A stretch of 64,000 bases of DNA, from positions 87,514-151,513 of the forward strand of contig QBZD01000001.1 of assembly GCA_003282485.1 (NCBI GenBank). The letters run 5' to 3'. This document shows, in pieces, positions 1 through 64,000 of this stretch. This DNA is from Pelagibacteraceae bacterium AG-333-C14. Lineage in GTDB: Bacteria > Pseudomonadota > Alphaproteobacteria > Pelagibacterales > AG-422-B15. Every line of letters begins with the position of its first letter. The stretch's first letter is position 1. A program made the translations under genes and the position numbers. The notes beneath the pieces were generated by a model. The model saw only the letters and a program-made list of their open reading frames with translations, was not told where the DNA came from and ran no database searches.

Positions 1-1
1 A

Positions 2-1870
2 TTATAATAATTCATTAACTATTTTTGTTATTTTCTCGTAAGCATTTTCCCCACTTTGTGAGACTCTTGATTTGTTTATTTGTGAATTGATATCTACAGA
101 ACCTTCAATATGGAAATTTATATTTTCGATAAGATTGTTCATATTATCATAAACTATATTTTTATTATTAAAACCAGATAATTCAATATAAGACGAATGA
201 TGAGAAGATGAAAAATTGAGTGGATCCCAAAATAAACTTTTAACTTCACTTAATGAAGCCATTACGCCAGCTGTATTTAGTCCAAGTGAAATAGTAAGAT
301 CTGTGAATTTACAAATTGTAAAAAAATTTTTATAAGGGCTCAAAAGTGTAATTTTTCTATTTTTAATTAAACTCTCTACTCTTTCTTTAATATTATTCCT
401 ATTAAAAACTTCTTTTTGAATTTCATTTTTAGGTTTTATTATTAAGTGAAATTTTTCATTAGACTCTATGAATTTTAGTAATTTATCATAAAACTCTATA
501 TGATAATTAATTCCATACATCGCTTTAGGTCCATTACTTCTATCAAATGCAGTGATTACATGAGCAATATTTCTATTAGATTTTATTTCATTAACAATTT
601 TATTTGAGTCATTATATAAACGTGCAATCAAAGGAAATGAATGAAATGGACTTCCTGAAACGTGGACTTTAATAAAATCATACCTATATTCTTTTTCAAA
701 AATCTCTTTCAGTAATTTTCCCCAAACAAAATATACATCTGATATTGGCATGAAACAGTATTCTAAAAAATATCTATCACTCCAGTGAAAACCAATTTTC
801 TTAATACCAGCCATATCTGACGCTAGACCTAAAATATCAGTAGAAATCTCATATTCATCATTCTTAACTAAAATAATATTTTCTTGTTTAATGAATTTGT
901 TCCAATAATTGACGTCATAGACATAGCTAAGCCAATAATAATAATTCCATAAAAAAAATTTAGTTTTCCTAAACCTGTAAGGGATTTTTATTATTTCAAA
1001 TATTATTTGGAAAATACGTAGAGGTGATAAATAAATTTTCTTTGTTTTAAAAGATTTTGTATTATTAGATTTATTATTCAAAATTCGAAAATCATAATTA
1101 TTTTCAAGAGTCGTTTTAATGATTTCTTCAGTAGCGGGGTGTTTACTATTTTTATAAAAAAACACTATATCAGATTTATTAAAATTTAAATTTTTTACCC
1201 ACCAGTGATCACTTAATGGATGAGAGTGAGACTTGCTACCATATATGGCAATTTTTTTTCTTTTAGATTTATAATTTACTTTATTTAGCGATCTAAAATT
1301 GATTGAGATTGACAGATTGTATAGCAACTTAAAAATCCTGAAAAAAATAGTTTCTTTAAAAAATAATATCTTTTGAATATTTGAGTGGGCACTCAAATAC
1401 TTTTTATCAATGAAATTAATTGAATTATAATGAGATATGCAAATATAACTCTGATTATCATTATTGTTTAGATAACTATAGGCATCAAGTGTATAATACA
1501 TCATCAAGTCTTTAGCTATTAGTTGCTGAAGTGTTTTTTTGCTTTTTTCATGTTGTATTTGAGGCGAGATCCAAAAGGTGAAGTTATTATTTTCATTGGT
1601 TTTTGAAACAGCTTCTTTCGAAAGTTTTATAGCTTTCTGATTAATGGCAAAGAATGTGGAAGGTTGATTAGTTTCACCTTGTGCTAAACCTTGATCAATA
1701 AATATAAATTTAATTCCAAAAATTCTTGTTATAAATGAAATTCTTTTTTTAAGTATGGTATTTGATTTGTAATAGTAAATTCTTGAGTTTTTTAAATTAA
1801 ATAAATTTTTAATTAAGATATTTAATATTAATTCGATACTTAATGTTTCAGTAAAAAAAAATCTTCTCAT
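2..1870 (-). CDS. divergent surface-carbohydrate transferase-like protein (possible GT-B fold)
   Basis: 622 aa ORF beside glycan genes; C-terminal segment (IIKPKNE..., FTDLTISLGLNTAGVMASLSEVKSLFWDP) resembles the C-terminal half of capsule/CDP-glycerol-type transferases; no confident family. Confidence 0.45.
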   Translation of the reverse strand: MRRFFFTETLSIELILNILIKNLFNLKNSRIYYYKSNTILKKRISFITRIFGIKFIFIDQGLAQGETNQPSTFFAINQKAIKLSKEAVSKTNENNNFTFWISPQIQHEKSKKTLQQLIAKDLMMYYTLDAYSYLNNNDNQSYICISHYNSINFIDKKYLSAHSNIQKILFFKETIFFRIFKLLYNLSISINFRSLNKVNYKSKRKKIAIYGSKSHSHPLSDHWWVKNLNFNKSDIVFFYKNSKHPATEEIIKTTLENNYDFRILNNKSNNTKSFKTKKIYLSPLRIFQIIFEIIKIPYRFRKTKFFLWNYYYWLSYVYDVNYWNKFIKQENIILVKNDEYEISTDILGLASDMAGIKKIGFHWSDRYFLEYCFMPISDVYFVWGKLLKEIFEKEYRYDFIKVHVSGSPFHSFPLIARLYNDSNKIVNEIKSNRNIAHVITAFDRSNGPKAMYGINYHIEFYDKLLKFIESNEKFHLIIKPKNEIQKEVFNRNNIKERVESLIKNRKITLLSPYKNFFTICKFTDLTISLGLNTAGVMASLSEVKSLFWDPLNFSSSHHSSYIELSGFNNKNIVYDNMNNLIENINFHIEGSVDINSQINKSRVSQSGENAYEKITKIVNELL

Positions 1871-1883
1871 ATTTTTTATAAAA

Positions 1884-3611
1884 CTATTTTAGTCTAAGAT
1901 TATTATTTTTAATTTCATAAATTTTATCACAATCCTGGATTGTCGACATTCTATGAGAAACAATAATTAATGTTTTTATGCCTTTTAACTTATCTATGGC
2001 ATTCATTATATTCTTCTCCGTTTCAAAATCTAAAGAGCTTGTTGCTTCGTCTAAAATAATTATATCTGGGTTTGTGTACAATGCTCTCGCAATACCTATG
2101 CGCTGCCTTTGACCACCTGACAATCTTACACCACGTTCGCCAACAATTGTATCTAACCCTTCAGGAAGACTATTGATAAGGCTATCTAGTTGTGCAGCCT
2201 GAAGTGAAAATTTTACTTGATTTTCATCAATCTTTTCCTCGTTCAAACCTAACGCTATATTTTTTTTTATTGTTTCGTCTAATAAATAGATATCCTGAGG
2301 CACATATCCAAGAATTGATTGCCACTTAGAATAGCCTTTGTCGATATTTACCCCATCAACACTAATTGATCCCTTATCGGGAGTTAAAAGACCCATTATT
2401 AGATCTATTAGTGTACTTTTACCAGAACCAGACTCACCTATAATACCTATCGACTCATTCTTATTAATTAATAAATCAATATTGTCTAAAACCTTTTTTT
2501 TGTCTGAGTAAGAAAAGTCAAGTTTGTTAATAGAGATATGATTTAGAAATTTTAGCGACTCAATACTAGTTGATGCATTTTCTTGTGAAGTTTTCAAAGA
2601 ATTATAAAAACTTAACATTTCAGAATGTATTATTTTAACTGATGGCAAAACAAACTTTAATCTTTGTAATGACATAATAATTTTATTAACTGAAGGTAAT
2701 AAACGAAATGCTGTTGCAGCATATACACCTAAGATTACGAACAAAGACTCATTGCCTTTGCCTAAAATCAAAAGTGTTAATACAATAAGGGTTAGTAACA
2801 AAATTGCTACAAACTCCAACCATAGTCTTGGGGCTTGTTGTAATGTTTTGAACCAACGATCAGCTGATGAGTATTTAATAATATGATTATTAAAGATATC
2901 AAAAAAATATGTTTGCCTATTAAGTATTCTGAGGGCTTTGAAACCTCCAAAACCTTGCATGAGACTTTTGAAAATTTCTCCCTGATGATAAAGCCGTTCT
3001 TTTGCCCAGATTGAAATTCCTTTTTTACTAAACACATTGAATATATATGCTGATACTCCCATAACAATAGAAGCAATCAAAATTGGCATTGGCTCAATAT
3101 ATAATAAAAAGCTAATTAACCCAATGACTACAAGAAATTCAGAGACTATAACAACTATTGATAATAAAGCATTCTGGAAATTATCCGTTTCATTATTAAT
3201 ATTTCTAATTAGAATTGATGAATTATTTTTTAAAAAAAAATTATAGGGTTTATATAAATAATTTTTATAAATTCTTGTCGAGAGTGAAATTCTTACTTCA
3301 GTTGCGAATTTCATTTGCCACCATATAAAAAAAAATAGATATAGATTTTTAAATAAATAGAATAAGCAGATTGAAGACATTAACGCCATTGCGAGATGAA
3401 TGTCTGACAAGTTCGTAAAATAACTCATGTTAATACTTACTAGAAAATCTCTGACTACATCAGGGTTAATTAAAATATTTATTACAGGAATAATTAAACC
3501 AATGCCGAGTGTCTCAAGTAGCATCGCAAGAATCATCATGACTGATAAGAGTATTGATCCCTTTTTTTCTTTTGGTAACAGGGTCTGCCAGATGATAGAT
3601 ATATACTTCAT
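1884..3611 (-). CDS. ABC transporter, fused permease/ATPase (MsbA/PglK-like flippase type)
   Basis: 575 aa; N-terminal TM domain, Walker A GESGSGKST, signature LSGGQRQ, Walker B IIILDEATSSLD. Confidence 0.9.
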   Translation of the reverse strand: MKYISIIWQTLLPKEKKGSILLSVMMILAMLLETLGIGLIIPVINILINPDVVRDFLVSINMSYFTNLSDIHLAMALMSSICLFYLFKNLYLFFFIWWQMKFATEVRISLSTRIYKNYLYKPYNFFLKNNSSILIRNINNETDNFQNALLSIVVIVSEFLVVIGLISFLLYIEPMPILIASIVMGVSAYIFNVFSKKGISIWAKERLYHQGEIFKSLMQGFGGFKALRILNRQTYFFDIFNNHIIKYSSADRWFKTLQQAPRLWLEFVAILLLTLIVLTLLILGKGNESLFVILGVYAATAFRLLPSVNKIIMSLQRLKFVLPSVKIIHSEMLSFYNSLKTSQENASTSIESLKFLNHISINKLDFSYSDKKKVLDNIDLLINKNESIGIIGESGSGKSTLIDLIMGLLTPDKGSISVDGVNIDKGYSKWQSILGYVPQDIYLLDETIKKNIALGLNEEKIDENQVKFSLQAAQLDSLINSLPEGLDTIVGERGVRLSGGQRQRIGIARALYTNPDIIILDEATSSLDFETEKNIMNAIDKLKGIKTLIIVSHRMSTIQDCDKIYEIKNNNLRLK

Positions 3612-3657
3612 ATAAAATTTTATTTAATATATTGATATTAAAATTAATCAATTAATT

Positions 3658-4677
3658 ATGAAAAATAAAAGTACATTTACGAAAGATTTCGGGCTTCTTA
3701 TCATTGCTGAAATAGGCATGACACATAATGGAGATTACGATCTCGCTGTCGAGCTTACTAAGTCGGCAATCAAGGCTGGTGCAAATGTAGTAAAATATCA
3801 ATGGCATATTGCTGAAGAAGAAACAACTAAAAATGCACCGTCCCCTCCCTACTTTAAAAATGAAAGTCGGTTTGATTACTTTAAAAGAACAGAGTTTTCC
3901 AAAGTACAATTTAGAAAACTAGTTAAAATTTGTAAAAGTAAAAATATAATTCCTTGCACTTCAGTTTTTTCTATAGAAAGTGTTAAAAGAGCAAAAGATG
4001 TAGGATTTGAAATTATAAAAGTGCCTTCAGGAGAAATTTCCAATATTCCACTTCTAAGAGAAGTTAATAAAACTAATTTGTTTACAATTTTGTCATCTGG
4101 TATGTCGAAGTGGTCTGATCTAGATTTAGCAATTAAACAATTTAATAAGAAATCAAAGATTTGTATTTTACAATGTACGTCGCTTTATCCCACTCCAGCT
4201 GAAAAAGTAGGTTTAAATATAATTTCTGAGATAAGTCATAGATATGATACATTTACAGGGCTAAGTGATCATTCCTTATCTTCTGTTACATCAATAGGTG
4301 CGGTTGCATTAGGAGCAAGAGTGATTGAAAAACATTTCACAACATCAAAAAAATTATATGGTCCAGATGCATGGTTTTCTCTCGACCCTAAGGAATTTAA
4401 TACGATGGTTAAAGACCTACAATTTATTCGTAAAACTTACTTAAATCCTGTTAATAAAAATAATATAAAAGCATTCAAAGAAATGAAAACTATTTTTGAG
4501 AAATCTATTGTAGCAAAAAATAATATAAAAAAAGGTGAAAAATTAAATATGAGAAATCTTGCGTTTAAAAAACCTGGTAATGGAATTTCAGCAGCGCGAA
4601 TTGATGAAATAGTTAATAAAAAATCTACTAAAGACTTATTGAAAGACGAGCAAATAAAATATAAATTCTTAGAATAA
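3658..4677 (+). CDS. neuB: N-acetylneuraminate/nonulosonate synthase family protein (NeuB-like, with SAF domain)
   Basis: IIAEIGMTHNGD, LQCTSLYPTP, GLSDHS, GARVIEKHFT motifs; C-terminal SAF-like segment. Confidence 0.88.
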   Translation: MKNKSTFTKDFGLLIIAEIGMTHNGDYDLAVELTKSAIKAGANVVKYQWHIAEEETTKNAPSPPYFKNESRFDYFKRTEFSKVQFRKLVKICKSKNIIPCTSVFSIESVKRAKDVGFEIIKVPSGEISNIPLLREVNKTNLFTILSSGMSKWSDLDLAIKQFNKKSKICILQCTSLYPTPAEKVGLNIISEISHRYDTFTGLSDHSLSSVTSIGAVALGARVIEKHFTTSKKLYGPDAWFSLDPKEFNTMVKDLQFIRKTYLNPVNKNNIKAFKEMKTIFEKSIVAKNNIKKGEKLNMRNLAFKKPGNGISAARIDEIVNKKSTKDLLKDEQIKYKFLE

Positions 4678-4679
4678 TA

Positions 4680-5453
4680 TTACTCATTAAGTAAATAATA
4701 TCTTTTAAATTCATGAGAATTTCTTTTGTAAAATCTTAATTTGATCTTATTCTTCTTTAAAACTGTGTCTGTAGCAATTTTTGCACCTGGAAATTTAAGG
4801 GAGTAATACTCATCTAAGTGAATAAAGCCCTTTTTCGCTAATCTTTTTATTATATGCTCAAGAGCGATGCAGTATCCTTCATATAAATCACAGTCCACAT
4901 TTGCTGAAAATATTTTGTTATTATAATTTAAAAAAAATTCTGGAACAGTTTTCTTAAAATCTCCCTCAATAAGTTTGATGTTATCTAATTTTAGTAGATT
5001 AATTTTTCTTATTAGTTCTTTCTTGGAAGCCTTAAAAGAACCACTGGTACTAATATTCTTTTCATTAATTCTATTTTTATTTAATAAAAATTTTCTAATT
5101 TCTAAATTAATTTTATGATCATCAATTAATTTTTTATTAAAATATTTTTTATTAAAATAGTTTAAACTATCAAACTTATGATATTTTGGAAAACCCCTAA
5201 ATGAATCAAAGCCATAAATTGTTTTATTAATCTTTAACTTTTTACAAAGTATTGCAATTGCTATTAAGGATTTACCTTGATAGGTACCAAATTCAAAAAT
5301 GTCACCCTCAATTTTTTTTCCATATTGAATTAAGTGCTTATACCATTTCTGATATGCAGACTTATTTGTATTAAAATTCTCGATATTCAGCAAATTAAAA
5401 ATAAAATCGTCTTTACGATTAAGGACTAATTTTGACAAATCTATTTTTGACAT
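4680..5453 (-). CDS. TylF/MycF-family class I SAM O-methyltransferase-like
   Basis: EGDIFEFGTYQGKSL, YGFDSFRGFP, VDCDLYEGYCIALEHI, FIHLDEY typical of TylF family. Confidence 0.8.
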   Translation of the reverse strand: MSKIDLSKLVLNRKDDFIFNLLNIENFNTNKSAYQKWYKHLIQYGKKIEGDIFEFGTYQGKSLIAIAILCKKLKINKTIYGFDSFRGFPKYHKFDSLNYFNKKYFNKKLIDDHKINLEIRKFLLNKNRINEKNISTSGSFKASKKELIRKINLLKLDNIKLIEGDFKKTVPEFFLNYNNKIFSANVDCDLYEGYCIALEHIIKRLAKKGFIHLDEYYSLKFPGAKIATDTVLKKNKIKLRFYKRNSHEFKRYYLLNE

Positions 5454-5512
5454 TGAATAATTATAAAGTGTATATTGTATTTTTATATATAATTATTAAA
5501 ACATAGTTTTTA

Positions 5513-6280
5513 ATGAAAATTTTAGGAATTATTCCCGCTAGATCAGGATCCAAAGGTATAGAGAACAAAAATATTAAGCCTATAAAAAATATACCTTTAC
5601 TAGAATTTTCAGTTTTCACTGCAATGAAATGTAAAGAGGCAGGCTTATTAAGTCATGTGATTGTCTCAACTGACTCAAAAGAATACTTACATATGATTAA
5701 CGATTATAAAATTGATAAAGGATATCTACGTCCTAAAACATTGGCTGAAGATAACACGCCTACAATTGATGTAATAATCGACCTAATCGATTGGTATAAA
5801 CTAGACAAAGACGTAACTTTTGATGCAGTGATGCTGCTTCAACCAACTTCGCCTTTTAGAACATTGGAAAACATTAATGATGCAATAAATATGCTTAAGC
5901 AAAATCCTGATCTTTCGTGTGTTACTTCAATTTCAAAACTTGAAGATCATCATCCCCTAAGAATCAAAAGAATTGATGAAGATAATAAATTAGTTGATTT
6001 TAATCATACATTAGTAGAACCTGAACCTTCAAGAAGGCAAGACTTCACACCAAGTGCTTATATTAGAAACGGAGCGATATATTTATCTCCTATAAAGTCA
6101 ATCCTTGAGAAAAGAGCAATTCGAGGAAATAACATAGGACCAATAATCATGAAACAGTCAAATTCAATTAATATTGATGAGCACTTAGATTATTTAATTG
6201 CTAATACTATTTTAGATTACGAACCATTTGCACCAGATTTAGAATTTTTTAATGAACTTTTAAAAAAAAATAAGAAATGA
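5513..6280 (+). CDS. neuA: acylneuraminate (NulO) cytidylyltransferase
   Basis: ILGIIPARSGSKGIENKNIKPI start motif; LLQPTSPFRT. Confidence 0.9.
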   Translation: MKILGIIPARSGSKGIENKNIKPIKNIPLLEFSVFTAMKCKEAGLLSHVIVSTDSKEYLHMINDYKIDKGYLRPKTLAEDNTPTIDVIIDLIDWYKLDKDVTFDAVMLLQPTSPFRTLENINDAINMLKQNPDLSCVTSISKLEDHHPLRIKRIDEDNKLVDFNHTLVEPEPSRRQDFTPSAYIRNGAIYLSPIKSILEKRAIRGNNIGPIIMKQSNSINIDEHLDYLIANTILDYEPFAPDLEFFNELLKKNKK

Positions 6281-7227
6281 AATTACTCATAGGGTTTGAC
6301 AATAAAATATATCCTGGGGTTAATGAATTTAAGTCTATTGGTACTTGCAAATTTATTAACTATAATCAACAGTCAATCTTAAAATATATAGCTTCATGTG
6401 ATATATTTGTCCCTCATCTTAGAGAACCAATAGATAACAAAATCCTTAAGTATGCAAAAAAATTAAAAATAATTGCAACTCCCAGCACTGGCAAGGACCA
6501 CATAGATGAAAATGAACTCAATAAAAGAAATATTAAGCTAATTACGCTTTTCGAAGATAGGAAATTTCTTGATAAGATCAGTAGTACTGCTGAGATGAAT
6601 TGGCTATTGATTCTTTCATGTATAAGAAATTTTAGATTTCTAATAGACCGGATTCAAAAAGAAAAAAAGTGGACTAATAGCGATATAAGGGGATATGAAT
6701 TACAGGGTAAAACTATTGGGATAATTGGATTTGGAAGATTGGGAAAAAAAATAGCTAAGTACGCAGAAACGTTTGGCATGAATGTGCTTGTGTATGATAT
6801 AAAAAAAATAAAGCATAAAAAAAAATATTCATTCGTTACTCTAAACAAGTTATTAGAGTCTGCGGATATAATAAGTATGAATGTAAAACTTAATCCGACT
6901 AGTAGGCAAATGATTAGTTTTGAGCAAGTAAATAAAATGAAAAAGGGAGTTATATTTGTAAATACAGCAAGAGGAGATACTGTATCATCCAGGGCCTTAA
7001 TAAAAGGCCTTAATAGTGGAAAAATAGAATCAATTGGAATTGATGTTTGTAATAATGAGTACTCATCATCTTATCTGCCGAATGATCCTTTGATAACAAA
7101 ATCGTTTACAGATAAGAGAATAATAGTTACACCCCATGCTGGAGGAGCAACTCATGATGCTCATAATCAAGTATTTAAAAAATTGTCTGATTTAATAAAA
7201 ATAAATATTTCCAATAATAAAATATGA
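6277..7227 (+). CDS. D-isomer-specific 2-hydroxyacid dehydrogenase
   Basis: GKTIGIIGFGRLGKKIA Rossmann motif, NTARGD, IVTPHAGG. Confidence 0.88.
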   Translation: MKLLIGFDNKIYPGVNEFKSIGTCKFINYNQQSILKYIASCDIFVPHLREPIDNKILKYAKKLKIIATPSTGKDHIDENELNKRNIKLITLFEDRKFLDKISSTAEMNWLLILSCIRNFRFLIDRIQKEKKWTNSDIRGYELQGKTIGIIGFGRLGKKIAKYAETFGMNVLVYDIKKIKHKKKYSFVTLNKLLESADIISMNVKLNPTSRQMISFEQVNKMKKGVIFVNTARGDTVSSRALIKGLNSGKIESIGIDVCNNEYSSSYLPNDPLITKSFTDKRIIVTPHAGGATHDAHNQVFKKLSDLIKINISNNKI

Positions 7228-8396
7228 AAAAAGTATCAATTTATATAGGAAGTCGTGCAAATTTTAGTAGTGCAATTTCAATATTAAAATCTATAAAAAA
7301 CTCAAGAAAACTCAAGCTTTCAATAGTTATAGGTGGTGCTGGAGTGATTCCTAGGTATGGGGATATTAGAAAGCTATTGGATCAACAAGGCTTTAAGAAG
7401 TACTTTGTTGCCAATACTCTAGTTGAGGGAGAAACACCAATCACAATGTCAAAGTCCGTAGGTCTAGGCATAACAGAGTTTTCATCAATTTTAGATTTAA
7501 TCAAACCAGATTACGTAATTGCTATTGGAGATAGATTTGATGTACTGCCATGGGTTATTAGTGCTGCAATGATGAATATCTGTGTTGCTCACACAATGGG
7601 GGGTGAAAGGTCGGGTACAATTGATGAAAGCATAAGACACTCAATAACAAAATTTTCAAATATACATTTTCCAGCTAATAATGATGCTAAAAATAGAATC
7701 TTAAAAATGGGCGAGAATAAAAAAGATGTTCATGCAGTCGGTTGTCCAAGAATAGATTATGTACTGGATACACTAGCTGGAATTAAAAAAGGAAATTTTA
7801 TTAGTTCTAAATCTTTATTTAAGACATATAGGGGAACAGGTCCTATTTTCTCTCTTGAAAAATCAAAATTTTTATTAGTTTTATTTCATCCAGTTACAAC
7901 AGAATATGGCTCAAATAAAAAACATATTGATGCAATACTTTCAGCGTTGAATATAATGAAAATGAATACAATTCTAATCTGGCCAAATGCTGATGCTGGA
8001 TCAGATGAGATTTCAAAGGGTATAAGAATTTTTAGAGAAAAATATAACCCAAGCTGGTTACATCTTTTCATTAATTTACCATTAAAAATTTATGTTCAAC
8101 TGATGTATCAATGTTCTTGTTTAATTGGTAATTCAAGTAGCGCAATTAGAGAAGGAGAAGTAATTGGCGTTCCATCGGTCAATATTGGAACAAGACAAAA
8201 TATGAGATTAATGGGAAACAACATTTTGAATTGTAAACCACAAAAAAATGCAGTTTTAGATGCAGTAAATACTCAAATCAAAGTTGGAAAATTTAAAACA
8301 AAGAATTTATATGGTAAAGGTAATGCAGGGAAGAAAATCGCATCTATTTTAGAAAAGCATAAACCTGGTAGTACGCAAAAAATTATAACTTACTAG
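7224..8396 (+). CDS. neuC: UDP-N-acetylglucosamine 2-epimerase family (NeuC-like)
   Basis: IYIGSRANFS, IKPDYVIAIGDRFD, CVAHTMGGERSGTIDESIRHSITKFSNIHF, GNSSSAIREG motifs. Confidence 0.88.
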   Translation: MKKVSIYIGSRANFSSAISILKSIKNSRKLKLSIVIGGAGVIPRYGDIRKLLDQQGFKKYFVANTLVEGETPITMSKSVGLGITEFSSILDLIKPDYVIAIGDRFDVLPWVISAAMMNICVAHTMGGERSGTIDESIRHSITKFSNIHFPANNDAKNRILKMGENKKDVHAVGCPRIDYVLDTLAGIKKGNFISSKSLFKTYRGTGPIFSLEKSKFLLVLFHPVTTEYGSNKKHIDAILSALNIMKMNTILIWPNADAGSDEISKGIRIFREKYNPSWLHLFINLPLKIYVQLMYQCSCLIGNSSSAIREGEVIGVPSVNIGTRQNMRLMGNNILNCKPQKNAVLDAVNTQIKVGKFKTKNLYGKGNAGKKIASILEKHKPGSTQKIITY

Positions 8397-9686
8397 TTAT
8401 AAAGTTAGATCTACTAAATTATGCGCAAAAGCACTTTTGATGTCAAAAATGATACCTTTATTAGCACAATAACTTCTTATTTTTTTTATACCTAATTTCT
8501 TTATTTCATCATGAGGGGATGCAATAATAATTGCGTCATAATAAGATTTCCTTAATCTTCCAACCATTTTAATTTCATTATTTTTAGCTAGATCAGATTT
8601 ATTCACCCTCTTATCGTAACAACTTATATTTTTTGATTTTTTTCTTAGACTTGAATATAAATCTATGGCCTTTGAATTCCTAATATCACTACAATTTTCT
8701 TTAAATGTAATTCCTAGGATTACAATTTTTGCATTATCTAATTTCATATTGAATGATTTAAATTTTTTTTCTAATTTGCTTATGACATGTGATGACATAC
8801 TGTCATTTATTTTTCTTCCAGCTAAAATTACACGAGGGTTATAACCTATCTTTTTCGACTTATAGGTCAGATAGTAGGGATCAATGCCAATACAGTGGCC
8901 ACCTACTAAACCAGGTTGAAATTTGATAAAATTCCATTTCGTTGCTGCAGCATTTAAAACAGAATGAGTATTTAAACCCAGTTTATCAAAAATAAGTGAA
9001 AATTCATTTATCAAAGCAATATTTACGTCACGTTGAATATTTTCAATTACTTTTGCTGCTTCTGCTACCTTAATTGACTCCGCTCTATATGTTCCAGCCT
9101 TTATTATAGATTTATAAACTCTATCAATAATTTCTAAACTTTGACGATTTGAGCCTGAAACAATTTTTTTAATACTTGTTAAGTTATGATTTTTATCGCC
9201 AGGGTTGATTCTTTCAGGACTATAGCCAACAAAAAAGTCAGTATTTAATTTAAATTTAGAATATTTTTCAATAATAGGAACGCACACCTCTTCTGTTGCA
9301 CCCGGATATACAGTGGACTCATAAATAACAATTCCATTTTTTTTTATTAATTTAGATATAGTTTTCGTTGCTTCAATTAGAGGCTTAAGATCTGGCTTCT
9401 TATTTTTTAAAATCGGAGTAGGCACTGTAATAATAAAAATATCTCTTCCTATCAATGTGCCATTTTCATCTGTTAAGGTTAAATACTTGGATTTTTTTAA
9501 TTCCGTTTTACTTACCTCTTTATTAATATCTTCATTAATAGTTAAATTCCTAATACGAGAATTACTTTTATCATATCCAATAACATCAAATTTTTTTCCA
9601 AGTTCAAGTGCTAATGGAAGGCCAACATAACCAAGCCCTATAACACCTATCTTAAGTTTTTTAATATTAATTAATTTTTGAGCCAT
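8397..9686 (-). CDS. UDP-N-acetyl-hexosamine 6-dehydrogenase (WbpA/TviB-type)
   Basis: IGVIGLGYVGLPLALELGKKFDVIGYD; GLVGGHCIGIDPYYLT; GITFKENCSDIRNSK. Confidence 0.9.
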   Translation of the reverse strand: MAQKLINIKKLKIGVIGLGYVGLPLALELGKKFDVIGYDKSNSRIRNLTINEDINKEVSKTELKKSKYLTLTDENGTLIGRDIFIITVPTPILKNKKPDLKPLIEATKTISKLIKKNGIVIYESTVYPGATEEVCVPIIEKYSKFKLNTDFFVGYSPERINPGDKNHNLTSIKKIVSGSNRQSLEIIDRVYKSIIKAGTYRAESIKVAEAAKVIENIQRDVNIALINEFSLIFDKLGLNTHSVLNAAATKWNFIKFQPGLVGGHCIGIDPYYLTYKSKKIGYNPRVILAGRKINDSMSSHVISKLEKKFKSFNMKLDNAKIVILGITFKENCSDIRNSKAIDLYSSLRKKSKNISCYDKRVNKSDLAKNNEIKMVGRLRKSYYDAIIIASPHDEIKKLGIKKIRSYCANKGIIFDIKSAFAHNLVDLTL

Positions 9687-9693
9687 AAAATAC

Positions 9694-10710
9694 TTAAGAA
9701 CTTACATTATAATAGTCCTTATACCATTTTATAAATTCTTCTATTCCCTTATTAAGAGGAGTGTAAGGTTTAAAGCCTGAAATTTTTTTTAATTTTCCTG
9801 TGCTTGAGTAAGACTTTTTGACATCACCTAACTGCATACCCAGAAATTTTTTCTTTGCTTTTTTGCCCAGCACTTCTTCAATTATTTTGATAAATTTAGT
9901 TAGACTTATAGTTTCATTATTGCCTATATTATAAATTCGCCATGGTGCATCACTATAACTTCCATCAGGCTTAGAAGTATTATAGGATGTATTTCTTTTA
10001 GGAGGAGGTAGTTGAATTAGTTTTATTATTGATTTTACTATATCGTCTATATAAGTAAAATCTCTTTGGTGATTACCTCTATTATAAACCTCAATCGCAG
10101 ATCCATTAATTATCGCCTCAGTAAATTTAAATAAAGCCATATCTGGCCTTCCCCATGGACCGTAAACAGTAAAAAATCTTAGACCAGTTGTAGGCAAATT
10201 AAATAAATGACTATAAGTGTGAGCCATCAATTCATTTGCTTTTTTTGTAGCACCATAAAGTGATACTGGATGATCAGAATTATCACTTTCTAAAAATGGA
10301 TAGTTGGTGTTTGTTCCATAAATTGAACTTGAGGACGCATAGATTAAATGTTTTATATTATTTCTTTTAGACTCTTCAAGAATATTAAGAAAACCAGTTA
10401 TGTTTGCGTCAATATAATCTTGTGGTTTTAAAAGAGAGTGTCTAACGCCCGCATATGCAGCCAAATTAACTACATGCGTAAATTTATATTTTTTGAACAA
10501 TTTGTTTATAGATAATTTATTTTCTAATGAAACTTTATGAAAATAGAAATTATTTTTTTTTTTAAGAATTGATAATCTATCTTTTTTTAATTTTACATCG
10601 TAGTAATCATTAAGATCATCGATACCAATCACCTTATGTCGTATGTTTATAAGATTTAAAGATAAATGAAATCCTATAAAACCTGCTGCTCCTGTAACTA
10701 GTATTGCCAT
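9694..10710 (-). CDS. NAD-dependent epimerase, UDP-glucuronate 4-epimerase-like
   Basis: ILVTGAAGFIGFHLS, YDVKLKKDRL, YASSSSIYG, RFFTVYGPWGRPDMALFKFTEAI. Confidence 0.88.
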   Translation of the reverse strand: MAILVTGAAGFIGFHLSLNLINIRHKVIGIDDLNDYYDVKLKKDRLSILKKKNNFYFHKVSLENKLSINKLFKKYKFTHVVNLAAYAGVRHSLLKPQDYIDANITGFLNILEESKRNNIKHLIYASSSSIYGTNTNYPFLESDNSDHPVSLYGATKKANELMAHTYSHLFNLPTTGLRFFTVYGPWGRPDMALFKFTEAIINGSAIEVYNRGNHQRDFTYIDDIVKSIIKLIQLPPPKRNTSYNTSKPDGSYSDAPWRIYNIGNNETISLTKFIKIIEEVLGKKAKKKFLGMQLGDVKKSYSSTGKLKKISGFKPYTPLNKGIEEFIKWYKDYYNVSS

Positions 10711-11074
10711 AAAAATCTGTAATAAATATTTTAATTAATAAGAAAAGAAAAAAATATATCCGAGTTTAATTCACATTAAGTTTATTGTCTGAGTTATATT
10801 TCTTTATAATCATATTTAAGTAATTTGCCACAATATAATTATTTTTTAGTAAATTACATAAAGAATATTTTTATCGAAACTCAATAAAAATTTGAAGTAA
10901 TAACTAAAAAATAATGATCTTAATAAACTCGATACCCTTAACTTTCATTTTTAATGCCTTGTAAGCTAGAAATAACTTCACTAAGTATGAATAATAATTT
11001 TTATCTAATCTCTTGACGATCAAATATATTAATTAGTAAGTTATATTATAATTTTATTAAAAACGATTTTAATT

Positions 11075-11746
11075 ATGGATGATCATGAAAAAGATATTTT
11101 AATTGAGGGAAGTATAATTAATTTAAGAAAAGTTAATGTTGATAAAGATATTAGAAATGGAACATGGCATACGTGGTTTAATGATATTGAAATAACTCAA
11201 AATTTGGAGCATGGAATATTCCCAGTATCTAGAGAAGAGGAAATTGATATTGTTGAGCAAGAAATAGTTAATAAAAAGACATTAATTTTAGCTGTTGTTA
11301 ATAAATTAAATAATAATGCTATAGGAGTAGTTTCTCTAAAAGATATAGATCATTTAAACAGAAGAGCTGAAATTGGACTTGTAATGGGATTTGATAAATT
11401 ACCTGGAGGAGCTTTTGAGGCGATGGCTCTTATTACTAGACATGGATTTAAAAGGTTAAACCTAAATAAGCTTTATTGCGGACAATATGAAGCTTTATGG
11501 AAATGGGTTGATAAACTGTCACTTATTGGATTTAAGATAGAAGGAGTCAAACGAGAGCATGCTTATAGAGATGGTAAACCAATTGATATTTTTATAACTG
11601 GAGTTACATCGTCTGATTTCTTTGAACTAGAGAAAGAACGTGGAGGAGATATCTTATCTGGGGATGCTTTGAAACTTCAAAAAACTATTAAAGTGCAAAA
11701 TAGAACTCAAAAAATCCGAGAGTTATTGTCTAAAATCTATAGTTAA
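11075..11746 (+). CDS. GNAT-family N-acetyltransferase (PseH-like)
   Basis: LRKVNVDKDIRNGTWHTWFND...RAEIGLVMGFDKLPGGAFEAMALITRHGFKRLNLNKLYCGQYE. Confidence 0.75.
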   Translation: MDDHEKDILIEGSIINLRKVNVDKDIRNGTWHTWFNDIEITQNLEHGIFPVSREEEIDIVEQEIVNKKTLILAVVNKLNNNAIGVVSLKDIDHLNRRAEIGLVMGFDKLPGGAFEAMALITRHGFKRLNLNKLYCGQYEALWKWVDKLSLIGFKIEGVKREHAYRDGKPIDIFITGVTSSDFFELEKERGGDILSGDALKLQKTIKVQNRTQKIRELLSKIYS

Positions 11747-11798
11747 TCAGGAAATAATTTTAAAGTAATAAATATATTTTTTTTAAAATATCTAGAAT

Positions 11799-11826
11799 TT
11801 GACTCTACTCCATGATGGTGTAGATT
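11799..11826 (+). promoter_or_regulatory. candidate sigma70-type promoter (TTGACT-N16-TAGATT) upstream of tRNA-fMet, with a palindrome in the spacer
   Basis: Hexamer match by eye; near-perfect palindrome CTACtCCATgATGGtGTAG at 11805-11823. Confidence 0.3.
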
Positions 11827-12016
11827 GAGCACTACTTTACCGATCATAGCTAAATGAAGGGTGAAGCAAATGTTATGGGGGTTTGCTTGAAATGTCTTTA
11901 TTTATAGACAAAGATGTCTAAAAATAAAGCTTACGAGAGGACTATTTGTTTCACGATTGTTTCACAGCAGATTGGGATTTTAACCAGAAGCGCTGCAAGG
12001 CGTGGAATGTAAGTAA

Positions 12017-12093
<77 letters not shown>

Positions 12094-12095
12094 AT

Positions 12096-13547
12096 TCAGA
12101 TATTTCCTGTACTTAAGAAATTTTTAATTTGATCAATCTCACTCATATTTTTTTTCCTGATTGAATAATTTTCAGTATAGTAATTAATTTTTTTTGAGGC
12201 ATTTTGATTGTAACTTTTAAAATCCTTTTTTAATGATCCAATACTAATATTTCTATTTTTGTAATTAAAATAATAAACTCTTTTTTTTATAACTTTTAAA
12301 ACCTCTGGATTTACATTTTGATTTCCTAAATCAAAATAAATAATTGGTTTATTTGTTGCAAATAAAATTGCAGATGCAGTAGACACATAATCAATTATAA
12401 AAACATCAAATAAGTTACTAGCCTCTAATAAAGGCATTTTATTTATTTCTGCATGACTATTATGTCCAATTAAAACTTGATCTTTGGGGTGCTTTTTTAC
12501 CGTAAGTTTTTGAATAGATATAAGTTTATTTTGCCATTCTAGATAATCTTTATCACTTAAATCTCTAAACGGACCATAACGTTGACCACCGTGAAAAGCA
12601 GTTGGAACGTATAAAATTTTAACATCATCCAATATTTTGTGATTAATTATTTTATTCTTATAAATATTATTAATTGTGTCACTTGTTCTATAAATATACT
12701 TTGGGTCTTGTCCCTTAATAGGTTTGTTGTATTTTCCAAATTTGAGCTTGCCCTTTCCGTATGAAAATACATAGTCAGCAGGACCTACCTCAGCATAGGC
12801 TGTTATTGGGTCATCTAATATACGTAAATCTTGGAACCCATGACTTATAATTATAACTTTTCTTTTATTATTTCTAAAATTAATAGCGTGGATTCTATTA
12901 ATTGTTCTTGCTGTTGTTCCACTCAAAAAATCACTTTTTCTTATTATGAAATTATAAAAATTATCGTTTGCAAATTTTGAATATACACCAATATAATTAA
13001 TAAAATTTTTAGTAAATATATTCTTATTTCTTACTTTTAACTTTATACATAATTCCAATATACATTCTTCAAGTAATTTTGCCTGATCAGAATAATCTTT
13101 GATCAATCTGTTTTCAGAAGCATTTATTAAAATGAATTTTCCAGAAAATAATCCTTTAAAAAAAAGTTTTCTTAAATTGATTGAATATCCATATTTTTTT
13201 GAGACAAGAAATATTCTATAACCAAATATTTTTTTTAAAAAATACGCGACTATACAATTTATCCTAAAAAAAAGTGTATTAAGAAAACGAGTTTGTTTTA
13301 TTTTTGGAAAATGACTAATTTTATAAGGTTTTTTTGCATAATCTTTATTCAGATAAGGAAAATTAATTAATTTGTATTTAACATCATTTGACTCGAGATT
13401 AATAATATAACTTGAAAAATATTTCATTAGATCATGAAAAAAAATATGAATTAGATTATTTTCATCTTTAAATTTTTTTTCAAAAAGAATATTTTTTTTT
13501 TTCCAGAATTCAAATATTACAAGACTTTTTTTATCAATGTTTCTCAT
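12096..13547 (-). CDS. divergent surface polysaccharide transferase-like protein
   Basis: 483 aa; VKKHPKDQ, FIIDYVSTASAILFATNKPIIYFDLGNQ; shares motifs with ORF 33265-34812. Confidence 0.5.
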   Translation of the reverse strand: MRNIDKKSLVIFEFWKKKNILFEKKFKDENNLIHIFFHDLMKYFSSYIINLESNDVKYKLINFPYLNKDYAKKPYKISHFPKIKQTRFLNTLFFRINCIVAYFLKKIFGYRIFLVSKKYGYSINLRKLFFKGLFSGKFILINASENRLIKDYSDQAKLLEECILELCIKLKVRNKNIFTKNFINYIGVYSKFANDNFYNFIIRKSDFLSGTTARTINRIHAINFRNNKRKVIIISHGFQDLRILDDPITAYAEVGPADYVFSYGKGKLKFGKYNKPIKGQDPKYIYRTSDTINNIYKNKIINHKILDDVKILYVPTAFHGGQRYGPFRDLSDKDYLEWQNKLISIQKLTVKKHPKDQVLIGHNSHAEINKMPLLEASNLFDVFIIDYVSTASAILFATNKPIIYFDLGNQNVNPEVLKVIKKRVYYFNYKNRNISIGSLKKDFKSYNQNASKKINYYTENYSIRKKNMSEIDQIKNFLSTGNI

Positions 13548-13561
13548 AATGAATTATCAAA

Positions 13562-14806
13562 TTAATCAATATTTATTGTTTTTTTGAATGAAATTGGTGA
13601 TTCATCTTCATTATAAATTATATTACTTACAATATTTAATTTTGAAATTATTTTTTTTAGTTTACTTGGTATTTTTTGTTTAGAGTTTCCAAAAAGTAGA
13701 TTGATATTTTTTTCCGTAGTATTTTTAAATAAATTAGGATTTTTAAATTTTTCTAAAATCTGATAAAAATCAGCCTTTGTGATTTTGATCCATGAACAAA
13801 AGGTTTCAATTTTTTCTGGTGATATCCTTAAGTAAAAGTCATTCAGCTCACTTGCTTCTTTACGACTTATTCTGTTAAATCTTATTTCCTGACATAGGTG
13901 ATCTGTGACTTTTCCATATCCATATTTTATAAATTTAAAAAGGTCATGAACTTCTGAATAAAATATATTATTTGAATCCTCAAATGGAAAAAGTGCTCTA
14001 TTAGAATTTAATGTTCCATATTTATAAGTTTTAATTATTTTTTCCTGCATCTTTCGATTATCCCAGTTTAAATAATTATTTAAATATATTCCCCTCAAAC
14101 CTATTTTTTCTAAATAATCTCTATTTGGATAATTAAATTTTATTAATTCTTTTTTAAGTTTATCTGATACGCTTTTTTTACTCAACAAATCTTCTGGCTC
14201 TAATCCAAATAGATCATGATCTCTTCTATACTGTCTGTTCATTTGAATTCCGTCCATATATGAAAACATGCCAACTTGTTCAATTCCTTGATGCATTCCC
14301 CAAATAATAAGGGGTATTTTAAATTTTACAGCAATCTGCACTGGAAAGACGCTATGACCTGCGAGAGAAAGCCAATGAAAATTCCCATAGTTCTTGAGAG
14401 AATATCTTGCTATTTCTTTGGCTTTTGACTGATTTAAGTTAAATGAGATTAAATCACACCCTAAATCAGTTTGAAGTTTTTGTATATTATATAAACCAGT
14501 TAATGAATTATAATGACTATTGTATGTAACAAATAGAGGTTTCAAACCAAGTTCATTTTTTACATAGTGAGCTGTAAAAAGACTGTCTTTCCCACCAGTT
14601 ACCGGAACAACACAATCGTAATGATTATTATTACTGAATTTAGTTCTATCTATTAAGTTCTCTAAATCTTTTTTTCTATCCTGCCAGTTAATTACTTTTT
14701 TTTCTTTGTGCTGCAAACACCCACTACAGATTCCATCTTCATCAAAAATTATACCTAGAGGATGATTTGATGGATAGAGACATTTTTTACAAAGTTTGAC
14801 GACCAT
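13562..14806 (-). CDS. N-acetyl sugar amidotransferase (WbpG/PseA family), copy 1
   Basis: N-terminal CKKCLYPSNHP...CSGCLQH zinc-type motif, PP-loop VPVTGGKDS. Confidence 0.88.
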   Translation of the reverse strand: MVVKLCKKCLYPSNHPLGIIFDEDGICSGCLQHKEKKVINWQDRKKDLENLIDRTKFSNNNHYDCVVPVTGGKDSLFTAHYVKNELGLKPLFVTYNSHYNSLTGLYNIQKLQTDLGCDLISFNLNQSKAKEIARYSLKNYGNFHWLSLAGHSVFPVQIAVKFKIPLIIWGMHQGIEQVGMFSYMDGIQMNRQYRRDHDLFGLEPEDLLSKKSVSDKLKKELIKFNYPNRDYLEKIGLRGIYLNNYLNWDNRKMQEKIIKTYKYGTLNSNRALFPFEDSNNIFYSEVHDLFKFIKYGYGKVTDHLCQEIRFNRISRKEASELNDFYLRISPEKIETFCSWIKITKADFYQILEKFKNPNLFKNTTEKNINLLFGNSKQKIPSKLKKIISKLNIVSNIIYNEDESPISFKKTINID

Positions 14807-15559
14807 CTATCTTACTAATAAACCTTTATCTTTTATATATTTCTTTAATTTGTATGTAGGCTCCTCATAATGATGTAAATAGTTTCCTACCCCAAAAGCA
14901 GATACATTTGTTTGTCTCAACAAATTGCAGGCATGATCTGGAATGCCTAGGCCACCAACTGCTATTATTGGCTTTTCAGACAGTTCATCTAAGATTTTAA
15001 ATTCTTTAATTGCATAACCATGTTTTGTTCCATCACATAAAATAGATTGAAATAAGAATTCTCCTACTGGCATAGAATTATATTTTTTAATAATGTCTAT
15101 GATTTTAAAATTTTTGTTATTTTTCCTATCTAATAAATATAAATTATGATCTTTATTACTCTTAAAGAAATCTAAAGATAAAATTATTGATTGTGATCCA
15201 TAAAAATAAGAAATTTTTTCAATTAATTCTTTATTCAGTGCAGATTTATTTATAATTAATTTATCTACACCATTACTAATCAATTTTTTTGCAATATTAA
15301 TATTTGAAATTCCTCCTCCTACAGATAAAGGAAGTTTATTTAACTTAGTAATTTTTTTTAATATTTTTGTATTATTATAAAATTTATTTTTTTCATCACT
15401 TATATCTATGATGCTTATTTCATCTGCATCACTCCAATCATTTAAAAATTTTATTGTATTGATTAATGATGCTACTGGTTTAACTATTTTAAATTTTATT
15501 GTTTCTACGACATGACTGTTTTTTACTAATACCATGGCTATCATTCTTCGAGTTACCAT
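14807..15559 (-). CDS. hisF: HisF-like cyclase (imidazole glycerol phosphate synthase subunit HisF family)
   Basis: (beta/alpha)8 HisF-like: DEISIIDIS, LPLSVGGGISN, PIIAVGGLG; adjacent hisH. Confidence 0.85.
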   Translation of the reverse strand: MVTRRMIAMVLVKNSHVVETIKFKIVKPVASLINTIKFLNDWSDADEISIIDISDEKNKFYNNTKILKKITKLNKLPLSVGGGISNINIAKKLISNGVDKLIINKSALNKELIEKISYFYGSQSIILSLDFFKSNKDHNLYLLDRKNNKNFKIIDIIKKYNSMPVGEFLFQSILCDGTKHGYAIKEFKILDELSEKPIIAVGGLGIPDHACNLLRQTNVSAFGVGNYLHHYEEPTYKLKKYIKDKGLLVR

Positions 15560-16170
15560 TGATTACAAATCCTTGCAAAATTTGATAAAATCTTACTTCC
15601 ATTATCGAGACTACGCTCTGGGTGAAACTGCAAGCCAAATATATTCTTATCTTCTACAATTGAAGAAATTTTTCTTTTATAATGTGTTATTCCTTTTGTA
15701 ATTTCTTCTTTCTGCGGGTGAGAGCTATAAGTATGATTAAAATAGAAATATGAATTATTTGTAATATTTTCAGTAATTAAAGATTTACTTAATTTTACTT
15801 TATTCCAACCAACATGATGCTGATATTTTTTTTTATTTGATATTTTTTTTGTGCTTCCTTCAAGAAGACATAAACATTTAACATCATTGGACTCTTCTGA
15901 GCTCTGAAATAAAACTTGCATACCCAAACATATACCAAGGATAGGCATCTTTTTATTTATAATTTGTTCAAATAAATTATCTTTTGTTTCACCAGAATTA
16001 AAATATTTCATAACTGGATCTATTGAACCTACTCCGGGAAGAATAAGACCTTTGTATGATTTAAAATTATCTTTATTACCTGAAATTATTCTATTCTTTA
16101 CTGATAAAAAATTCAGAATACTCTCTATGGATTTTACATTGCCAGTATTATATTTAATTATTCCTATCAT
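15553..16170 (-). CDS. hisH: HisH-like glutamine amidotransferase
   Basis: GIIKYNTGNVKSI, LPGVGSI, GICLGMQVLF (nucleophile Cys), GLQFHPERS. Confidence 0.9.
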   Translation of the reverse strand: MIGIIKYNTGNVKSIESILNFLSVKNRIISGNKDNFKSYKGLILPGVGSIDPVMKYFNSGETKDNLFEQIINKKMPILGICLGMQVLFQSSEESNDVKCLCLLEGSTKKISNKKKYQHHVGWNKVKLSKSLITENITNNSYFYFNHTYSSHPQKEEITKGITHYKRKISSIVEDKNIFGLQFHPERSLDNGSKILSNFARICNQW

Positions 16171-17297
16171 GATTTCATTAAATCAAATGTTCTTCTCCAG
16201 TTCTTACCATTTTTGATCCATAGATTTTTAGATCTATACCTATTTGCAATTAAAAAAAATCTTTTTTTGGTAATGCCTAAGTATTTACAAAAATCGTCAA
16301 TATATTTTGAAGAGCACTCACCATCATTCTTAAAAACAATTTTTTTTGCTTCTTTTCTTGTTAAAATACCTAGTCGTATCATTTCACTCGCCTCTTCAGT
16401 TGCCTTTCCAAAGCCAAATTTAAAATATTTTACCATTTGATTAACTGCTACAAAGTCATCATCAAGAGCATCATAATTTGTAAGAGCTCCTAGCGAGTTT
16501 GGATTTTCTTTTCTTATCCTCAGGCCATTTTTTATTGCAACTCTTGCATTACTATAGTTATTAAAATCTTTAAAATAATATCCTAAATATCTAATGTTTA
16601 TTCCATTCTTAATTAAGTCTTTTTTACTAGGGTACATATAAGGTATCAGATCTTTCTTTTTTATTTTATAATCAGGAATTGTCATCCAAGATATATCCCC
16701 ACTCCCTAACGTATTATAATTTATCATATCAATTGCATTACCTTGATCTTTTGAGCCTTCTTTTTCTCCATAAGCAAGACTATTGTTTTCTCCAAGAAAA
16801 ATCATTTTTATACCGTATGCAATTGCAACCCTAGGAGCTGAAGCATACAAAGTTAGTTCAGTTGATCTTGCATAATTCCCATATTCAATGAAAGAATATT
16901 TCATAAGTTTTTTATAAATAACTGGATCAGGTTCAACGGTTATGATGTCAAAACCTAATTTATTAAGGTTGTTAATATTTTCATATCCAATTTGAGTAGT
17001 CATTTCAGGTGGACTAACCGTGGATACAAGTAAAGGGTTAAGTCTTAATGTATCTCTGCATAATAAAGCTAGTCTAGTACTATCTTTTCCCCCACTAGCC
17101 GAAATAATGCAGTCATAACCAGATGGTGACTTATTTTTTTTACACCAATTTGCAATTTCTTTTATCTTATTTTTTCGATCTTTCCATATATTTGAGTTTA
17201 AACTGTTGAGGTAATTACAAGGAAAGCATATACCTTCTTTATCAAATTTAATGTATGGCCGTGTATTGGGTTGAAGACATTTCTTACAATATTTCAT
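16167..17297 (-). CDS. N-acetyl sugar amidotransferase (WbpG/PseA family), copy 2
   Basis: CKKCLQPNTRP...CFPCNY, PP-loop ISASGGKDSTR. Confidence 0.88.
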   Translation of the reverse strand: MKYCKKCLQPNTRPYIKFDKEGICFPCNYLNSLNSNIWKDRKNKIKEIANWCKKNKSPSGYDCIISASGGKDSTRLALLCRDTLRLNPLLVSTVSPPEMTTQIGYENINNLNKLGFDIITVEPDPVIYKKLMKYSFIEYGNYARSTELTLYASAPRVAIAYGIKMIFLGENNSLAYGEKEGSKDQGNAIDMINYNTLGSGDISWMTIPDYKIKKKDLIPYMYPSKKDLIKNGINIRYLGYYFKDFNNYSNARVAIKNGLRIRKENPNSLGALTNYDALDDDFVAVNQMVKYFKFGFGKATEEASEMIRLGILTRKEAKKIVFKNDGECSSKYIDDFCKYLGITKKRFFLIANRYRSKNLWIKNGKNWRRTFDLMKS

Positions 17298-17337
17298 ATA
17301 AATATAAAATTAATAAATAATTATTGTTAAGAATTTT

Positions 17338-17571
17338 TTACTGTTTACTTTTTATTTTTAATAGATCTATAATATCACTTATCTTAATAATTTTTTCGAC
17401 TTCTTTCGGATTTATTTCAATATCAAATTCATTTTCAATTGCAACCATAAGGTTAATATGATTAAATGAATCCCAGTTTGGAATTTTTTTTAACTGCGTA
17501 CTTAATTGAAAATTTTTTAATTTACAATCAAAAGTTTCTTCCATTATAGATTTTAATCTTTTTTTATTCAT
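17338..17571 (-). CDS. acyl carrier protein
   Basis: 77 aa; phosphopantetheine site context NWDSFNHINLMVAIENEFDIEI. Confidence 0.85.
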   Translation of the reverse strand: MNKKRLKSIMEETFDCKLKNFQLSTQLKKIPNWDSFNHINLMVAIENEFDIEINPKEVEKIIKISDIIDLLKIKSKQ

Positions 17572-18418
17572 TAGTAACGAACTCTGATTTACTCATACTT
17601 TTAATTTCATCTTCTTTGATGTTATTAACCCAATATTTAATTTCTTCAACATTTTTAATATAAGCATATGGGTTATCATATAAAATATCATAGGTTTCAT
17701 TAACATATGATGAAATACTTGTAGCTTCTAAAGATAGTATTGGATTTTCTGAAGATAATATTTTCTTTTTATCTCTTAACCTTTTTTCAATCTGTTTATG
17801 ATCCCAAAGTGGCTCAATATTTTTCGGACGACAGTACATTATTTCCTCACATTCACTTACATAGTGACCTTTTGAGTAGAGTTTTCCTGAAAATCTCTTA
17901 AAATATCTATAAGGAACTCTTAATACTTCCTCTGCATGATGAAGAATTGAACATGATAGATGCCAATCGACTCCTAAGACCATAATTTTTGCTTTATTTT
18001 TAATCAACCACGACATAATGCTTTTATTGCCCCATGATGTCTGTATTTTTAAATTGGAAAGATCATTTTTTAACATACCATAAACTGTATAACTCTGCAT
18101 AGGTTGCGAAGTTCTTTGCATTTCTGGTCTAAGTATTGAACAATCTGATAAGGCGCCAGTGTCACTCTTGGTTAATTTTATATCAAAAATTTTATTCTTA
18201 GAAAATTCCATTGAATAACTTGGTAAGACTAGTGTTCTTTTATTTCCACATACATCTTGGAAAACATCTAGTATCATGTTTGCTGTATATTTTGCATCAG
18301 CCCCAAACTTATGAGCAAAAGATGATATTCCAGAATAAAGAATTATAACTTCATCATCCTCATCAATTAAGCTTAGTACGTTATCAACAAGATCTTGCTC
18401 AGTAAGTTTTGATTTCAT
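17564..18418 (-). CDS. AAC(3)-family N-acyltransferase-like protein
   Basis: LVLPSYSMEF, TGALSDCSILRPEMQRTSQPMQSYTVYG, SILHHAEEVLRVPYRY pattern of aminoglycoside 3-N-acetyltransferase family. Confidence 0.82.
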   Translation of the reverse strand: MKSKLTEQDLVDNVLSLIDEDDEVIILYSGISSFAHKFGADAKYTANMILDVFQDVCGNKRTLVLPSYSMEFSKNKIFDIKLTKSDTGALSDCSILRPEMQRTSQPMQSYTVYGMLKNDLSNLKIQTSWGNKSIMSWLIKNKAKIMVLGVDWHLSCSILHHAEEVLRVPYRYFKRFSGKLYSKGHYVSECEEIMYCRPKNIEPLWDHKQIEKRLRDKKKILSSENPILSLEATSISSYVNETYDILYDNPYAYIKNVEEIKYWVNNIKEDEIKSMSKSEFVTNE

Positions 18419-20120
18419 TAATTTGAATCTGCGTTTTAAATTTTTTAATATTTTTTCTATCTAAACTTAGAATATTTTTATTTTCTTTGAATGAAAAATT
18501 CTTAATTGTCTCTTGTAAATATTTATTTTTTTTTGTTTTTTTAAAATTAACTTCAATTTTATCAATTTTTTTCTTTTTAACCCAATCAGATAAATGATTA
18601 AATGCAGCTTCCTCAACCCCTCTGCCAAACACCCTACATGACATCACCCAATCTTGAATAACTAGAGAGCTCTTTGAGACACTTGCAATAATAACATAAA
18701 TAATACCTGACTCACCAAACTTATCTCTGAGATTACCACAAAATAGGTAATGATTATTTTTATTCAATAAGCTTAGAATGTCTGACCTCTTTGTTCTATT
18801 GTATGTAAAATTAAATTGGTTAGTTTTTTCAATTAATGAGTTTACCCTTTGTAAATTATTTTTAGAAATAGGAATAATATCTAATTTCATACTCAGTGAA
18901 TTTAAGTAATTATTTATATCAGTAAACTTATCTTTGCTTTTACTTCTTTTGATGTCTTGTCTGAACATTTTTACTCTTTTCTTATCCTCATGATTTGATT
19001 TCGTTATGTTAAAAAGGCCTGTTGATATTATAGATGGGACTCTTTTTTCAGCATCTTCATCAATATCAAGAACTATCATTTCGGGTATCAATTTTTTCAT
19101 TTGTTCTCTCTCAAATACAGAGTCATCTATGAAGCAGATATTTTCTAAGCTGATATTTAATTGATTAGCAATTTTTTTTATCGCTAAATGCTTTGGTTCC
19201 CAAGATATGTGCATTCCTAATATATCTTTACACTTCAGAATCATCTCTTTTCTTTTTCTAAATGCATTATTTACAGGTTCAAAATTATTTTTTGATACGG
19301 CAAATAAGGGTATTCCTAATTGGGATTGATCTTTAAGAAATCTTTGCATTTCAAGAAATGCTCTACCTAAACCATTTGGGTCTAATTCAATATTTTCATA
19401 GCCTAAATCTCCTATTATTCCACCCCAGATCGTATCATCCAAATCAAAAGCAATTGCTTTCACTTCATTCTTAATTGCAATTGAAATTATATTGCTAATC
19501 TCTATACCTACTCTATTAACTGAATCTGGATGACATGGAATTTTTGCTGTTGTCCAATATCTGGGGGCAAACCAGTTCAAATTATTTTTACTATTAATAA
19601 CATTTTCAGGTGAAAAAATGATTGCCTCTTTTGATACATCTTTAACAATTTTTGAGACTATATTTTTTCTCCATCTAACAAATGGTGAGTATGGATTATT
19701 TTCTGCACTTAATGTCTCAGGCAAAATTACTAAAACATTTTGACCATTATTTATAATGTTGTTTATGGCATTAATAGTATATTTATGATCAAATTTCTTT
19801 CTATATATTCCTCCTTCAGTGATTCCCATTGAAGATAACCATATTATCCACCAGTCTGTTGGTGTTTTTGATTTAAAAGCTTCTGATTGCCAGTTATTAT
19901 ATTGAAGAGATTCAACTTGAATTTTTTTTTTCTGCAAACCAAAAAATAAATTCAAAGCAGGTTTGATAAAATCAATGTTGCAGTTGCCGCCAACTTTAAT
20001 TCTGAGCGATATATTATTTATTTTTTCTTTAGTAAGAGTTTTCTCTACAAGCTTTTGCCTCACAACTGTATCTTTATAAGATAAAAATCTTAGCTCACTA
20101 AAGACATCTATTTTTTTCAT
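18399..20120 (-). CDS. FkbH-like HAD-superfamily protein (glyceryl-ACP type)
   Basis: AFDLDDTIWGGIIGDLG, CFIDDSVFEREQMK, NQFNFTYNR, C-terminal GNAT-like RVFGRGVEEAAFNHL. Confidence 0.88.
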   Translation of the reverse strand: MKKIDVFSELRFLSYKDTVVRQKLVEKTLTKEKINNISLRIKVGGNCNIDFIKPALNLFFGLQKKKIQVESLQYNNWQSEAFKSKTPTDWWIIWLSSMGITEGGIYRKKFDHKYTINAINNIINNGQNVLVILPETLSAENNPYSPFVRWRKNIVSKIVKDVSKEAIIFSPENVINSKNNLNWFAPRYWTTAKIPCHPDSVNRVGIEISNIISIAIKNEVKAIAFDLDDTIWGGIIGDLGYENIELDPNGLGRAFLEMQRFLKDQSQLGIPLFAVSKNNFEPVNNAFRKRKEMILKCKDILGMHISWEPKHLAIKKIANQLNISLENICFIDDSVFEREQMKKLIPEMIVLDIDEDAEKRVPSIISTGLFNITKSNHEDKKRVKMFRQDIKRSKSKDKFTDINNYLNSLSMKLDIIPISKNNLQRVNSLIEKTNQFNFTYNRTKRSDILSLLNKNNHYLFCGNLRDKFGESGIIYVIIASVSKSSLVIQDWVMSCRVFGRGVEEAAFNHLSDWVKKKKIDKIEVNFKKTKKNKYLQETIKNFSFKENKNILSLDRKNIKKFKTQIQINEIKTY

Positions 20121-20212
20121 ATGGCATTAAATCTTAGTCTTAAATATTAATTATTAATACTATTATAAATAGTTTTATAGATTTATACAAAAATTCAATA
20201 TAAATATTACTT

Positions 20213-21019
20213 ATGATTGAAATCATTTGTGATGAAGATAATTTTTTTTCCTTTCAAAGGCGTAATGTTTTAAGTAAGTTAAACGCTAGGCAATTAAAAG
20301 TTTATAATCAGATTAATAAGTATCTCGAAGAGTACCTGAAATTTTATGATATTAGGCCCAAAAAAGTAATCAGCCTATACAAGAATTTCTTAAAATCTTA
20401 CTCATCAGACTGTAAAAAATTTATTGAAACTAATTGTTATCCTGTACAATTAATAGATGAAATTAATACATTAGATAGAATAGAGTATGATGTTACTTTA
20501 ATTATTTCTTGCTTATTATCATTTCATAGATTCACAATTATCGATGAAATAACTAATCATAAATATATCTCTGAATCGTCACTATTTATTGGTATAGGTC
20601 CAGGACTAGAAATTTTTTTATTAAAAGATAGATTTGAAAAGTTCGAAGCATACGACACAGAAATAAGTAATTTCATAAAAAATAAATTTAATAAAAATAT
20701 CTATGAAAAAAAATTTTCCTATAAGAAAAAATTATACAAAAATATATTTGCAATTGAAATAATAGAACATCTTGAAAAGCCATATGAATTACTTAGTGAA
20801 TTATTTAATTCATTGGATAAAGATGGCATAATTACATTAACAACAGCAAAAAATATTCCTCAATTTGACCATTTATATAATTTTGAAAATGAGAATGATT
20901 TTTTACAAAATATTGAAAAAATTGGATTAAAAGTGGTATATAAAAAAATTATTGATCATCAAAGCTTAGTAAAAGAATTAAATGCCAATAATGTATTTTA
21001 TAGATTAAAAAAAATATAA
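20213..21019 (+). CDS. putative class I methyltransferase-like protein
   Basis: SLFIGIGPGLEIFLLKDRFEKFEAYD, IFAIEIIEHLEKPYELLSELFNSLDKDGIITLTT. Confidence 0.65.
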   Translation: MIEIICDEDNFFSFQRRNVLSKLNARQLKVYNQINKYLEEYLKFYDIRPKKVISLYKNFLKSYSSDCKKFIETNCYPVQLIDEINTLDRIEYDVTLIISCLLSFHRFTIIDEITNHKYISESSLFIGIGPGLEIFLLKDRFEKFEAYDTEISNFIKNKFNKNIYEKKFSYKKKLYKNIFAIEIIEHLEKPYELLSELFNSLDKDGIITLTTAKNIPQFDHLYNFENENDFLQNIEKIGLKVVYKKIIDHQSLVKELNANNVFYRLKKI

Positions 21020-21020
21020 A

Positions 21021-22076
21021 ATGAATAAAGTAAGTAAAATAGAAAAAAGATTTATTTTAGCACCTATGACAAGGTGTATATCAAAAATAAATGGGTGTCC
21101 CTCAAAGCAATTAGGAAAATTTTATGTAGATCAAGTTAAAAATGGGTTAACTACTATAATTACGGAGTCATGTGCGGTTAATGGAGAAGATGCCAGAGGA
21201 TATCTAAATGGAAGTCAATTTTTCAATGACCAACACGCAAAATCATGGGCTCCAATCATTAACCAAGTACATAAGCATGGGGGAAAGATTTTTATACAAT
21301 TATTCCATTCCGGTCGTTTAACGGTAAAGAAAATTACAAATTGTAATCCTATTTCTGCATCTGCATTAGAGCCTAGTGAGGTGCCCTCATTCTGGAGGCC
21401 ATTATTTGATCAAAAAATAGTTCATTTTCAAACCATGACTAAATTTGAAAAACCAAAAAAAGTGTCCTTAGGAAAAATAAGAAAAATAATAAATCAATTT
21501 AGAAGATCTAGTGAACTTGCAAAAAATGTAGGTTTTGATGGTGTAGAAATTCATGGCGCTCATGGCTACCTAGTTCATTCATTTTCTACTTTTGATGCAA
21601 ATCAGAGAAAAGATATTTACAATTCTAAAAGTAATCTTTTTTCTAGTGAATTAATTGAGGAATGTAAAAGTGTTTTGGGTAAAACACTATTAAGCTACCG
21701 TATCTCGTTACATACGGTTGACAATCCTTATGCAAAATATTCTAAAGATATTTATAATATACCTTCATTAATTAAAGCCTTAGACAAGGCAGGAGTAGAT
21801 ATCTTTCATTGCTCAGAAGTAAAAGCAGGAGAAAATATGTTTGGCTCAAATGAGTCACTCTTAGAATTAGTAAGAAAAAATACGAAGAAAAAAATAATTA
21901 CTTGTGGGGGAATTGACACACTTGAAAAAATAAAAAGACTTGACAAAAAAGGTGCTGATTATTTTGCTTTTGGAAGATCAGCTTTATCAAATCGAGACCT
22001 AGTGAAAAAAATAATATCTAAGAAAAGACTGATCAAATTTGAATATGAAAAACACTTTTATGAAACAAGAAATTAA
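21021..22076 (+). CDS. NADH:flavin oxidoreductase (old yellow enzyme family)
   Basis: FILAPMTRCISKINGCPS, FIQLFHSGR, GVEIHGAHGYLVHSF, ITCGGI, FAFGRSALSN. Confidence 0.88.
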   Translation: MNKVSKIEKRFILAPMTRCISKINGCPSKQLGKFYVDQVKNGLTTIITESCAVNGEDARGYLNGSQFFNDQHAKSWAPIINQVHKHGGKIFIQLFHSGRLTVKKITNCNPISASALEPSEVPSFWRPLFDQKIVHFQTMTKFEKPKKVSLGKIRKIINQFRRSSELAKNVGFDGVEIHGAHGYLVHSFSTFDANQRKDIYNSKSNLFSSELIEECKSVLGKTLLSYRISLHTVDNPYAKYSKDIYNIPSLIKALDKAGVDIFHCSEVKAGENMFGSNESLLELVRKNTKKKIITCGGIDTLEKIKRLDKKGADYFAFGRSALSNRDLVKKIISKKRLIKFEYEKHFYETRN

Positions 22077-22461
22077 GAAAAATAACGTAGAAAAAAACTT
22101 TAGAATAACTAAAGAACATGTAGCTAAATTTAACAGCATAACAAGAGATAGTCACCCACTGCATAAGGAATTAACCTTTTCTAAATCTAAAAACTTCTCC
22201 AATATCGTTATAAATGGAATGTTTATTTCATCATTATGCATTGGATTAATAATGAATAAAATGTTTAGTAAAAACTTCATTCTTGCATCTCAAAAATTTA
22301 GCTATCATAAACCTATACTTATTAATACAAATTTTAAGATATCAGCTAGGATATTAAATTTTTATACACGACATAAATTTTGTGAAGTCGAGGTCAAGGT
22401 ATATTGTAATAAAATAGTTTATTGTTCTGGCAATATAAAAATATCATATTTGAAAAACTAA
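22039..22461 (+). CDS. MaoC-like hot-dog dehydratase
   Basis: KFNSITRDSHPLHKE ... NIVINGMFISSLCIGLIMNKMF; start may be an internal Met. Confidence 0.78.
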   Translation: MNMKNTFMKQEIKKNNVEKNFRITKEHVAKFNSITRDSHPLHKELTFSKSKNFSNIVINGMFISSLCIGLIMNKMFSKNFILASQKFSYHKPILINTNFKISARILNFYTRHKFCEVEVKVYCNKIVYCSGNIKISYLKN

Positions 22462-22524
22462 AAATTTTATTTAATCATAGACCTATATAATATATACATT
22501 ATATAAAAATAATTTAAGAATCGA

Positions 22525-23283
22525 ATGGATATTGAAGTTATAAAAAAATTAAAAAAAGACTATCATGAAAATGGATATACAATCGTTAGAGGCTTAGTAA
22601 GCAAAGCTCATATAAATGATGCAAAAGAAGATTTAAATAAAGAGATAAGTAAGCTAGTCAAAAATAAAAAACTAAGATCCAGAGATATCAATTATACGAA
22701 CGACCAAATAAATTCAATTCATTCTATGAGTGGATGGTCATGGACTAAGAAATTACAAAAAAATAAAAAACTGATAAAAATAGTTTCCCATTTAATAAAA
22801 GGTAAATTAGAAAATTATGGAGCTGAACTTTTCGCAAAACCAGCAAATGTAGGTCTCCCGGCCCCACTTCATCAAGATAATTACTTTTGGTGTCTAAAAA
22901 ATAATGAAGCACTTACTGTATGGATTGCTCTAGATAAAGCGAATGATAAAAATGGAGGAGTTTTTTATTTTCAAAAATCGCATAAACTTGGACTTCTAGA
23001 GCATGTCCAGTCATTCGCCCCAGGGACTTCTCAAAAAATTAAATACCCTGATGGATTAAATATTTTTAAAAAGTATTCACCTTCATTAAATCCAGGGGAT
23101 TGTATTATTCATAATAGCTATGTAGTACATGGTAGCGATAAAAATATCAGCAATAGCCCAAGAGTTGGCTGGACATTAAGATTTAAGGCAAAAGACAATA
23201 AAATTGACCCTATGCGAAAAAAACAATATGAAAAAGAATTAGTATTTCAAATTAAAATGAGAAAAAAAAGTGCCAGGATATGA
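22525..23283 (+). CDS. phytanoyl-CoA dioxygenase family protein
   Basis: APLHQDNYFW, GGVFYFQKSHKLG, GDCIIHNSYVVHGSDKNISNSPRVGWTLRF: His-X-Asp...His facial triad. Confidence 0.88.
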   Translation: MDIEVIKKLKKDYHENGYTIVRGLVSKAHINDAKEDLNKEISKLVKNKKLRSRDINYTNDQINSIHSMSGWSWTKKLQKNKKLIKIVSHLIKGKLENYGAELFAKPANVGLPAPLHQDNYFWCLKNNEALTVWIALDKANDKNGGVFYFQKSHKLGLLEHVQSFAPGTSQKIKYPDGLNIFKKYSPSLNPGDCIIHNSYVVHGSDKNISNSPRVGWTLRFKAKDNKIDPMRKKQYEKELVFQIKMRKKSARI

Positions 23284-24439
23284 ACTAATTGGCAAGGAAG
23301 AGCAAAAAGAAATTGACTCTATCTTTAAGAATGGAAATGGCGTGCTATTTCGACACGGTTTTGAGAATATCAGGAATAATTCAAACAAAGTTTTAGAATT
23401 TGAACGTAACTTCGCAAAACTAGTTGGTTCTAAATATGCCCTTGCAGTCACATCAGGTACCGCTGCTTTAAGAGTAGCCTTGGCATCACTAAATATTAAA
23501 AAAGGCGATGAGGTAATTACTCAAGCATTCACATTTGTTGCCACTGTAGAAAGTATTGTTGAGTCAGGAGCTACCCCAGTTTGTACAGAAATTGATAAAA
23601 CATTAAATATGGATCCAGATGATCTCTTAAAGAAAATAAATAAAAAAACTAAAGCGGTTATAGCTGTACATATGCTTGGTGTACCGGCACGTTTAGACAA
23701 AATTAAAAAAATATGCAAAAAACAAAATATCCCTCTTATTGAAGACACTGCATGGGGTTGTGGAGGTTCATACAAAAATAAATTCTTAGGAACCTGGGGG
23801 GAAATTGGAGCATACAGTTTTGATTTTGCAAAGACACTTACAACCGGTGAAGGAGGTATGTTAGTTTTTAAAGATAAAAATACATTTCTAAATGCTAAGG
23901 CCTGGCATGATCATGGACATGAAAATAATCCAAAGTACCCAAGATGGCTTGACACTAGAAGAAGTAGTGGATTTAATTTTCGTATGTCTGAATTACAAGG
24001 AGCAGTAGGAATAGCTCAACTAAAGAAACTTAAGAAGATTATTAAACTACAAAATAGAAATATGGAAAAAATTAAAAGAAAGTTATCCTTAATTAGAAAT
24101 ATAGAATTCCGTGAAATAATTGCAGGATCAAATGAGACAGCTGATGCTCTCATTTTTTTTGTGAAAAATAAGAAAACAGCAATCTTGTGCCGAGAAGAAT
24201 TACTCAAACAAGGAGTTGGAACAAAAATTTTACCTGAAGCCTACACTTGGCATTTCGCAGGTACTTGGAAACATATACCTAGTCTATGGTCTAATTTTAA
24301 AAATAAAATAAATGCTTTCCCTAAATCGATTAGACTATTGGAAGCATCAGTCTCAATTCCAATAAATATTCATATGGAAAACGATATTCCTGAAAAAATC
24401 TATCAAGCAATAAGTAAAGTAATATTAAAAAATAATTAG
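23270..24439 (+). CDS. DegT/DnrJ/EryC1/StrS family PLP aminotransferase
   Basis: FAKLVGSKYALAVTSGTAALRVAL, IEDTAWGCGG, YSFDFAKTLTTGEGGML with catalytic Lys. Confidence 0.9.
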   Translation: MPGYELIGKEEQKEIDSIFKNGNGVLFRHGFENIRNNSNKVLEFERNFAKLVGSKYALAVTSGTAALRVALASLNIKKGDEVITQAFTFVATVESIVESGATPVCTEIDKTLNMDPDDLLKKINKKTKAVIAVHMLGVPARLDKIKKICKKQNIPLIEDTAWGCGGSYKNKFLGTWGEIGAYSFDFAKTLTTGEGGMLVFKDKNTFLNAKAWHDHGHENNPKYPRWLDTRRSSGFNFRMSELQGAVGIAQLKKLKKIIKLQNRNMEKIKRKLSLIRNIEFREIIAGSNETADALIFFVKNKKTAILCREELLKQGVGTKILPEAYTWHFAGTWKHIPSLWSNFKNKINAFPKSIRLLEASVSIPINIHMENDIPEKIYQAISKVILKNN

Positions 24440-24440
24440 A

Positions 24441-25085
24441 ATGCTTATTTCAGTTATTATACCAGTTTTAAATCAAGAGAAATTTATTGGCAGATGCTTA
24501 AGATCAATTCTACAACAAACTCTTGATAGAAATTTTTATGAAATATTAGTAATTAATGATGGAAGTACAGATAAAACAAGTTATGCGCTAGAATTATTTG
24601 GCAAGGAGATTACAGTAATCAATAATAAGAAAAATATTGGCTTACCTGCTTCAGTAAATAAAGGAATAAAAAAATCAAAGGGAAAATATATAATAAGATT
24701 AGACTCAGACGACTACGTTAATGAAAATTTTTTAAATATATTATTTGTTTATATAACATCAAATCAAGCAGATGCTGTAAGCTGCGATTATTTAGTTGTT
24801 GATGATAATGAAAATGTAATAAAAAAAGAAAACTGCTTGAGAAAACCTATAGGATGCGGCATTTTATTCCAAAAGGCACATCTAGAAAATATTGGTCTGT
24901 ATGATAATAAATTTTTATATCAAGAAGATAAAGAATTAAGATTAAGATTTGAAAAGAAATATAAAATTAGCAGATTAAATCTTCCTCTTTACAGATATAG
25001 AATGCATACAAGTAATATGACTAAAAATAAAAATAAAATGAAAGATTATCAAAAAAAATTATTAATCAAGCATAAATCGAACTAA
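24441..25085 (+). CDS. glycosyltransferase family 2
   Basis: ISVIIPVLNQEKFIGRCLRSILQQT, EILVINDGSTDKT, IIRLDSDDY. Confidence 0.9.
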   Translation: MLISVIIPVLNQEKFIGRCLRSILQQTLDRNFYEILVINDGSTDKTSYALELFGKEITVINNKKNIGLPASVNKGIKKSKGKYIIRLDSDDYVNENFLNILFVYITSNQADAVSCDYLVVDDNENVIKKENCLRKPIGCGILFQKAHLENIGLYDNKFLYQEDKELRLRFEKKYKISRLNLPLYRYRMHTSNMTKNKNKMKDYQKKLLIKHKSN

Positions 25086-25108
25086 CATTATTGATATATA
25101 AATTAAAA

Positions 25109-26170
25109 ATGAATTCAATAAAACTTGGAAAGAGAGTTATAGATAACAACAGTGAACCCTATATTATTGCTGAAGTTGGGGTTAACCATGAAGGATCTTT
25201 TGAGCAGGCATTAGAGTTAATAAATTTAGCAAAAGAGGGTGGCGCAGATGCTGTAAAATTTCAATCCTATAAAGCAGAAACTTTGGCATCAAAAAATTCT
25301 CCCGCTTATTGGGACACAGAAGAAGAGAAAACTACATCTCAGTTCAATTTGTTTAAAAAATATGACAATTTTAATTTTGATGACTATGAATCACTAGCAA
25401 AACATTGTAAGAAAATAGATATTGATTTTGTTTCTACTCCTTTTGATAAAGAGTCAGTCGAATATTTAGATAAATTAGTTCCGTACTATAAAATTGCTTC
25501 TGCAGATATTAATTGTATTCCATTATTAAGGTTAGTTGGTAATAAAAAGAAGCCTGTTATTATATCAACAGGATGTGCAAGTATAGATGAAATAAAATTA
25601 GCTAAAAAAACATTACAAGATGCTGGAGCGCCTAATGTGATAATTTTACATTGCATACTTAATTACCCAACAAATATAAAAAATGCAAACCTATCAATGA
25701 TTACAGATTTAAAACAAACCTTTACCGAAAATATTATTGGTTATTCAGATCACACTCATCCAGATGAAGGTATGATTACTCTTTCTACTGCTTACTTATT
25801 AGGAGCCGTAATAATTGAGAAACACTTTACAAATAATAAAAAACTTCCAGGAAACGATCATTACCATTCAATGGATATCAATGACTTAAAAATTTTTAGA
25901 AAAAGCTCTAATAAGATTAAACAATTGAAGGGCTCAATTTTCACGAAACAGCCTATCAAGGAGGAGGAGAAATCTAGAACAAACGCCAGAAGAAGTATAT
26001 TTTTAAAAAGTAATTTAAATGCTGGAGATATAATAAAAGAAGAAGATATAACATTTCTTCGACCAGGTTTTGGTATCACAGTTGATAATTGGGATAAAAT
26101 CGTTGGCAAAAAAATAAATTCAGATAGTAAATCAGGATATATGCTAAAATGGTCAGATATTAATGAATAA
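25109..26170 (+). CDS. second NeuB-family synthase (SpsE/legionaminate synthase-like)
   Basis: YIIAEVGVNHEGSFEQALELI, VKFQSYKAETL, HCILNYPT, IGYSDHT, GAVIIEKHFT; ATG at 25109 preferred over the TTG at 25091. Confidence 0.88.
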   Translation: MNSIKLGKRVIDNNSEPYIIAEVGVNHEGSFEQALELINLAKEGGADAVKFQSYKAETLASKNSPAYWDTEEEKTTSQFNLFKKYDNFNFDDYESLAKHCKKIDIDFVSTPFDKESVEYLDKLVPYYKIASADINCIPLLRLVGNKKKPVIISTGCASIDEIKLAKKTLQDAGAPNVIILHCILNYPTNIKNANLSMITDLKQTFTENIIGYSDHTHPDEGMITLSTAYLLGAVIIEKHFTNNKKLPGNDHYHSMDINDLKIFRKSSNKIKQLKGSIFTKQPIKEEEKSRTNARRSIFLKSNLNAGDIIKEEDITFLRPGFGITVDNWDKIVGKKINSDSKSGYMLKWSDINE

Positions 26171-26182
26171 AAATAACACTAA

Positions 26183-28486
26183 ATGATATTACTTGGTACA
26201 GAGGTTGCAGGACCTGCTGCCTATATATCTAGTATTAATTTTGGTAAAATTAAAACTAAATGGGTTTATTCTAATAGACTAAAAAGTTTTTATATTCAAA
26301 AAAATATTTCAGCTATTAAGAAATGGAGGAATTTAAAAAATATTGAATATGTTATTACTGGAACTTGTAAAGAAGGTGGTCTTGATCAGCAAATAATTTT
26401 GTGGGCTAAAAAAAATAACATACCTTCAATAACTTGTGTTGATCATTGGAGTTTATTTTATCTTCGTTTCAGATATAAAAATAAATATTTATTTCCTGAT
26501 AAAATACTTGTTAATGATGAATACGCAAGAACTCTAGCTATAAATGATGGCATTCCTGAAGAAAAAATTCACGTTGCTGGCAATCCCATTTTAGAAAAGT
26601 TGTTTAGTAGAAAAATTCAAGTCACAAAAAATAATAACTTACAGAAATATCATAACTTTCCTAAGAAAAAAGTTTTAGTTTTTGTATCAGAAAATTTATC
26701 TGAGTTTAAAAAAAATACAAAAGAATATAAAGGCTACGACGAGTTTGATGTTTTGAAATTAATAATTAAATTTATGAAAAGTAATTATATTCTTGCTATT
26801 AAACTGCATCCTGAAGAAAATAAAAAAAAATTTCTTAATTATATTAATATAGAAAATACTTTTTTTTTAAGTGATATATCCGTTGAAGAAGTAGCTCGTG
26901 GAGCTGATATAATTATAGGCATGGAGTCATTTTTTCTTATCGAGATGGCAACTCTCAGAAACGACGTCATTAGCTTAAGGCCAAAGAGCAAGCACATTTT
27001 TATTGGGAATATTTTAAATGCCACTATTGCAGCAGATTCTCTAAAATCTCTAAATGAAATTCAGAGAATAAAAGGTAAGAAAAAAGATCATTTTAAAAAT
27101 AATTTCAAAAATTCCTCTGATAAAATAATTAAATTAATTAAAAGTACAGTAAATGACAATAAGCCGAAAAATATTGAAAAAAATGAGGGTAATGAGATGT
27201 TTGCTCTTGCAAAAAAACTTTGGCCACTAAACCGTAGTCTTACTGGTGAAGGTGTTAGAAAAACACTAAAGATAATAAATTCAAAAGTAAAAAATATGAA
27301 ATTAACTGAGGTTAGGTCTGGTACAAAAGCTTTTGATTGGGATGTGCCTAAGGAATGGTATGTGAAAAATGCATATATAATTACCCCTCAAGGAAAAAGA
27401 ATTTGTGATTTCAAAAATAATAATTTACATCTAGTTGGATATAGTACGCCTGTAAATAAAAAACTTACATTGCAGGAACTAAACCTAAATCTACATTCTC
27501 TTGAAAGTCAGCCTAATGCTATTCCTTATGTGACTTCTTATTATAATGAAAACTGGGGATTTTGCTTAACTCACAATGAAAGAAAAGTTCTTACTGATGG
27601 ACTTTACCAAGTCATTATTGATAGTAAGCTTTTCGATGGATCACTAACTTATGGTGAAGTTCTCATAAAAGGTAAAAGTAAGAAAGAAATTTTTTTATCC
27701 ACTTATATTTGCCATCCATCGATGGCAAATAATGAACTTTCAGGTCCTGTTGTAACTACATATCTAATAAAATGGTTAAAAAGTAAGAAAAACCTTAAAT
27801 ACTCTTATAGAATAGTATTTATTCCAGAAACGATTGGTTCAGTTGTTTATTTATCTAGAAATTATAAATCCATGAAAAGAAATATTATTGCGGGCTTCAA
27901 TATTTCGTGTGTTGGGGATGATAGAAGCTATTCCTATCTTCCTTCTCGTAATGGCAATACTTTAAGTGATATAGTTGCCAAGCATGTATTAAAATGGACT
28001 GATAAAGAATATATATCTTACAGTTGGGCAGATAGAGGAAGTGATGAAAGACAATATTGCTCTCCAGGGATAGATCTTCCTATAGCATCAATAATGAGAA
28101 CAAAATACCATGAGTATGAAGAATATCACACTTCACTCGACTCTTTAGGAAGAGTTGTAACAAGTAAAGGCTTGTACGGTGGCTACAATGCACTAAAAAA
28201 AACCATTGAAGCGATTGAAAATAATTGTGTTCCATTAACTAAAATTAATGGCGAACCATATCTTGCAAAAAGAAACCTTTATCCTAAAACAAGTAAGTTT
28301 GAGTTTGAGTATAGAAAAGAAGAATTGCCATCGAATCTAGATGTTATGATGGACCTAATAAGTTTATCTGATGGTAAAAATAATCTAATCACAATTGCAG
28401 AAAAAATTAATGTTCCTATTTGGAACCTATATACCATATTGGATAAATTAGTTTCTAATAATATTATATCATTAAAAAATAATTAG
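26183..28486 (+). CDS. fusion: N-terminal GT-B-like transferase + C-terminal DUF4910/M28-like aminopeptidase-type domain
   Basis: N-term ITCVDHWSLFY...HVAGNPILEKL...IIGMESFFLIEMA; C-term MFALAKKLWPLNRSLTGEGVRKTLKII ... LSTYICHPSMANNELSGPVV ... SDERQYCSPG. Confidence 0.75.
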   Translation: MILLGTEVAGPAAYISSINFGKIKTKWVYSNRLKSFYIQKNISAIKKWRNLKNIEYVITGTCKEGGLDQQIILWAKKNNIPSITCVDHWSLFYLRFRYKNKYLFPDKILVNDEYARTLAINDGIPEEKIHVAGNPILEKLFSRKIQVTKNNNLQKYHNFPKKKVLVFVSENLSEFKKNTKEYKGYDEFDVLKLIIKFMKSNYILAIKLHPEENKKKFLNYINIENTFFLSDISVEEVARGADIIIGMESFFLIEMATLRNDVISLRPKSKHIFIGNILNATIAADSLKSLNEIQRIKGKKKDHFKNNFKNSSDKIIKLIKSTVNDNKPKNIEKNEGNEMFALAKKLWPLNRSLTGEGVRKTLKIINSKVKNMKLTEVRSGTKAFDWDVPKEWYVKNAYIITPQGKRICDFKNNNLHLVGYSTPVNKKLTLQELNLNLHSLESQPNAIPYVTSYYNENWGFCLTHNERKVLTDGLYQVIIDSKLFDGSLTYGEVLIKGKSKKEIFLSTYICHPSMANNELSGPVVTTYLIKWLKSKKNLKYSYRIVFIPETIGSVVYLSRNYKSMKRNIIAGFNISCVGDDRSYSYLPSRNGNTLSDIVAKHVLKWTDKEYISYSWADRGSDERQYCSPGIDLPIASIMRTKYHEYEEYHTSLDSLGRVVTSKGLYGGYNALKKTIEAIENNCVPLTKINGEPYLAKRNLYPKTSKFEFEYRKEELPSNLDVMMDLISLSDGKNNLITIAEKINVPIWNLYTILDKLVSNNIISLKNN

Positions 28487-28487
28487 C

Positions 28488-29453
28488 ATGCAACATAAAA
28501 TTAATTCTGTTTTGATAGGATGTGGTGCAATAGGTTTTTTTAATGACTTTCATTCACGTAAAAAAGGGGCATTTAGTCATTTTAAATCAATGTATAAATC
28601 TGATTTGTTTAATTTGCTTGCTATTATGGATAAAGATCAAAAAAAACTGAATACAATAAAAAAAAAATACAACATAAATACTTATTCGAATTATTTTTCT
28701 ATGCTACGTGAAAATGAAGTTGATTTAATTGTGATTGCAACTCCAGATAAGACACATATTAAAATTTTGAAAGAAATTATTTCTTTCAAGCCAAAAATTG
28801 TATTATGTGAGAAGCCTATTTCAAACAATTTAAAAGATATTAAAAAAATAATTGCTTTATATAAAAAAAATAAAATTCATTTACTTGTAAACTATTCATT
28901 TAGATTTAATTCTGACTTCAGAATAATAAAAAAAATGTTAGATTCTAAAAAATTTGGTAAAATAATTAAGCTAAACGCTACATACTCAAGGGGTTATTTT
29001 CACAATGCATGCCATTATATTGATTTTGCATTATGGCTATTTGGTAAACCAAAAAATATTGAAGTAATTGATTCTTATAAAAGTACAAGTTATCAAGAAG
29101 ATTATACTATAGCCGTAAACTTAAAATATAAGAATAATTTGAATGTTCAAATTTCTGGGGTAGATTTAGATAATATAGCTTCAACAGGTTTATCAATTGT
29201 ATGTGAAAAAGGTATAATTATTGTTAACCCCATCGATGAAATTAAAATTTTTAAGATTAGAAGAAATAAACATCAATCAAATGAAAATGAATTTTACTTA
29301 GCATCAGATAAAAAAATAAATTATGGCAATTCAATGCTTTATCATTATAAGAACATATATGATTTATTTTATAATAAAGTAAATGCAATTTCTCCAATTA
29401 AGGGTTTAGTTGAAATTGCAAAAATAAATGAGAAAGTTAAAAAACTAATATGA
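28488..29453 (+). CDS. Gfo/Idh/MocA family oxidoreductase
   Basis: SVLIGCGAIGFFNDFH, LIVIATPDKTHI, VLCEKPISNN. Confidence 0.88.
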   Translation: MQHKINSVLIGCGAIGFFNDFHSRKKGAFSHFKSMYKSDLFNLLAIMDKDQKKLNTIKKKYNINTYSNYFSMLRENEVDLIVIATPDKTHIKILKEIISFKPKIVLCEKPISNNLKDIKKIIALYKKNKIHLLVNYSFRFNSDFRIIKKMLDSKKFGKIIKLNATYSRGYFHNACHYIDFALWLFGKPKNIEVIDSYKSTSYQEDYTIAVNLKYKNNLNVQISGVDLDNIASTGLSIVCEKGIIIVNPIDEIKIFKIRRNKHQSNENEFYLASDKKINYGNSMLYHYKNIYDLFYNKVNAISPIKGLVEIAKINEKVKKLI

Positions 29454-30751
29454 TAAATAATGATAGTTTAGCTATTTTGGGCGGCAAACCAACTTTTGAT
29501 AAGCCCCTTGAAAGATATAATTCTTTTGGGGAAGAGGAACTGAATGCGGCCAATGAAGTCTTAAGATCAGGAAAACTCTCTTATTTCTTAGCATCATGGA
29601 ATGAAATACCAAATATTGGCGGTTTCTATGGCGGACCAAAAGTTCAATTGTTTGAGAGGTTAATTGAAAAACATTTTAATGTTAAGCATGCTGTTACTGT
29701 AAATTCTTGGACTTCTGGACTAATTGCAGCAGTAGGTGCAATAGGCATTGAGCCTGGCGATGAAGTAATTGTAACGCCATGGACTATGTGTGCATCAGCA
29801 ACTGCAATTTTACATTGGAACGCAATTCCTGTGTTTGTTGATATTGAAGATGAGACATTTAATATAAACCCAGATAAAATTGAAGAAAAAATAAGTGAGT
29901 ATACAAAAGCAATAATGGTGGTGGATATTTTTGGTCAGTCTGCTGACATGGAAAAAATTAATCGTATTGCTAAAAAGTACAATCTTAAAGTTATTAGTGA
30001 TACTGCTCAAGCTCCCAATGCTATGTATAAAAATCATTTTGCTGGAACAATTGCTGATATTGGTGGCTTCAGTCTAAACTTTCATAAACATATTCATACT
30101 GGAGAAGGAGGTATATTAGTTACTAATGATGATAACCTTGCAAGAAGATTGCAACTAATCCGCAATCATGGAGAGACAATTGTCGATGACATGGGGGTAG
30201 ATGACATATCTAATATGATTGGCTATAACTTTCGCCTGGGTGAAATTGAGGCCGCAATAGGTATCGAACAATTGAAAAAAATTGATAAACTTGTTGAAAG
30301 ACGTGTGGAAGTAGCAAATAAAATACGAGAGGGATTATCTTCATTGAAAGGTCTTAGAATGCCAATACTAAAACCAAATTGTACTCATTCATATTATGCT
30401 TTCCCTTTAATTTACGATAAAAATCTTACAGGAGTTGATAGAAAAGTTATTTATGATGCATTAAAAGCGGAGGGTATCCCAACTGATATTGACTACCCAA
30501 ATCTCCATATGCTTCCTATGTACCAAAGAAAAATTGCTTATGGTAAAAAAGGATTTCCATGGAGCTCTGATATTTATAAAGGAAACGTTGATTATAGTAA
30601 GGGTATATGTCCAGTAGCCGAAATGTTAGTCGCAGAAAAAATTATGATAATCTCAATTTGTGACTATGAATTTTCTGATAAAACCATTGATATGTATATC
30701 AATGGTTTCAAAAAAATTTGGTCGAATTTAGATAAGCTTAAATCACTCTAA
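29450..30751 (+). CDS. DegT/DnrJ/EryC1/StrS family PLP aminotransferase
   Basis: VNSWTSGLIAAVGAIGIEPGDEVIVTPWT, ISDTAQAPNA, FSLNFHKHIHTGEGGILVTND with catalytic Lys. Confidence 0.9.
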   Translation: MINNDSLAILGGKPTFDKPLERYNSFGEEELNAANEVLRSGKLSYFLASWNEIPNIGGFYGGPKVQLFERLIEKHFNVKHAVTVNSWTSGLIAAVGAIGIEPGDEVIVTPWTMCASATAILHWNAIPVFVDIEDETFNINPDKIEEKISEYTKAIMVVDIFGQSADMEKINRIAKKYNLKVISDTAQAPNAMYKNHFAGTIADIGGFSLNFHKHIHTGEGGILVTNDDNLARRLQLIRNHGETIVDDMGVDDISNMIGYNFRLGEIEAAIGIEQLKKIDKLVERRVEVANKIREGLSSLKGLRMPILKPNCTHSYYAFPLIYDKNLTGVDRKVIYDALKAEGIPTDIDYPNLHMLPMYQRKIAYGKKGFPWSSDIYKGNVDYSKGICPVAEMLVAEKIMIISICDYEFSDKTIDMYINGFKKIWSNLDKLKSL

Positions 30752-30757
30752 AAAGAT

Positions 30758-31510
30758 ATGAGAGTAGTTGCTATAATCCAGGCAAGAATGAACTCATCAA
30801 GATTGCCCGGCAAGGTATTAGAGATTGTAGAAGGCAAACCTTTAATTGAATGGCAAATCGAAAGATTATCTCTTAGTAGACTGGTAGATGAAGTAGTTGT
30901 AGCTACATCAGATACAGAAAATGATGACCCGATTGTTAAATTGTGTAAAAAAAATAAGATTAGATTTCATAGAGGTTCTGAAAGTGACGTTTTAAAACGT
31001 GTTACTGAGACAATAAAAAGATTTGATGCATATATTCATGTTGAATGTTTCGGAGATTCTCCTTTAGTAGATCCAAAAATTATAGATGAGTACATTGGTT
31101 TTTTTATAAAAAATATAAAGATTTATGATTTTGTATCTAATACTATTCATCATACCTACCCCGGAGGTTTAGAATGTTCAATCTATAAAGGATCCACGCT
31201 AGCCAAAGTTAATAAAATGATAGATATTAATGATAAACATAGAGAGCACGTAGGTTACAATATTAGAAGGTTCCCAAAAAAATTTAAATTATGTTCTCTT
31301 AAGGCTCCAAAGCATTTAAATCGAAAAAATATCTCTCTTGAATTAGATGAAAAAAAAGATTTAATTTTATTAAAAAAAATATTTAAGCACTTTAATAAAA
31401 AGAAAAAATTATATTTTTCTTCTGAAGAAGTTTTAAATTACTTGGATAAAAATAAAAAACTAATTCAAATTAATAATCAAGTAAAAAGACGTTGGAAAAA
31501 ATTCTTATAA
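30758..31510 (+). CDS. SpsF-like cytidylyltransferase/polysaccharide biosynthesis protein
   Basis: VVAIIQARMNSSRLPGKVLEIVEGKPLIEWQIERL, GDSPLVDPKII. Confidence 0.87.
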   Translation: MRVVAIIQARMNSSRLPGKVLEIVEGKPLIEWQIERLSLSRLVDEVVVATSDTENDDPIVKLCKKNKIRFHRGSESDVLKRVTETIKRFDAYIHVECFGDSPLVDPKIIDEYIGFFIKNIKIYDFVSNTIHHTYPGGLECSIYKGSTLAKVNKMIDINDKHREHVGYNIRRFPKKFKLCSLKAPKHLNRKNISLELDEKKDLILLKKIFKHFNKKKKLYFSSEEVLNYLDKNKKLIQINNQVKRRWKKFL

Positions 31511-31514
31511 AATA

Positions 31515-32333
31515 TCAATTAAATTTAGAAAAGATATAATACATAGGTGACTCTGGAGTTAAAGGATTTGAAATAACCTTATCAACAAATGAACCGCCAG
31601 ATTCTTCAATCATATCTCTAAATAACCCGGTATTATCTCCAGCAAGACCGTTTTCTTGTATTAACATACTTCCATTATGTTTTAACACTCTTCCACTATT
31701 AGAGTAAATATTTTTATGAAATGACCAATCTTTATCCCTTGCAATAAGCTCATCCGTAGAATGATGTCTCCATTTTTTTATTTCAACCCCTTCATCAAAA
31801 TGAACAGGATTACTTATTATCAAATCGCAACAATTTTCTGGAACATCAGTAAGTCCATCACTTAAATAACACTCAACATTTTTTAAATTATTATTCTTTA
31901 TCGTTTTATTTACTACCTCTAATGCATTAGAGTTAATATCAACTAAAATTAATTTTTTACACAATCCAAGACTTAAGAAAACAAAACCCAAGTATCCTGG
32001 TCCACATCCGACTTCTAGAATTGTATCTAAGGGCTTCTTAACTGTTTTATGATAGGCTCTAAGATAATCAAATACCAAATTAAACCCTTCTCCATTTAGA
32101 TCTATTCGATGAAAGATATTAATGCCAGCTGAAACACCAGCTAGTTCGATTGGAAATTTTTTCTTACCAGCAACAATTCTCGAAATCGCTTTTCTAAACA
32201 AAACTAATATTAACATGTAGAAAGGTAATTTAGTAAGAAGTACAGAGTAATTGAATATTCCTGGGCCATAATATTTAGTTTTCCTTAATTTGAAAATATT
32301 TTCGGTTAACAAAAAATTAGGTATTTTTAACAT
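31515..32333 (-). CDS. class I SAM-dependent methyltransferase
   Basis: ILEVGCGPGYLGFVFLSLG, LVDINSNALEV, DLIISNPVHFDEG. Confidence 0.8.
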   Translation of the reverse strand: MLKIPNFLLTENIFKLRKTKYYGPGIFNYSVLLTKLPFYMLILVLFRKAISRIVAGKKKFPIELAGVSAGINIFHRIDLNGEGFNLVFDYLRAYHKTVKKPLDTILEVGCGPGYLGFVFLSLGLCKKLILVDINSNALEVVNKTIKNNNLKNVECYLSDGLTDVPENCCDLIISNPVHFDEGVEIKKWRHHSTDELIARDKDWSFHKNIYSNSGRVLKHNGSMLIQENGLAGDNTGLFRDMIEESGGSFVDKVISNPLTPESPMYYIFSKFN

Positions 32334-32385
32334 ATGAATGACTTTTTATAGAAAAACTCGTTATATCTTATAGTATATTTGAGAG

Positions 32386-33264
32386 ATGGTAAAACTTATT
32401 AAAAAAATCTGGATAAATTCACCTCAACATAACCTTAAAACGATAATAAAAAAAATTCTAGGTAAAGACCAGTTTTATTTTTCAGTAAAAGAAATTTTAA
32501 CAAGTTTGGCAATAAACAAGATAAATACTACTCAACTAATTGACAGGCACGAAAGATATAAAAGGGTAACTAATAATAATATTAAACTTGAATTTGATAT
32601 TTTTAATTTTCAAAATAAATCCATTTTAGAAGTTGGATCTGGTCCGCTACTCGGGCTAGGCCCGTTAGCTCACTTTTGTAATTGCAAAGAGTTTCTCTTT
32701 TATGAACCAAACTTTAATCCAGAAATATTTAAATCTGACTCAATAAGAGATAAATATTTTTACCCTACTTACGAAGAGTTATGTATAAATTATGGCAAGA
32801 ACATTGAATTTGATGAATTTTATCAAAGAATACGAGATAAGAGTGTAAATCTTAAAATTCTTAAAACTGATAAAAAAATTGATCTAATTTATTCTAATAG
32901 TGCCTTGGAACACATACCTCTAAATATTATCAATGAAGTATTAAAAAATATTTATGAAACCACAAATGATGAAACATATTTTTTTCATAGTGTCGATTTT
33001 TCTTCTCATAATGTATCTTCGTTAGCATCAATATACTCATCTGAAAAAAATGAAGATTTAAATAATATTAATAAGCTAAGAAAAAGCGAAATAACTGCAA
33101 AGATTAAAAGCTCAGGTTTTGAAGCTCTAGAAACAGTAACTTACAAATATCATAACTTAGAAAGAGATAGGATACACAAATCCTGGAGGAAATATAGTGA
33201 TGATGATCTCAGAAGTATGATAGTATTTTTTATTGGTAAAAGTAATAACGCTTCAAATAGATAA
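32386..33264 (+). CDS. class I methyltransferase-like protein
   Basis: SILEVGSGPLLGLGPLAHFCNCKEFLFYEPN; LIYSNSALEHIPLNIINEVLKNIYE. Confidence 0.65.
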   Translation: MVKLIKKIWINSPQHNLKTIIKKILGKDQFYFSVKEILTSLAINKINTTQLIDRHERYKRVTNNNIKLEFDIFNFQNKSILEVGSGPLLGLGPLAHFCNCKEFLFYEPNFNPEIFKSDSIRDKYFYPTYEELCINYGKNIEFDEFYQRIRDKSVNLKILKTDKKIDLIYSNSALEHIPLNIINEVLKNIYETTNDETYFFHSVDFSSHNVSSLASIYSSEKNEDLNNINKLRKSEITAKIKSSGFEALETVTYKYHNLERDRIHKSWRKYSDDDLRSMIVFFIGKSNNASNR

Positions 33265-34812
33265 ATGACTGTTCACAAAGTTTCTGATAAGGTTTTGGAG
33301 CTATTAAACGATTCAGAAAAAGATTATGCCAGTTTACTTGATAAATCAAAATTTGGGTCTTTAAGTTATAATGCTATATCTTCTGCTATATTAAAAAAAT
33401 ATATTAAATTTATCTTATATTTAGAAAAATTTGATAACTCCATAACTCCCCAAAATAATCTTTTAATATTATTCTATAACCATTTCATTACAGATATTGT
33501 TAATCATTATTTTACTGAGTACGAAAAACAACTAGGTTTAATTGATAAAAGATCAGGGAAAGGAGTAAAAGTTCATTCAAGAAGTAATATATTTCAAAAA
33601 AATATTTTTAGGTCAGTGACAAATAGGCTTTTTTTATATTTAGAGGCATTAAAAAACTCTGATAAAACTCTGCTTCCGTTTGCTGGACATCATGATTTCC
33701 ATTTTGGAGAGTTAATTAGAAGATCATACAATAATAATATTAAATACTTCGAATTAAAAGCATCCAATAATATTTATATTCCTAATTTAAAAAATCAAAT
33801 TCAAGTTTGTAAACAATTAATATTTGAAATTCACTGTGATTTTTCACTGATTTACAATTTTAATTTTAATAAAATATGTATGTATGATTTTAATAGAATC
33901 TTTTCATTAGGATATAAGTTTATAGATAGTGAAATGGTAAAAGTTGATCAACAAAACATTAAATTTTTATTGACTGGAACATTTGTTAATCACAGTTTAT
34001 CGCAAAAAATTATGCATTATCAAAGCATGGGCATCAAACATATATTTCTTTGCCATGGGGGAGGTCACATTATTAACAATGAACCTGTTATTGGATTTAC
34101 AGTGGAGGGAGCGATACCAGATATTAAATTTACTTATGGCAATTTAAACAAAATAAAAAAAGAATATAATCCATTTAATACAAATATTTGGAATAACAAA
34201 ATTAAACTTCATTCCAGACAAGACAGCAGAATAGATAGTAAGAATTATCAATTAAATATTGAACCAATAAAAAATCTCAAAGGTAAGAAACTAGTTTATT
34301 TGCCAAATCATTTTCAATCAAAAAGATATGGACCACATATTAGTACGCATCCAATTATTTATCATAGTTTTCAAGTAAAAATGGTTAAATGGTTTAAAAA
34401 AAATGGTGCAGAGGTAATTATTAAACCACACCCTAAAAGACCTAGTACTGATTATGATTTAATAGGAAATGAGGAAATTCAAATATTAAATGATGAACTC
34501 ATTAAAGACTGTGATGGGTTTATTATTGATTTTCCCACAACTTCACTTCAAATACTTAGTTGCTCAAATAAACCAATTATTTATTTTGACCTACAAATAA
34601 GAAGGCTTTTCGAAGGAGCTAAGAATGCAATTTATGACAGATGTCATTACTCAATAATCAATTTAAATAATCCTGCAGAGGGCTTAGACAAGCTTGGGCT
34701 CGACTTGCACAATTTTAAGTCAAATAAATTTACAGACACCATAAATTTAAGTAAAAGCAAACGAAGTGAATTTGATGAAATAAACTATAGTTTAAATCTC
34801 TATAATAATTAG
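33265..34812 (+). CDS. divergent surface carbohydrate transferase-like protein
   Basis: 515 aa; HFQSKRYGPHIS, VIIKPHPKRPS, FIIDFPTTSLQILSCSNKPIIYFDLQIR; motif sharing with ORF 12096-13547. Confidence 0.5.
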   Translation: MTVHKVSDKVLELLNDSEKDYASLLDKSKFGSLSYNAISSAILKKYIKFILYLEKFDNSITPQNNLLILFYNHFITDIVNHYFTEYEKQLGLIDKRSGKGVKVHSRSNIFQKNIFRSVTNRLFLYLEALKNSDKTLLPFAGHHDFHFGELIRRSYNNNIKYFELKASNNIYIPNLKNQIQVCKQLIFEIHCDFSLIYNFNFNKICMYDFNRIFSLGYKFIDSEMVKVDQQNIKFLLTGTFVNHSLSQKIMHYQSMGIKHIFLCHGGGHIINNEPVIGFTVEGAIPDIKFTYGNLNKIKKEYNPFNTNIWNNKIKLHSRQDSRIDSKNYQLNIEPIKNLKGKKLVYLPNHFQSKRYGPHISTHPIIYHSFQVKMVKWFKKNGAEVIIKPHPKRPSTDYDLIGNEEIQILNDELIKDCDGFIIDFPTTSLQILSCSNKPIIYFDLQIRRLFEGAKNAIYDRCHYSIINLNNPAEGLDKLGLDLHNFKSNKFTDTINLSKSKRSEFDEINYSLNLYNN

Positions 34813-34813
34813 A

Positions 34814-35320
34814 TTAAATTTTAATTTGATAACTTTTATCTTTTTCTGAAATAATTATATCTTTAATATTTAAATCATTTTTTACAAATTTGTATCCATT
34901 GATACCTTTGTATAAATCCTCATTATAATCGTTATTCATTAGATATTGAATTATAACATTATCAGATAAGGTTATAAAACCATGAGCATAGGTTTCAGGA
35001 ACAATCAATACATCTCCGGCTTCTAGTATAAAGCTCTCAACGTTTTCTTTTCTGGGTTCATTAAAAGGAAATATGTAATCTTTTATTTTTCCTGAATGTA
35101 AAAAAATTATTTTCTTTTGTAAGCAAGGCTCATCTTGATAATGAAAGCCTCTAAAAGTATGCATGCTTTTTGTTTTAGATATTAACTGATATTTGATTTC
35201 AATGTTGCTTAATTTAATTTTACTTAATAGTTCACCAAACGATGTTGCATTAAGAAATCCTCTTTCATCCTCAAAAATATTGAGAATTCTTTTATAATGT
35301 AATGGTTTTTCTAATTTCAT
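34814..35320 (-). CDS. dTDP-4-dehydrorhamnose 3,5-epimerase-like (RfbC family)
   Basis: IFEDERGFLNATSFGE, HTFRGFHYQDEPCLQKKIIFLHSGKIKDYIFP, LIVPETYAHGFITL. Confidence 0.82.
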   Translation of the reverse strand: MKLEKPLHYKRILNIFEDERGFLNATSFGELLSKIKLSNIEIKYQLISKTKSMHTFRGFHYQDEPCLQKKIIFLHSGKIKDYIFPFNEPRKENVESFILEAGDVLIVPETYAHGFITLSDNVIIQYLMNNDYNEDLYKGINGYKFVKNDLNIKDIIISEKDKSYQIKI

Positions 35321-36119
35321 TAATTCTCATTTCTAAGTTTTTTTCAAATATTACATCATTTGATAGCAAAACATTCTCGAATTTATCATCAATCATATCA
35401 ATATAATTAATTTGCTTACCTGCTTTATTAATATTTACTTTTTTTCCAATAATTTGCATTAATTTTAATGCTAAGTCTTCTAGCAAAATGGTATCTGAAG
35501 ACTTTAAAAGATAATTCCCAGTCATAAAATTCTCACTTAAATATAATATTGTTTTAACTATTATACTTATGTGTGTGAGATTAATAAATACAGGATTACT
35601 TGGAATATTTAATTCTTTATTCAATAATATATTTACAATGAATCTATCAACAACTTTATTTCGATAATCGTTAGTTCCGAATGTGTCAAACATATATAGA
35701 TTTAAGTAATCTTTTTGGGATTTAATTAAGTGATTTAAGAAAATATTTTTGGTTTTTGAATAATGAATTTGATATTTCTCATCTAGTAGCTGAATGTAGC
35801 TAGACGTATTTAATACTTTGATATTATTTTTTATTTTTTTTAATATTTTTATTGGGAAGTTAACATTTGCATCTTCAATTTTATTTTCATCTAATTTATT
35901 TTTAGGAATAGGGTCATAATGTGTTGCTAAATTAATCAATAAATTTGAATGAAAGTTGTTAGTAAGATCTTCAGATAATTTTTCAGTAACTATGCTATTT
36001 CTATTAATTATCTCAACATTATCGTTTCTTCTGAAATTAATAACTTTCTCATATTTATTAAGCAATTCAGGGATCAAATTTTTACCTAGAAAACCAGTTC
36101 CTCCAGTTATATATATTAT
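35292..36119 (-). CDS. NAD-dependent epimerase/reductase (start uncertain, non-canonical)
   Basis: ORF caller starts at TTG 36077, but in-frame sequence upstream encodes KIIYITGGTGFLGKN, a Rossmann motif, back to a TGA at 36132-36134. Confidence 0.6.
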   Translation of the reverse strand: MIYITGGTGFLGKNLIPELLNKYEKVINFRRNDNVEIINRNSIVTEKLSEDLTNNFHSNLLINLATHYDPIPKNKLDENKIEDANVNFPIKILKKIKNNIKVLNTSSYIQLLDEKYQIHYSKTKNIFLNHLIKSQKDYLNLYMFDTFGTNDYRNKVVDRFIVNILLNKELNIPSNPVFINLTHISIIVKTILYLSENFMTGNYLLKSSDTILLEDLALKLMQIIGKKVNINKAGKQINYIDMIDDKFENVLLSNDVIFEKNLEMRINEIRKTITL

Positions 36120-37306
36120 TTTAGACAGTTCTCAGCCTCAAATACTTTTTCAAGCATATAATCCATTTTTTCTTTTGACATTTGATTGTGACAACCTAAC
36201 AAAATACCATTTTGCATAATTTCATCACAGTTTTTGAAATCTCCAAAACTGTCCCAGTTGAATTTCTTTGCAACAGGTTGTCTGAGTATGTTTCCAGTAA
36301 AGATTGTTCTTGTCTGAATTCCTGATTTTTCTAAGAAAATTTGAAATTCCTTTCTTTTTCCCTTTAGTTCATTTTGTAATAAAATCGGAAAAGCTAACCA
36401 GCCACTTGACGAATTATTAGAATTAATAAATGTCATGAAATTATCATTGTTATTAAAAGAATTCTCAAGATATTGAAAGTTATCTTTTCTATTTTGAATG
36501 TTTCTATTAAGGTTTTTCATTTGAATCAATGCAAATGCAGCTGAAATTTCTGAGGGAATAAAATTGTATCCAATATCGTCGAATACGTATTTATCGTCAT
36601 AATCAAAACCATCAATTTGACAATCAAATCTCCTATGAAAATCTTCGCTTTCTTCATATTGAGCTGACCTTCTTCCCCAACTTCTCAAAGATTTAGCATA
36701 ATTGAAAGTTTCTATATCTCGAAAAGAGACAATTCCACCAAAACCTGCACCGGTCACTACATGTGATGCATAGAAACTAGTAGTTGAGACATCTGACCAG
36801 TCTTTAAATGATGAATTATATGTATATCCAAGTGTATCGGCTGAGTCTTCTATTACTTTTAATTTATTTTCCTTTGCAAAGCTTGCAATTTTTTCCCAAT
36901 CAGCAATATTTCCTATTAGATTAGGAACACAAATGGCAGAAACATTTTTTAAGTCTATTTTACTTAAAATTGAAGTGTCTATTTGCATTGTGCTTTTAAA
37001 AACATCTACAAAATAAGGTACCAAATTTGACTGTACAATTGGAGCAACTGTAGTTGAAAACGTAAGTGCTGGCGTAATAACTTTAGTTCCTTCTGGAAGT
37101 TTCAAAGATTTTACAGCCAGTAAGTTGGCTGAGGATCCACTATTCGTCATTAAACCATAATTTTTTCTAAATAGAGAAGAAACTTGTTTTTCAAGCTCTC
37201 TAACTTTTTCACCAGACATTAATGAAAGACGTTGATTTTCAAGCACGTCAATTACTGCATTTATTTCTTCTTTTCCGTAGTTTGCTTCAGCATAAAATAC
37301 CTTCAT
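36116..37306 (-). CDS. DegT-fold PLP enzyme with His replacing the catalytic Lys (RfbH/ColD-like sugar 3-dehydratase)
   Basis: Fold motifs MTNSGSSANLLAV, VIEDSADTLG; active-site segment TSFYASHVVTGAGFGG has His where aminotransferases have Lys. Confidence 0.75.
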   Translation of the reverse strand: MKVFYAEANYGKEEINAVIDVLENQRLSLMSGEKVRELEKQVSSLFRKNYGLMTNSGSSANLLAVKSLKLPEGTKVITPALTFSTTVAPIVQSNLVPYFVDVFKSTMQIDTSILSKIDLKNVSAICVPNLIGNIADWEKIASFAKENKLKVIEDSADTLGYTYNSSFKDWSDVSTTSFYASHVVTGAGFGGIVSFRDIETFNYAKSLRSWGRRSAQYEESEDFHRRFDCQIDGFDYDDKYVFDDIGYNFIPSEISAAFALIQMKNLNRNIQNRKDNFQYLENSFNNNDNFMTFINSNNSSSGWLAFPILLQNELKGKRKEFQIFLEKSGIQTRTIFTGNILRQPVAKKFNWDSFGDFKNCDEIMQNGILLGCHNQMSKEKMDYMLEKVFEAENCLK

Positions 37307-37308
37307 AC

Positions 37309-38343
37309 CTAGTTAATTACTCCTATTCTTTTAAAATCATTTTTTTTATCATACCAATCACTATTAAAATAGTTGATATACCAATCTATGGTTCTATCAA
37401 TTCCACCTTCAAAATTATATTTGGGAGACCATCCTATTTTACTTCTTATTTTAGAAATATCCATTGCATATCTAAAGTCGTGACCAGGCCTGTCAGTGAC
37501 ATAGTTTAAGTTAGATTTAATTTGATTTGCATCTAAACCTAGAGCTTGTGAAGTTTTATCAATTAAAATTTTAGCTATTTCATTGTTACTTAATTCACAT
37601 TCTCCACCAATATTATAAGTTTCACCTACTTTACCTTTTTGTATTACTTCTTTGATAGCCTTAACATGATCTTCGACATAAATCCAATCTCTAACATTTT
37701 TGCCATCTCCATATATTTCAATAGGTAAATTATTAATAATTCTATAAATAATATTTGGGATCAGTTTCTCTGGATTTTGAAATGGACCATAATTATTAGA
37801 GCAATTAGTTATAATAACTGGAATACCATAGGTTTTAAACCATGCCTTGACTAGTAGATCTGAACTACTTTTAGACGCAGCATAAGGAGATGAGGGGCTA
37901 ATTAAAGAGTTCTCCGTAAAAGCAGGATCACTTTTCTTTAAAGAACCATAAACCTCATCAGTTGAAATATGTATCATTTTTTTTAAGTTATTGTTCTTTT
38001 TCTTCAACAATGCCCTAAATGACTCTAGTAAATTAAACGTAGAAATAATATTAGATTCGATAAAACTTTTCGGAGACTCAATTGACCTATCTACATGACT
38101 CTCAGCAGCAAAATTAACAATAATGTCAGGATTAAAATCTATTATTGTTTTAATAGTTTTAACTTGATCTGATAAGCAAAAGTGAACATTACTAATATTA
38201 ATTAAGTTTTTTTGACTATGCTTTGGATCATTGGAGGCATAAGTATTCTTATCTATATTTAAAATCTGACTATCATTTGAAGATATAGACTTTATGAAGT
38301 TGGAACCAATAAACCCTAGACCGCCTGTTACTAAGTATTTCAT
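37309..38343 (-). CDS. rfbB: dTDP-glucose 4,6-dehydratase
   Basis: YLVTGGLGFIGSNFIK, NFAAESHVDRSIESPKSFI, HISTDEVYGSL, SPYAASKSSSDLLVKAW, NCSNNYGPFQNPEKLIP. Confidence 0.93.
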   Translation of the reverse strand: MKYLVTGGLGFIGSNFIKSISSNDSQILNIDKNTYASNDPKHSQKNLINISNVHFCLSDQVKTIKTIIDFNPDIIVNFAAESHVDRSIESPKSFIESNIISTFNLLESFRALLKKKNNNLKKMIHISTDEVYGSLKKSDPAFTENSLISPSSPYAASKSSSDLLVKAWFKTYGIPVIITNCSNNYGPFQNPEKLIPNIIYRIINNLPIEIYGDGKNVRDWIYVEDHVKAIKEVIQKGKVGETYNIGGECELSNNEIAKILIDKTSQALGLDANQIKSNLNYVTDRPGHDFRYAMDISKIRSKIGWSPKYNFEGGIDRTIDWYINYFNSDWYDKKNDFKRIGVIN

Positions 38344-38439
38344 TATTATTTATATCATATTATATACAATAAAGTATGAAAGTAGAAAATGTGTAAGGTT
38401 ATGAAAACTAATGTGAAGTGAATAATTTCACGTTTAGTA

Positions 38440-38557
38440 GACCTGGCAATGTCCTACTCTCCCATGCCTTAAGACAAAGTACCATCGGCGCTGGAGCCCT
38501 TAACGTTCGAGTTCGAAATGGGATCGTGTGTTACCTCTCCGCTAAAACCACCAGGTC
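38440..38557 (-). rRNA. rrf: 5S ribosomal RNA
   Basis: Complement of typical 5S (GACCTGG...CCAGGTC ends, CCGTTCGAACTCGAA-like loop) directly after 23S. Confidence 0.92.
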
Positions 38558-38649
38558 AACTAAACGTGAAATCAATACCAAATAATATTTTATTAATTAT
38601 TCTATCTTAGTGTTGCTTGTATCTTACTAGTTTGTTTCTAGTACATAGA

Positions 38650-41386
<2,737 letters not shown>

Positions 41387-41510
41387 TCTATGTACAAAAA
41401 ACAAACTTTTATGTCTTTTGCAATACTTAGATATTTTGAATTCTCAATAAAAATTTTATTAATTTAGTATTGATGTCACTTCACGATGTAAATGGAAAAG
41501 CTTAAAACTT

Positions 41511-41586
41511 TGGTGGAGCTGACCGGGATCGAACCGGTGACCCCCTGCTTGCAAAGCAGGTGCTCTCCCAGCTGAGCTACAGCCCC
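41511..41586 (-). tRNA. tRNA-Ala (TGC)
   Basis: Reverse complement GGGGCTGTAGCTCAGCTGGGAGAGCACCTGCTTTGCAAGCAGGGGGTCACCGGTTCGATCCCGGTCAGCTCCACCA. Confidence 0.96.
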
Positions 41587-41602
41587 AAGAGAAACCACGT
41601 CA

Positions 41603-41680
<78 letters not shown>

Positions 41681-41793
41681 AAACGTAGGCTTTATAGTTT
41701 TAAACAATGAAAGAGAAACGAGGACGGTAAGCCACATATAATTACTAAGTTAAAAATTTCTTAAGTTCAAAGAACTCAAAAAATGACTCTTAG

Positions 41794-43283
<1,490 letters not shown>

Positions 43284-43540
43284 AACACGACGCACACAAA
43301 CTTATTGGCGGAGTTACATAATCTAAATTATGTAATCCAAATAAAACGTGTACGATTATTCTGTACTGCGGAATTACCGCCCACGTTTCTCTTTCAATTT
43401 ACTTTTCCAATAGCATAATCGCGCAAGCAAGTGTTACTTTTCCATTGGAAAAATAAAAAATGCCAGATTGATTATATTAAGACTAAAATAGTCATATGCC
43501 GCAGGTTCAGAGCATCACCGAACAAGGGTGAAGGTTTTTT

Positions 43541-43570
43541 ATTGTATTGAGCCAAAAAGTCAAGCATCAA
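43541..43570 (-). promoter_or_regulatory. candidate rRNA operon promoter (TTGATG-N18-TACAAT)
   Basis: Read on the minus strand upstream of 16S; hexamer match by eye only. Confidence 0.3.
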
Positions 43571-43718
43571 ACATAAAATTACCCAGAAAATAAGCACTTT
43601 TCAGCCTTATAGAATAACTAATAATATCAATAGGATAGAGCACATAAAATCATTTAGTCTCGAAAGATTAATATTAGTGATGTCATAAAATATAAATTCT
43701 TTATATGAAAGGTTGAAA

Positions 43719-44981
43719 ATGCATCTATTAAACAAAAAATTATTGGCTTTTGTAACTGGACTGATTCTTATTAGCGCGGTCGCTTATTATTTATCAGTAT
43801 CTTTTAACGATAATAATTATATTCAAGAACCAAACGAAGTAATTAAAATTCAGAACGATAGTGCTGAGGAAGAAGATAGTTTAAACTTATTTTTTTCATT
43901 TCTTGAGTACTATGAACTTGAAGAAGGCGACACCTTTATTAGCACTCTAAAAAAAACTAACCTCAATGATAGAGAAATTGACCAATTAATTATAGCTGCA
44001 AAAGATTCAATGGAGATAAACCAACTAAGAATTGGAACGCGCATAGAAATAATTTCTGAACTTATAAAAGAAAAGAGAATTATTAAAGAAGTTGTAATTT
44101 ACCCTGATAGTGAGGAAAAAATATCAGTCTTAAGAATAGACGATAAATTTACAGTACGCAAAGACGTAAAAACACTTTACTCAGAACTCGTATTCCATGA
44201 AGTTGAAATAGATAAAAGTATCTATTCATCTCTTAAAAATATTAATGTGCCAGACAATATAATTATGTCATTTGTACAACTTTTTAGTTTTGATATTGAT
44301 TTTCAACGTGACATCAGAAACAAACATCAAATAAAAATTCTATTTGAACAATTTAAAGATAAAGATGACAAATTAATCAAAACTGGATCAATTTTTTTTG
44401 CGGAAATTGTAATGACCAAAGATGCGTATGAACTATACAAATTCGAAGATGATAATGATACTGAATATTTTAATAGTGACGGCAAAAGTGCCACAAAAGC
44501 TCTAATGAAAACTCCAATCAATGGTGCAAGATTATCATCAGCATACGGTATGAGAAAGCACCCTATCCTAGGATATAATAAAAAGCACATGGGCGTTGAC
44601 TTTGCCGCCCCCATAGGTACTCCAATAATGGCTGCTGGAACAGGGCATATTGAGTATGTTGGCACCAACGGAGGTGCTGGAAAGTATATTCGAATTAAAC
44701 ACTTGAATGGTTATAAAACAAGCTATTCTCATCTAAGTAGTTATGCTTCTGGCATAAAAAAGAATGTTCGGGTCAAACAAGGTCAAACTATCGGTTATGT
44801 CGGAAGTACAGGATTATCAACAGGTCCACATCTTCATTACGAAGTTATATTTAATGGTGAAAAAATTAATCCTATGAAGATGAAACTTCCATCAGGTAAA
44901 AAACTAAAAGGCACAAGTTTAAACAACTTTCTCGCTGAGAGGGACAGGATAAACAGTGAGATTTCAAAAATTAAGAGTTAG
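43719..44981 (+). CDS. M23 family metallopeptidase
   Basis: RKHPILGYNKKHMGVDFAAPIGTPIMAAGTG ... YSHLSSY ... GLSTGPHLHYEV; N-terminal TM segment; ATG 43719 preferred over TTG 43713. Confidence 0.92.
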   Translation: MHLLNKKLLAFVTGLILISAVAYYLSVSFNDNNYIQEPNEVIKIQNDSAEEEDSLNLFFSFLEYYELEEGDTFISTLKKTNLNDREIDQLIIAAKDSMEINQLRIGTRIEIISELIKEKRIIKEVVIYPDSEEKISVLRIDDKFTVRKDVKTLYSELVFHEVEIDKSIYSSLKNINVPDNIIMSFVQLFSFDIDFQRDIRNKHQIKILFEQFKDKDDKLIKTGSIFFAEIVMTKDAYELYKFEDDNDTEYFNSDGKSATKALMKTPINGARLSSAYGMRKHPILGYNKKHMGVDFAAPIGTPIMAAGTGHIEYVGTNGGAGKYIRIKHLNGYKTSYSHLSSYASGIKKNVRVKQGQTIGYVGSTGLSTGPHLHYEVIFNGEKINPMKMKLPSGKKLKGTSLNNFLAERDRINSEISKIKS

Positions 44982-45312
44982 CTTCTTCTATTGCTTTAGC
45001 AGGATCTAAAGTCTCTGCAGGTACGTTTTTCTCATCCACAGCCTCAGTTTTAATAGTTTTTGTTTCTCCATTAATATTATTTCTATCTTGTCGATCATTT
45101 ATTAAACGGCTGTAGTGCTCAGCATGCTGTAAATAATTTTCAGCGCCTATATAATCTCCTGAAGCAGCTGCATCTTTTGCTAGAACTTTATATTTTTCAA
45201 GTACTGTGGACAGATTTCCTCTAACACGGGTGGAGCTATTGCCATTAACAAAACTATCACCTGAATGTCTATTATTTGACCTTTTAAAAGGTCTACTTCT
45301 TCTATTTTTCAC
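44971..45312 (-). CDS. DUF4167 domain protein
   Basis: RRSRPFKR...VRGNLSTVLEKYKVLAKDAAASGDYIGAENYLQHAEHYSRLIND. Confidence 0.88.
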   Translation of the reverse strand: MKNRRSRPFKRSNNRHSGDSFVNGNSSTRVRGNLSTVLEKYKVLAKDAAASGDYIGAENYLQHAEHYSRLINDRQDRNNINGETKTIKTEAVDEKNVPAETLDPAKAIEEANS

Positions 45313-45414
45313 TTTGAAATTTAATTTCCTATATATTTTTGGAAAGTTCTAAATAATTCTTCTATAAGAATGTTTGTAAACTAGTGTTTACTATAAAAAT
45401 AATCAAGTTTTTAT

Positions 45415-46242
45415 TTAACTTCTTTCAGCAATAATGCATCTAGGAATATTTGATATGTCATTTTTTATAGAAATAACATTAAAGTTATTATTTTTCAATA
45501 TCTTAACGACTCCATCCAGTTGATTTATTCCTATTTCTAAGAATAAAAACTGTTTTCTCTTCATCCATTTGTCTAAGTTTTCAATAATCCTTCTGTAAAA
45601 ATAAATTCCATTTTCATCTGCAAATAATGCTTTTGATGGTTCAAAATTCCTTACATCCTTCATAATATTATTTTTTTCTTTGAATGGGATGTATGGTGGG
45701 TTACTTATAACTATATCAAATAAACTAGTATCAAAGTTAGTAAAATCTCTTTCCAGAAATTTTAGCCTATCTTTATTTAATAAAAATTCTTTATTTTTTT
45801 CTGAAATTTTTATAGCTTCTCCGTCAATTTCTACGCCTGTTCCAAAGCTTGATAAGTACTCATTTAGTAAAGATATGATTATACAACCTGACCCCGAACC
45901 TAAGTCTAAAAAATTATAAGTTTTTGTTTGATCGGAAAAACATTCAATGACTGACTCAACTAATAATTCACTATCTGATCTTGGAATAAGAACAGACTGA
46001 TCAACGTAAAAATCATTTTTCCAAAATGATTTTACATTCGTTAAGTAGGCAATTGGCTCTGAATTTTTTCTTCTATTAATTAGTTGTTCAAAGTTTTTTA
46101 AATCCTTTTCACCTACTTTTTTGTTATTAGATAAATTTATCTCTTCATTACTCAATCCAAGCACATGGGATAAAAGTAACTTTTTCTCAGAAACTGAAAT
46201 GGAATTCCCACCTGAATATAGAATCTTATCAATTGTTGTCAC
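45415..46242 (-). CDS. prmC: peptide chain release factor N5-glutamine methyltransferase
   Basis: LDLGSGSGCIIISLL, DIVISNPPYIP; adjacent to prfA. Confidence 0.92.
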   Translation of the reverse strand: MTTIDKILYSGGNSISVSEKKLLLSHVLGLSNEEINLSNNKKVGEKDLKNFEQLINRRKNSEPIAYLTNVKSFWKNDFYVDQSVLIPRSDSELLVESVIECFSDQTKTYNFLDLGSGSGCIIISLLNEYLSSFGTGVEIDGEAIKISEKNKEFLLNKDRLKFLERDFTNFDTSLFDIVISNPPYIPFKEKNNIMKDVRNFEPSKALFADENGIYFYRRIIENLDKWMKRKQFLFLEIGINQLDGVVKILKNNNFNVISIKNDISNIPRCIIAERS

Positions 46243-46243
46243 T

Positions 46244-47293
46244 TTAACTGCTCTGATCTGCTATAATTAAATTTGAAATTACTTCCTCGAGTCCAGATGC
46301 ATTCAAAATTTGCTCTAGTTTATACAGTGTTAAATTAATTCTATGATCTGTAACTCTTCCTTGAGGAAAGTTATAAGTCCTAATTCTTTCGGATCTGTCA
46401 CCAGAGCCAATCTGGGATTTTCTCTTATCAGCAATATCGTCTTCTTGTTTTTTTCTCTCATGATCATAAAGTCTTGTTTTTAAGACAAGCATAGCTTTTG
46501 CTTTATTCTTGTGTTGTGATTTTTCATCCTGCTGTTGTACAACAATTCCTGATGGCATATGAGTAATTCTAACTGCACTATCAGTAGTATTTACATGTTG
46601 ACCTCCAGCACCACTTGAGCGAAATACATCAACTCTTATATCTTTTTCATCAATTTGAATGTCAACATCCTCAGCTTCAGGTAATACTACTACGCTGGCT
46701 GCAGAAGTATGCACTCTTCCTTGGGATTCAGTTTCAGGAACCCTTTGGACCCTATGAACACCTGATTCAAATTTCAATTTTGAATAGACGCTCTGCCCTG
46801 ATATTTTGGCTATAACTTCTTTCATGCCCCCTTTTTCAGAATCTGAGACGGACAGATAATCAACTTTCCAATTTTGATCCTCTGCATACCGCTGATACAT
46901 GCGCAATAATTCATTCGCAAATAAAGCAGCTTCATCTCCACCTGTTCCCGCTCTAATTTCAAGGATGACATCCTTTTGGTCTAATGGATCTTTAGGAATC
47001 AAAAGTTGTTTTAAGGATACTTCAGACGATTGCAGATTTAATTTTAAGTTACCAATCTCAGATTTTGCAATTTCTATCAGATCGTTATCATTTCCATCTA
47101 AAACTGCATTTAAATCTTCATGCTCTTTGAGAAGAGATAAATAAATATTTATTTGTTCTGCTAAAGGTTTAATTTCTGCATATTCTTTAGAAATCGAAAC
47201 ATATTTTTCTTTATCATTTACTGCTGTGGTTAACTCTTGTTCTAAAGAATTAAATTTATTTAATATTTTATCTAATTCGTCTCGCTTAATCAT
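46244..47293 (-). CDS. prfA: peptide chain release factor 1
   Basis: [55 protein letters not shown]. Confidence 0.95.
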
Positions 47294-48377
47294 ACATTGT
47301 TCTAACTTTTTGCTCTACAAGCTCAACTACATGATCAACAATTTCAGGATTGGTGATTTTATGATCTGCTACACCTGACAAATAAATCATATTATTACCC
47401 TTTCCTCCTCCAGTAAGTCCGATGTCACTTTTGAGTGCTTCTCCGGGACCATTAACAACACAACCAATTATAGAAAGTGTGAGAGGTGTTTTTATATGAG
47501 CAAGTCTTTGTTCTAATTTTTTAACTGTTTCAATAACCGGAAAAGCCTGTCTAGCACAAGAAGGGCAAGAGATAATTTTAATTCCTCTTGAACCTAAATC
47601 TAAGCTTTTTAATATTTCATAACCAACTTTGATTTCTTCTACTGGATCGGCAGTAAGTGATACTCTTATCGTATCTCCTATGCCCTTTGATAAAAGAGTG
47701 CCAATGCTTATTGAGGATTTAATTGACCCAGATAAGTATGTACCTGCCTCTGTTAAACCAACATGAAATGGATAATCACATAATTGAGCAAGCTTTTCAT
47801 ATGACTCAATTGTTATAAATACATCTGATGCTTTAACACTAATCTTAAAATTTTCAAAATTATTATCTTCCAACAACTTTATATTTTCTAACGCACTTTC
47901 AACCAACGCATCCGAACATGGCTCTTTATATTTAGTTAGTATTTTTTCATCAATTGATCCTGCATTAACTCCAACTCTCATACTGATATTGTTTTGCTTT
48001 GCAGCTTCGATCACTTCGATGATTTTTTCTTTCCCAATGTTTCCAGGATTAACTCTTAAACAGGCTGCACCAGCTTCTGCCGCTTCTATGGCACGTTTAT
48101 AATGAAAGTGTATATCAGCTACAATTGGAACACTTGATTGATTTACTACCTCTTTAAGAGATTCAGTAGATTCTTTATCTGGACATGAAACTCTGACAAT
48201 GTCAGCACCCTCTTCAACTAACGAATTGATTTGAGAGACTGTAGCGTCAATATCTGAAGTTAAAGTATTGGTCATTGATTGAACAGTGATTTTGGCATCA
48301 CCACCAACTTTTACATTACCAACATTAATCATTTTAGTCTTACGTCTGACTATAGTATGTTTAAATTCTTCACTCAC
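47286..48377 (-). CDS. ispG: 4-hydroxy-3-methylbut-2-enyl diphosphate synthase (flavodoxin)
   Basis: [56 protein letters not shown]. Confidence 0.95.
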
Positions 48378-48408
48378 GATGAAACCTTATTAACAACTTT
48401 AAATTATA

Positions 48409-49626
48409 TTATATTTTATCTAGATTAAATACACTGTGCAGCGCATTTACAGCTGCCTCTGTTTTATTTCTATCAATTAGGACGCTAATTTTAATTTCAG
48501 AAGTAGATATAACCTCAATATTAATATTATTATTAGAAAGGCACTCAAACATTTTTGCTGCTATTCCTGGCTGATTTCTCATGCCTGAACCAATTATTGA
48601 AACTTTTGACAAATTTTGCTCATCCAGTACTTTTGAAAAAACTATTCTTTTTTTAAGTTCCCCAAGTACGCCAAGTGACTTCTTTAAATCAATCATCGGG
48701 ACTGTGAACGTTATATTAGTCATTTTTCTCTCAATAAAATTATTTTGAACAATCATATCAACATTTACTGATGAACTAGCCAATTCTTTGAATATTTCTG
48801 CTGCAACTCCAGGCTTATCCTCAACATCAATAATAGTTATTTTTGCCTCATCTTTAGAGTAAGCAACACCTGTAACTGCACGAGTTTCATTCGATGCATC
48901 ATTTGAAATTTGTGTACCTTCATCAGAAGGATTAAATGTTGATCTTACATTAACATTCACATCATGATTCATTGCAGACTCTACAGATGTAGTCTGAAGG
49001 ACTTTAGCGCCTTGAGAGGCCATTTCGATCATTTCTTCATAAGAAATTTTATCAAGCCTTCTTACTTTGTCTGTCATTTTAGGATCAGAAGTATAAACAC
49101 CATCAACATCAGTATAGATATCACACCTTTCCGCACCAACTGCTGCAGCTAAAAAGACCGCTGTATTGTCTGATCCACCTCGGCCGATAGTTGTTATTCT
49201 TCCTTCTGAAGATATGCCTTGAAAACCCGCGACTACTGCAACTTTTTTTTCTTTAAAATTGTTGACAATGTCATTTGGAACTATCTTATCAATAAAGGCA
49301 TTTCGATGTTGGCCTCTAGTAATTATAGGTATTTGCCATCCTAGCCAGGACCTTGCTGGTACGTTAAGTTTCTTGAGAGCCAATGACATAAGGCCAGCTG
49401 TAATTTGTTCCCCAGATGAAACCACAAGGTCATATTCACTATCATCATTAAAATTGATACTGTTGACATGATCGATTAAACTATTTGTGGTTCCAGACAT
49501 CGCTGATACGACTACGATAATGTTATTGCTTTTATCATATTCAGATTTAACAATTTTTGCGGCAGACTCTATTAATTTTGTTGTAGCAACAGAGGTACCG
49601 CCAAATTTTAAAACAAGTGTGGACAT
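48409..49626 (-). CDS. lysC: aspartate kinase
   Basis: LVLKFGGTSVA, TIGRGGSDNTAVFLAAA, two ACT-like C-terminal repeats. Confidence 0.95.
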   Translation of the reverse strand: MSTLVLKFGGTSVATTKLIESAAKIVKSEYDKSNNIIVVVSAMSGTTNSLIDHVNSINFNDDSEYDLVVSSGEQITAGLMSLALKKLNVPARSWLGWQIPIITRGQHRNAFIDKIVPNDIVNNFKEKKVAVVAGFQGISSEGRITTIGRGGSDNTAVFLAAAVGAERCDIYTDVDGVYTSDPKMTDKVRRLDKISYEEMIEMASQGAKVLQTTSVESAMNHDVNVNVRSTFNPSDEGTQISNDASNETRAVTGVAYSKDEAKITIIDVEDKPGVAAEIFKELASSSVNVDMIVQNNFIERKMTNITFTVPMIDLKKSLGVLGELKKRIVFSKVLDEQNLSKVSIIGSGMRNQPGIAAKMFECLSNNNINIEVISTSEIKISVLIDRNKTEAAVNALHSVFNLDKI

Positions 49627-49731
49627 TTTCTATATCGTAACTAAATACTTTATCGTGATATTTTAAAGAATTAAAAATAAGAAGTACTGTATAACCTCAG
49701 TTAAATCAAGTACTACTTAAGACATTGTATT

Positions 49732-50463
49732 ATGGATATAAATTCAATTGATAAGGCTGAAATTGAGAAATTCAGAAGTCTCTCAAAAGAGTGGTGGAAG
49801 CACGAAGGTAAATTCAAAACGTTACACAAATTTAACCCTGTCCGTCTCTCTTACATAATTCAAACTATAAAGGATCAATTTTCTATAAACTCGAAAAACA
49901 ACAAACCACTTAAAGGTTTATCAATTTTGGATATAGGTTGTGGTGGTGGATTAATGTGCGAACCATTAGCCAGACTGGGTGCCAAAGTTACTGGAATAGA
50001 CGCATTAGAAAAAAACTGTCTTACAGCAAAAATTCACGCTGAAGAGAATGGATTAGACATTAACTATATTATGAGTACCGTTGAAGAGCTACCCAAAAAT
50101 AATCAATATGATGTAATATTAAATTTAGAAGTTATTGAACATGTCAATAATCCGAAAGAGTTTATTAATCAAAGTTGCAATCTGGTAAACAATAATGGAT
50201 TGATGTTTATTGCAACGATTAATAAAACATTATTTTCTCTGGTTTTCGCTAAATTTACAGCTGAATATATATTAGGATTTCTTCCGAAGGGCACTCATAA
50301 TTGGAATAAGTTCTTAACACCCGAAGAAATTTATACTTTCCTTATTCAAAACAAATTTGATGTTATTGGAAGTGCGGGAGTTAATTATAATCCTTTAGGC
50401 GATACATGGTACAAGTCTCAAAATATGAACGCTAATTATATGGTAGCTGGTAAAAAAATTTAA
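49732..50463 (+). CDS. ubiG: ubiquinone biosynthesis O-methyltransferase
   Basis: FRSLSKEWWKHEGKFKTLHKFNPVRL, ILDIGCGGGLMCEPLARLGAKVTGID, GTHNWNKFLTPEEI. Confidence 0.94.
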   Translation: MDINSIDKAEIEKFRSLSKEWWKHEGKFKTLHKFNPVRLSYIIQTIKDQFSINSKNNKPLKGLSILDIGCGGGLMCEPLARLGAKVTGIDALEKNCLTAKIHAEENGLDINYIMSTVEELPKNNQYDVILNLEVIEHVNNPKEFINQSCNLVNNNGLMFIATINKTLFSLVFAKFTAEYILGFLPKGTHNWNKFLTPEEIYTFLIQNKFDVIGSAGVNYNPLGDTWYKSQNMNANYMVAGKKI

Positions 50464-50876
50464 TTCTCCTCTTCAACCCAAGGTATTGATGCGACTTCAA
50501 TACCCTCTTCAATTAGCTCTACAACATCTTCTTTAGAAGCCTTGCCGTAAATAGGTTTTTTGTCTTTCTTGCCATAGTATATTTTCCTTGCTTCATAAGC
50601 AAAGTTATTACCTACATAATCGCAATTTTTTTCAATGAATTTTTTTACATCCTTAATTTTATTTTTTAGTTCTCGAAGAACCTTTTCTGACGATTTATCC
50701 TTACCCTTATTTACAGATACATTCGGCATAGAAAGTGTTTTTTCTATATTAGAGGAATTACAAATTACACACTCGACTAATTTTTTTTTAATCTGAGTAT
50801 CACAGGATTTAGAGCTAGAAAACCACCCTTCAAATTCAGAAGAACAATCTTTGCACATTAAATTAAATACGATCAT
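50460..50876 (-). CDS. DUF1178 family protein
   Basis: MIVFNLMCKDCSSEFEGWFSSSKSCDTQ ... VGNNFAYEARKIYYG. Confidence 0.85.
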   Translation of the reverse strand: MIVFNLMCKDCSSEFEGWFSSSKSCDTQIKKKLVECVICNSSNIEKTLSMPNVSVNKGKDKSSEKVLRELKNKIKDVKKFIEKNCDYVGNNFAYEARKIYYGKKDKKPIYGKASKEDVVELIEEGIEVASIPWVEEEN

Positions 50877-50889
50877 ACTAAATATATTG

Positions 50890-51717
50890 TTATGAAATAG
50901 TTCTTTTCAATAGTTTTGATTGGTAACTTGGCATATTTTTTCTAATATTATCAACTTCATCCATATTAATTTTATAGGTAATTATTCCAGTTCCACTCAT
51001 TTTTTCTTTTAAGATTTTGCCATATGGCGAGACTATGAGGCTATGACCATATGTTTTTCTTTTAGGAGTATTTTGACCACATTGAGCAGGTGCGAATACA
51101 TAACATCCACTTTCAATAGCTCGTGCTTTTAATAATGTGTGCCAGTGAGCTTTTCCAGTAGTAACTGTGAATGCGGAAGGAATTGAAATTATTTTAGCAC
51201 CTCCAGCAACTTGACTTCTAAACAATTCTGGAAACCTCATATCATAGCAAATTGAGAGTCCCACTTTCCCCCACGGTGTCTGACCTATCTTTACTTTTTT
51301 CCCAGCAGTAAAAATAGAAGACTCCTTATAAAATTCTTTAGAGGAGATGATGGCATCGAACATATGAATCTTGTCATATTTTGAAATTATTACACCTTTA
51401 TTACTGATTAAGTAAGATCGATTGAAAAGTCTCTCATTTTTATCTTTCACAATAATAGACCCTAAAACAACCCAAACAGAATTGTTCTTTGCAAATTCTT
51501 TTATTTTTTTCAAAAATGGATCATTTTTTTCAGAGTAAGTTTCTTTCAGTAAATGCTTTTGATTTAAAGAAACGATATTAGTGATTTCTGGTGTTAAAAT
51601 TAAATTTGCATCAAGCTTTACAGCTCTTGTTAAATATTTGAGTGTTTGATCTAGATTTTTTTTTACTGATTGACCTGAATTTAATTGGACGCAGGCTACT
51701 TTAAATATGTTACCCAT
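50890..51717 (-). CDS. carbon-nitrogen hydrolase (nitrilase superfamily)
   Basis: LILTPEITN, GKVGLSICYDMRFPELFR, ARAIESGCYVFAPAQ. Confidence 0.9.
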   Translation of the reverse strand: MGNIFKVACVQLNSGQSVKKNLDQTLKYLTRAVKLDANLILTPEITNIVSLNQKHLLKETYSEKNDPFLKKIKEFAKNNSVWVVLGSIIVKDKNERLFNRSYLISNKGVIISKYDKIHMFDAIISSKEFYKESSIFTAGKKVKIGQTPWGKVGLSICYDMRFPELFRSQVAGGAKIISIPSAFTVTTGKAHWHTLLKARAIESGCYVFAPAQCGQNTPKRKTYGHSLIVSPYGKILKEKMSGTGIITYKINMDEVDNIRKNMPSYQSKLLKRTIS

Positions 51718-51970
51718 CTAAAATACTGTCAAGCTTGCCACTTACGTCAAGTTTTTTTAATTCTTCAAATCCACCGATATGCAGGTTCTTAAAAAAAATT
51801 TGTGGAACAGTTCTTTTTCCATTAGCTCTCTCTAACATAATGTCTCTTTGGGAGGGGTCGTCTTGAATGTTAATTTCCTGATACTTTATTTGTTTTTGAT
51901 CAAGGAGTTTTTTTGCTAAGTCACAATATCCACAATTGTACGATGAATAAATAATTATTTGGTCACTCAT
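51710..51970 (-). CDS. grxC: glutaredoxin 3
   Basis: YSSYNCGYCDLAKKLL active site; GKRTVPQIFFKNLHIGGFEEL. Confidence 0.93.
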   Translation of the reverse strand: MSDQIIIYSSYNCGYCDLAKKLLDQKQIKYQEINIQDDPSQRDIMLERANGKRTVPQIFFKNLHIGGFEELKKLDVSGKLDSILDG

Positions 51971-51975
51971 AAAAA

Positions 51976-53079
51976 TTAGATCCTATCATCAAAATAATTT
52001 ATGATTTCAGAAATATTTTCTAATACTTTATCATCTTCAACATAAGTTTCACCTAATCTAACAACTATCATATCCTTAGATGGGATGATCAATATGTACT
52101 GTCCCCCAAATCCAGCGGCATAGTAAGTATCCTTTGGAAGTCCCCGTGTAAATGCTGGATAAGGCATCCAAAATTGATTACTATACAACTGGTAGGAGTT
52201 TTTAGCTGGAGTTCTTGTATCATCAATCCATTCTTTTGACACAATTCTCTCACCATCCCATACTCCATCTCTTAAATATAAATATCCAAATCTTGCATAA
52301 TCTCGTGCGTTTGCAAATATCGAGCTACCACCAATGAAAGTTCCAGAGTTATCAAATTCGAAGATAGAATTTTTTATACCTATTTTTTCAACAAGATTAC
52401 CTTTGATGAAATCCAAATAGTCAATTCCTTGAACTTCAAGCCTTGTCTTTATTATTTGGCTAAGAATATTAGTTTCTCCCGTCGAGTAATTGTATTTCAT
52501 GCCTGGTAATAGAGTTTTAAGTTTCATAGATGATGCAAACCCAGCTTGATCAAATCGTCCCTGCCCAAATAACATTTCTAATGTATCTGACCTTCCACCT
52601 AAATCATACTCCTCAACATAGTCCAGCCCTGACTGCATATTAAGCATATGTCCTATAGAAATATGTTTTCTATTGTCATCCCAACTTGGTAGGAGATTTG
52701 TTTCATCTTTTGATAAAATTATTCCCCTATCAATCATCATTCCAGTCAATAAGCCAATATAGCTTTTTGCCATTGAATAGGAGACAAGCTTAGTATCTTT
52801 TGTAATAGGAGAATTGTAATTCTCATAAACAATACTTCCATCTTGAATAATTAAAAGCGCATTCGTGCGACCCAATTCATCATGAGAATTATCAGAAAAA
52901 GTATAATTAATAATCGCACTAAACCCTTCGTCGTCAATTTCTTTTAAATTTTCTGGCCATGTATTTGTTGGCCATTCGACTGCGTCATTATGTGGTAACT
53001 GATTAATAATAGCTAATGATGGATTGACCCAAATAAAAATAAAGGATAAATACGTAATAAATTTAATAATTTTATGCAT
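51976..53079 (-). CDS. exported serine hydrolase (beta-lactamase/6-aminohexanoate hydrolase-like)
   Basis: signal peptide; SYSMAKSYIGLLTGMM (SxxK), NYSTGETN (YxN-like), LYLRDGVWDGERIV. Confidence 0.85.
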   Translation of the reverse strand: MHKIIKFITYLSFIFIWVNPSLAIINQLPHNDAVEWPTNTWPENLKEIDDEGFSAIINYTFSDNSHDELGRTNALLIIQDGSIVYENYNSPITKDTKLVSYSMAKSYIGLLTGMMIDRGIILSKDETNLLPSWDDNRKHISIGHMLNMQSGLDYVEEYDLGGRSDTLEMLFGQGRFDQAGFASSMKLKTLLPGMKYNYSTGETNILSQIIKTRLEVQGIDYLDFIKGNLVEKIGIKNSIFEFDNSGTFIGGSSIFANARDYARFGYLYLRDGVWDGERIVSKEWIDDTRTPAKNSYQLYSNQFWMPYPAFTRGLPKDTYYAAGFGGQYILIIPSKDMIVVRLGETYVEDDKVLENISEIINYFDDRI

Positions 53080-53418
53080 AAGGTGTCACGGAATATTTAT
53101 AACACATTAATAATATTTACATCATTTTTTTTTATAAATATTAGTACAGCCAAGTCTGATGAAACTCTCATTGGTTTAAATGCTTCAGCAAAACACTATT
53201 GTGTTTGTTTTTTTATATCAGAGATGAAAAGTGATTATTGCGATGAAGCATATGATCGTGTCATAACTGCATCAGTTTCAGACGATGAATTGTACAGTCA
53301 AATTAAACTATTGGGTTACAATAAAGATGAGGTGGGGAAAGAAATTTCAATTGAATATGGAGAGTATAATATAGTTTCTGTTTTCACTGAGGAAACTGGT
53401 TGTTATTTTAAAAAATAA
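53074..53418 (+). CDS. small exported hypothetical protein
   Basis: 114 aa; hydrophobic signal-like N-terminus NTLIIFTSFFFINISTAKS; no family recognised. Confidence 0.5.
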   Translation: MHKVSRNIYNTLIIFTSFFFINISTAKSDETLIGLNASAKHYCVCFFISEMKSDYCDEAYDRVITASVSDDELYSQIKLLGYNKDEVGKEISIEYGEYNIVSVFTEETGCYFKK

Positions 53419-53795
53419 TTAATAACTTTGGTATTCGCAGGTAATAATTTTATTTTTTTTATCTCTTTAATTGAAACCCATCTTAATGTTTCATTATCTT
53501 TATTTTCAATTTGACCTGACCAGTGTTTAACCTCAAATGTATACATCATTAACAAGAAAGCTCGATACTGATGCCTAGTAAAAATATAATTCTTTAACTT
53601 ATTTTTAGCGATATCAATTCCTAATTCCTCTTTCAATTCTCTTATTAAGGCTTCAAAATAATCTTCGAAATTAGATAATTTTCCTCCAGGAAACTCCCAA
53701 CAATTTCTGAATGTTTTTTTATTTTTTCGACTCATGATTAGAATTTGGTCTTTTTTATTTCTAATGACTGCTGAAGAGCAAAAAACCAGATTCAT
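53403..53795 (-). CDS. NUDIX hydrolase, MutT/8-oxo-dGTP diphosphatase-like
   Basis: Nudix box GGKLSNFEDYFEALIRELKEELGI. Confidence 0.9.
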   Translation of the reverse strand: MNLVFCSSAVIRNKKDQILIMSRKNKKTFRNCWEFPGGKLSNFEDYFEALIRELKEELGIDIAKNKLKNYIFTRHQYRAFLLMMYTFEVKHWSGQIENKDNETLRWVSIKEIKKIKLLPANTKVINYFLK

Positions 53796-55027
53796 GACTT
53801 ATATGAAGCATTTATATCTATATATTTGTGAGACAAATCACATGTTAAAATATCAGCGTGTGAATTTCCTATTGCGAGATCAATTTGTATTTTAACCTCT
53901 TTTTGTCCTAAGTACTTCTTAATGTCAGAATTATTTATTTTAGTATTAGCTTTTCCATTCATTGCTACTAAGTAGTTACCAAAGTAAATCTTTAATTTGC
54001 TTTGATTGATTTTTTCATATGTTTTGCCAATTGCCATGATTATTCTCCCCCAATTAGCATCTTCTCCATAAATCGCAGTTTTAAAAAGATTTGAATTTGC
54101 GATAGATCTTGCAATTTTCTCAGCCTGCAAAATATTCTTAGCTTTCTTCACTTTAATTTTGATTAATTTAGTTGCTCCCTCACCATCTCTAACGATTTGT
54201 TCCGATAAAGAGCTAAACACTTTATATAAAGAGATTTTCAAGCTATTTATTCTTTTATCATTTATAGAATTAATTTTGTTTTTAAGCTTAATTTTATTCG
54301 AGCTTGCAAGTATAACTGTATCATTCGTAGACTCATCGCCATCAACAGAAATTCTATTGAATGACTTGGCATTGAGTTGTTTTAATAAAGCTTGTAAAAT
54401 TTTCTGAGGAATTTCTAAATCAATAAATATAAATCCTAACATGGTTGCCATATTTGGCTCAATCATTCCGGATCCTTTGGTAATTCCCGTAATTGTTACT
54501 ACTTTATTATCAACTTTAGTCTTTGATGAAATAGCTTTTGGAAAAGTATCTGTTGTCATTATGGCTTTTGCTGCATCCATCCAATTATTGTTTTTAATTT
54601 TATTTTTTCTTATCGCATTTATTATTTTTTGTTCAGGAAATTCTTCTCCTATTACACCCGTAGATGCAAAAAATATTTTACTTTTTGAAACATTAAATAT
54701 ATTTGAAACAAGTCCACTTATCTTTATTAAAGACTGATGACCTTTCTTTCCTGTAAACGTATTTGCATTTCCAGAATTAATTATTATTGCTTGCACCTCT
54801 TTTTTTTTAAGTGCTTTTTCATTCCAGTCAAGAGTACAGGATCTCATAGAAGACTGAGTAAACACTTCAGCTATAGAACCTTTTTCTTTAAAAATAAAAA
54901 TTGCTACATCGTTTCTAGATTTATCGTAAAGATTGGCACAGTAGGTATAAAGTTCTATGCCTTGAATACTTGAAACCTTGTTTGCCTTTTTTGGTGCAAG
55001 TGGTGATTTTCTGTATTTTTGTCTCAC
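53792..55027 (-). CDS. argJ: bifunctional glutamate N-acetyltransferase/amino-acid acetyltransferase
   Basis: IINSGNANTFTG, KGSGMIEPNMATMLGFIFID autocleavage context, GEDANWGRI. Confidence 0.94.
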   Translation of the reverse strand: MRQKYRKSPLAPKKANKVSSIQGIELYTYCANLYDKSRNDVAIFIFKEKGSIAEVFTQSSMRSCTLDWNEKALKKKEVQAIIINSGNANTFTGKKGHQSLIKISGLVSNIFNVSKSKIFFASTGVIGEEFPEQKIINAIRKNKIKNNNWMDAAKAIMTTDTFPKAISSKTKVDNKVVTITGITKGSGMIEPNMATMLGFIFIDLEIPQKILQALLKQLNAKSFNRISVDGDESTNDTVILASSNKIKLKNKINSINDKRINSLKISLYKVFSSLSEQIVRDGEGATKLIKIKVKKAKNILQAEKIARSIANSNLFKTAIYGEDANWGRIIMAIGKTYEKINQSKLKIYFGNYLVAMNGKANTKINNSDIKKYLGQKEVKIQIDLAIGNSHADILTCDLSHKYIDINASYKS

Positions 55028-55128
55028 TATTATCTCTTTAATTAATAATACTAATTTTAACTTAATTGAAGTTAGTATTTAATGTATAAAAGCTTGTAAT
55101 TAAATAGAAAATAACAATATCAACTTAC

Positions 55129-57738
55129 ATGTTTAATCTAAATTCAATAGTAAATTCACTTTTTAGCGGGAATGATAAGAAAAAAATTGGTGAGTTTTCG
55201 AAAATTGCCAAAGATATTGACGCACTTGAACCAGTATTTGAAAAGAAAACTCAAGAGGACTTAATAACTCATATCGAAAAGATTAAAGCTGAGATCAAAG
55301 ATGGGGCAAGTATTGACAAATTTATTCTTGAAGCTTTCGCTATCGTCCGAGAAGCAGCAAAAAGAACACTTGGGCAAAGACATTTTAATGTTCAGTTAAT
55401 TGGGGGGATGATTCTTCATAACGGTGGTATAGCTGAGATGAAAACAGGCGAGGGTAAAACACTTGTATCTACACTTGCTGCATTTCTTAACTCACTAACT
55501 GATGAAGGTGTGCATATAGTTACTGTAAATGACTATCTTGCAAGAAGAGACTCCGAGTGGATGGGTAATGTATTCAAATATCTTGGGCTAACTGTTGGAT
55601 GCCTCACAAACGATGTGACCGGAGTTGAGGAAAGACAAAAACAATACAACTGTGACATTACGTATGGAACAAATAACGAATTTGGTTTTGATTATTTAAG
55701 GGATAACCTAAGAGTGCTTAAAAAAAATATGGTACAGAGATCTCATAATTTCTGCATTGTTGACGAGGTTGATAGCATTCTTATAGATGAATCACGAACA
55801 CCCTTAGTAATTTCGGGAGCTGTTGAAGATAAAACAACACTCTATAATTCTGTAAACAAGATTATTCCTTTCCTAGACTCAGAAGATTACGAAATTGATG
55901 AAAAGACAAAAACAGGGACACTTACAGATAAAGGAAATGATAAGGCAGAAAAAATTTTAAAGGAAAAAAATATTATAACTGAGGGTACGCTTTATGACGT
56001 ATCAAATGTTTCAGTGGTTCACCATATTAATCAAGCATTGAGGGCAAATAAATTATTTGAAAAAGATAGAGATTATATTGTTAAATCTGGAAGTGTCATC
56101 ATTGTTGATGAGTTCACGGGTAGAACAATGGAAGGAAGAAGGTATGGCGATGGTTTGCATCAAGCAATAGAAGCAAAAGAAAATGTTAAGGTACAAAATG
56201 AGAGCCAGACCCTAGCCTCTATAACATATCAAAACTATTTTAGACTTTATAAAAAAATATCAGGGATGACTGGAACTGCTCTTACTGAAGCAGAAGAATT
56301 TGCAGATATATATAATTTGCCAGTTTTTGCGGTCCCTACAAATACACCTATTGTAAGAAAAGATAATGAAGATGAAATCTACCGTACCTCGGAAGAAAAA
56401 TATGATGCAATCATAAAACAAGTTGTTGAATGTAGTCAGAAAAATCAGCCTGTTCTGATTGGAACAACTAGTATTGATAAGTCAGAAAAAATATCAAAAA
56501 AATTAAAAAATGCCAAAATTAATCACGAAGTTCTTAATGCAAAGCAACATGAGTCAGAGGCAAAAATAATTGCTAATGCTGGAGAGCCAGGTGCAGTGAC
56601 CATAGCAACAAATATGGCTGGAAGAGGGACAGATATTCAACTGGGTGGAAACTTTGAATTTAATAAAAAGCAAATGAAAGATCATGAAGGTTCTGATGAA
56701 TTAAAAAATAAAATTTCCTTGCAAAATAAAAGTGTGATTAACGCTGGTGGTTTATATGTGATTGGAAGTGAAAGGCACGAAAGTAGAAGAATAGACAATC
56801 AACTTAGAGGCAGATCTGGAAGACAAGGAGATCCAGGTGAAACTAAATTTTTTATTAGTTTAGAAGATGACTTGATGAGAATTTTTGGTTCTGAACGAAT
56901 TGACAGTGTTCTAAAAAGTCTGGGTCTTAAAGAAGGTGAGTCAATCCAACATGCGTGGATATCAAAAGCTCTTGAAAGAGCGCAAAAAAAAGTTGAGGGT
57001 CGTAATTTTGATATTAGGAAAACATTATTGAAATTTGATGACGTTTTAAATGATCAAAGAAAAACAATATTTGATCAAAGGCTGGAATTGATGAATGCTG
57101 ATGATATATCTGAAATTGCAAAAGACATGCAATACGATGTCGCTGATGATATTATAAATCAATACGCTCCTGAAAAAGCATACATAGATCAATGGAATAT
57201 CGATGAATTAAGTAAGGAAATTAATCAGTATTTCTCTCAAGATTTTAATCTAAAGAAAATAATAGAAGAGGAAGAGATCGATCATCAAGGATTAAAAGAT
57301 AAGATTTATAAAATTATAGATGATATTTCAATCGCCAGAGCTCAAAATCATTCAAAGGAAAAAATTAATGCTGCGGAGAAGATGGTTCTTCTTAAAATCC
57401 TAGATGATAAATGGAAGGATCATATAAATAATTTAGAGCAATTACGATCAACAATAGGTCTTAGAGGATATGGGCAAAGAGACCCCCTTAATGAATATAA
57501 GAATGAAGCTTTTAGTTTATTTGAAGGATTAATCAATAGTCTGAAAACAGATGTAACAAAGATTTTCTCTCGGATGCGAATACGTGAGAATACTAATCTC
57601 AATATTGACAATGATAATGACGAAGTTGAACAATCATCAAGTGAACCTATCAAAAAAGACAAAAAAATATCAAGGAACTCTCCTTGTCCATGTGGATCTG
57701 GAAAAAAATATAAACACTGTCACGGAAATATTAGCTAA
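55129..57738 (+). CDS. secA: preprotein translocase subunit SecA
   Basis: AEMKTGEGKTLV, NMAGRGTDIQLGG, RGRSGRQGDPG, C-terminal SEC-C motif NSPCPCGSGKKYKHCHG. Confidence 0.97.
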   Translation: MFNLNSIVNSLFSGNDKKKIGEFSKIAKDIDALEPVFEKKTQEDLITHIEKIKAEIKDGASIDKFILEAFAIVREAAKRTLGQRHFNVQLIGGMILHNGGIAEMKTGEGKTLVSTLAAFLNSLTDEGVHIVTVNDYLARRDSEWMGNVFKYLGLTVGCLTNDVTGVEERQKQYNCDITYGTNNEFGFDYLRDNLRVLKKNMVQRSHNFCIVDEVDSILIDESRTPLVISGAVEDKTTLYNSVNKIIPFLDSEDYEIDEKTKTGTLTDKGNDKAEKILKEKNIITEGTLYDVSNVSVVHHINQALRANKLFEKDRDYIVKSGSVIIVDEFTGRTMEGRRYGDGLHQAIEAKENVKVQNESQTLASITYQNYFRLYKKISGMTGTALTEAEEFADIYNLPVFAVPTNTPIVRKDNEDEIYRTSEEKYDAIIKQVVECSQKNQPVLIGTTSIDKSEKISKKLKNAKINHEVLNAKQHESEAKIIANAGEPGAVTIATNMAGRGTDIQLGGNFEFNKKQMKDHEGSDELKNKISLQNKSVINAGGLYVIGSERHESRRIDNQLRGRSGRQGDPGETKFFISLEDDLMRIFGSERIDSVLKSLGLKEGESIQHAWISKALERAQKKVEGRNFDIRKTLLKFDDVLNDQRKTIFDQRLELMNADDISEIAKDMQYDVADDIINQYAPEKAYIDQWNIDELSKEINQYFSQDFNLKKIIEEEEIDHQGLKDKIYKIIDDISIARAQNHSKEKINAAEKMVLLKILDDKWKDHINNLEQLRSTIGLRGYGQRDPLNEYKNEAFSLFEGLINSLKTDVTKIFSRMRIRENTNLNIDNDNDEVEQSSSEPIKKDKKISRNSPCPCGSGKKYKHCHGNIS

Positions 57739-58843
57739 ATAAGTAGTAAGCTAATCCTACTGAAAAAATAGTAATTGCAAAAGCAGCAATTGCTCTGAAA
57801 AAAGTAATATTTTTGAATTTTTTCCTATCACTCGCCTTTCCATACTTTTCATCAAGCACAGAATTTGCTGTAGTAAGTGTATCGCTAAATAGCCCTGATC
57901 GCCCAATCTGCAAATATCTTTCTTGTCTTGCGTGTTTTAGATCATTTCCATGCTGGTTTGATAAAATATTAAGATACTCTTCTATTTGATCGCCAACATT
58001 GTTCATTGCGATGAGCCGATTCCTATGGGCTCCACCTGAAGGTTCCTGAATTATTTTGTCAATCACATCTATTTTCAACATATCATTAGCGGTAAGTTTA
58101 AGTGCTGATGCAGCCTCAACAGTTTTTGAGTTATCCTTCCATAAAATTGAGGAACAGCCTTCAGGTGAGATTACAGAATATATTGAATTTTCAAGCATCA
58201 AAACGGTATTGCCCGTTCCTATTGCAACCGCTCCTCCAGAACCTCCTTCTCCTATAATTACCGCTACAATAGGCACTCCTAGTGATAAGCAGCATTCTGT
58301 AGTTTTCGCAATTGCTTCAGACTGTCCGCGTTGTTCTGCTCCCACTCCTGGATAAGCGCCAGGTGTATCCACAAATGAAATAACAGGAATACCAAACTCT
58401 TCAGCAAGTTTCATTAAACGTTGGGCTTTTCTATAACCTTCAGGTCTTGGCATGCCAAAATTATGCTCTATACGAGAAGTCGTATCATGACCCTTTTCAT
58501 GACCAATAACCAAAACCGATTTTCCCCTGAATTTTCCAAATCCACCTATAATCGCCTTGTCATCTGAAAATGCTCTATCACCTGATAAAGGAAAAAAATC
58601 TTCAATTAAGTGTTCTATGTACTGCTTTGTTTTTGGCCTATCTGGATGCCTGGCAACAAGTGTTCTTTGCCACGGACTTATATTTGAGAATATTTTTTTA
58701 TAAGTATCACTAATCTCTAACTCAACTTTAGAGATCTTGTCTAGCATATCCTCAGATGGAGCGCTGTCATTCAGACTTTTTAATTCAACTATCTTACTAT
58801 CGAGTACCTCAATTGGTTTTTCAAACTCAAGATAAGTGGTCAT
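57731..58843 (-). CDS. accA: acetyl-CoA carboxylase carboxyltransferase subunit alpha, with C-terminal hydrophobic extension
   Basis: FGMPRPEGYRKAQRLM, FVDTPGAYPGVGAEQRGQSEAIA, IGEGGSGGA; tail FFRAIAAFAITIFSVGLAYYLFS. Confidence 0.94.
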   Translation of the reverse strand: MTTYLEFEKPIEVLDSKIVELKSLNDSAPSEDMLDKISKVELEISDTYKKIFSNISPWQRTLVARHPDRPKTKQYIEHLIEDFFPLSGDRAFSDDKAIIGGFGKFRGKSVLVIGHEKGHDTTSRIEHNFGMPRPEGYRKAQRLMKLAEEFGIPVISFVDTPGAYPGVGAEQRGQSEAIAKTTECCLSLGVPIVAVIIGEGGSGGAVAIGTGNTVLMLENSIYSVISPEGCSSILWKDNSKTVEAASALKLTANDMLKIDVIDKIIQEPSGGAHRNRLIAMNNVGDQIEEYLNILSNQHGNDLKHARQERYLQIGRSGLFSDTLTTANSVLDEKYGKASDRKKFKNITFFRAIAAFAITIFSVGLAYYLFS

Positions 58844-58858
58844 TAAATATAAATTATA

Positions 58859-59836
58859 TTAACTTAAAGTTTCAATTAATTTAGTTTGTTCAATGATTTG
58901 CTCAGCCTGTCTAATGGATGCAGCATCTATAAGTCTACCATTGAGAGTGGCTGCCCCTGCCCCAGACTCTTGAGCTTCTCTCATTGCCTTAATAATATCT
59001 TTGGCTTTTTGGACTTCGCTGTCAGGTAACGTAAAGACTTCATTGGCTAAGTCTACTTGACTAGGGTGAATCGCCCATTTGCCCTCACATCCGAGTATTG
59101 CAGTTCTTCTTGCATGCGATTTAAATCCATCTGGATCTGAAAAATCACCGAAAGGTCCATCAATAATTCTCATGCCGTGAGCCCTGCCAATAGTTGTCAT
59201 TTTAGAAATAGGATAGTGCCACATGTCATTCCAGTGAATATTTCTCTCTCCATTAATTTCGTCTGTTAAAATGGAATAATCTGAATTCGACCCACCTATA
59301 TTAGTAGTCCTCATTCTGACTGATGCAGCATAGTCAGCATAACCAAAATGAAGAGACTCAATTCTTTTGCTGCCAGTTAAAATACTATCTAAGTTGGTGA
59401 TGCCCATTGAAATTTCAATAATTAATTCAAAACCAATTTTTTTGCTTCTATTTATTTTGTCTTCTATTTGAGTAACCATCATGTCAATGGCATAGACATC
59501 AGCCGCAACTCCAACTTTTGGTATCATTATCAAGTCAAGTCGTTCACCACCTTGCTCCATTAAATCAACTACATCACGGTAGCAATAATGAGTATCGAGG
59601 CCATTTATTCTGACAGAAATAGTTTTTTTTCCAAAATCAAGTTCATTTAGAGCTTTAATAACATTTTCTTTTGCTTGCTCTTTGTCTTGTGGAGCCACCG
59701 CGTCCTCTAAATCTAAACAAATAATGTCAGCATTACTCTTGCATGCTTTATCAAATAATTCGGGTTTAGAGCCTGGGACAAATAACTGGGAACGATTTAG
59801 TCTCGTTGGTTTTGTTGGTACGGATGTGAAACTCAT
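58859..59836 (-). CDS. CitE/Mcl family CoA ester lyase (malyl-CoA lyase-like)
   Basis: RSQLFVPGSKPELFDKACKSNADIICLDLEDAV, LIMIPKVG, GCEGKWAIHPSQV. Confidence 0.88.
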   Translation of the reverse strand: MSFTSVPTKPTRLNRSQLFVPGSKPELFDKACKSNADIICLDLEDAVAPQDKEQAKENVIKALNELDFGKKTISVRINGLDTHYCYRDVVDLMEQGGERLDLIMIPKVGVAADVYAIDMMVTQIEDKINRSKKIGFELIIEISMGITNLDSILTGSKRIESLHFGYADYAASVRMRTTNIGGSNSDYSILTDEINGERNIHWNDMWHYPISKMTTIGRAHGMRIIDGPFGDFSDPDGFKSHARRTAILGCEGKWAIHPSQVDLANEVFTLPDSEVQKAKDIIKAMREAQESGAGAATLNGRLIDAASIRQAEQIIEQTKLIETLS

Positions 59837-59892
59837 ATTGTTTTTTCTATCACTATAAAATTATCTTTTCAAGGCCTTCTTCAGATACGAAT

Positions 59893-60813
59893 TTATTTGT
59901 TGTAAATTTTTGAGAGTGGGTGGTTATCTTTAACAGTCTTTTTCAATCTATCATTTAAAATATGAGTATAAATTTGAGTTGTAGAAATATCTGCGTGACC
60001 CAGCAATATTTGTAAGGATCTCAGGTCGAGACCGTTTGCAAGCAGGTGTGATGCAAAGGCATGACGTAATTTATGAGGACTAACAAATTTCTCTTCTATG
60101 CCTACTTTTATCGTAAGTTCTTTTAAGAGCTGATTGAATCTCTGTCTGCTTATATGTCCCAATTTAGAATTTTTTGAAGGAAATAACCATTTTTGATCAT
60201 TTTTATTTTTTATAAATAATTCTCTTATTTTTAAATAGTTTTCGATTGTGCCTAATGTATTTTTGTCAATCGGAACAAGCCTTTCTTTATTTCCCTTCCC
60301 GTGAATGAGTAAAAAATTTTTTTTCTCATAAAGTGCTGAAATCCGTAAGTTAATTAGTTCTGTTATCCTTATGCCTGTTGAATAAAGTATCTCAAGCATC
60401 ACTAAAAATCGAATACCTCCATTAGACTTATCTTCTCGGGCAGCTTTTAAAAGTCGATCAATTTGCATATTTGTTAGGAAAATAGGTAACTTTGAACTTT
60501 TCTTTGGAATATTTATTTTTTTTATTGGATTTGATTCTAGAATTTCCTCTTCGACTAAAAAATTAAAAAAGTGCCCTAACGCTGAGATTTTTCTAAGCAC
60601 AGTGGATCGCTCAAAACCCTTAGCATTCAATGAAGCAACATATTTTTCAATATCTAAATTTAAATTTTTTGATGAAATTTTATCTATATTAAGTTTGGTT
60701 ATTTTTAAACACTGCTTGATGTCAAGGCTATATGATTGAATAGTATTCTTACTAAGTCCTTTTTCAGACGCAAGAGACTCTAAAAAATTTTCGATTAGTG
60801 ATGCATTGGCCAT
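59893..60813 (-). CDS. xerD: tyrosine recombinase XerD-like
   Basis: LYSTGIRITELINLR, GKGNKERLVPI, SPHKLRHAFASHLLANGLDLRSLQILLGHADISTTQIYTH. Confidence 0.93.
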   Translation of the reverse strand: MANASLIENFLESLASEKGLSKNTIQSYSLDIKQCLKITKLNIDKISSKNLNLDIEKYVASLNAKGFERSTVLRKISALGHFFNFLVEEEILESNPIKKINIPKKSSKLPIFLTNMQIDRLLKAAREDKSNGGIRFLVMLEILYSTGIRITELINLRISALYEKKNFLLIHGKGNKERLVPIDKNTLGTIENYLKIRELFIKNKNDQKWLFPSKNSKLGHISRQRFNQLLKELTIKVGIEEKFVSPHKLRHAFASHLLANGLDLRSLQILLGHADISTTQIYTHILNDRLKKTVKDNHPLSKIYNK

Positions 60814-60818
60814 TTAAT

Positions 60819-62540
60819 CTAAAGTGTATCTTTTGTGAGGTATTCAAATACGTATTGATTTGCATATACAGAGTCTATGTTAATAAGTCCCTCTATGATC
60901 ATAAATATTGTAGTTTCATGAAGATTTATGAACTTTTGATCACCGTGAATGAGATTTAAAAGCAAGATCATTTCTCCAACCTGATTATCTAGTGATTTTA
61001 AGTATTCATCAAGCTTCACATTTGTAATTACAGATGAAACCCTGTTTAAATCATTTGGCGTTTTCCAATAATTACTTATTTTCTCATCTGTCATTAACTC
61101 ATAATATTTGACAATAATATTTTTCTGTTTTGAGCTAAGTTTTTTATCTTCAAGTAAAATTTCAAGCTCATCTAAAGAGAAAGAGATATCGGAATTGAGG
61201 AATAAATAAAACTTAATCTTCGCCATTAATATTTTGTAATCATCTTTATAATTAATTACATTTAACCATTCCTTACATTTATCTAAATCTTTGTTAAGTA
61301 TAAGAATTAAACAAACATCTAGACTTTCTGCTACTAAATTTTGTTTTGGAGTAATTACTTTAACCTTATCATAAATAAGAGTTGAAGCTTTATTAAGCAA
61401 GCCTTGCTTACTAAATATATCAATAAATTTTGGAATAAGCTTTACAATTTTTTCTTGAGATGCAGTTTTTCTAATTTCTTGATAAATTGAAATCCTATTC
61501 TCTAATGTTATATTTTTTTCATTATCATTATCAAACTTATAATCTTTATAAAAATCTGCTAAGTAGGACAGGTCAAGTAGCCCCAGTTCTAGCAATGTTT
61601 CAGTGATGTTTATTTTTTTTAAGTTACTATCTTGACTAGATAAAACATAAAATAATTTATATTCAATATCTGCATCTTCTTTAATCAAGTTATCGTAATT
61701 TATCTTTTCATTCTTTAGCAGATTTAATTTAATGAGACTTATGTCTCCAATTTCATTAGTATTAATAAGTTCATCATTTAATAAAGAAATCAAAAGTTCA
61801 ATATATTCTTTTTCGTGCTTAGTCTCTTCACGCATAAGAGAAATATTTAAATCCAAAGCCAACAAGTTTGAGTTCATTGCATTACAAAATGATGTGTAAT
61901 ATAAATCATTAAAGTAATCAGAAAAATAAGTTACATCTCTATTGCAAATTCTCTTATAATTTCCACTAATAAGAAAATATTTTTCAATATTCCCTAATAT
62001 CTGTTCATTGATTTCATCTTCATTCATTAGAGTGGATAATAAATAAATTTCTTCAAAATACCCTTTGGAGGCCAGAAAATTAATTTTTAAATCTAAATAA
62101 CTTTGGGTACTTTCTAAATTATATTTTGGAGGAGTAGCTATAGTAAGGAGTGAATTAACCAACAACTCTCTTAGTGTTGAACTATAGGATACTTCAGGTA
62201 AGGAATTAATCAAATACTCTATATCAGAGTAACTTGATCCGTTCCATAAAGTTGTATCAAACCCACCATTTGAGATATCGATCAATCCAAGTGAGTCTTT
62301 TCTAGAATAAGAAAAATCAGACTCTTTTACTGCAGACTTTGACTCTGTATTTTCATCAATTTTCACATCCTCTTCTGTGTCATTTTCATTAATTGGCACC
62401 AAACTATCTTCAGCCCAAATATCAAATGGTTCTTTCGTGTCTGTTTGTTCGGCATTTGCTGAGAAAATTATAAAAATTATACTTACGAGATAAATAGTTA
62501 TAATATATAGTAGATATACAAAAATGCTTCTTTTCGTCAT
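60819..62540 (-). CDS. hypothetical membrane-anchored/exported protein, alpha-helical
   Basis: 573 aa; N-terminal TM VYLLYIITIYLVSIIFIIFSANA; helical-repeat-like remainder. Confidence 0.7.
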   Translation of the reverse strand: MTKRSIFVYLLYIITIYLVSIIFIIFSANAEQTDTKEPFDIWAEDSLVPINENDTEEDVKIDENTESKSAVKESDFSYSRKDSLGLIDISNGGFDTTLWNGSSYSDIEYLINSLPEVSYSSTLRELLVNSLLTIATPPKYNLESTQSYLDLKINFLASKGYFEEIYLLSTLMNEDEINEQILGNIEKYFLISGNYKRICNRDVTYFSDYFNDLYYTSFCNAMNSNLLALDLNISLMREETKHEKEYIELLISLLNDELINTNEIGDISLIKLNLLKNEKINYDNLIKEDADIEYKLFYVLSSQDSNLKKINITETLLELGLLDLSYLADFYKDYKFDNDNEKNITLENRISIYQEIRKTASQEKIVKLIPKFIDIFSKQGLLNKASTLIYDKVKVITPKQNLVAESLDVCLILILNKDLDKCKEWLNVINYKDDYKILMAKIKFYLFLNSDISFSLDELEILLEDKKLSSKQKNIIVKYYELMTDEKISNYWKTPNDLNRVSSVITNVKLDEYLKSLDNQVGEMILLLNLIHGDQKFINLHETTIFMIIEGLINIDSVYANQYVFEYLTKDTL

Positions 62541-62592
62541 AACAATTTCTTTTAACAGATTAATCTGAAACTGTGAAATTTATTCACATCTA

Positions 62593-63132
62593 ATGATGTC
62601 AAAATTAAGACTTTCTAATAGTAATAACAGTATTGTTCTTGTGGGTCACATGGGATCAGGAAAATCAACAATAGGCAAAAACCTCTCAAAGAAGTTGGGT
62701 ATTGATTTTTTTGATTCTGATAAAGAAATTGAGTTAAGAGAAAAAATAAAAATTAGTAATATCTTTAGTTTACATGGAGAAAAATATTTCAGAAACCTTG
62801 AGGAAAAAATTAATCTTAAACTTCTTAAATATAAGAATGTAGTTCTTGCTCTTGGTGGTGGAGCATTTCAAAATCCTTCTGTAAGAAAAGTAGCATTAGA
62901 AAAATGTAATTGTATTTGGCTAAAATGTAGCTTAAATCTATTAGAACAAAGGTGTAATTTTAAAAAAAATAGACCTTTACTTGAAAATAAAAATATTAAA
63001 TCAGAACTGGTAAAGTTAGATAAAATTCGAAGAAAAAATTATTCTAAAGCCCACTTATCAATAAATGTGGGGGGGAAAACGAAATATCAGGTTACAAAGG
63101 AATTACTAAACCAAATTAAACTTAATGATTAA
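62593..63132 (+). CDS. aroK: shikimate kinase
   Basis: IVLVGHMGSGKSTIGKNLSKKLGIDFFDSDKEIE; LALGGGAFQNPSVR. Confidence 0.94.
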   Translation: MMSKLRLSNSNNSIVLVGHMGSGKSTIGKNLSKKLGIDFFDSDKEIELREKIKISNIFSLHGEKYFRNLEEKINLKLLKYKNVVLALGGGAFQNPSVRKVALEKCNCIWLKCSLNLLEQRCNFKKNRPLLENKNIKSELVKLDKIRRKNYSKAHLSINVGGKTKYQVTKELLNQIKLND

Positions 63133-64000
63133 AACTCTCAAGGTTACAACTCCTCTTAAGAAATATAATATAATTATTGGCAATAATATTATAGCCAGCT
63201 CTGGAAAATATTCTAAAAAATATCTAAAGAGTGATAGGGTATTCATTGTTACAAATAAGCTTCTTAAATCCTTGTATTTAAAAAAAATAAAGAACTCATT
63301 TGTTAAGCATGGAATAACTGTCAGCGAAATAATCATTAACGACAGTGAAAGTAAAAAAAATCTTGATTCAGCAAAAATCTTAACTAGCCATTTATTAAAA
63401 AATAAAGTTGATAGAAATGATACTCTGATTGCTCTTGGGGGAGGTGTAATAGGTGATCTTGTTGGATTTGTAGCAAGTATAACACTAAGAGGTATTAACT
63501 TTATTCAAATTCCTACAACTTTACTTTCACAGGTAGACTCATCAGTTGGCGGGAAAACAGGAGTAAACACGCCACTTGGAAAAAATTTAATCGGTTCTTT
63601 TTATCAGCCTGCCCTTGTTATTTCTGACGTAGGCATATTGAAGAGCTTAAATAAAAGAGAGGTATTGTCAGGATATGCAGAAGTAATCAAGTATGGCATC
63701 ATAATGGACAAAGCGTTTTTTAATTGGCTATTAAAGAATGATAAACATTTTTTGAGTCAAGATGCTAATTACCTAATAGAGATAGTATATAAATCATGCA
63801 AAAATAAAGCAAAAATAGTAAATAAAGATGAGAAGGAAAAAAATATCAGAGCCTTATTAAACCTTGGCCATACTTTTGGACACGCTATTGAAGCACTTAA
63901 TAATTATAAAAAAACAGTTGTGCATGGTGAAGCTGTTGCGATAGGAATAATAATGGCATTAGAGCTATCTTTCTTAGAAGGAAAAATATCAAAAGACATT
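63125..64000 (+). CDS. aroB: 3-dehydroquinate synthase, truncated by the window edge
   Basis: Not in the supplied ORF track; translated by hand from ATG 63125: MIKTLKVTTPLKKYNIIIG ... IQIPTTLLSQVDSSVGGKTGVNTPLGKNLIG ... LLNLGHTFGHAIE. Confidence 0.93.
   Translation, partial: MIKTLKVTTPLKKYNIIIGNNIIASSGKYSKKYLKSDRVFIVTNKLLKSLYLKKIKNSFVKHGITVSEIIINDSESKKNLDSAKILTSHLLKNKVDRNDTLIALGGGVIGDLVGFVASITLRGINFIQIPTTLLSQVDSSVGGKTGVNTPLGKNLIGSFYQPALVISDVGILKSLNKREVLSGYAEVIKYGIIMDKAFFNWLLKNDKHFLSQDANYLIEIVYKSCKNKAKIVNKDEKEKNIRALLNLGHTFGHAIEALNNYKKTVVHGEAVAIGIIMALELSFLEGKISKDI

Follow-up and report, generated by a model that had tools for sequence, protein, structure and literature searches.

The overlapping genes for an acyl carrier protein (ACP), an AAC(3)-like acyltransferase and an FkbH-like protein in the genome of Pelagibacteraceae bacterium AG-333-C14 raise the question of what an acyl-loading system of this kind does inside a glycan gene cluster. 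The genome comprises 1.19 Mb and is 84.5% complete; the window analyzed here, a stretch of 64,000 nucleotides, has a G+C content of 31%. Together with the gene content, these values suggest a streamlined marine alphaproteobacterium of the SAR11 kind. The initial annotation had described three overlapping genes, and the corresponding open reading frames were found again with the same boundaries, all on the minus strand (Table 1). On this strand the order of the genes is FkbH, AAC(3)-like and ACP, followed by WbuX, HisH, HisF and a second WbuX. The AAC(3)-like gene sits between its two partners and overlaps both of them, by 20 bases with FkbH (18399-18418) and by 8 bases with the ACP gene (17564-17571).

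Overall, we favor the view, with somewhat better than even confidence, that this module is a dedicated acyl-donor system for an unusual N-acylated surface sugar. We infer the following route in each of its chemical steps, including the identity of the acyl group, the acceptor sugar and the dependence on the ACP. FkbH would take 1,3-bisphosphoglycerate, strip its phosphate groups and load the C3 unit onto the ACP of the cluster. With this acyl-ACP as donor instead of acetyl-CoA, the AAC(3)-fold enzyme would then acylate an amine on an amino sugar in its nucleotide-activated form. The most likely acceptor is an intermediate in the formation of the nonulosonic (pseudaminic/legionaminic-type) acids, for which the same island is responsible. 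A different nitrogen would receive an acetamidino group through WbuX, HisH and HisF, as happens in Campylobacter jejuni. The final group could be glyceryl, O-methylglyceryl or, via a MaoC dehydratase and a reductase, lactyl-like.

Table 1. Genes of the module and of the surrounding glycan island, with positions in the window and the matches on which the assignments are based.
Feature	Position	Strand	Match
Second nonulosonic acid set, whole	3658-8396	+	
NeuB, second set	3658-4677	+	
PseF-type CMP transferase, second set	5513-6280	+	
Hydroxyacid dehydrogenase, second set	6277-7227	+	
NeuC, second set	7224-8396	+	
Second WbuX-type N-acetyl sugar amidotransferase	13562-14806	-	TIGR03573, 304.3 bits
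HisF2/WbuZ-type acetamidino partner	14807-15559	-	TIGR03572, NF038364, below cut-off
HisH-type glutaminase, acetamidino partner	15553-16170	-	TIGR01855
WbuX/WbpG/PseA-type N-acetyl sugar amidotransferase, downstream of ACP	16167-17297	-	TIGR03573, 292.9 bits
Stand-alone acyl carrier protein, 77 aa	17338-17571	-	NCBIfam ACP models
AAC(3)/FrbF/YokD-fold N-acyltransferase, 284 aa	17564-18418	-	PF02522, AlphaFold/Foldseek
FkbH-like protein, 573 aa	18399-20120	-	TIGR01686
SAM methyltransferase-like protein	20213-21019	+	PF13489, below cut-off
Old-yellow-enzyme-type ene reductase	21021-22076	+	PF00724, E 1e-47
MaoC-type (R)-3-hydroxyacyl-thioester dehydratase	22045-22461	+	PF01575
DegT/LegC/PseC-type sugar aminotransferase	23270-24439	+	TIGR04181, TIGR03588, below cut-off
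NeuB/PseI-type nonulosonic acid synthase	25091-26170	+	TIGR03569, 317 bits, below equivalog cut-off
C-terminal DUF4910/DUF2172/HTH_47 fusion (Cj1295-like)	26183-28486	+	PF16254 (E 1e-96), PF09940, PF16221
DegT/PseC-type sugar aminotransferase	29450-30751	+	TIGR03588, 247 bits, below cut-off
KdsB/PseF-type nucleotidyltransferase	30758-31510	+	

The identities proposed for the three proteins are backed by profile matches, by fold and by intact functional sites. The attachment residue of the ACP, Ser35, lies within WDSFNHINLM, which contains the DS phosphopantetheine motif, and D34-S35 is invariant among nine aligned ACPs from glycan clusters. The protein scores under the cut-off of the Pfam PP-binding model (17.1 bits, cut-off 20.8) and matches NCBIfam ACP models with an E value of 4e-11. 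It also matches solved ACPs. The best PDB match is 2lml, GmACP3 of Geobacter metallireducens, an ACP proposed for LPS biosynthesis; the WDSxxHxNL motif is common to both proteins. An AcpS-type phosphopantetheinyl transferase is encoded in the same genome, and a search of this genome, at its 84.5% completeness, for phosphopantetheine domains returned the ACP of the cluster as the sole match.

The FkbH-like protein consists of an N-terminal domain, a HAD phosphatase domain and a C-terminal acyltransferase-like domain, and clearly exceeds the cut-off of TIGR01686 (261.6 bits, cut-off 146.65). All catalytic residues of HAD motifs I-IV are retained (D226, D228, T230, S276, K310, D332 and D333). C495, part of an SCR motif, is invariant across an alignment of 158 FkbH proteins and may be the acyl-carrying cysteine. 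FkbH proteins load glyceryl onto ACPs in tetronate and methoxymalonate pathways (PMC7489565, PMC4979870). These pathways use FkbH together with a discrete ACP and 1,3-bisphosphoglycerate as the donor, as predicted for the window, where FkbH is the proposed loader of the C3 unit; there, however, the glyceryl unit enters a polyketide, whereas the window has a predicted N-acyltransferase downstream and lies in a glycan island. Because such pathways are the best-known context of FkbH and ACP, secondary metabolism of the methoxymalonyl or tetronate type was considered in place of a glycan function. We rejected this reading as very improbable, because no PKS or NRPS gene was seen among the open reading frames of the window and the neighbors are NeuB, NeuC, WbuX, DegT and DUF4910 genes; moreover, neither the two methoxymalonyl dehydrogenases nor the tetronate FabH are found beside FkbH.

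The AAC(3)-like protein matches PF02522 (Antibiotic_NAT) with 73.3 bits (cut-off 25). Its AlphaFold model, with a pLDDT of 90.4, was compared with solved structures by Foldseek and aligned over the full length with YokD, FrbF and AAC(3)-III (2nyg/3sma/7mqk; E ~1e-15, probability 1.00), although the identity to solved family members is only about 12-18%. According to the initial annotation, loss of the active-site residues would have spoken against the proposed module; the His/Glu pair is present, with H160 and E163 lining up with the catalytic residues of the family, and H160 corresponds to the histidine mutated in the BA2930 H183A/G structures. The names of the Pfam and NCBIfam families evoke aminoglycoside resistance. 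This function is next to negligible in probability and was rejected, given a score of 36.5 bits against the resistance equivalog NF033082, which has a cut-off of 270, and a location in a glycan island, where the gene overlaps those of FkbH and ACP. To our knowledge, AAC(3) enzymes whose donor has been established are users of acetyl-CoA. The window protein shares the fold and the catalytic His/Glu pair of the AAC(3)/FrbF/YokD acetyltransferases, a family that uses free acetyl-CoA; its gene, in contrast, is linked to an ACP and an acyl loader. It is this gene linkage that suggests the use of an ACP, and we propose that the enzyme transfers the acyl group from the ACP to the amine of a sugar. 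A scan of viral contigs returned no relative of either the AAC(3)-like or the FkbH protein.

The surroundings point to nonulosonic acids as the likely site of this chemistry. The cluster with the three genes is flanked by two nonulosonic acid gene sets, and one end of the island adjoins the 5S, 23S and 16S rRNA genes; the large hypervariable surface-polysaccharide region of SAR11 is likewise flanked by 5S and 23S genes (PMC2217521). The aminotransferase encoded at 23270-24439 is a possible source of the acceptor amine. In the DUF4910 fusion protein the N-terminal part has no family match. Several genes outside the three described initially are probably functionally linked to them, namely the MaoC and ene reductase genes (22045-22461 and 21021-22076) and the acetamidino genes that span 13562-17297.

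The neighborhood search for ACP, AAC(3) and FkbH suggested in the initial annotation turned out positive, both within the order and beyond it. Among 397 genomes of the order, 38 carry AAC(3)-like genes and 16 carry FkbH genes above the cut-off; both are present in six genomes, more than expected (Fisher p=0.002). In the window and at L041 and L043, the latter two representing two other genera, the genes of the trio adjoin or overlap each other. On the other hand, 32 of the 38 genomes with AAC(3)-like genes are without FkbH. At such loci the AAC(3)-like gene is often accompanied by an ACP under a different loader, either a FabH-like synthase together with a FabG-like reductase (L032, L034, L035 and L047) or an AMP-forming adenylation enzyme (L058), and in 16 of 28 of them no ACP was detected within 5 kb. 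Thus, the presence of an AAC(3) gene alone does not imply ACP chemistry. The occurrence of AAC(3) and ACP under different loaders suggests an interchangeable scheme, which, given the loci without a detected ACP, is not universal: ACP-dependent N-acylation would be a plug-in, in which FkbH, FabH with FabG, or an AMP ligase charges the carrier and delivery of the acyl group falls to an enzyme of the AAC(3) fold.

Loci beyond the order were gathered with the FkbH alignment, as the alignment of the divergent AAC(3) proteins was too variable for a scan of named genomes. In the named genomes and Pseudomonadota genomes an AAC(3) gene adjoins FkbH at 8 of 110 FkbH loci, and every one of these eight has an ACP, with differing gene orders. 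Adjacency of FkbH, ACP and AAC(3) was seen in Pseudomonadota, in a Bathyarchaeota MAG and in a Desulfurobacterium MAG, so that the overlapping trio recurs, in varying order, in at least four distant settings. Wider sampling added three FkbH-AAC(3) loci (L202, which also carries a DUF4910 gene, L207 and L210); no ACP match was found at L207. In a tree of the AAC(3) proteins the window protein falls into a clade (support 100/100) with the AAC(3)s of ACP-FabH-FabG modules, apart from the other FkbH-linked AAC(3)s; the branches of this tree are long, and its deeper nodes lack resolution. Because the window protein groups with the FabH/FabG type and away from the FkbH-linked proteins, the pairing of FkbH with AAC(3) probably arose on more than one occasion; such recurrence speaks for a functional link.

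The same tree bears on a reading that treats the AAC(3)-like protein as an ordinary sugar N-acyltransferase using acetyl-CoA, or 3-hydroxybutyryl-ACP, with FkbH and ACP serving another acceptor, for example a hydroxyl group. Such a division of labor would agree with the fully supported grouping with the FabH/FabG-module proteins, with the many AAC(3)s of the order that lack FkbH, and with cassettes of FkbH, ACP, MaoC and a short-chain dehydrogenase (SDR) that adjoin MBOAT O-acyltransferases in other phyla. We nevertheless consider it improbable, as FkbH and ACP enclose the AAC(3) gene, with overlaps at both junctions, no FabH was seen in the cluster and the FkbH-ACP-AAC(3) association recurs independently. 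The transfer of an ACP-tethered C3 acyl group to an amino sugar, as proposed initially, is the reading that we retain, and its support comes from sequence, fold and gene linkage.

Furthermore, the nature of the C3 unit was assessed from the operon on the opposite strand. It begins with the methyltransferase-like gene, a weak relative of which precedes MaoC/SDR-FkbH-ACP at L235; O-methylation of the acyl group or of the sugar is a possible role. The start of the MaoC-type dehydratase gene lies on the divergent strand at a distance of 1.9 kb from that of FkbH, and the gene overlaps the ene reductase gene. It was missing from the module as first annotated. The protein matches PF01575 with 42.4 bits (cut-off 27; E 6e-11) and keeps the catalytic D..H residues, its TRDSHPLH aligning with SEDFNPLH of PhaJ. 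When the window MaoC alone was used as the query in 197 genomes of the order, four relatives were found outside the window. Three of them adjoin FkbH (about 2e-4 by chance), and the fourth adjoins an ACP, an adenylation-type enzyme and an SDR. MaoC genes lie within 5 kb at 11 of 16 FkbH loci versus 1 of 28 FkbH-less AAC(3) loci of the order, with a p value of 6e-6 that is optimistic because FkbH loci supplied part of the sequences that seeded the profile. A probable role for MaoC is the tailoring of the C3 unit bound to the ACP. In other phyla (Clostridia, Bacteroides, Omnitrophica and others) FkbH and ACP are followed by a MaoC-SDR fusion or by MaoC and then an SDR; the order FkbH, ACP, MaoC, SDR is common in Clostridia, Bacteroides and Omnitrophica, sometimes together with an MBOAT acyltransferase, and one SDR is fused to an ACP domain (L103, Bacteroides rodentium).

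Since MaoC relatives adjoin FkbH and FkbH-ACP-MaoC-ketoreductase sets exist elsewhere, the transferred group may be lactyl-like rather than glyceryl. As a sub-version of the favored explanation, MaoC and the ene reductase would belong to the module and convert glyceryl-ACP via 2-hydroxyacrylyl- or pyruvyl-ACP into lactyl-ACP, giving an N-lactyl sugar, with the ene reductase taking the part of the SDR found elsewhere. The two MaoC neighborhood tests, the intact D..H motif and the arrangements in other phyla make this a real, if tentative, possibility. Against it stand the position of MaoC on the divergent strand and the lack of a FabG-type SDR beside it in the window. The ene reductase is of the N-ethylmaleimide-reductase type (HGAHGYL motif) and a possible reductive partner of MaoC that would have to act on such a thioester. 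A role as partner of FkbH was not supported, since its homologues elsewhere show no linkage to FkbH. The lactyl precedent is the loading module of bryostatin BryA, in which FkbH, dehydratase and ketoreductase domains are proposed to form D-lactyl-ACP; BryA is a modular PKS, unlike the separate genes of the window, and no FkbH-lactyl precedent was found in the literature searched. In view of the MaoC partner, a dehydrated and reduced, lactyl-like unit appears about as likely as glyceryl. The N-glyceryl-type glycan of the initial annotation therefore stands as one of two comparable outcomes, the other being covered by its wording "reduced/modified".

A broader generalization is somewhat unlikely in our estimation: FkbH, ACP, MaoC and a reductase could form a widespread, so far unnamed cassette that converts 1,3-bisphosphoglycerate to lactyl-ACP, or to some other acyl-ACP with a deoxygenated C3 unit, for surface glycans. 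The final acyltransferases would be interchangeable, AAC(3) or possibly GNAT proteins for N-acylation and MBOAT proteins for O-acylation, and the window would represent an AAC(3) version in which an ene reductase replaces the SDR. If the favored reading of an acyl-donor system is true, this streamlined, ocean-type bacterium diverts a glycolytic intermediate via polyketide-style carrier chemistry to vary its outermost sugars. The predicted masses over the N-acetyl form are +46.005 for glyceryl, +60.021 for methylglyceryl, +74.037 for dimethylglyceryl and +30.011 for lactyl.

The closest known chemistry is that of C. jejuni. In the flagellin of strain 11168 di-O-methylglyceryl takes the place of one acetyl group of pseudaminic acid, which changes C13H20N2O7 to C16H26N2O9 (PMC4975691). 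The difference computed from these formulae, C3H6O2 or 74.037, fits a swap of acetyl for di-O-methylglyceryl, whereas addition to a hydroxyl group would give 116.047. Thus, in Pse5Ac7Ac one acetyl is exchanged for a derivative of C3 glyceric acid and the other nitrogen can carry an acetamidino group (PMC3068675, PMC7099621, PMC4975691). The modification requires Cj1295 (PMC3068675), and the Pse locus of NCTC 11168 contains a gene with an fkbH domain, cj1302, of which strain 12664 has a pseudogene version; strains 12661 and 12664 lacked DMGA-Pse5Ac7Am (PMC7099621). In the literature searched we found no enzyme named for the transfer of the di-O-methylglyceryl group, and nothing that treats Cj1296, Cj1298, Cj1299 and Cj1302 together.

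The locus of C. jejuni 11168 and the window have in common a nonulosonic acid synthase, FkbH, a Cj1295-type gene and acetamidino chemistry. Cj1295 is presumably a member of the DUF4910 family. This likeness was drawn from published descriptions, and no Campylobacter locus was among the matches of the FkbH scan of named genomes. The MaoC dehydratase and the ene reductase are additions of the window relative to the C. jejuni locus. Loading of ACPs by FkbH and glyceryl-type pseudaminic acid chemistry are both known, and, if our reading is true, the combination of AAC(3), ACP and FkbH in a glycan island offers a concrete route to the di-O-methylglyceryl pseudaminic acid of Campylobacter.

Apart from the FkbH cluster, the window contains several further genes, whose coordinates are collected in the table. 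The arrangement of two WbuX-type enzymes around one HisH/HisF pair suggests that there are two acceptors for acetamidino groups, or that the two enzymes differ in acceptor specificity. The large proteins are possibly glycosyltransferases of the island.

Further genes of the window
Coordinates	Product	Remarks
13562-17297	WbuX-type amidotransferases	two, one on each side of the single HisH/HisF pair
26183-28486	DUF4910/DUF2172/HTH_47 protein (Cj1295-like)	C-terminal part of a fusion; N-terminal part (~340 residues) without family match
12096-13547	large protein	short motifs shared with the next two; no Pfam or NCBIfam match
33265-34812	large protein	short motifs shared
2-1870	large protein	short motifs shared

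In the source genome (84.5% complete), the cluster ACP was the only match of a phosphopantetheine-site search. A fatty-acid ACP was not found by this search; either its contig is missing or it was overlooked by the scan.

An FkbH-ACP-MaoC-SDR cassette recurs in comparison loci from other genomes (L097, L103, L130, L141, L161, L176, L178, L181 and L234), and its spread includes Clostridia, Bacteroides, Omnitrophica, unnamed Pseudomonadota and Pelagibacterales. MaoC and SDR are fused in part of these loci, the ACP is fused to the SDR in L103, and an MBOAT acyltransferase gene adjoins the cassette in part of the loci.

AAC(3) proteins also occur in ACP modules with partners other than FkbH. In L058 (6323-8935), AAC(3) and an ACP are accompanied by an adenylation enzyme (AA-adenyl-dom, near DltA), possibly an aminoacyl or other acyl variant of the ACP-AAC(3) scheme. 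The nonulosonic acid clusters of L032 (6435-9155), L034, L035 and L047 combine an ACP, a FabH-like synthase, a FabG-like reductase and AAC(3), a module that appears suited to making N-(3-hydroxybutyryl) sugars.
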